Source of the DNA: a virus
Virus record (IMG/VR): IMGVR_UViG_3300018036_001638
Location: 1 to 22,454 of that record
Reading direction: 5' to 3' (one strand)
Length of the DNA: 22,454 nt
In this document: positions 1 through 22,454 of the stretch, one piece after another
How the letters are laid out: each line of letters begins with the position of its first letter
Numbering within the stretch: the first letter of the stretch is position 1
Position numbers and translations under genes: made by a program
The notes under the pieces: generated by a model
What the model was told of the DNA's origin: nothing
The model's input: the letters and a program-made list of their open reading frames with translations, nothing else
The model's database searches: none

Positions 1-2079
1 AATGCAGGTCAAGAATTTACCAGATTGTCTACAGTAACTATCAAAGGTAGTAACTTAGGCGGCACAGATGTCGACAATGATATAGTTGTTACAATTACAA
101 CAGTTGATGCTAATGGCGGAGTTACTGATTTTGACTTTGCAGGTATAGGACGTAAAGGTTACTTTGTAGCACTAGCAGATGGTAACTTCTACACAAGTGT
201 AGACGGAACTACAGGTTCAAGTTGGACAGCAATTACACAAACTGGCGATCATCAAAACTTAGCAAGTACATTGCAAAATGACGGTTCGTCAACATTTAAA
301 CCACATGCTGCAGTTGCAACGAGAGTAAGTTCAAATACAGTAAGTGTAAGTGTAGACGAAACATTAGGTACTTGGGCTAACAAAACACTTAGTGATCTTA
401 CAGCAGGTACAGTGATGAGTGTAGCGCAAGGTTATATTGCTACAGGAACAAACAAGTTTATTGTAATATCTAACTCAGATCAAGATGTTGCATACTCACA
501 GGATGGTGGAACTAACTGGGCAACACATGCAACAGCTTTACCAGGAACTGGTTATGATTGTTTAACATACGGTAAAGGACAGTTTGTAGCACTAGATTCA
601 GGAAGTACAAATGCTGTTACATCACCAGATGGTGAAACATGGACAGCTAGAACACTTCCAAACAGTAAAACATGGATTGATGTAGTTTGGGGTAACGGAA
701 TATATGTTGCACTAGCAAGCGATACAGGTGCTAACAATATGGCATATAGTATTGATGGCATTACATGGACAGCAGCAAGCACACCAAATGCAACAGCTAC
801 ACCAAGTGGACTTGCATACGGACAGGGTGTATTTGTAATTACATACAGTGACGATGAAACAATAATTGGTGAGTCATTTGATGGTGTTACATGGACAGAA
901 GTTACTGGCTTAACAGATATTGGTGAAAAAGTAGCATTTGGTAATCCACATACAATTGGTGCAACAACACCAATAGGTAGATTTATAAGTGTTGATGACA
1001 CAACTAATACAGCAAAAGCAATATTTAGAGGAGCTCCTGCACTAGGTAGAGCAGGCGTTGCTAACCAGAAAATATTCGAAGTAAGAATGACAGAACCAGG
1101 AAGTGGATACGAAAGTACACCTCCTACATTAACAGTTACTGATCCAGGCAACATTGAAGACGTTGTTTTGATTGCTAAAATTGGCAATGGCGCACTAGCT
1201 AATCCAACTTTTGTTAATAGAGGTACAGGATTTATTACAGCAAGTGCAGAGATTGATGGTCCATTATCAAATGGTGGTGCAGACTTTACACAAAACGGAC
1301 AGTTTGTTGCTGTTAGAAGATTGTCAGCTACACCAGTAAATGGTTCAAACGTTGTGTTTGATAGTTTACCAGGACAGTTCTTTAAACTAGTTAATACAGT
1401 TTCACTAGTAGGATTAAATGACGGTTCTAAAACAGCATTCTTACAATTATCACCAGATATGAGTATTACAGATGCTCCTGCAGACGGTGATCCAGTAACA
1501 ATGCGTATTAGATTTAGTCAAGTACGTTTGACAGGACACGATTTCCTAGATATTGGTACTGGCGGCTTTACTACAACAAATTATCCTGGAGTACCAAGTA
1601 TTGCTCCGGATCAAGCTAAAGAAACCAAAGACGACAACGGTGGAAGAGTGTTCTTCACAGCTACTGACCAAGATGGTAACTTTAGAGTTGGTGACTTGTT
1701 CAGTATTGAACAGGCAACGGGTGTTGCAACATTGAACGCTGAAGCGTTTAACATTGCAGGACTACAAGAACTATCACTAGGTGAAGTTACACTAGGTGGT
1801 AACTCAGCAAGTATTAGCGAGTTTAGTACAGATCCATTCTTTACAGCTAATAGTGATACAGTTGTACCAACACAGAGAGCGGTGAAAGCATACATCGAAG
1901 CCCAAATTGGTGGCGGTGGTGCTACACTAAACGTCAACAGTGTAACAGCTGGTGACATATTCATCAACACTAACCAAATAACAACGGTTAGTGGAGAACA
2001 GATAAATATAAAAGCAAATGTAAACTTTACAGGTAGCGTACTTGGTTTACCAATGGCATATAACTACTTTTTAAGATAA
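1..2079 (+). CDS. Large virion structural/tail protein, 5' truncated, with sialidase-like repeats
   Basis: The reading frame is open from base 1, so the true start lies upstream; the first in-frame TTG at 25 is not a credible start because coding continues before it. The visible part is about 692 residues. Near the N end is a segment with the sequence TIKGSNLGGTD, of a type repeated in cyanophage virion proteins. Bases ~160-909 encode five degenerate repeats of the form (F/Y)V(A/V/I)...S.DG..W(T/A), resembling BNR/sialidase-type beta-propeller blades. The C-terminal third has landmarks of T4-like cyanophage structural proteins: HDFLDIGTGGF, TDQDGNFRVGDLFS, a VPTQRAVKAYIEAQIGGGG segment and a LNVNSVTAG segment. 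No signal peptide or membrane segment is visible. It is followed after 15 nt by a small virion gene. Role inferred: baseplate or tail-fibre-associated protein, with the propeller possibly binding glycans. No catalytic sialidase residues can be claimed. Confident as a phage structural protein, uncertain as to exact location in the virion. Confidence 0.85.
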   Translation, partial: NAGQEFTRLSTVTIKGSNLGGTDVDNDIVVTITTVDANGGVTDFDFAGIGRKGYFVALADGNFYTSVDGTTGSSWTAITQTGDHQNLASTLQNDGSSTFKPHAAVATRVSSNTVSVSVDETLGTWANKTLSDLTAGTVMSVAQGYIATGTNKFIVISNSDQDVAYSQDGGTNWATHATALPGTGYDCLTYGKGQFVALDSGSTNAVTSPDGETWTARTLPNSKTWIDVVWGNGIYVALASDTGANNMAYSIDGITWTAASTPNATATPSGLAYGQGVFVITYSDDETIIGESFDGVTWTEVTGLTDIGEKVAFGNPHTIGATTPIGRFISVDDTTNTAKAIFRGAPALGRAGVANQKIFEVRMTEPGSGYESTPPTLTVTDPGNIEDVVLIAKIGNGALANPTFVNRGTGFITASAEIDGPLSNGGADFTQNGQFVAVRRLSATPVNGSNVVFDSLPGQFFKLVNTVSLVGLNDGSKTAFLQLSPDMSITDAPADGDPVTMRIRFSQVRLTGHDFLDIGTGGFTTTNYPGVPSIAPDQAKETKDDNGGRVFFTATDQDGNFRVGDLFSIEQATGVATLNAEAFNIAGLQELSLGEVTLGGNSASISEFSTDPFFTANSDTVVPTQRAVKAYIEAQIGGGGATLNVNSVTAGDIFINTNQITTVSGEQINIKANVNFTGSVLGLPMAYNYFLR
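160..909 (+). repeat. Five BNR/sialidase-like blade repeats within the large virion protein
   Basis: Five diverged protein-level repeats share a beta-strand (YFVALADG, FIVISNSD, FVALDSGS, YVALASDT, FVITYSDD) followed 10-15 residues later by S.DG..W. Approximate positions are 160-234, 453-529, 580-660, 700-780 and 829-909. This spacing is typical of propeller blades with Asp-box-like turns. They are visible by eye in translation only; the DNA is too diverged to align as a nucleotide repeat. Confidence 0.6.
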
Positions 2080-2094
2080 ACGGAGAAAAAGAAA

Positions 2095-2415
2095 ATGGCA
2101 ACAGGAATATTAGGAACAGCAGACATATCAGCGGCAACAAATACCACTGTATATACTGTACCTGCAGATACGTTTGCGGTTGTAACTGTAAATGTAACGA
2201 ATAGAAACACAGCATCCAGAGATGTAAGGGTAGCAATATCAGCTACTGGAACACCAACTAATGCTGAATATTTAGAATTTGATACCGAACTACTAGGAAA
2301 TGGTAGTCTAGAGCGTGGCGGAATTGTGCTAGATGCAACAAAAAATGTTGTTGTATATTCAAACAGTACTGATGTAAATGCTGTAGTATATGGTATAGAA
2401 ACAGCAACAGCATAA
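2095..2415 (+). CDS. Small virion structural protein, 106 aa, unknown
   Basis: This 106-residue protein starts at ATG 2095, preceded by GGAGAAAAAG as a ribosome binding site. It is predicted all-beta: alternating Val/Thr-rich strands such as TVYTVPADTFAVVTVNVTN and VVVYSNSTDVNAVVYG, with no cysteine, signal peptide or membrane segment. Its size and composition resemble short beta-sandwich proteins encoded next to tail fibres in marine T4-like phages. It lies 15 nt after the large structural gene and 10 nt before the next tail-fibre gene, so it is almost certainly co-transcribed with them. I do not recognise a named family; a role as a tail-fibre connector or decoration protein is inference from position only. 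A 119-codon open frame on the opposite strand is a shadow of this gene. Confidence 0.8.
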   Translation: MATGILGTADISAATNTTVYTVPADTFAVVTVNVTNRNTASRDVRVAISATGTPTNAEYLEFDTELLGNGSLERGGIVLDATKNVVVYSNSTDVNAVVYGIETATA

Positions 2416-2425
2416 AGGAGCAACC

Positions 2426-3127
2426 ATGCGCAGGATTAACACAGGAACAGTTGGAAGACCTCTACTAGCACGATTGGTGAGTGTTGACAACAAATTATCT
2501 AGTCTAGTTCCGAATGAAAATATTACAATAGAACCAAATGGCTCAGGTGATGTTATTATTCCAGCGAATCCGCAATTACTAGTACAAAATACCACAGCAG
2601 CAAGTTCAACATCAACAGGTTCACTTGTAGTAAGTGGAGGAATAGGTGTTGCGGCAAATAGTTATTTCGGCGGCAATATAAACGCTTCAGGGCATTTAAC
2701 ATCACAATATTTAACAGCGGCAGCTTCAACACATATGACAATACCAAGTGGTACAACAGCACAACGCCCCGGCTCTCCGTCCGAAGGCTTTGTACGTTTT
2801 AACACTGATTATGGTCATTTAGAATGGTATACTGGTTCAGCTTGGACAGTAGGCGGATTTCAAAACGTTGCTGTTACAGGCGGAAGAACAACATTAAGTT
2901 GGCAAACAAACTGGGTACAAGGTAACCACACAGTTACACTACCAAGTTCGCCAGCACAAGGTGATAGAGTTAGATTTTTCTTAGTAAGCGGATCCAACTT
3001 TACAGTTGCTAGGAATGGTAAATTAATTAACGGTGACGCATCAAACCTAACAGTTACAACAGAAGATGCAGCGTTTGAAATGGTGTTCCACAATAACACT
3101 TACGGATGGCGTATCTTTACAATCTAA
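2426..3127 (+). CDS. Tail-fibre-like protein, 233 aa
   Basis: ATG 2426 follows an AAGGAG site. Residues ~50-90 contain the tail-fibre segment TSTGSLVVSGGIGVAANSYF, a form repeated in long fibres of T4-like marine phages. Residues ~109-127 contain GTTAQRPGSPSEGFVRFNT, a short motif common just before the distal domain of phage fibres. The C-terminal part (about 145-233) is a beta-rich tip with NFTVARNGKLINGDASNL and a closing GWRIFTI, like small receptor-binding tips with surface loops. No cysteine is present, in sharp contrast to the three genes that follow. Position between a baseplate-like gene and three putative adhesins supports a tail-fibre role. The receptor is unknown. Assignment as a fibre is confident; being a short tail fibre versus a distal fibre segment is open. 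Confidence 0.82.
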   Translation: MRRINTGTVGRPLLARLVSVDNKLSSLVPNENITIEPNGSGDVIIPANPQLLVQNTTAASSTSTGSLVVSGGIGVAANSYFGGNINASGHLTSQYLTAAASTHMTIPSGTTAQRPGSPSEGFVRFNTDYGHLEWYTGSAWTVGGFQNVAVTGGRTTLSWQTNWVQGNHTVTLPSSPAQGDRVRFFLVSGSNFTVARNGKLINGDASNLTVTTEDAAFEMVFHNNTYGWRIFTI

Positions 3128-3142
3128 TAGGAGCAAAGTTGA

Positions 3143-3925
3143 ATGGCAACTTACGATAGTTATAAAAAAGTTACAAATGAACAAATCATTGATGGTACAG
3201 TTACCGAAGATAAAATGGCAACTGGTACTAGACATAGATTATGTACAAAGTGGCTAATCGGTAACGCATGTCGTTGCTCAGCAGGTTGTTGTTGTTTATG
3301 GACAGTACCAGCATGTACTAGACGTGTACATTTTGAATTATGGGCAGCAGGCGGTAACGGAAATGGTGCATGTTCATGTAATAGATGTCATCATTATCAA
3401 GGCGCAGGCGGCGGCTCTTATAACCAAAAATCAATTAGTACCTCACCAGGATGTACATATAGAATGTGTGCAGGTGGAGTATACAGATGTTTGAGTAGAA
3501 ACTGTTCTGCTTGTAACGGATGTATTTCATATGTTTGCGGATACAATGCTTGTCAACTATGTACAGTGGGCGGACGTTGTGCAAACGCCAACACAGATTG
3601 GACAAACTATTGTTTCAGTTGTTGGGGTTGTTGTATTGGACCAGGATGCGGAACAGGCAGAGGGCAAATGCACATTATGAGTCACATAGGACATTTTAGT
3701 GGTATTTTTAACTGTCACTGTCACCATCAATATGTTAGACCAACAGCAGCACCTATGCTAGGCGGACAAGTTTCGATGTCACAATCAGTATGTTGGATAC
3801 GTTGTGGTTGTTGGATTGCACCTCCAGGACATGGTGGACAAGGTGCTATGTCATCATACTGTGGACGTTGCTGTGGCCAAGGTGGTACAGGCGGACCAGG
3901 AGTAGTAAAATTAACATTTACGTAA
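3143..3925 (+). CDS. Cysteine-rich glycine-rich putative tail adhesin, paralogue 1
   Basis: 260 residues with 33 cysteines (about 1 in 8) and clustered histidines. ATG 3143 is preceded by AGGAG. The N end (MATYDSYKKV...IIDGTV) is shared with both following genes and looks like a virion-attachment segment. After it come CRCSAGCCCLWTVP (43-56), FELWAAGGNGNG (64-75), ACSCNRCHH (77-84), a CTYRMCAGGVYRCLSRNC block (104-121), NCHCHHQ (190-196), CWIRCGCW (217-224) and CGRCCGQGGTGGPGVVKLTF near the C end. The W.VP...(E/D)LWGAGG.G start and GGTGGPG(V/L)VK(L/V)TY end match the general layout of phage glycine-rich tail/adhesin domains, but with Cys at many positions. Cysteine could be disulphide-bonded or metal-binding; neither is shown. 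No signal peptide. Role as a virion adhesin is inferred from context and the glycine-rich frame. The function is unknown. Confidence 0.85.
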   Translation: MATYDSYKKVTNEQIIDGTVTEDKMATGTRHRLCTKWLIGNACRCSAGCCCLWTVPACTRRVHFELWAAGGNGNGACSCNRCHHYQGAGGGSYNQKSISTSPGCTYRMCAGGVYRCLSRNCSACNGCISYVCGYNACQLCTVGGRCANANTDWTNYCFSCWGCCIGPGCGTGRGQMHIMSHIGHFSGIFNCHCHHQYVRPTAAPMLGGQVSMSQSVCWIRCGCWIAPPGHGGQGAMSSYCGRCCGQGGTGGPGVVKLTFT

Positions 3926-3935
3926 GGAATTATTA

Positions 3936-4715
3936 ATGGCAAGTTATGCAAGTTATAAAAAGGTACACGGCGACCAAATGGTTAATGGAACATTAACTGA
4001 TAATGATATTAATACAAATACATTATATAATTACGGTGTAAAGTGGATATCAGGTGTACCATGCAGATGCAGTAGCGGTTGCTGTTGCAACTGGACTGTA
4101 CCTACTGGCGTATGCAGATTAACTATAGATTTATGGGGAGCAGGTGGCAACGGATCAGGTGCTTGTTCATGTAATAGATGTCATCACTTTAAAGCAGCAA
4201 TGGGCGGAAGCCATAATACTAAATCATTAGGAACAAGACCAGGTTGTACATATAGATTATGTGCAGCAGGTGTTTATAGATGTCTAAGTCGTAACTGTAC
4301 AAGTTGTAACGGATGTACAACTTACGCAAATGGATATAATTTATCAGGATTTTGTGCTTGTGGAGGATACAGAGCAGAAGCAAATACTTCATGGTCAACA
4401 GCATGTTTCTATACAAATGTATATTGTAGATGTCCAACACACAACAATGGCGAAATGTATGTTGTTCCAAACAACCCAGGATGGTCAACAGCATCAGGAT
4501 ATTGTCATTGTCACCCACAAGAAATACACCAAGGTGTTGCACCAATAATTGGCGGAACAAGTTCACAAGGCATTAGACAATGTTGGATACGTTGCGGCAA
4601 CTTTAGTGTACCATACGGAACAGGCGGACAAAGTGCAATGAATACTTATTGCGGACGTTGCTGTGGACAAGGCGGCACCGGCGGCGGTGGCTTAATTAGA
4701 GTAACATATATTTAG
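3936..4715 (+). CDS. Cysteine-rich glycine-rich putative tail adhesin, paralogue 2
   Basis: 259 residues, 27 cysteines; starts at ATG 3936, 10 nt after the previous stop, with an AAGGA site. It shares the framework of its neighbours: N-terminal MASYASYKKV, CRCSSGCCCNWTVP, LWGAGGNGSGACSCNRCHH, CTYRLCAAGVYRCLSRNC, CNGC, YCHCHPQE, CWIRCG and YCGRCCGQGGTGG. It is the most diverged copy. It lacks the cysteine before the first cluster, the GCCIGPGC-type cluster and one cysteine of the CWIRCGCW motif (here CWIRCGNF). Framework cysteines are conserved while the middle (about 130-195) varies, which is what one would expect of a conserved scaffold with a variable surface. The order of events in the triplication cannot be set by eye. 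Confidence 0.85.
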   Translation: MASYASYKKVHGDQMVNGTLTDNDINTNTLYNYGVKWISGVPCRCSSGCCCNWTVPTGVCRLTIDLWGAGGNGSGACSCNRCHHFKAAMGGSHNTKSLGTRPGCTYRLCAAGVYRCLSRNCTSCNGCTTYANGYNLSGFCACGGYRAEANTSWSTACFYTNVYCRCPTHNNGEMYVVPNNPGWSTASGYCHCHPQEIHQGVAPIIGGTSSQGIRQCWIRCGNFSVPYGTGGQSAMNTYCGRCCGQGGTGGGGLIRVTYI

Positions 4716-4723
4716 GAACAAAC

Positions 4724-5533
4724 ATGGCAAGTTATAGAAGTTATAAAAAAGTTACAGGGGCACAAGTAGTTGACGGAGCAGTTGATGCAAACAACTTTGC
4801 AGCAGGAGTGAGAGACAACTGGTGTGTGAAATGGACATGGGGAAATCCGTGTAGATGTTCAGCTGGTTGTTGTTGTTTATGGACAGTACCTAGTCAAGTA
4901 CGTAACTTAAACTTTGAACTATGGGGTGCTGGCGGCAACGGCGCAGGAGCATGTTCTTGTAACAGATGTCAACACTTTGGACCTCCAGGCGGAGGAGCAT
5001 ACACAAGTAAATCTATAACTACAACATCTGGTTGCACATATAGAATGTGTGCTGCGGGTGTTTATAGATGCCTAAGTAGAGAATGTAACGGCTGTAATGG
5101 TTGTTCATCTTTTGTATGTGGATCAGGAATTTGTGTATGTGCATGTGGTGGACAAAGAGGTTGTGCAAACAGTTCTTGGACAGATAACTGTCACTCTAGT
5201 ATGCCATATTGTGTCAGACCAGGATGTAACGGTACAAGTGCAAGTGGAGACTATGTAGGTTATACACACGGTGGTAACTTCCAGGGTGCTTCAGCTTATA
5301 TGTATCCAGGCAGTGCTTGTCACTGTTGGAAACACATAGGACACTCATCAGGTGCTGTAGCAATGAATACAGGACACGCAGAACAGAATTCAAACTATTG
5401 CTGGATTAGATGCGGATGCTGGATTGCACCATATGGCCAAGGCGGCCAGAGTGCAACATCAAACTATTGTGGTAGATGCTGTGGTCAAGGCGGTACAGGC
5501 GGGCCAGGACTAGTAAAATTAACATACTATTAA
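4724..5533 (+). CDS. Cysteine-rich glycine-rich putative tail adhesin, paralogue 3
   Basis: 269 residues, 31 cysteines; ATG 4724, 8 nt after the previous stop, with an AGGA site inside the upstream stop region. It carries the same framework: MASYRSYKKV, CRCSAGCCCLWTVP, LWGAGGNGAGACSCNRCQH, CTYRMCAAGVYRCLSREC, CNGCNGC, ACHCWKHIGH, YCWIRCGCWIAP and YCGRCCGQGGTGGPGLVKLT. It is closer to paralogue 1 than paralogue 2 is: both keep CWIRCGCWIAP and an HIGH(F/S)SG segment. Its variable middle is longer, with GNFQGASAYMYPG. It is followed by a late-promoter-like motif and then a tail-assembly-chaperone-like gene, consistent with a distal tail component. Function is inferred, as for the other two copies. 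Confidence 0.85.
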   Translation: MASYRSYKKVTGAQVVDGAVDANNFAAGVRDNWCVKWTWGNPCRCSAGCCCLWTVPSQVRNLNFELWGAGGNGAGACSCNRCQHFGPPGGGAYTSKSITTTSGCTYRMCAAGVYRCLSRECNGCNGCSSFVCGSGICVCACGGQRGCANSSWTDNCHSSMPYCVRPGCNGTSASGDYVGYTHGGNFQGASAYMYPGSACHCWKHIGHSSGAVAMNTGHAEQNSNYCWIRCGCWIAPYGQGGQSATSNYCGRCCGQGGTGGPGLVKLTYY

Positions 5534-5534
5534 T

Positions 5535-5546
5535 AATAAATAAATA
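5535..5546 (+). promoter_or_regulatory. Late-promoter-like motif, two overlapping AATAAATA copies
   Basis: The 36-nt gap between 5533 and 5570 holds AATAAATAAATA, i.e. two overlapping copies of AATAAATA. T4 late promoters centre on TATAAATA, and marine T4-like phages use a close NATAAATA form. The same octamer occurs at 6368 and 15778, each time in a gap just upstream of a gene. A ribosome binding site (AGGAG, 5554-5558) follows. Confidence 0.5.
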
Positions 5547-5569
5547 GTAATACAGGAGAAAAAAATATT

Positions 5570-6298
5570 ATGCCTATGATACAATTTAACTACACGTACA
5601 ACGTTCCAAACGAACTGTGTGTAGACCATACTTTTACAGATGGAAATACAAGAACGGCTCAGTACGATGGACCTGATAAAATTTTCTTCATTGTTAACAA
5701 CGAAACAGGTAGAGAAGAATTAGGACCAATAACTGAGATAGAAAAAAATGACGGACGTCCAATTCCAGATAATTGCAGATATGTTGAAGTAGATGCAACA
5801 GAATATCCAGAGTTATGCCAATTACGCGGGCCAGTAATTGACGAAATGGAAGAAGATCATACCAGTGACGCAACGCCAACAGGAGCAACTAAGGTTGCAG
5901 GATATGCACCTTTCACATATCAAACACCAGTATTGCCATATCAATTTTTAGATTCAGAGAAGGTTACTTTTGACGCAGATGGAGTCCCAACTATACCAGT
6001 TAAAGAACCAAGAGACACTGTAATGGGAATTGACATTGAAAGAGATATAACTTGGGACGATGTAAGAGCAAAACGTAATCAGTTTTTGAAAAACAGTGAT
6101 AGTGAAATAACTGACGACATGCCAGCTGATCTAAGAACTCAATGGTTAGACTATCGTCAAAGATTACGTGACTGGCCAACTGTAATGCAAAACGCTGGTG
6201 TATCACCATTATTTGCATATTACATGGAACCAATTCAAGTTGGAGCAGATCCAGAAACAGGAATGGTTGATCCAGATACAGATACAGTCGTAATGTAA
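5570..6298 (+). CDS. Tail protein with C-terminal tail-assembly-chaperone-like domain, 242 aa
   Basis: ATG 5570 sits 11 nt after AGGAG; a second in-frame ATG at 5576 is a possible alternative. The N-terminal half is acidic and beta-rich with no recognised motif. Residues ~162-203 read WDDVRAKRNQFLKNSDSEIT then MPADLRTQWLDYRQRLRDWP. This matches the phage tail-assembly-chaperone pattern in which an R..RN.LL..SD signature is followed by W..YRQ.LRD.P. In many phages such proteins are encoded directly after the fibre or adhesin gene they help fold or attach, and here the gene follows three putative adhesins. I infer that it assists assembly of those adhesins or the fibre. The C-terminal tail is acidic (DPDTDTVV). 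It is the last gene before a strong hairpin terminator. Confidence 0.75.
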   Translation: MPMIQFNYTYNVPNELCVDHTFTDGNTRTAQYDGPDKIFFIVNNETGREELGPITEIEKNDGRPIPDNCRYVEVDATEYPELCQLRGPVIDEMEEDHTSDATPTGATKVAGYAPFTYQTPVLPYQFLDSEKVTFDADGVPTIPVKEPRDTVMGIDIERDITWDDVRAKRNQFLKNSDSEITDDMPADLRTQWLDYRQRLRDWPTVMQNAGVSPLFAYYMEPIQVGADPETGMVDPDTDTVVM

Positions 6299-6310
6299 TA
6301 AACAAATTCT

Positions 6311-6345
6311 AAAGCGAGCGTAACTTAATTGTTGCGTTCGCTTTT
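6311..6345 (+). terminator. Hairpin terminator ending the first structural block
   Basis: The left arm AAAGCGAGCGTAAC (6311-6324), loop TTAATT and right arm GTTGCGTTCGCTTT (6331-6344) pair along 14 positions, 12 Watson-Crick and two G-U. The right arm runs into TTTT. It begins 12 nt after the stop of the chaperone-like gene. It is by far the strongest hairpin in the window and is well placed to stop rightward late transcription before the metabolic island. Confidence 0.8.
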
Positions 6346-6367
6346 CCGCCTCATTTAAAAAAACCTC

Positions 6368-6406
6368 AATAAATATCTTGTATAATCACTAATATGGTGT
6401 TATAAT
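6368..6406 (+). promoter_or_regulatory. Promoter region of the metabolic island
   Basis: Two candidate promoters are present. AATAAATA at 6368-6375 matches the T4-like late motif. TTGTAT (6378-6383), a 17-nt spacer and TATAAT (6401-6406) match a host sigma70-type promoter with a perfect -10 box. That would put the transcript start near 6413 and leave a very short leader before the AAGGAG site at 6416-6421. The pair suggests the island could be read both early/middle and late. This is motif evidence only. Confidence 0.55.
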
Positions 6407-6427
6407 AAACACTATAAGGAGTTTAAC

Positions 6428-7450
6428 TTGACAAGATCTACAGCATTTTTTATTAACGGTGGCGCAGGACGTGTGATATGTTCTTTGCCTGCTTTCGAAT
6501 TATACGAAAAAGAAAATCCAGATGATGACTTTATTATTGTATGCGAAGGTGGTATGGACTTTTACAAAGGTCATCCTACACTACATAATAGAGCATATGA
6601 CCATTGGCACAAAGGACTGTTTGAAGAACATATAAAAGACAGAGATTGTGTAACCCCTGAACCATACAGAGTTTGGGAATACTATAATCAAAAATGTGAT
6701 CTTACACAAGCATTTGATATAGCAATCAATAATAAAGGATTACGTAAAGTAGGCGATCCAAAAATATTTACAAACAAGCAAGAAATTGTACAGGCTGCAA
6801 CTATTGTTGAAGAAATAAAACAAGGAACAGGAAAAGACAAAGTCTTAGTTGTTCAGCCATTTGGTAGAACTACAGAAACACACGGCGACTTTATTGTTGA
6901 CCCTACAAGTAGAAGTTTTCAACTTAATAATATTGTAGACATTATTAATATTCTAAAAAAAGAATATGCTGTTATTATAATGAGTGAGATACCTGTACCG
7001 TTAGAAGAAAAAGAAAATAAAGAATATCCAGTTGCACAGCCACAAATACCTGACTTGCGTATATGGGCAGGTGTTATTGATGTAGCAGATCATTTCCTAG
7101 GTTGCGATAGTTTAGGTCAGCATATGGTAAAAGCATTAGGTGGCACAGCAACTATTATAACAGGATCAACGTATCCAATAAACATATCATATCCTGATGA
7201 TCCTAAGTTTGATATTATAGATGTAGGTGACGGGAAACGTGTATATGCGCCAATACGTTTAACTATGGAAGAAGAACAAGATAGGCATAACGATGAAGTT
7301 ATGGAACTAACAACAAAACAAATAGATGAAATTTGTAATAGTGTAAGAAAACATTTAGGCAAAGGTGCAACAACAAAAGTACCTGAAACTAAAAAACAAA
7401 TGCAAAAATTAGTGCCTGGTAATACTAATTTAATTGGAGATAAAAAATAA
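6428..7450 (+). CDS. GT9 (heptosyltransferase)-like glycosyltransferase
   Basis: 340 residues. The start is TTG at 6428, chosen because AAGGAG (6416-6421) lies 6 nt upstream and the N-terminal glycine motif FINGGAGRVICSLPAF would be lost from any later start (the next Met is residue 43). That motif resembles the G.GD.l...P loop of GT-B heptosyltransferases. Residues 223-239 (FLGCDSLGQHMVKALGG) match the GT9 donor-site signature, roughly (F/I)GxDSGxxHxAxAxG. Members of that family transfer heptose from ADP-heptose to LPS core in the cytoplasm. Three ADP-heptose biosynthesis genes downstream make a heptose donor plausible. The C-terminal 35 residues are Lys-rich and probably outside the fold. 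It is the first gene of the island and overlaps the carbamoyltransferase by 1 nt (TAATG). The fold call is good; donor and acceptor are inferred. Confidence 0.7.
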   Translation: MTRSTAFFINGGAGRVICSLPAFELYEKENPDDDFIIVCEGGMDFYKGHPTLHNRAYDHWHKGLFEEHIKDRDCVTPEPYRVWEYYNQKCDLTQAFDIAINNKGLRKVGDPKIFTNKQEIVQAATIVEEIKQGTGKDKVLVVQPFGRTTETHGDFIVDPTSRSFQLNNIVDIINILKKEYAVIIMSEIPVPLEEKENKEYPVAQPQIPDLRIWAGVIDVADHFLGCDSLGQHMVKALGGTATIITGSTYPINISYPDDPKFDIIDVGDGKRVYAPIRLTMEEEQDRHNDEVMELTTKQIDEICNSVRKHLGKGATTKVPETKKQMQKLVPGNTNLIGDKK

Positions 7451-9255
7451 TGAGTCAATGGATTGCTGCAATTACAAGAGGACACAACGGAGGCGTATGT
7501 TTACTTAAAGACGGCAAAATTGTATTTGCTATTGAAGAAGAAAGACTAAGTAGACAAAAATACGATGGCGGTCCATATGCGTCTATGGTTAAAATTTTAG
7601 ACTATACTGACAAGATTGATTTCCTAGTTATTGCACATACACAACCAGTTTCAGAAACAGCAGGCAAAGTAGACTTTACAGGTGACGATGTTTATACAGG
7701 ACTTGCACGTAAACTAGGATTAATTGATAATAGTCCAAGCATAGATGTACTAAATCATCCGCAAGTAGTTGATTTGAGTCATATACATCATAAGTTACAT
7801 GCAGCTTGTGCATTTTATAGAAGTGGTTTCGAAACAGCAACAGCAGTAATTGTTGATGGCGCCGGTACATTTATTCCCGCACAAATGGACGGCTGGGATA
7901 ATATGTTATATGAATTAGAAAGTATTTTTACATGCGAGTATCCATATAAAATAAAAACTATTTGGAAACACTTAGGCGGTAATGGTCCGTTTAGAGCTGC
8001 ACACGTACCAGAAATGACAAGCGAAAAGTTTGATGAAGAAGGCACACACGATGTTATTATTGATGACGGAGCAGGTATTGTAAAAGCATACGAAGCTGTA
8101 ACACAGTACTGTGGATTTACAGCAATTGAAGCAGGTAAAACTATGGGGCTTTCGCCTTATGGTAAACCTAACGGAAATATCCCTCCTATATATCATGATG
8201 CAGGAGGAGATTGGACTGTAGCAAACGCTAATTTAATTAGGCCAACTTATCCAAATGGTGCTTTAGTAAATGAAAACTTTTTTAAAGAATTACATACACC
8301 ACATAACACTCCGCAAAAAGAGTTAGTTGATTTAGACAACAGAAGAGATTTAGCATATGCACTACAGACTGAAAGCCAACAACAAGTTTTAAAATTAATT
8401 TTAAATGCAGTAGAACGTACAGGTAATAAAAATGTTGTAGTAAGTGGCGGCTATGGGTTAAACTGTGTTGCTAATTATTACTATTTAGACACCTTAAAAG
8501 ATATGGATATTAACTTATATGTTGAGCCAATATCAAGTGATGCTGGTACAGCAATTGGTGCAGCACTTATTGCATACCACCAAACATCGCAAAACAAACA
8601 AGTATTACCTTTTGGTGAAAGTTTATACTTAGGTTTAAATTATACTTATAACGATAAAGAAATAGGACATACAGCAGACAAATATAATGCTACATTAGAA
8701 AAAGTAGAAATGGCAGATGTAGTTAAGTTAATGATAGATAAAAATATTGTTGCTATGTTCCAAGGACGTTCAGAAGCAGGTCCTAGAGCTTTAGGAAATA
8801 GAAGTCTTATGTACGATCCAACAGATCCTAATGGTAAGGATCATGTGAATAAAGTTAAACGTAGAGAGTACTTCCGACCATTTGCTGGTACTATATTAGC
8901 AGAACATGCTGAAGAATGGTTTGACATGCGTGGAATGAAAGAATCACCACACATGATGTATGCAATGAATTGTCAACCTGGTGTAGAAGAAAAGATACCT
9001 AGTATTATACACGTTGACGGCACATGCCGTATACAAACATTAACAAGAGAACAGAATCCATTATACTATGACTACATTAATGAATTCTATAAACAGACAG
9101 GTGTTCCTATTATATTCAACACATCATTTAACTTAGGTGGAGAACCTTTAGTTGAAACATTAGATGATGCTTTTAGAACTCTTGCTAATAGTGACATTGA
9201 ATATCTGTACATAGCAGAACACGGAATTTTAGCAAAGGTAGAAAATGTTAGTTAA
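7450..9255 (+). CDS. O-carbamoyltransferase, NodU/CmcH family
   Basis: 601 residues, the usual length of the family. These enzymes transfer a carbamoyl group from carbamoyl phosphate, via carbamoyl-AMP, to a hydroxyl on a sugar or antibiotic. Visible landmarks in order: GHNGG (11-15), AIEEERLSR (27-35), the metal/substrate motif HHKLHAACAFY (113-123), VIVDGAG (133-139), GKTMGLSPYGK (229-239), SGGYGLNCVAN (332-342), SSDAGTAIGAAL (362-373), then the C-terminal domain with GRSEAGPRALGNRS (439-452), VKRREYFRPFAGTIL (469-483), TCRIQT and FNTSFNLGGEPLVET (556-570). All expected motifs are present, so the enzyme is probably active. It overlaps the next gene by 11 nt. A target sugar such as heptose is suggested only by context. 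Confidence 0.93.
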   Translation: MSQWIAAITRGHNGGVCLLKDGKIVFAIEEERLSRQKYDGGPYASMVKILDYTDKIDFLVIAHTQPVSETAGKVDFTGDDVYTGLARKLGLIDNSPSIDVLNHPQVVDLSHIHHKLHAACAFYRSGFETATAVIVDGAGTFIPAQMDGWDNMLYELESIFTCEYPYKIKTIWKHLGGNGPFRAAHVPEMTSEKFDEEGTHDVIIDDGAGIVKAYEAVTQYCGFTAIEAGKTMGLSPYGKPNGNIPPIYHDAGGDWTVANANLIRPTYPNGALVNENFFKELHTPHNTPQKELVDLDNRRDLAYALQTESQQQVLKLILNAVERTGNKNVVVSGGYGLNCVANYYYLDTLKDMDINLYVEPISSDAGTAIGAALIAYHQTSQNKQVLPFGESLYLGLNYTYNDKEIGHTADKYNATLEKVEMADVVKLMIDKNIVAMFQGRSEAGPRALGNRSLMYDPTDPNGKDHVNKVKRREYFRPFAGTILAEHAEEWFDMRGMKESPHMMYAMNCQPGVEEKIPSIIHVDGTCRIQTLTREQNPLYYDYINEFYKQTGVPIIFNTSFNLGGEPLVETLDDAFRTLANSDIEYLYIAEHGILAKVENVS

Positions 9256-9886
9256 TGGAAAAGAAGCAAAAGACTTATCTGGAATAGATTTAGCAGAGGA
9301 TCAAATGATTGTTATTGATGATTTGTTCCCACAATATATTATTGAACATACACATGATTTAGTGTTCAATGGTTACAATTGGTTTTATGGACACACAAGT
9401 AACTATCCAGAAGACCCAAAAACAGACGTAGGCGCTATACCTGATTGGCCAGAAGTTCCTGCATTCAAACAACAAATTTATCCTCCACAAAGTCCTACAG
9501 CAAGTGATTCTGTATGGAGCATGATCTATAATGCTGTAGCACAAATGATTCCTTTTGAATTAGAAGTAGGAGAAATACTAGTAAACGGACAACAGTGGAT
9601 ACATAACACTACACCACATTCAGACTGTACTTGTGATAACGGTATCAGTTGGATATACTATGTAAACAGAGAATGGAAAGAAGAATGGGGCGGAGAAACT
9701 GTAATTCAATTAGACGGCGAATGGAAAAAAGTTTATCCTAAGCCAGGACGTATTTTCTTATTCAAAGGTAAAATTCCACATCATGGATTACCACCAAACG
9801 ATTCATACAAAGGATTACGTGCAACACTTGTATACAAAACAATGAGAGCTCAACCATTACCAGCGGCCCAACCCTGGAGAACATAA
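9245..9886 (+). CDS. 2OG-Fe(II) oxygenase (prolyl-4-hydroxylase-like)
   Basis: 213 residues from ATG 9245, overlapping the carbamoyltransferase end. The double-stranded beta-helix signature is clear: PHSDCTCDNGISWIYYVN gives H125 and D127 of the HxD iron pair, then WGGETVI (148-154), PKPGRIFLFKGKIPHHG (165-181) with the distal histidine at 179 or 180, and R192 in GLRATLVYK for the 2-oxoglutarate carboxylate. All facial-triad and co-substrate residues are present, so activity is plausible. Substrate unknown: such enzymes hydroxylate proteins or small molecules, and T4-like cyanophages commonly carry several. The stop overlaps the next ATG as TAATG. Confidence 0.85.
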   Translation: MLVNGKEAKDLSGIDLAEDQMIVIDDLFPQYIIEHTHDLVFNGYNWFYGHTSNYPEDPKTDVGAIPDWPEVPAFKQQIYPPQSPTASDSVWSMIYNAVAQMIPFELEVGEILVNGQQWIHNTTPHSDCTCDNGISWIYYVNREWKEEWGGETVIQLDGEWKKVYPKPGRIFLFKGKIPHHGLPPNDSYKGLRATLVYKTMRAQPLPAAQPWRT

Positions 9887-10401
9887 TGCGACACGAAATC
9901 TTTAGTGTTCCTGTATTCATAGACACTGTTGATTTAGAAAAAATTAACATAAGTGATGAAGAAACTGAGCCTACGTGGCTAAGTGAAACACCAAGCACAT
10001 TTACAAAAGAACACAAAATTGCACCAGAAACATTTGAATACTTAGTTAGTATCATTTCATCTAACTTGCAAAATCTTGTTGGTCCTAATCCAAGATTTGG
10101 TCCTATTTGGCGTAACAAGTACAAAGAAAATGATTGGCAGGATATACATATTCATCCTAACAGTGCTTGGAGTTTTATAATATACGAAACTGTAGAAGAA
10201 TCAAAAACTGTGTTTATGAATCCTATGTTCAAGGATATTCAAAATCATTTGGGCACAAATGTTGAAGGATTTCCTTTAGATTTTAGACCAGAATTAAAGA
10301 CAGGAGATATGATAATATTTCCAAGTTTCTTAGAGCATTTTGTTAGGCCAGGCTCTATAGGCTCAACTATAAGCGGCAACATATATATGGACTACGAATG
10401 A
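9886..10401 (+). CDS. Putative 2OG-Fe(II) oxygenase-like protein with atypical site
   Basis: 171 residues starting within TAATG at 9886. The layout resembles the short 2OG-oxygenase-like family also represented at 12835: IFSVPVF at the N end, WRNKYKENDWQDIHIHP (75-91), and GDMIIFPSFLEHFVRPG (140-156) as the distal strand with H151. The first metal motif is HIHPN (H88, H90) with no HxD aspartate. The usual arginine near the C end is absent: the segment reads GSTISGNIY. It may bind metal in a different way or be inactive. It overlaps HldE by 4 nt (ATGA), so it is translated with it. Fold assignment moderate; enzymatic activity uncertain. Confidence 0.6.
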   Translation: MRHEIFSVPVFIDTVDLEKINISDEETEPTWLSETPSTFTKEHKIAPETFEYLVSIISSNLQNLVGPNPRFGPIWRNKYKENDWQDIHIHPNSAWSFIIYETVEESKTVFMNPMFKDIQNHLGTNVEGFPLDFRPELKTGDMIIFPSFLEHFVRPGSIGSTISGNIYMDYE

Positions 10402-11549
10402 AAGTTTTAGTAATTGGTGATATAATTTTAGACAAATATATTTACGGAACTAGCACACGTATTAGTCCAGAAGCGCCTGTGCCTGTAGTAACACATCTAC
10501 AAGAAAAAACTACAATGGGTGGAGCAGCACTAGTTTATGATAATTTAAAAAGTCTCGGTGTAGATGTAGAGATGTATGACACACTAGAAGATCATAGTGT
10601 CAAAACTAGGATTATTTGTGACGGACATTACATTACACGTATTGATGAAGATAAAGATGCAGACTCAAATGCTGTGCTACAAAGAATAAAACAAGCGGAC
10701 TTTTCAGCTTATGATATTGTTATTCTAAGTGATTATGATAAAGGCACATTGGACAACGCAAAAAAAATTATAAAACATATTAACAAATTTAATTGTAAAG
10801 TTATAGTTGATCCAAAACGCTTTGCACACGATTATCAAGGTGCTTGGTTAGTAAAACCTAACAATAGTGAATATTATAAATTTGAATTTGACGACTGGAA
10901 GGGTAACATTATTACAACTGATGCAGGACATAGTGTAAGTGCCAAAATAGATGATAAAGAATATACTGTGCCTGTAGAAACAGTTGAAGTGTCTGATGTT
11001 ACTGGAGCAGGCGATTGTTTTATGGCTGGATTTGTATACGGATTAACAAAAGGATATCCATATAAGAAATGCTTGGAAGTTGCTGTAAAAGGCTCTACCG
11101 AAAGCGTAAAGCATGCAGGTACTTATATACTTAAAAGAGAAGATGTAGAACATACTGTAGTGTTTACTAATGGAGTGTTTGATATACTACATATTGGCCA
11201 TTTAAAGCTTCTAAGACACGCTAAAACGCTTGGAAATAGGCTTATAGTGGGTATTAACAGCGATGCAAGTGTAAAACGCTTAAAAGGCAATTTAAGACCC
11301 ATTAACGGAGAAGACACCCGCAAGGAAAGCCTCTTAGAGCTTGGTTTTGTTGACGATGTAATTGTGTTTGAAGAAGATACACCATTAGAAGCAATTACCA
11401 AATTAGAGCCAGATATTATAGTAAAAGGTGGAGACTACACAGTAGATACTGTAGTAGGTAATGAACTAGCAGAAGTAGTAATTTTCCCTACAGTAGAAGG
11501 ACATAGCACTACAAGGATTATAGATGAAGATACTAATAACAGGTCATAA
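10398..11549 (+). CDS. hldE: HldE: bifunctional heptose-7-phosphate kinase / heptose-1-phosphate adenylyltransferase
   Basis: The N-terminal domain (1 to ~250) is a ribokinase-type sugar kinase: TRISPEAPVPVV (20-31), GGAA (41-44), LSDYDKGTL (110-118), VDPK and catalytic TGAGD (202-206, base D206). The C-terminal domain (254-376) is a cytidylyltransferase-like nucleotidyltransferase: TNGVFDILHIGH (257-268) with the HxGH signature, INSDASVKRLKG (286-297), FEEDTP and VKGGDY. Compared with my recollection of E. coli HldE, the match is close across both domains. The known role is to phosphorylate D-glycero-D-manno-heptose 7-phosphate at C1 and later adenylylate the 1-phosphate to ADP-heptose. At 383 residues it is about 95 shorter than the 477-residue E. 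coli enzyme, losing part of the kinase and the interdomain linker. It overlaps HldD by 26 nt. Confidence 0.93.
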   Translation: MKVLVIGDIILDKYIYGTSTRISPEAPVPVVTHLQEKTTMGGAALVYDNLKSLGVDVEMYDTLEDHSVKTRIICDGHYITRIDEDKDADSNAVLQRIKQADFSAYDIVILSDYDKGTLDNAKKIIKHINKFNCKVIVDPKRFAHDYQGAWLVKPNNSEYYKFEFDDWKGNIITTDAGHSVSAKIDDKEYTVPVETVEVSDVTGAGDCFMAGFVYGLTKGYPYKKCLEVAVKGSTESVKHAGTYILKREDVEHTVVFTNGVFDILHIGHLKLLRHAKTLGNRLIVGINSDASVKRLKGNLRPINGEDTRKESLLELGFVDDVIVFEEDTPLEAITKLEPDIIVKGGDYTVDTVVGNELAEVVIFPTVEGHSTTRIIDEDTNNRS

Positions 11550-12330
11550 AGGTTTTATAGGACAAAATATGATGTCCTATTTAGAAACAAAGCACGAAGT
11601 TGCAGGTTATGATTTTGACCCTCAACAGTTACCATTAGTTAAAGATTACGATTGGGTTATTCATCTAGGAGCAATTAGTAGTACTACTGAAACAGATGTT
11701 GATAAAGTTATATTACATAATTATGAATTTACTAAATGGCTCTATAATCAATGTAATGCTTACAAAGTAAACATGCAGTATGCATCAAGTGCAAGTGTTT
11801 ACGGCGATACAAGACACTTTACAGAGTCTGGACCTAGTGATCCTAAAAGTCCTTATGCTTGGAGCAAGTATTTGTTTGACAGATGGGTAGGCGGAATGAA
11901 TCCGCAAATTATTGTACAAGGTTTTAGGTATTTTAATGTGTACGGTCCTAAAGAAGAACACAAAGGTAATCAATCAAGTCCTATACACAAGTTTACAGAA
12001 CAAGCAAAAACAGGTAAAATAATGTTATTTGAAAACAGCGAAAACTACAAAAGAGATTTTGTATGTGTAAGTGACATATGTGAAGTACATGAAAAAATGC
12101 TTGACATAAACGAGAAAGGAGTATACAATATAGGTACAGGAAATGCTATTAGTTTTAAACAAGTGGCTGATTTGATTGCAAAAAAATATAGTGCTGATAT
12201 TGAATATATACCCATGCCAGATAATTTAAAAGGACAGTATCAAGAATATACCTGTGCTAACTTAGATAGTTTAAGTAAATTAGTAAAACATAAATTTAAA
12301 AGTGTTGAGGAGTATGTAAATGAATGTTAA
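11524..12330 (+). CDS. hldD: HldD: ADP-L-glycero-D-manno-heptose 6-epimerase
   Basis: 268 residues of the extended SDR fold. The N end has GHKGFIG (7-13), the NAD(P)-binding GxxGxxG. Next come LGAISSTTE (48-56), YASSASVYG (86-94), the catalytic YAWSK (Y111, K115), GFRYFNVYGPKEEHKG (133-148), FENSENYKRDFV (169-180) and EYIPMPDNLKGQYQEYT (227-243). The SSTTE, EEHKG and SENYKRDF segments are specific to the ADP-heptose epimerase and separate it from other nucleotide-sugar epimerases. The lysine in EEHKG (147) corresponds to the second catalytic base reported for E. coli HldD, by my alignment. The enzyme inverts C6 of ADP-D,D-heptose. It is about 40 residues shorter than E. coli HldD. The start at ATG 11524 lies inside hldE and the end overlaps the next gene by 11 nt. 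Confidence 0.92.
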   Translation: MKILITGHKGFIGQNMMSYLETKHEVAGYDFDPQQLPLVKDYDWVIHLGAISSTTETDVDKVILHNYEFTKWLYNQCNAYKVNMQYASSASVYGDTRHFTESGPSDPKSPYAWSKYLFDRWVGGMNPQIIVQGFRYFNVYGPKEEHKGNQSSPIHKFTEQAKTGKIMLFENSENYKRDFVCVSDICEVHEKMLDINEKGVYNIGTGNAISFKQVADLIAKKYSADIEYIPMPDNLKGQYQEYTCANLDSLSKLVKHKFKSVEEYVNEC

Positions 12331-12838
12331 TTTAGTTGTTACAGATGATTTTTTACAAAATCCAGATCATGTAAGAGAACAAGTATTACAACTTCCTTTT
12401 GAAAGAGACGGTGGATTTCCAGGCATGCGTACTGATGGAGCCGATGAAGAATACCAAAGATATATTCAGCAGAAAATAGAAGCTATTTTAGGTGTAAACA
12501 TCACAGCATGGAAAATGGATAGTTTTTGTTTTCAATTATGTACGGAAGATGTTGCTACTTGGGTACACAGAGACGAAGGTGTAGATTGGGCAGGAGTATT
12601 ATACCTTACTCCAGACGCACCTAAAGAAGCGGGCACAGGAATTTTTACTGAACCTAAGCCGGGTGAATTTGAATTACAAGATGCTATAGCAAACAAATAC
12701 AACAGACTAATTTTGTATAGAGCAGATTCTTTACACAGTAGTTTGTTATCTGGATTTGGCGATAGCAAAGAAACAGGAAGATTAACACAGGTATTTTTCT
12801 TTGATACAAAAGGAGATCCAGGAGGTGGCTGGGTATGA
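12320..12838 (+). CDS. 2OG-Fe(II) oxygenase-like protein (DUF6445-like)
   Basis: 172 residues. ATG 12320 follows GAGGAG (12307-12312) inside the end of hldD. The N end, VVTDDFLQNPDHVREQVL then GGFPGMRT, and the end of the fold, RLTQVFFFDT, match the pattern of a family of 2OG-oxygenase-like proteins seen in marine bacteria and phages that I know as DUF6445. Likely metal ligands are H83 and D85 in WVHRDEG and H139 in SLHSS, with R154 in GRLTQ in the 2-oxoglutarate position. LYLTPDAP and GGTG-like GTGIF follow the usual pattern. The triad looks complete. Substrate unknown. It overlaps the next gene as ATGA. Confidence 0.72.
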   Translation: MNVNLVVTDDFLQNPDHVREQVLQLPFERDGGFPGMRTDGADEEYQRYIQQKIEAILGVNITAWKMDSFCFQLCTEDVATWVHRDEGVDWAGVLYLTPDAPKEAGTGIFTEPKPGEFELQDAIANKYNRLILYRADSLHSSLLSGFGDSKETGRLTQVFFFDTKGDPGGGWV

Positions 12839-13473
12839 TAGTAAATGGTAAAACACAAGGCCTATGGCCAACTTGGGTATATGAAGCAAAGGTAGAAAAA
12901 CAGGAAGAAATTTTAAAGGAGTTTGCTCCCTATTTAAATGATGACAGTTTTTTTGAAGATACTTGGATATACGGAAGTTGTCGTAGTAGTATTAGAAGCA
13001 AAAAGAATGATGCTTTGCCTTGGCAAGTTTTTTTTGAAAATATTCGTCCATACACACAACAGTATTTTGACGACATGCAACCAATGATGCCTTACAGTAT
13101 TACTTGTGAGGAGTTTTGGGTAAACACTTATAAAGAACATGACTACCAAGAGATACATGACCATGCATTTCCAGGACGTACAATTAGTGCCGTGTATATT
13201 TTAGAATTACCAGAAGGTGAAGATATAGGCGGACAATTAGTATTAGATTGTCCAAATTATAATATTATACAATCTTCAGGAATGGAGCAAATCTTTAATC
13301 AATGGCAGTATCAAAGATTTATTCCTGAATTAGAACCAGGTAAATTAATTCTGTTTCCTAGTTGGATTCCGCATTATGTTTTACCTAACAAGACAAACAA
13401 AAGGCGTGCTACTATAGCGGCTAATTTTAAAATAGAGGCGGCAACACATGACGAAACTGAACGGCTTAGTTGA
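12835..13473 (+). CDS. Putative 2OG-Fe(II) oxygenase
   Basis: 212 residues. ATG 12835 has a strong GGAGGT site at 12821-12826 within the previous gene. Core segments: FWVNTYKEHDYQEIHDHAFPG (within 94-114) with H108, D109 and H110 as candidate ligands, TISAVYILELP (116-126), and EPGKLILFPSWIPHYVLP (167-184) with H180. KRRATIAANF (189-198) supplies R190/R191. This is the general design of the short putative 2OG oxygenases found in marine phages (for example those captured by TIGR02466), and is better preserved here than in the gene at 9886. Overlap with the cupin gene is 26 nt. Substrate unknown. Confidence 0.7.
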   Translation: MIVNGKTQGLWPTWVYEAKVEKQEEILKEFAPYLNDDSFFEDTWIYGSCRSSIRSKKNDALPWQVFFENIRPYTQQYFDDMQPMMPYSITCEEFWVNTYKEHDYQEIHDHAFPGRTISAVYILELPEGEDIGGQLVLDCPNYNIIQSSGMEQIFNQWQYQRFIPELEPGKLILFPSWIPHYVLPNKTNKRRATIAANFKIEAATHDETERLS

Positions 13474-13810
13474 AAAAGGTTGGGGTAGTGAAACAATATT
13501 TGCTACTAATGATCTATATTGCGGTAAACTACTAAACTTCAATGAAGGTGCTAAATTTAGCATGCATATGCATAAAGAAAAAGATGAAACTTGGCATGTA
13601 CTAAGTGGTAGCTTTATATTGAAAACAATAGATACAACTACAGCAGATGTAAATGTAGAAACATTAAACAAAGGAGATACAAAGCATATACCTCCTATGT
13701 TACCGCATCAACTTATGTGTGTAAAAGCAGGATCGATTATTGAAGTAAGCACACCTGATAGTGTTGAAGATAATTATAGAGTCGAAAAAGGTGATAGTCA
13801 AAATGTCTAG
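13448..13810 (+). CDS. Cupin, mannose-6-phosphate-isomerase type
   Basis: 120 residues with a complete cupin site: FSMHMHKEKDETW gives H40, H42 and E47, and MLPHQL gives H87. VEKGWGSE at 8-15 and STPDSVEDNYRVEKGDSQ at the end match the single-domain cupins related to the C-terminal half of bifunctional mannose-1-phosphate guanylyltransferase/mannose-6-phosphate isomerase. Such proteins isomerise or bind phosphosugars. In this island it could act on a sugar-phosphate precursor, and the missing GmhA isomerase step is one possible link, but GmhA is a SIS-fold enzyme and not a cupin. Its true substrate is unknown. The start lies inside the previous gene. Confidence 0.82.
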   Translation: MTKLNGLVEKGWGSETIFATNDLYCGKLLNFNEGAKFSMHMHKEKDETWHVLSGSFILKTIDTTTADVNVETLNKGDTKHIPPMLPHQLMCVKAGSIIEVSTPDSVEDNYRVEKGDSQNV

Positions 13811-14618
13811 AACATTGTTTGTTGGTTGTAGTCATACTATGGGTTATCGGGGAGTTATTCCTGGTAAAAATAATGAAGAATGTTCGCAACCAAATACATG
13901 GGGACCTAACAACTATGCAGAATTTTACAGTAAAAATAATAACAAAAAATGTGTTGTAATGGCAAGTGCAGGCACAGGTAATAGAGTATATCCTAGATTT
14001 TTAGCACACGCATTTCAAACATATGATGATATAGACGAAGTGTTTATTCAAAGCACGTATTGGGGTAGATTTCCTATTGTTATTAATCCTGATTTAGATC
14101 CTACAGAAATATTTCCTGTAGATTTTTTCTTACAAAAAGATTCAAGTGACGAACTTGCTGATAGGTGGAGTATAGCACTAAGCGTAGATAACAAATATCT
14201 TGAACATTATCTTAAACCTCAACCACAGGATTGGGAAATAATGCCGTACAATAGAGATACATTGCCTTGGGTATCAGAACCTGATACAAGACGTAGTTCT
14301 CATATGTATTTCCAGATGTGGCATTACCAAAATACGCATTTGGAACAAGAAGATTATTTTAAAGACATTGCCGTGTGTGATATGATATGTAATAACAATA
14401 ATGTACCTATGTACGTCTGGAATATTAATAATAGATGTTTTATACCACAAGAAACAGCCAACTACTTTACAAAATTAAACAAAACAAAGTTTGCAAGTCA
14501 AAATGCCGAAACATTTTTTAATAAAAAGTTTGAAACATTAGACGGTGAACATTATACTGAAGAAGTGCATAAACAGATTGCAGAACAGTATATACCAATG
14601 TTAAAGGAAGCACAATGA
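13803..14618 (+). CDS. SGNH/GDSL-hydrolase-like protein
   Basis: I place the start at ATG 13803 (271 residues), which overlaps the cupin stop by 8 nt. The frame is open to a GTG at 13761, but that would add a Lys/Ile-rich tail in front of the natural N end MSRTLFVGCSHTMG. The first block has the nucleophile motif GCSHT (S10), the second MASAGTGNR (G57, N60), and the last DGEHYTEEVH (D247, H250, the DxxH pair). This order is that of SGNH hydrolases, which remove or transfer acyl groups on sugars and lipids. No signal peptide, so action is cytoplasmic. A role in O-acetyl editing of the island's glycan is inference. It overlaps the next gene as ATGA. Confidence 0.72.
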   Translation: MSRTLFVGCSHTMGYRGVIPGKNNEECSQPNTWGPNNYAEFYSKNNNKKCVVMASAGTGNRVYPRFLAHAFQTYDDIDEVFIQSTYWGRFPIVINPDLDPTEIFPVDFFLQKDSSDELADRWSIALSVDNKYLEHYLKPQPQDWEIMPYNRDTLPWVSEPDTRRSSHMYFQMWHYQNTHLEQEDYFKDIAVCDMICNNNNVPMYVWNINNRCFIPQETANYFTKLNKTKFASQNAETFFNKKFETLDGEHYTEEVHKQIAEQYIPMLKEAQ

Positions 14619-15193
14619 AAGATGACCACAACGGAATAGAAGTATACCCAAACATATACGAAAAAGAATATTGCGATGAAATTATAAAACATTTTAATAT
14701 TATGGCACGTAACAAAGTTACATATAACCAAAATAATTTAGAAGTGAATCAAGATAATAGAATTGTATTTGACTGGGCACATACACAAAACCAATATCAT
14801 TATGATTATAATTTATGTGATTATTTCTATAAAAAATTACACGATACATATACTGAGCAATATATGGAAAAATATCAAATGCTAAAGCAAAGTGAACAAC
14901 ACAGTCCTAAAGGTATGAGTATACAAAAGACTTTGCCTCATCAAGGATATCACGCCTGGCATGCAGAAGCTGCTGATATTGGATCTTGTTCAAGAGTTAT
15001 GAACTACATGTTATACCTTAACGATGTTGAAGAAGGCGGCGAAACAGAATTTTTATACCAAGGTGTTAAACTTAAACCTACAGCTGGTTCCCTTGTGATT
15101 TTCCCAACAAGTTATATGTATCCACACAGAGGAAACCCTATATACACAGGTGAGAAATATATAATTACAGGTTGGTATACCTATGATAGATAA
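14615..15193 (+). CDS. 2OG-Fe(II) oxygenase, prolyl-4-hydroxylase type
   Basis: 192 residues, ATG 14615 after AAAGGAAG. Segments in order: YHAWHAEAAD (112-121) with H116 and E118, so the usual HxD is HxE; RVMNYMLYLNDVEEGGETEF (127-146), the standard second-strand signature; LKPTAGSLVIFPTSYMYPHRG (153-173) with distal H171; and K181 in GEKYIITGW, where prolyl-4-hydroxylases have their 2-oxoglutarate-binding lysine. This is the best match in the window to the phage P4H-like proteins. Activity is plausible although Asp is replaced by Glu. Substrate unknown. The last 11 nt overlap the phosphatase gene. Confidence 0.85.
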   Translation: MKDDHNGIEVYPNIYEKEYCDEIIKHFNIMARNKVTYNQNNLEVNQDNRIVFDWAHTQNQYHYDYNLCDYFYKKLHDTYTEQYMEKYQMLKQSEQHSPKGMSIQKTLPHQGYHAWHAEAADIGSCSRVMNYMLYLNDVEEGGETEFLYQGVKLKPTAGSLVIFPTSYMYPHRGNPIYTGEKYIITGWYTYDR

Positions 15194-15779
15194 ACATAAA
15201 GTTGTTACAGCAGCCCCAACACTTCCTACACAATGCGTAATTGGTTTAGATAGAGACGGAGTAATTAATAGAGATTTGGGTACATATGTAAAGTCTGCAG
15301 ATCAATTTGAGCCTATTGAAGGAAGTTTAGAAGCAATAGCAAAATTACGTAGACTAGGACATAGAATTGTAATACTTACAAACCAAGGTGGTATTGCAAA
15401 AGGCGTACTTACAAATGAACAGGTAGAATCTGTACACGCACACATGCTTAACTTATTTGGCGAAGCAGGCTGTCCTAGTATTGAAGGAATATATTACAGT
15501 GAAAGTAGTCAAAAAAATGATATGTATGCGAAACCTAACGCTGGTATGTTTAAACGCTGTGCAAAAGAAATCAAAGGCGTAAAATGGTCACAAGGATTTT
15601 TTGTTGGTGATAAAATGAGTGATTTAAAAGCAGCAATGAAGGTAGGAGCAAGGCCTGTGCTTGTTAGAACCGGATACGGACTAGAAACTGAAAAACAGCT
15701 AAATAAGTATACATATAGAGAAATTAAAAAGAAGACATATGTATTTGACAGTTTAGCTGAATTTGCAGATCAGCTATAA
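15183..15779 (+). CDS. gmhB: HAD phosphatase, GmhB-like (heptose-1,7-bisphosphate 7-phosphatase)
   Basis: 198 residues. HAD motifs in order: GLDRDGVIN (21-29, nucleophile D23 and acid/base D25), LTNQGGIAKG (65-74), KPNAGM (117-122) and VGDKMSDLKAA (141-151, D143 and D147), then VLVRTGYG (159-166). The order and wording fit the GmhB/histidinol-phosphatase (HAD-IIIA) group. The known role of GmhB is to remove the 7-phosphate from heptose 1,7-bisphosphate between the two HldE reactions. The zinc loop (CxH...CxC) of canonical E. coli-type GmhB is missing: the corresponding region IYYSESSQKNDMYAKPN has no cysteine. Because HldE and HldD are in the same island, a GmhB role is likely, with another sugar phosphatase as the alternative. 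It is the last island gene; the late-promoter motif overlaps its stop. Confidence 0.78.
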   Translation: MIDKHKVVTAAPTLPTQCVIGLDRDGVINRDLGTYVKSADQFEPIEGSLEAIAKLRRLGHRIVILTNQGGIAKGVLTNEQVESVHAHMLNLFGEAGCPSIEGIYYSESSQKNDMYAKPNAGMFKRCAKEIKGVKWSQGFFVGDKMSDLKAAMKVGARPVLVRTGYGLETEKQLNKYTYREIKKKTYVFDSLAEFADQL

Positions 15780-15785
15780 TAAATA
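15778..15785 (+). promoter_or_regulatory. Late-promoter-like AATAAATA overlapping the gmhB stop
   Basis: AATAAATA lies at the junction between the island and the second structural block (sequence context CTATAATAAATATATAA). It begins within the last codons of the phosphatase gene and stands 22 nt before the ATG at 15808, with an AGGAG site between. The motif equals those at 5535 and 6368 and resembles the T4-type late promoter. Confidence 0.55.
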
Positions 15786-15807
15786 TATAACTTTATAGGA
15801 GAAAAAT

Positions 15808-16140
15808 ATGCCATATGCAGTTAAAAAACCACATCCAACGAAAGCGGATGTAATGCTTTATCATACTTGGGATCCAGATGGAGACGGATACGAAGAAATC
15901 CGTAAATTCCCAGACGAAGCGAAAGCAAACGAATTTGCAGCTCTGCATGCAGGTGCAGTAGTTGAAACAATTGGATACGAAATTGATCAAACAGACGAGA
16001 TAATCGCTGATAGATATGCTAAATCAGTTGACCCTGCTAGACCAGAAGGTAGTGTTACTCTTTCATCAAATTCAGAAGCAGAACACAAATTCGAACCAGG
16101 GCCGCTAACAGCATTTACAGCACACGGTATCTTAGGTTAA
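15808..16140 (+). CDS. Small protein of unknown function, 110 aa
   Basis: ATG 15808 has a good AGGAG site 5-10 nt upstream and follows the late promoter motif. The protein is acidic (for example DPDGDGYEEIRKFPDEAKA) and rich in Asp/Glu/Ala, with one likely helix around 37-46 and an extended end (GPLTAFTAHGILG). There is no cysteine, signal peptide or membrane segment. It lies 10 nt before a tail protein gene and opens the second structural block, so it may be a small virion component. I recognise no family. Confidence 0.75.
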   Translation: MPYAVKKPHPTKADVMLYHTWDPDGDGYEEIRKFPDEAKANEFAALHAGAVVETIGYEIDQTDEIIADRYAKSVDPARPEGSVTLSSNSEAEHKFEPGPLTAFTAHGILG

Positions 16141-16150
16141 GGAATAACCT

Positions 16151-17413
16151 ATGGCATTACCAGTAGCACCCGTATTCGATAGAGTAAGATTAGTTCCGCG
16201 ACCTAACGATTTTTTAAATAGAAACGTAGGGTCCAGCGGAGAAATATTCTACGAAAAAGAAACCAAAACTCTAAGAGTCTATAACGGATTAGAAAGAGGC
16301 GGCTTTGAAATAGTAAGCCAAGATAGGTTGCGGGTCAATGCCGCAAATGCAGAAGTAGCAACAGTAAAATATAATGTTACTGTAGGAACAGCAGGTGCCG
16401 GAAACAAATATATCTTTAATGGTGATGGAGTTCTACAACCAGAACTACAATTTGTTGTAGGATATACATATCTATTTGATCAATCAGATCAAACAAATTT
16501 ATATTTTCCAAATCCAGAAGGCGGTGCTATTAATCAACACCCACTTAATTTTAGTTCTGATAATTTAAACGGAACATTAGGCGGGGGTACAAGTTACGAT
16601 GACGGAGTTGTTTACTTACTTGAAGGACTAGAAGTTACACAAGCACAATACTGGAACAACTTTTCGCGTTCTGTAAAACGTGAAGTACAGATTACAATAA
16701 CATCTTCTACGCCTACTACATTATATTATTGGTGTCAAAAGCATCTTAACATGGGTGCATCAATTACTATAGGAGCGCCAGGCGCAGGTAGTGGAGCAAG
16801 TTTAGAAGTCAGCGATACAGCACCAGAAAATCCTAGTGCAGGAAGTATTTGGTATGATAGCACAACAGGATATTTGTATGTCTATATTGAAGATGCAGAC
16901 AGCAATCAATGGGTACAACCAGTAGCTGGAAATATTTTCAGTGGCGATTACAACGATTTAAGTAATAAGCCAACTATATTTGACGGTAACTATTCAAGTT
17001 TAGTTGGAGCACCTACCATACCTTCAAGTTTAACTGATTTAGGAATATCAGACGGTACAGCAGATCAGATTTTGACTACAGACGGAGCTGGTAACTTTAC
17101 CTTCCAAGATGCAACTGGCGGTGGTAGTTCTTATGATCAAAGTTTAAACACAACTGATTCAGTAACTTTTGCAAGTATTAGTTCACCAACATTTTTAAAT
17201 AGTGGAACTGGTGTTACTAATCTAACAAGTGCAAGTACCCTAACATTACAAGCTGTAGATGTTGTAAGAGTAACAGGCTCTCCTTTTAGATTACCAAGTT
17301 TTACTACAGTAGAAAAAAGTGCCTTGAGTGCTGTTAATGGTGATATGGTATATGATAGTGATTTAAATAAAGCACAAGTTTATGAAGGCGGTGCTTGGGC
17401 GAGCTTAGTATAA
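16151..17413 (+). CDS. Tail protein with cupredoxin-like domain, 420 aa
   Basis: ATG 16151 follows AAGGAA. The N end (1-65) has FLNRNVGSSGEIFYEKETKTLRVYNG, a beta segment of the kind that starts many marine phage fibres. Residues ~70-207 form a cupredoxin-like domain: VGYTYLFDQSDQTN (103-116), QHPLNF (H130) and TTLYYWCQKHLNMGASI (C195, H198, M201). H...C-x2-H-x2-M is the type-1 copper ligand set, with the amicyanin-like C-x2-H-x2-M spacing. Residues ~225-320 contain fibre-type segments such as GSIWYDSTTG, GDYNDLSNKPTI and SLTDLGISDGTA. The end (VEKSALSAVNGDMVYDSDLNKAQVYEGGAW) is of a form common at fibre ends. It overlaps the protease gene by 1 nt (TAATG). Metal binding is suggested by residues, not shown. 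Confidence 0.8.
   Translation: MALPVAPVFDRVRLVPRPNDFLNRNVGSSGEIFYEKETKTLRVYNGLERGGFEIVSQDRLRVNAANAEVATVKYNVTVGTAGAGNKYIFNGDGVLQPELQFVVGYTYLFDQSDQTNLYFPNPEGGAINQHPLNFSSDNLNGTLGGGTSYDDGVVYLLEGLEVTQAQYWNNFSRSVKREVQITITSSTPTTLYYWCQKHLNMGASITIGAPGAGSGASLEVSDTAPENPSAGSIWYDSTTGYLYVYIEDADSNQWVQPVAGNIFSGDYNDLSNKPTIFDGNYSSLVGAPTIPSSLTDLGISDGTADQILTTDGAGNFTFQDATGGGSSYDQSLNTTDSVTFASISSPTFLNSGTGVTNLTSASTLTLQAVDVVRVTGSPFRLPSFTTVEKSALSAVNGDMVYDSDLNKAQVYEGGAWASLV
16358..16771 (+). other. Cupredoxin-like domain with complete copper ligand set
   Basis: This is the domain-coding segment of the 420-residue tail protein. The ligands by position are H130, C195, H198 and M201. The domain is of ordinary cupredoxin length (~138 residues), and the motifs occur in the order of type-1 copper proteins. 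A second, independent case is encoded at 21164-21502. Confidence 0.65.
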
Positions 17414-19911
17414 TGAGTGAAAAAGAATACGTTGTAATTGTAAAAGCCGATGTTGATCTTGAAGCCTTTGATGCAGAAGTAGCAGCTGACACAGGTTCAG
17501 GTCAAATACCAAACCGTGCAGTAACAGTAGCAAATCCAAGAATTGGATCAAAGCGTATGACTCATTGGATGCTTACAGATGAAGAAGCAGAAACTCTTGC
17601 ACAAGACGACAGAGTTGTTGCTGTAGAGGTCCCACCAGATCAAAGAACTGATATGGACATTGGATTGCATGCTAGACAAACAGCAGTATTTGAAAGACAA
17701 TCTGGTAATAATTCAACTTGGGTAAACTGGGGTTTACGTAGATGTGATGAAGCAACAAATACGTTTGCTGATGCAACTACATTATCTGGTGACCATCTTT
17801 ATGCTTTAGACGGAACAGGTGTAGACTTTATTGTACAAGATAGTGGTATACAAGCAGACCATCCTGAGTTTTACATGCCCAATACAACTGAATATGCTAG
17901 TGGTGCATTAGTAAATGATGCAACCAATGGAGACGTTTTTGATAGAAGCTTAAATGTAAGAGGTATAAAACTTGTAGCGGCAGGAGCAGTTGGCGGACAA
18001 ACAACTGTACCAGACGAATGGGTTAAAAAAACAGCACAAGCTATAAAGTTATTAATTGATCCTAACGGAGATAGCATTAATATTACACAACAGAAAAATT
18101 TAATTTCAACACTTAAAGGTGACACTGGCACAACACATGCTGGCTTGCCAACAGCACAAAGAATCGGATATGGCGGCGGCGCCAGTTACGATCCTAATTG
18201 GTTAACAGATGTTGGAGCTGCACAGTACTCAGGATATACAGACTTTTTAAATACTCATGTTGTTAATGATATGGTGTGGTATAAAAATACAAGCGGTCCT
18301 GATCCAAGTACAAGCGATGGAGATATTGAAGAGATTATGGAACACTTGTTTCATACAATACATAATTTTGGCATTCCGGGAGCTGTAGAAGGAAGTGCAA
18401 CACAAGTTCCTATGGAAACTTTAATTTCAATATTAGATAATAATCCTAGTTTTTCTTGGACAACTACAGAATTACATCTTGCTATGAAAGAAGCAATTGA
18501 CGCAGGGTTATATGATCCAAGTGGTTATGCTACTGATTGGGCAACAGATTCTGATGCAGCTGTAGTAGCATATAAAGAATATACTTACTTAGTAAATTGG
18601 TCAATGTGGGATATGAGTGAGTTTTGGGACGGAGAAAGTCTTAGTCCTGAGTGGGATGATACTTTAAAAACACCTTCAGGTATGTTAGCAAATAATCCAC
18701 TAGGTTATGCCATGTTTAACAAATACTTTGCACCAGTACTTAGTAAACCAGATTTTAATATACTAAAACGTATATTTCAAGATAATGATGCTGGAGTATC
18801 TGGCTATGTAGCACAACCGTCTGCATCACGAGTGCAAGAAATTGATTGGTTTGCTGACAGTGGTATTGTAGGTGAAACACAAGACGAAAATTTTTATACA
18901 GACTATGACGGCCACGGCACTCATTGTGCAGGTATTGCCGTAGGCAAAACGTTTGGCTGGGCAAAGAATGCAAGAATATATGCTCAAAAATTAGGTGGTT
19001 TAGAAGGCACAGATGACCCTAATAGTGGGATTAGTATTACTAATGCATTTGACACAATTAGACTTTGGCATAATAATAAATCAAACAATAGGCCTACTGT
19101 TGTTAACATGAGTTGGGGATATGGATTCTCAACGTCATCTGATCCAACAAGTGGAACATATAGAGGCACAGGTTGGACGTATGGAGTTGATTATGCCGAT
19201 AGAGATACTTTAGAAGCAGGTACCGGCGTAGGTATTAAAAGGTTGAACAGCGGAACAGTAACTAGATTGTCAACTAGAAATGCTACTGTAGATGCTGAAA
19301 TAGAAGATATGATTTCAGCAGGAATACACGTAGTAATTGCAGCCGGTAATAACTATAATAAAGTAGAAGCGTTTGGCGGCACTGATTATAACAATGATGC
19401 ATTATTTGGAGCAACTACAATAAACTATCATAGAGGAAGTTCACCATATAGCACAAATGCATACATGGTAGCTAGTTTAGATAGCACAACACAAGATGAC
19501 AGTGGTACTGAAAAAGATAGAACAAGTATTTTTTCAAGCAGAGGTCCAGGATGTAATATATGGGCACCAGGAAGTAATATTATGAGTGCTTGTAGCACAC
19601 CATATAACGCAAGTAAATTTGCACCAATAACATATTTTGACGATGCGAATTTTTATCAAATGAGTATAAGTGGAACATCTATGGCAGCCCCGCAAGTTGC
19701 AGGACTTTTATGTTTACACTTAGAATCAAGCCCGGAACTAACACCGGCACAATTACAATCAAAAATTATAGCAGATGCAAAAGATGTTGTATATAATACA
19801 GGTGCAGATAACGACTATGATCAGGTAAGTACAAGTACGTTCGGGCAAGATGCAAAAATTTTATATAGTAGATATGCAAATGCAAATGCATTATCTATAA
19901 CAACGGAATAA
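17413..19911 (+). CDS. Subtilisin-family (S8) protease with large insertion, 832 aa
   Basis: I place the start at ATG 17413 (TAATG overlap with the tail gene), 6 codons after an unlikely TTG at 17395. Residues 1-80 resemble a protease propeptide/I9-type inhibitor (EYVVIVKADVDLEAF, TDEEAETLAQDDRVVAVEVP). The catalytic domain has D143 in VQDSGIQADHPEF (141-153), H501 in DGHGTHCAGIAVG (499-511), N646 in IAAGNNYN, and S756 in SGTSMAAPQVAGLL (753-766): a complete triad. The normal Asp-to-His distance is about 30 residues; here it is 358. Residues ~165-470 are an insertion of helical character with HLFHTIH (311-317). There is no signal peptide, so it is not obviously secreted; it lies between two virion genes. 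It may process virion proteins or travel in the virion, but this is inference. It is confidently an S8 protease; target unknown. Confidence 0.9.
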   Translation: MSEKEYVVIVKADVDLEAFDAEVAADTGSGQIPNRAVTVANPRIGSKRMTHWMLTDEEAETLAQDDRVVAVEVPPDQRTDMDIGLHARQTAVFERQSGNNSTWVNWGLRRCDEATNTFADATTLSGDHLYALDGTGVDFIVQDSGIQADHPEFYMPNTTEYASGALVNDATNGDVFDRSLNVRGIKLVAAGAVGGQTTVPDEWVKKTAQAIKLLIDPNGDSINITQQKNLISTLKGDTGTTHAGLPTAQRIGYGGGASYDPNWLTDVGAAQYSGYTDFLNTHVVNDMVWYKNTSGPDPSTSDGDIEEIMEHLFHTIHNFGIPGAVEGSATQVPMETLISILDNNPSFSWTTTELHLAMKEAIDAGLYDPSGYATDWATDSDAAVVAYKEYTYLVNWSMWDMSEFWDGESLSPEWDDTLKTPSGMLANNPLGYAMFNKYFAPVLSKPDFNILKRIFQDNDAGVSGYVAQPSASRVQEIDWFADSGIVGETQDENFYTDYDGHGTHCAGIAVGKTFGWAKNARIYAQKLGGLEGTDDPNSGISITNAFDTIRLWHNNKSNNRPTVVNMSWGYGFSTSSDPTSGTYRGTGWTYGVDYADRDTLEAGTGVGIKRLNSGTVTRLSTRNATVDAEIEDMISAGIHVVIAAGNNYNKVEAFGGTDYNNDALFGATTINYHRGSSPYSTNAYMVASLDSTTQDDSGTEKDRTSIFSSRGPGCNIWAPGSNIMSACSTPYNASKFAPITYFDDANFYQMSISGTSMAAPQVAGLLCLHLESSPELTPAQLQSKIIADAKDVVYNTGADNDYDQVSTSTFGQDAKILYSRYANANALSITTE
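17905..18822 (+). other. ~306-residue insertion between catalytic Asp and His of the protease
   Basis: The insertion (residues ~165-470 of the protease) begins after the YMPNTTEYASGAL segment and ends at SRVQEIDWFADSG, where the normal subtilisin sequence resumes. It is rich in predicted helices, for example WVKKTAQAIKLLI, EEIMEHLFHTIH and TTELHLAMKEAIDAG, and has a Trp-rich stretch (VNWSMWDMSEFW). H311, H314 and H317 form an HxxHxxH cluster. I know no matching domain. Confidence 0.6.
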
Positions 19912-19921
19912 AGGTAGTAAC

Positions 19922-21520
19922 ATGGCAATAAATTATCCAAATGATCCAAACTTAAATGATACTCATGTAGTAGGTGATGTTACATGGACTTGGAATGGCA
20001 CAGCTTGGGAAATTGGAACAAGTGGCGGCGGCGCAGGCTCTTCAGCTTATACTGACGCAAGTGTTAACGCACACCTAAATACAAATACAGCTAGTACAGA
20101 TCAATTATTAAGTTGGGACGGATCGGATTATGCATGGACAGATCCTGGAGCAGGTGGTAGTGGTGACGCTAACCAAAATGCATTTTCAACAATAGTCACA
20201 GACACTGGTGCAAATGTCGTTGCTGATACAACAACAGACTCATTCACGCTTGCAGGCGGAACTAATATAGAGTCAGTTGGAAACGCCGATGATGACAGTG
20301 TAACAATGAACTTACAAAGTTTTAGTATAGATTTCTTAAGTGATGTAGATACAACAACCTCTGCACCCACAACTGGTAATGTTCTTAAATGGGACGGAGC
20401 AAAATGGGCACCAGGTTCAGATGCTACAACAGGCGGTGGCGGCACTGATGCAGATACGCTAGACGGATTTGATAGTGCATATTTTTTAGATTATACTAAC
20501 TTTACAAATACTCCTAGTGTTCTTACACTAACAGGGTTAAGTGTAGGACCAGCAAATACAGCTTCAGGTAGTGGTGCTATTACATATGATAATACAACAG
20601 GTGTATTTAAATATACTCCACCAGATCTAAGTACATATCTTACAAGTGTTGCTTTTGCAGATTTGACAGGCAAACCTACAACAATAGCAGGATATGGCAT
20701 TATTGATGCACTTGAATTAGGAACTACATCAACTACAGCGTTAGCAGGAGATACTACAATACCTGCAGATGTAAGTGATTTGACAGATACTACAAATTTA
20801 TTAAGTGGTGCAAGTTATACTGATGCTAGTGTCGATACTCATCTTAATACAGGTTCAGCAGGTAATAACGAAGTGCTTAGTTGGACTGGTACAGATTACG
20901 CTTGGGTAAGCAATGCTGGCGGTGGAGGCGGAGACGCTAACCAAAATGCATTTAGTACTATTGCTATTGGCGGCGAAGATAGTGTAGTTGCAGATAGTCC
21001 TACAGATACTTTTAATTTAATTGCTGGAACAGGAATAAGTCTTTCAACAAACGCATCTACAGATAGTATTACTATTACAGCGGCATCATCACTTGCATTT
21101 GGTGATTTAACAGATGCACCTTCAGGACTAACACCTGCTAATTTTTATGAATCAGCAATAACAACATTTAGAGTTACAAATACTGGTTCTTCATCTTATG
21201 AATTTGACAGTCACTACAGTGGGTCCAATCCAACAATTTATGTTATAAGTGGTACAACAGTTGCATTTGATCTAAGTCAAATCGGAGGACATCCTTTTGC
21301 AATACAAGATAGTACAGGGACAGATTACAACACTGGATTAGTACATGTTGCTACTGACGGAACTGTTTCTACAGGTTCGAACGCACAAGGTAAAAGTTCA
21401 GGAACACTATATTGGAGAATACAAGAAAGTTTAGGTAGTCCGCCTAATTATAGATATCAATGTACTTCACATATAGGCATGGTTGGTGCAATTACAATTA
21501 AGCGTCTAAGCACCCTGTAA
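19922..21520 (+). CDS. Tail-fibre-like protein with internal duplication and C-terminal cupredoxin-like domain, 532 aa
   Basis: ATG 19922 follows AAAGGTAG. The N end (MAINYPNDPNLNDTHVVGDV) and TWTWNGTAWEIG form a short virion-attachment segment. Residues 42-116 and 298-372 are an internal duplication. Between them are fibre-type segments such as ADTLDGFDSAYFLDYTNFTN and FADLTGKPTTIAGYGI. The C-terminal domain (~415-527) is cupredoxin-like: TIYVISGTTVAFDL, GGHPFAIQDS (H457) and YQCTSHIGMVGAI (C514, H517, M520). It is the last rightward gene; its end overlaps the end of a leftward gene by 15 nt. Role as a tail fibre inferred from sequence style and neighbourhood. Confidence 0.82.
   Translation: MAINYPNDPNLNDTHVVGDVTWTWNGTAWEIGTSGGGAGSSAYTDASVNAHLNTNTASTDQLLSWDGSDYAWTDPGAGGSGDANQNAFSTIVTDTGANVVADTTTDSFTLAGGTNIESVGNADDDSVTMNLQSFSIDFLSDVDTTTSAPTTGNVLKWDGAKWAPGSDATTGGGGTDADTLDGFDSAYFLDYTNFTNTPSVLTLTGLSVGPANTASGSGAITYDNTTGVFKYTPPDLSTYLTSVAFADLTGKPTTIAGYGIIDALELGTTSTTALAGDTTIPADVSDLTDTTNLLSGASYTDASVDTHLNTGSAGNNEVLSWTGTDYAWVSNAGGGGGDANQNAFSTIAIGGEDSVVADSPTDTFNLIAGTGISLSTNASTDSITITAASSLAFGDLTDAPSGLTPANFYESAITTFRVTNTGSSSYEFDSHYSGSNPTIYVISGTTVAFDLSQIGGHPFAIQDSTGTDYNTGLVHVATDGTVSTGSNAQGKSSGTLYWRIQESLGSPPNYRYQCTSHIGMVGAITIKRLSTL
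20045..20269 (+). repeat. Internal direct repeat, copy 1, of the 532-aa tail protein
   Basis: Residues 42-116, starting at AYTDASV and ending GGTNI. It contains HLNTNTASTD, LSWDGSDYAW and GDANQNAFSTI. Copy 2 is at 20813-21037. The segment GACGCTAACCAAAATGCATTT is identical in both copies at the DNA level. Confidence 0.85.
20813..21037 (+). repeat. Internal direct repeat, copy 2, of the 532-aa tail protein
   Basis: Residues 298-372, starting SYTDASV and ending AGTGI. It contains LSWTGTDYAW and GDANQNAFSTI, matching copy 1 at 20045-20269 position by position with the same 75-residue length. Confidence 0.85.
21164..21502 (+). other. Second cupredoxin-like domain, C-terminal in the 532-aa tail protein
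   Basis: The encoded residues ~415-527 end with YQCTSHIGMVGAITI. The candidate ligands are H457, C514, H517 and M520, with the same C-x2-H-x2-M spacing as in the domain at 16358-16771. The two domains are otherwise not close in sequence. Confidence 0.6.
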
Positions 21521-21763
21521 GAAATTTTTTAAACTATATCTTAATCTTTGTAGTTCAACTACGTTTTCTCTGAGTGTATGCGGATCTATGTTGCCGTCAT
21601 GTTCGCTTGCATGCCCGTTGTTTATAAGATTAACATGATTAATTAATTCGTTTAACATTTGTTGTGCTTGCTTTTTATTTTTTCCAACTTTTACACGATT
21701 AATAGCTTGTTGAAATTCGTTTATTTCGGTTTTGTATTTTACACTTTTATTCAAAGTTAACAT
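21506..21763 (-). CDS. Small helical protein of unknown function, 85 aa
   Basis: Leftward gene starting at ATG 21763, two bases after the stop of the cupin gene, in an apparent three-gene leftward operon. The 85 residues are highly charged and predicted helical: KYKTEINEFQQAINRVKVGKN and LRENVVELQRLRYSLKNFL with a Gly/His-rich turn (NNGHASEHDGNIDPH). No cysteine or membrane segment. The end overlaps the end of the 532-aa tail gene on the other strand by 15 nt. Its reading frame is kept open and its spacing to the cupin is operon-like, supporting reality. I recognise no family. Confidence 0.7.
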   Translation of the reverse strand: MLTLNKSVKYKTEINEFQQAINRVKVGKNKKQAQQMLNELINHVNLINNGHASEHDGNIDPHTLRENVVELQRLRYSLKNFLQGA

Positions 21764-21765
21764 AA

Positions 21766-22122
21766 CTATTCTTTCTTAGTTGGACGTAATTGAAAAAAAT
21801 CTAATGACGGATCACTATTACTAGTCTGTGTAATACTTCCGCCGTCCATTGTACTTTCAATACCTACTGGCATACAAGGCGGAACGTGGAAAACACTACC
21901 TTCTTTAATTTCTTTTTCATATAACATACCATCGCTAGTATCAATCCATGCAATTTTAAAATTTCCACTATTTACAAACCAAGACTTTTCTGTAGATTTA
22001 TGAAAATGCATAGGTAGTCCACTACCTACACTTTCAAAAACTAATATTTTTGAGATATAATTATCTGTTTTTGCCCAGGTTGCTTCGTAACCAAAATTAC
22101 TTTTATCTACGTTTTCGTTCAT
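21766..22122 (-). CDS. Cupin-fold protein with degenerate metal site, 118 aa
   Basis: Leftward, from ATG 22122, overlapping the Nudix stop as ATGA. FGYEATWAKTDNYISKILVF (10-29) and GLPMHFHKSTEKSWFV (35-50) are typical of small sugar-phosphate-type cupins. In contrast with the cupin at 13448, only H39 and H41 of the first motif remain: the glutamate position is K46, and the second motif GSVFHVPPCMPVGIES has Val where the last histidine should be. Iron or manganese binding as in ordinary cupins is therefore unlikely. It may bind a small molecule or act as a regulator. Confidence 0.8.
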   Translation of the reverse strand: MNENVDKSNFGYEATWAKTDNYISKILVFESVGSGLPMHFHKSTEKSWFVNSGNFKIAWIDTSDGMLYEKEIKEGSVFHVPPCMPVGIESTMDGGSITQTSNSDPSLDFFQLRPTKKE

Positions 22123-22454
22123 AATAAATCCATTACCTTAAATATTGTTTCTAATTTAGTTTGGTTTACCTTATTTGATAAGGTATTTTTAAGTCCGTTA
22201 TGAATGGGTTTAGGCCAGCTTCTAAAAGTAGTCCAAGCATAGCCGTTGTGTTCGTTATTTAGTGCAGGTATAAATTCGTTTTCAACTACGCACAGATAAG
22301 TATGAAAATAAAACTTATCATCATTACTAATAAATGTTTCTAGCGGTATAGTTTTTTTGATGTCGATTTCACCTACTTCTTCAAAAATTTCTCTACGTAA
22401 ACCTTCCCAAGGAGTTTCTTTACCTTCAGTAGTGCCGCCAACAAGCCCCCAAAC
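22119..22454 (-). CDS. Nudix hydrolase, N-terminus cut off by the window end
   Basis: The reverse strand is open from 22454 to a TGA at 22121-22119. The first 25 residues visible are VWGLVGGTTEGKE then TPWEGLRREIFEEVGEI, a full Nudix box (G-x5-E-x7-REUxEExGU; glutamates of REIFEEVGE bind the metal). The 111 visible residues continue through a Trp-containing strand (GYAWTTFRSW) to a helical C end. Nudix enzymes hydrolyse nucleoside diphosphates linked to other groups; T4 encodes NudE of this family. The substrate here is unknown. The start lies beyond base 22454. It heads the leftward cupin and small-protein genes. Confidence 0.85.
   Translation of the reverse strand, partial: VWGLVGGTTEGKETPWEGLRREIFEEVGEIDIKKTIPLETFISNDDKFYFHTYLCVVENEFIPALNNEHNGYAWTTFRSWPKPIHNGLKNTLSNKVNQTKLETIFKVMDLL
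22167..22190 (+). terminator. Candidate terminator hairpin antisense to the Nudix gene
   Basis: On the + strand TACCTTAT, loop TTG and ATAAGGTA form an 8-bp perfect stem (22167-22185), followed by TTTTT (22186-22190). Its orientation would stop rightward transcription running past the tail gene end at 21520. It lies inside coding sequence of the opposite strand and has only two G-C pairs, so chance occurrence in AT-rich DNA is quite possible. Confidence 0.3.

Follow-up and report, generated by a model that had tools for sequence, protein, structure and literature searches.

We analysed a window of 22,454 nucleotides (IMG/VR virus record IMGVR_UViG_3300018036_001638, positions 1 to 22,454), in which three cysteine-rich genes stand in tandem between tail-fibre genes and a fibre chaperone gene. 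The genes considered here are as follows.

1-2079, + strand: tail fibre protein, C-terminal part, running off the window (phrog_9851 tail fiber protein, E 4e-50)
2095-2415, + strand: tail-fibre-associated protein of 106 aa, no Cys (phrog_11338 tail fiber, E 1.8e-12)
2426-3127, + strand: 233-aa protein, no Cys (phrog_31104 match over residues 27-229)
3143-3925, + strand: Cys-rich paralogue 1 (P0001), predicted TNF-like/glycine-rich fibre tip (phrog_4205, E 4.5e-38)
3936-4715, + strand: Cys-rich paralogue 2 (P0002), predicted fibre tip (phrog_4205, E 3e-46)
4724-5533, + strand: Cys-rich paralogue 3 (P0003), predicted fibre tip (phrog_4205, E 7.8e-44)
5570-6298, + strand: tail-fibre assembly (Tfa/APC-type) chaperone (PF16778 Phage_tail_APC, 29.3 bits, cut-off 26.6)

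An earlier, sequence-only reading of this DNA had described three tandem paralogues with 27-33 Cys each, and the ORFs lie exactly at the three positions that it gave. All three are complete, encoding 260 aa with 33 Cys (P0001), 259 aa with 27 Cys (P0002) and 269 aa with 31 Cys (P0003). The motifs quoted in that reading were all found, with small departures in copy 1, which has ELWAAGG and ends in KLTFT. Cys makes up 10.4-12.7% of the triplet proteins compared with a mean of 0.85% in the 20 other window genes checked and 0-0.2% in the remaining tail genes; this contrast and the conservation of the Cys columns among homologues indicate that the richness is not due to chance. Megablast of the whole window against phage records gave no match, and the profile of phrog_4205, a family of unknown function, covers all three copies in full, from residue 1 to the end. 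Among nine close relatives, the dN/dS of the triplet was 0.05-0.19, showing that these are real genes under purifying selection. The central region, which had been singled out as variable and as a sign of host-range diversification, does vary more between clades than the frame does, but its dN/dS of 0.12-0.19 is only slightly looser than that of the frame and similar to that of the neighbouring genes (0.08-0.17). Under such purifying selection, neither a hypervariable centre nor host-range diversification there is supported.

Relatives of the triplet proteins are encoded by 282 stretches in IMG/VR, 80 of which were kept for analysis. Related proteins, at about 54% identity, are present in Synechococcus phages S-SSM7, S-SSM6a and Sf-FS3, with P-SSM2 matching weakly. 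Three family types were distinguished. Type A, to which the window and S-SSM7 belong, comprises 82 distinct sets, each of exactly three copies; no set with two or four copies was found except where a set was cut by a contig end. Type B (S-CAM3) has three copies of about 300-330 aa with 24-38 Cys; some type B loci show fewer copies under one filter, and the resampled ones have the third copy unless cut. Type C (P-SSM2, Salacisavirus) has two copies of about 355 aa with 27-38 Cys, and a Cys-free gene of about 225-243 aa stands between the two Cys-rich genes. At a sampled locus of this type (L003:11035-11709), the Cys-free gene encodes 225 aa, lies between rather than after the Cys-rich pair and is chaperone-like by position, with no PHROG match. 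That the three types are homologous is supported by a match of phrog_4205 to the P-SSM2 proteins (E 3.7e-20) and by an hhalign alignment to S-CAM3_102 (98.2%, E 5e-14). The P-SSM2 proteins match phrog_35878 too; members of these two families come from S-SSM7, Sf-FS3 and P-SSM2, to which S-CAM3 was added by homology. Cys at positions 82, 109, 116, 139, 163 and 226 (numbering of window copy 3) are common to most sampled members of the three types. All relatives examined were Cys-rich, and a scan of viral contigs revealed no Cys-poor intermediates.

The major capsid protein of the window's clade is 69% identical to those of Sinorhizobium phage Phosso and Vibrio phage 2.275.O and 67% identical to those of Pseudomonas PA5oct-like phages, while its portal is 52% identical to that of Phosso and 50% to those of PA5oct-like phages. 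Both proteins, taken from the contig of locus L004, are therefore closest to those of jumbo T4-like phages and not to those of cyanophages. S-SSM7, S-CAM3 and P-SSM2, in contrast, belong to the Kyanoviridae, and their related blocks hold two or three copies. Related tip modules thus occur in two distantly related phage lineages. As a host marker, psbA was present on 1 of 14 contigs, none of them of the window's clade, the contigs being incomplete. Contigs assigned to Actinomycetota, Rhodobacteraceae and Flavobacteriales MAGs also carry triplets (loci L047, L048 and L049); these are probably misbinned phage contigs.

The sequence-only reading had further proposed that the proteins are built on a glycine-rich phage tail (adhesin) frame, and structure prediction, profile matches and the flanking fibre and chaperone genes all agree with it. 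AlphaFold2 modelled copy 3 with a pLDDT of 75 and a pTM of 0.72 and, from a deeper alignment, copy 1 with a pLDDT of 85.5 and a pTM of 0.81. The top structural match for both was the Pam3 fibre 7ypx (copy 3, Z 17.6 over 193 residues at 2.7 Å; copy 1, Z 17.1 over 211 residues at 5.8 Å), followed by the Bxb1 tail tip (Z about 12) and the TNF-like plus glycine-rich domain of ALK/LTK (Z 8-10). When predicted viral proteins were searched by fold, S-CAM3 came first for both copies and P-SSM2 came third for copy 3 and second for copy 1. Pfam PF21722 (Gly_rich_2), a tail domain, matched 50 of 109 family members (best E 1.3e-8) and was covered whole by S-CAM3_102 at 33.9 bits, above the cut-off of 24.3 bits. 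The window copies differ from this domain in that many loop positions are Cys; copy 1 fell below the cut-off at 14.6 bits and copies 2 and 3 gave no match. Searching the PDB by sequence, with copy 3 or the A1 profile as query, returned nothing credible. A Cys periodicity of three residues, expected for polyglycine II helices, was tested and was absent. The Gp38 fold, the polyglycine II adhesin of the T-even gp38 type, is not among the PDB matches listed, which leaves kinship to gp38 possible. The 'Gp38' of Syn9 in the fold list was set aside, since its name probably counts ORFs and does not refer to T4 gp38.

The Pam3 fibre gp24 (PDB 7ypx, 7yfw) is trimeric; its TNF-like and glycine-rich receptor-binding domains bind the host, and it folds with the chaperone gp25 at a ratio of 3:3 (PMC9608196). 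The window copies are predicted to share this TNF-like plus glycine-rich fold (Z 17-17.6 to 7ypx), and a Tfa-type chaperone gene adjoins them as well. They differ from Pam3 gp24 in that the latter is the product of one gene and forms a homotrimer, whereas the window has three paralogues with about 30 Cys each. Pam3 gp24, with 39% glycine in its tip domain, also carries a long N-terminal helical docking domain, in place of which the window copies have only an N-terminal segment of about 30 residues; in their models, the only helices within residues 1-32 are 3 residues long. A fibre-tip (receptor-binding) fold of the triplet proteins is well supported. The literature searched yielded no virion proteomics or structure of the triplet proteins, and no paper on virion proteomics of S-SSM7 or S-CAM3.

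The surrounding genes recur in the relatives. A homologue of the fibre gene at 1-2079 sits before the triplet in S-SSM7, and the 106-aa protein has homologues of the same size, P-SSM2 _302 and S-CAM3 _098, whose genes precede the Cys-rich ones. The phrog_31104 profile that matches the 233-aa protein also matches residues 1380-1473, a C-terminal domain, of the long S-SSM7 fibre; the product of 2426-3127 is a candidate docking partner. The chaperone matches phrog_9740 and several 'tail fiber assembly' PHROGs in addition to PF16778; a Tfa-type chaperone gene occupies the same position in S-SSM7, and S-CAM3 also has a gene at that place. Downstream, at 6428-15779, the window holds a sugar-modification block with a carbamoyltransferase, bifunctional heptose kinase/nucleotidyltransferase-like and epimerase-like genes, a HAD-type phosphatase-like gene, a cupin and several 2OG-Fe(II) oxygenases; S-SSM7, S-CAM3 and P-SSM2 have a similar block after their Cys-rich genes. 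An 838-aa protease-like protein (phrog_3677 protease) is encoded at 17395-19911, between fibre and baseplate-connector genes, and in P-SSM2 a PF00082 gene precedes the fibre genes.

The three copies behave as a unit. In the type A tree, each copy position groups by itself within each phage clade; in 216 of 216 cases, a copy has as its nearest neighbour the copy at the corresponding position of another phage, and the P0002-type copy is always the middle one. Pairwise distances are correlated between copies at 0.94 overall and at about 0.9 within clades. This fixed order, the fixed copy number and the correlated distances are the pattern expected of obligate partners, which is not proof of a complex. 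Since the three paralogues are distinct, hold fixed positions and always occur together, with intergenic gaps of 4-31 bp, a 1:1:1 heterotrimer is the most likely arrangement. A precedent is the tail of the DSLV2 virophage, in which three consecutive tail-protein genes, related to Synechococcus phage tails, give a 1:1:1 heterotrimer; it differs in having a T4 gp37-like fold, and the paper mentions no cysteine-rich or glycine-rich feature (PMC12724248).

Alternatively, each gene could encode an independent adhesin that forms homotrimers of its own, the three being mounted on separate fibres or serving as alternative tips and giving the phage several receptor specificities. Many phages carry several receptor-binding proteins, and the two copies in the P-SSM2 (Salacisavirus) family argue against three as a universal number. 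The homotrimeric state of Pam3 gp24 (PMC9608196) also favours this alternative. Independent adhesins, however, would be expected to turn over separately, whereas the number is strictly three and the order fixed, with no loss, gain or swap over 82 sets and strongly correlated distances. We regard three separate homotrimers as possible, though not likely.

At about 50% identity between the proteins, some 24 alignment columns hold Cys in >90% of 111 homologues, about 19 are invariant in an 81-sequence alignment, and 50 have Cys in at least 3 of 230 sequences. When conservation was set against the predicted secondary structure of copy 1, the conserved Cys fell mainly in glycine-rich loops and at strand ends. 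Several of them change together. C104 was lost where C134 was gained on five branches (independent pairs: 0 same, 6 opposite, 4 unchanged; p 0.03), and 228 of 230 sequences have Cys at exactly one of positions 141 and 162. Both C253 and C79 have disappeared from 15 sequences, nearly all of which lack C45 and C252 too, and residues 79 and 252 are both Trp where C79 and C252 are lost. Such linked loss, gain and exchange implies that the Cys have partners. This partnering fits disulphides, although linkage itself does not separate a disulphide from a metal site, and joint loss could stem partly from recombination between copies or from shared ancestry. Cys totals are odd in 121 of 230 chains, leaving at least one Cys per such set unpaired or paired elsewhere, so that some may be free or inter-chain. 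Nor did the totals per trio tend to be even, with 43 of 72 trios odd. No thioredoxin-fold gene was found on three contigs of the window's clade.

The earlier statement that such a Cys density is very unusual in a phage needs qualifying. Disulphides as such have precedents in virions: a network of them is present in Agrobacterium phage Milano (PMC10811340), and in Pam3 they attach the fibres to the baseplate (PMC10329688). The density itself does stand out, as Milano has 2.1% Cys spread over its structural proteins and the window family, with disulphides as yet predicted, about 10.6% in one tip family, about five times as much. In the literature searched, we found no phage tail protein family of similar Cys density.

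A second alternative is that the Cys and the invariant His of a CHC site bind zinc, iron or another metal in the cytoplasm during folding, making the tip a metal-cluster protein that possibly delivers or displays metal at the cell surface. The CC, CxC and CxxC clusters, the near-invariant His between two invariant Cys in CHC, His at positions 84 and 182 in about 80%, the replacement of C230 by His in 9 sequences, of a kind that a metal ligand could undergo, and the odd Cys counts all suit it. On the other hand, the co-lost Cys set gives way to Trp, aliphatic residues and Asn rather than to other ligands, a replacement pattern that favours disulphides over metal. No metal-binding family was matched, and the solved relatives of the fold are known as receptor-binding or ligand-binding domains. 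Iron bound through HxH, the motif of phage iron sites (PMC11705849), had been suggested, but just 88 of 230 members (38%) have an HxH anywhere; window copy 3 lacks one at its CHC site, and the site after the CHC His is not conserved. Another kind of metal site at CHC is possible, whereas the metal-cluster reading as a whole appears improbable to us. It is very improbable that the proteins are non-virion, secreted or intracellular glycine- and cysteine-rich factors (e.g. redox or metal buffers) merely near tail genes: their annotation as hypothetical proteins and the lack of a proteomic record in our searches would allow it, but they have a predicted tail-fibre fold, with fibre genes upstream and a fibre chaperone downstream in the window and in S-SSM7, and the layout in S-CAM3 is the same.

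Taken together, we consider it on balance likely that the triplet is a chaperone-folded trimeric fibre tip, probably a 1:1:1 heterotrimer, in which disulphides staple glycine-rich loops; heterotrimer and stapling are the most likely readings, and within this proposal the virion location, the heterotrimer, the disulphide state and receptor binding are what we infer, whereas the sequence features, the predicted fold, the gene order, the copy number and the partnering of the Cys are what the analysis shows. The products of the three genes would sit at the distal end of a tail fibre and form its receptor-binding tip. A chain would combine the short N-terminal segment with a TNF-like beta-sandwich and with extended glycine-rich loops arranged as a bundle, like those of Pam3 gp24, and the downstream Tfa-type protein would aid folding and trimerisation, with the three paralogues assembling 1:1:1 rather than as three homotrimers. 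Once the virion reaches oxidising seawater, the Cys would staple the glycine-rich loops within, and perhaps between, chains, producing a rigid, stable tip. Disulphide geometry is compatible with a strand spacing of about 5 Å. Adjacent glycine-rich motifs of Pam3 gp24 lie about this far apart (PMC9608196), and disulphides would thus suit the loops of a Pam3-type fold. We also entertain, as a doubtful extension, that the tip is an obligate heterotrimer whose dense disulphide lattice acts as a redox-controlled switch, setting or firing host recognition outside the cell.

This kind of fold is already known from the Pam3 fibre; the dense, conserved Cys and the tandem triplet are the new variation. 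The analysis assigns a likely role to phrog_4205 and phrog_35878, which previously had none, in the cultivable phages S-SSM7, S-CAM3 and P-SSM2. That two distantly related lineages of T4-like phages have this module may hint at a host surface common to both. If the disulphide-stapled heterotrimer is correct, it would reveal a way in which abundant marine phages make their receptor-binding head stable, and would show how an asymmetric recognition surface can arise from three genes in place of one.

What the first reader, a model, noticed from the sequence alone, without database searches (positions are those of the whole stretch)
17413..19911. Virion-block subtilisin with a ~300-residue insertion between catalytic Asp and His
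Seen: complete S8 triad D143/H501/S756 and N646, with 358 residues separating D and H. The insertion has its own helical character, a Trp-rich stretch and HxxHxxH. No signal peptide. A protease encoded between two tail genes could mature virion proteins or be delivered with the virion to cut host surface proteins. The insertion could provide targeting.
Basis: partly seen in the sequence, partly recalled or inferred. Interest (0 to 1): 0.7.

Follow-up and report, generated by a model that had tools for sequence, protein, structure and literature searches.

The report
Phage protease carrying a mobile domain
A marine phage gene among the tail genes encodes a complete subtilisin-type protease into which a separate, swappable domain has been inserted; the same domain is found in other phage tail proteins and in surface lipoproteins of ocean bacteria, and its predicted fold resembles zinc-dependent proteases, with an altered metal-site motif.

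Summary
Confirmed: window 17413-19911 encodes an 832-aa S8 protease with triad D143/H501/S756 plus N646. It is proteinase-K-like (Z 35.6) with an I9-like prodomain (residues ~1-95) and no signal peptide. Residues 154-471 replace a 6-residue loop in near-identical relatives that lack the insert.

The insert is an autonomous, mobile ~310-aa module. Close relatives of this one protease carry no module, a 50%-identical different module in 91-98%-identical flanks, or (more distantly) an unrelated ~135-aa insert; parsimony needs about 10 changes. The module also sits in a baseplate protein of cultured cyanophages (S-RIM2, S-RIM12, Syn33), in lipase, tail-fibre and second-subtilase proteins, and at the C-terminus of flavobacterial lipoproteins.

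The AlphaFold2 model (pLDDT 94.7) matches zincin-type metallopeptidases by VIA-align (best Z 6.9, moderate). The motif helix reads EHxxHT, not HExxHT, in 63/63 sequences. No Pfam, PDB-sequence or NCBIfam family describes it.

Virion location is supported indirectly: flanking baseplate-type genes, and S-SCSM1, where the same protease is fused to a baseplate-type protein annotated "virion protein". Whether the module is an active metalloenzyme or only a binder is untested.

The parts
17413..19911 (+). S8 subtilase, proteinase-K type, 832 aa (phrog_9158 family), with inserted module
17413..17697 (+). I9-like N-terminal prodomain, residues ~1-95 (ferredoxin-like topology; boundary approximate)
   Evidence: model secondary structure; 3afg ProN-Tk-SP aligned from residue 1, mature-only chains aligned from residue 101
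17713..17871 (+). catalytic domain, first part, residues 101-153 (contains Asp143)
17839..17841 (+). catalytic Asp143 codon
17872..18825 (+). insert, residues 154-471 (318 aa) in place of 6 aa (E/Q-DAAG-V/T) in L016, L077, L022
17890..18810 (+). mobile zincin-fold module proper, residues ~160-466
   Evidence: alignments A1/A4; model pLDDT 94.7; VIA-align
18259..18282 (+). predicted strand before the motif helix (residues 283-290; D286, M287, Y290 invariant)
18331..18363 (+). motif E307-x-x-E310-H311-x-x-H314-T315-x-H317 on the predicted active-site helix
   Evidence: E-x-x-E-H-x-x-H-T in all 63 sequences
18574..18582 (+). K388-E389-Y390 on the following helix, candidate third metal ligand region
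   Evidence: invariant in A4; helix 228-246 of the module
18826..19908 (+). catalytic domain, second part, residues 472-832
18913..18915 (+). catalytic His501 codon
19348..19350 (+). oxyanion Asn646 codon
19678..19680 (+). catalytic Ser756 codon
16151..17413 (+). upstream neighbour with a segment like the phrog_708 baseplate wedge family
   Evidence: E = 1.7e-14, residues 68-204
19922..21520 (+). downstream neighbour like gp9 baseplate wedge tail-fibre connector (phrog_677)
   Evidence: (E = 9.4e-43)

Best explanation
The protein is a virion-borne, baseplate/tail-associated proteinase-K-type protease. It is made with an inhibitory or chaperone prodomain and no signal peptide, assembled into the tail during virion morphogenesis, and used outside the new host cell to cut surface proteins during adsorption (function inferred). 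Into its Asp-His loop phages insert a mobile ~310-aa domain of zincin fold, which is exchanged between phages and between different tail proteins and is shared with surface lipoproteins of marine bacteria. The module works on its own, not as a regulator of this protease: most likely it is a metal-binding hydrolase whose site is built from E310/H311/H314 on the active-site helix and E389 on the next helix, acting on the host surface and displayed wherever a solvent-exposed loop or protein end tolerates it. Shown: intact subtilase, modular insertion, mobility, purifying selection. Predicted: zincin fold. Inferred: virion location of this protein, metal binding, catalysis, substrate.
For: Intact S8 triad, fold and prodomain. 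Module exchange: N flank / module / C flank identity to the window is 98/50/91 for L007, 97/none/91 for L016, 93/93/81 for L003 and 30/75/31 for L092; dS is lower in the module than in the flanks for L003-L006 (0.27 vs 0.98 and 0.78); at least 10 insert gain/loss changes on the flank tree and 11 changes of carrier on the module tree. Carriers: gp10-region baseplate protein of S-RIM2, S-RIM12, Syn33 and S-B43, C-terminus of another subtilase (L029), Lipase_3 protein (L126), tail-fibre protein (L129), baseplate-like protein (L107-L111). Bacterial lipoproteins, one examined with Flg_new_2 repeats. Zincin fold: every top VIA-align row is a zincin: PPEP-2, PPEP-1/Zmp1, PPEP-3, anthrax lethal factor, lugdulysin, M1 aminopeptidases, collagenase. 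EHxxHT and KEY invariant in 63/63, and the motif persists in a remote homologue, L194. Virion link: S-SCSM1 gp144 is the subtilase fused to a baseplate-type protein noted 'virion protein'; S-SCSM1 virions were analysed by MS (PMC9602691).
Against: The HExxH signature of zincin peptidases is not present; the H and E are in the opposite order, which may abolish classical zinc peptidase chemistry. Foldseek alone found no significant match, and VIA Z 6.9 is within the range reported for models without true relatives. No coordinates were available to check the metal-site geometry. Virion presence of this very protein is not shown; the S-CREM1 virion MS text reports 14 proteins without naming the peptidase (PMC9964418). 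The protease has many relatives without the module, so the module is dispensable to it.
Confidence: 0.5

Rival explanations
1. The module is a non-catalytic adhesion or receptor-binding domain (a repurposed zincin fold) that anchors tail proteins to host-surface molecules; the subtilase supplies the only enzymatic activity.
For: It moves between virion proteins in the host-recognition/baseplate region, as host-range cassettes do. The HExxH motif is rearranged. In bacteria it sits at the end of lipoproteins, in one case after B-repeats, typical of displayed domains. The non-catalytic N-terminal domain of anthrax lethal factor, a degenerate zincin, ranks among the fold matches.
Against: E307, E310, H311, H314, T315, E389 and Y390 are invariant over phages and bacteria at 44-50% identity, and the ExxEHxxHT and EY motifs persist in a remote homologue. 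A binding domain under host-range selection would be expected to vary most on its functional surface.
Confidence: 0.33
2. The insert regulates or directs the subtilase itself (gates its cleft or positions substrate), as the first reader's 'targeting' suggests.
For: It lies in the loop between catalytic Asp and His. A second, unrelated ~135-aa insert occupies the same site in L064, L065, L073 and L079, so the loop tolerates regulatory-type additions.
Against: The same module occurs in carriers with no subtilase (S-RIM2 gp10-region protein, Lipase_3 protein, bacterial lipoproteins), and close relatives of this subtilase do without it.
Confidence: 0.12
3. The protease acts inside the infected cell to mature tail proteins, rather than on the host surface.
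For: No signal peptide; encoded among tail genes.
Against: No evidence of processed tail proteins. T4-type phages have a separate prohead protease (gp21), annotated in relatives such as S-CREM2 (PMC10665884). Fusion of the subtilase to a baseplate-type virion protein in S-SCSM1 argues for a structural component.
Confidence: 0.1
4. The insert is a self-splicing or homing element (intein-like) and not part of the mature protein.
For: Precise presence/absence in near-identical genes and horizontal spread.
Against: The insert ends in ...GYVAQPSA-SRVQ or GYVVDTG-SRVQ with no His-Asn + Cys/Ser/Thr junction; it starts with Tyr or Ala; it also occurs at protein C-termini; there is no Hint or nuclease family hit; and it replaces 6 residues rather than interrupting an intact site.
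Confidence: 0.02

Closest known systems
Proteinase-K-like S8A subtilases (keratinase 5wsl, aqualysin I 4dzt)
   Same: Catalytic fold (Z 35.6, 34% identity over 268-274 residues), triad and oxyanion Asn, N-terminal prodomain
   Different: No signal peptide; phage tail-gene context; ~310-aa domain between Asp and His
Cyanophage subtilases of phrog_9158 type (S-CREM1 UYA57622, S-H38 QPB07966, P-SSM2 PSSM2_297, S-SCSM1 gp144)
   Same: Full-length homology (S-SCSM1 gp144 shown in the same PHROG), baseplate/tail location
   Different: None of those examined carries the module; 26-36% identity
gp10-region baseplate wedge protein of S-RIM2 / S-RIM12 / Syn33 (phrog_708, YHYH domain)
   Same: Contains the same module, 47% identical, as an internal insertion
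   Different: Carrier is a structural baseplate protein without a subtilase domain
PPEP / Zmp1 Pro-Pro endopeptidases and other zincins (M34, M30, M1)
   Same: Overall fold by VIA-align, Z 6.9 to 4 over 119-188 residues
   Different: HExxH replaced by EHxxH; 5-12% identity; no sequence-level relationship
Subtilases with long Asp-His insertions (tripeptidyl-peptidase II, pyrolysin; recalled from memory, not tested)
   Same: Large insert in the same catalytic loop
   Different: Those inserts are, as far as I recall, family-specific rather than mobile domains shared with unrelated proteins

Membership tests
Peptidase S8A (subtilase, proteinase K type) | Asp/His/Ser triad and oxyanion Asn in the canonical motifs | tested here: met
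   D143, H501, N646, S756 in QDSG, GHGTH, AAGN, GTSMA; Pfam E 5.5e-30
Peptidase S8A (subtilase, proteinase K type) | Subtilisin-like fold | tested here: met
   Z 35.6, rmsd 2.2-2.5 over 268-274 residues
Peptidase S8A (subtilase, proteinase K type) | I9-type prodomain | tested here: met
   Topology in the model and alignment of 3afg pro-form from residue 1; no Pfam I9 hit, so by structure only
Peptidase S8A (subtilase, proteinase K type) | Proteolytic activity | not testable with these tools
   needs the protein
Phage virion (baseplate/tail) proteins | Present in the particle | tested here: inconclusive
   Gene neighbours and S-SCSM1 fusion noted 'virion protein'; no direct detection of this protein
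Zincin / gluzincin metallopeptidases (for the insert) | Zincin fold | tested here: inconclusive
   All top VIA rows are zincins, best Z 6.9, but Z below 8 and no significant Foldseek hit
Zincin / gluzincin metallopeptidases (for the insert) | HExxH motif | tested here: not met
   EHxxHT in 63/63 sequences
Zincin / gluzincin metallopeptidases (for the insert) | Downstream Glu ligand on the next helix | tested here: inconclusive
   Invariant E389 on a helix after the motif helix; geometry not checked
Zincin / gluzincin metallopeptidases (for the insert) | Bound zinc and peptidase activity | not testable with these tools
   needs the protein
Intein | N-terminal Cys/Ser and C-terminal His-Asn before Cys/Ser/Thr | tested here: not met
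   Junction sequences

The most novel reading that the evidence does not exclude
The module is a new family of metalloenzyme: a zincin-fold hydrolase with a permuted EHxxH metal site, traded as a cassette between phage tail proteins (including into the catalytic loop of a protease, giving a two-enzyme tail protein) and surface lipoproteins of marine bacteria.
Probability: 0.35. Interest if true: 0.78.

Novelty: new variant of a known kind. Interest (0 to 1): 0.6.

Why it matters
Phage tail proteins that digest surface polysaccharide are well known; virion-borne proteases that might strip surface proteins are little studied, and I found no paper on this one. The module is a clear case of a folded domain hopping into a catalytic loop without destroying the enzyme's conserved residues, with natural 'empty site', 'module A', 'module B' and 'other insert' versions of one gene family, so its contribution can be tested directly. 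If the EHxxHT site is a working metal site it defines a new enzyme family shared by marine phages and bacteria.

Tried and rejected
Intein or homing element: no splice residues, no Hint or nuclease hit. Decaying insert: rejected by purifying selection and invariant motif. Pfam, NCBIfam and PDB sequence searches with the protein or module, and with the 63-sequence profile, gave nothing meaningful for the module. Foldseek against PDB and BFVD gave no significant match; only the VIA-align second look gave zincins. The module was not found in plasmids. The unrelated ~135-aa insert of L073/L064 has no Pfam hit. Search for psbA to assign a cyanobacterial host: none in 12 related contigs (fragments, so not proof). 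Major capsid protein of the L006 contig is nearest to large phages of Sinorhizobium, Vibrio and Pseudomonas at 67-69%, so the host of the window's virus is not established. Search for divergent module relatives with HExxH among 955 bacterial genomes gave only a few hits, with EHxxHT in those read and one partial remote homologue.
Full report
Observation. The ORF at 17413-19911 encodes 832 residues; the start ATG overlaps the upstream stop codon. Pfam gives Peptidase_S8 at E 5.5e-30. An AlphaFold2 model of the whole protein (mean pLDDT 85.9) aligns by VIA-align with proteinase-K-type enzymes, best with a Meiothermus keratinase and aqualysin I (Z 35.6, rmsd 2.2-2.5 over 268-274 residues), starting at residue 101; the pro-form of Tk-SP aligns from residue 1. 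With the secondary structure of residues 4-72 this shows an N-terminal I9-like prodomain. No signal peptide is apparent.

Exact insert. Relatives with nearly the same protease but no insert define the junctions. L016 (97% identical over residues 1-152 and 91% over 474-832) reads HPEF-EDAAGV-SRVQQ where the window reads HPEF-[318 residues]-SRVQE. So residues 154-471 (DNA 17872-18825) stand in place of six. GC content of insert and flanks is about the same (0.373 against 0.383).

The insert is mobile. The window's protease and L007 are 98% and 91% identical in the two flanks, yet their inserts are only 50% identical; L007's insert groups with the one of cyanophages S-RIM2 and Syn33. Conversely L092 shares 75% of the insert but only 30-31% of the flanks. 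Synonymous divergence between L003 and L006 is 0.27 in the insert against 0.98 and 0.78 in the flanks. On a tree of 67 flank sequences the presence of an insert changes at least 10 times; the nine-row starred clade that holds the window contains no-insert, window-type and S-RIM2-type versions. Four further rows carry an unrelated 133-136-aa insert in the same loop. The loop is therefore an insertion hot spot. These counts come from a sample biased by the search patterns and a quick tree, and cannot tell gain from loss.

Other carriers. In S-RIM2 (SWTG_00062, 1713 aa), S-RIM12, Syn33 and S-B43 the module lies inside the long baseplate wedge protein of the gp9-gp8 region (phrog_708 in S-RIM2; Pfam YHYH stretches in the same protein). 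In viral contigs it is at the C-terminus of a second subtilase (L029, aa 506-814 of 825), inside a baseplate-like protein (L107-L111), near the N-terminus of a tail-fibre protein (L129), at the C-terminus of a Lipase_3 protein (L126, L133), in a 1533-aa protein (L115), and far downstream of the subtilase domain in a 1757-aa fusion (L067). In marine bacteria it forms the C-terminus of lipoproteins of Flavobacteriaceae and Actinomycetota, in one examined case (L152) after Flg_new_2 repeats; there are also versions in Opitutales and Gammaproteobacteria. It is rare there: 6 of 199 genomes in one flavobacterial family draw, and 1 of 387 and 1 of 369 in a phylum and a class draw, where the one is the query genome.

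Fold and motif. The module model built on 63 sequences is very confident (mean pLDDT 94.7, pTM 0.93). Foldseek finds nothing significant in PDB or BFVD, but re-alignment of Foldseek's candidates by VIA-align puts zincins in every top place: PPEP-2 (Z 6.9, 146 residues, rmsd 3.9), Zmp1/PPEP-1, PPEP-3, both the non-catalytic and the catalytic domain of anthrax lethal factor, lugdulysin, M1 aminopeptidases and a collagenase. Z under 8 is not proof, but the uniformity across several zincin families is telling. In several rows the spacing from the start of the aligned range fits: the insert's E158 (window E310) is 145 residues in, against 141 for the HExxH His of lugdulysin (the entry title gives E242, taken here as the motif Glu). 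This uses range ends only and is a consistency check. All 63 sequences have E-x-x-E-H-x-x-H-T on the helix at module 149-167 (window E307, E310, H311, H314, T315) and K-E-Y (388-390) on the later helix 228-246. A remote flavobacterial homologue that matches only from this helix onward keeps ExxEHxxHT and EY. So the HE of the zincin signature HExxHT is consistently EH here. By the defining-motif test it is not a classical zincin peptidase, although it may still work as a metalloenzyme.

Virion association. The upstream neighbour has a phrog_708 segment and the downstream one is gp9-like. In S-H38 and S-CREM1 the homologous subtilase lies between a 'baseplate wedge subunit and tail pin' gene and further baseplate wedge genes. 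In S-SCSM1 the subtilase (phrog_9158, the same family as the window protein) is the N-terminal part of a 1411-aa protein that the record notes as 'baseplate wedge subunit (virion protein)'; that phage's virions were analysed by mass spectrometry (PMC9602691). The protein at what looks like the corresponding baseplate position of S-CREM2 was detected with 91 peptides (PMC10665884), but whether it holds a module was not examined. The window also fits the hypervariable host-recognition cluster described in marine T4-like phages (PMC7029224). None of this detects the window's own protein in a particle.

Mechanism. Best supported: a tail-borne subtilase exposed on the virion, with an independently acting, exchangeable domain in a surface loop. 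Because the module occurs in carriers with no subtilase, its role should not depend on the subtilase. Because its polar motif residues are invariant while carriers change freely, I favour a metal-dependent hydrolase acting on the host surface (about 0.5 with the rest of the model) over a pure binding domain (about 0.33). The protease's own target is unknown; surface proteins of the host are the natural inference.

Comparison and novelty. The protease is a new, domain-inserted member of a known cyanophage/marine-phage subtilase family. The module has no Pfam, NCBIfam or PDB sequence family and I found no paper describing it; the literature held here is incomplete.

Noticed in passing
window 6428-15779: Cluster that by sequence looks like an ADP-heptose pathway (HldE-like 10398-11549, HldD-like epimerase 11524-12330, GmhB-like phosphatase 15183-15779) with a heptosyltransferase-like gene (6428-7450), a carbamoyltransferase (7450-9255) and several 2OG-Fe(II)-oxygenase-like genes; assigned by eye, not by search.
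   Followed up: no
window 3143-5533: Three tandem paralogous Cys/Gly-rich tail-fibre-like proteins (260, 259, 269 aa) with a shared CCGQGGTGG near the C-terminus.
   Followed up: no
L064, L065, L073, L079 (about 6460-6870): A different 133-136-aa insert in the same Asp-His loop of the subtilase, with no Pfam match; on two separate branches.
   Followed up: partly
L029:3741-7783: Two tandem divergent subtilases, the first with the module at its C-terminus.
   Followed up: partly
L126, L133: Module at the C-terminus of a 1497-aa Lipase_3 plus He_PIG protein in contigs up to 300 kb.
   Followed up: no
L194 (G089): Remote flavobacterial homologue that keeps ExxEHxxHT and EY but matches only the second half of the profile, hinting at a wider superfamily.
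   Followed up: partly
window 21506-22122 (minus strand): Two minus-strand ORFs (85 aa, and a 118-aa cupin-like protein) end the plus-strand tail block.
   Followed up: no
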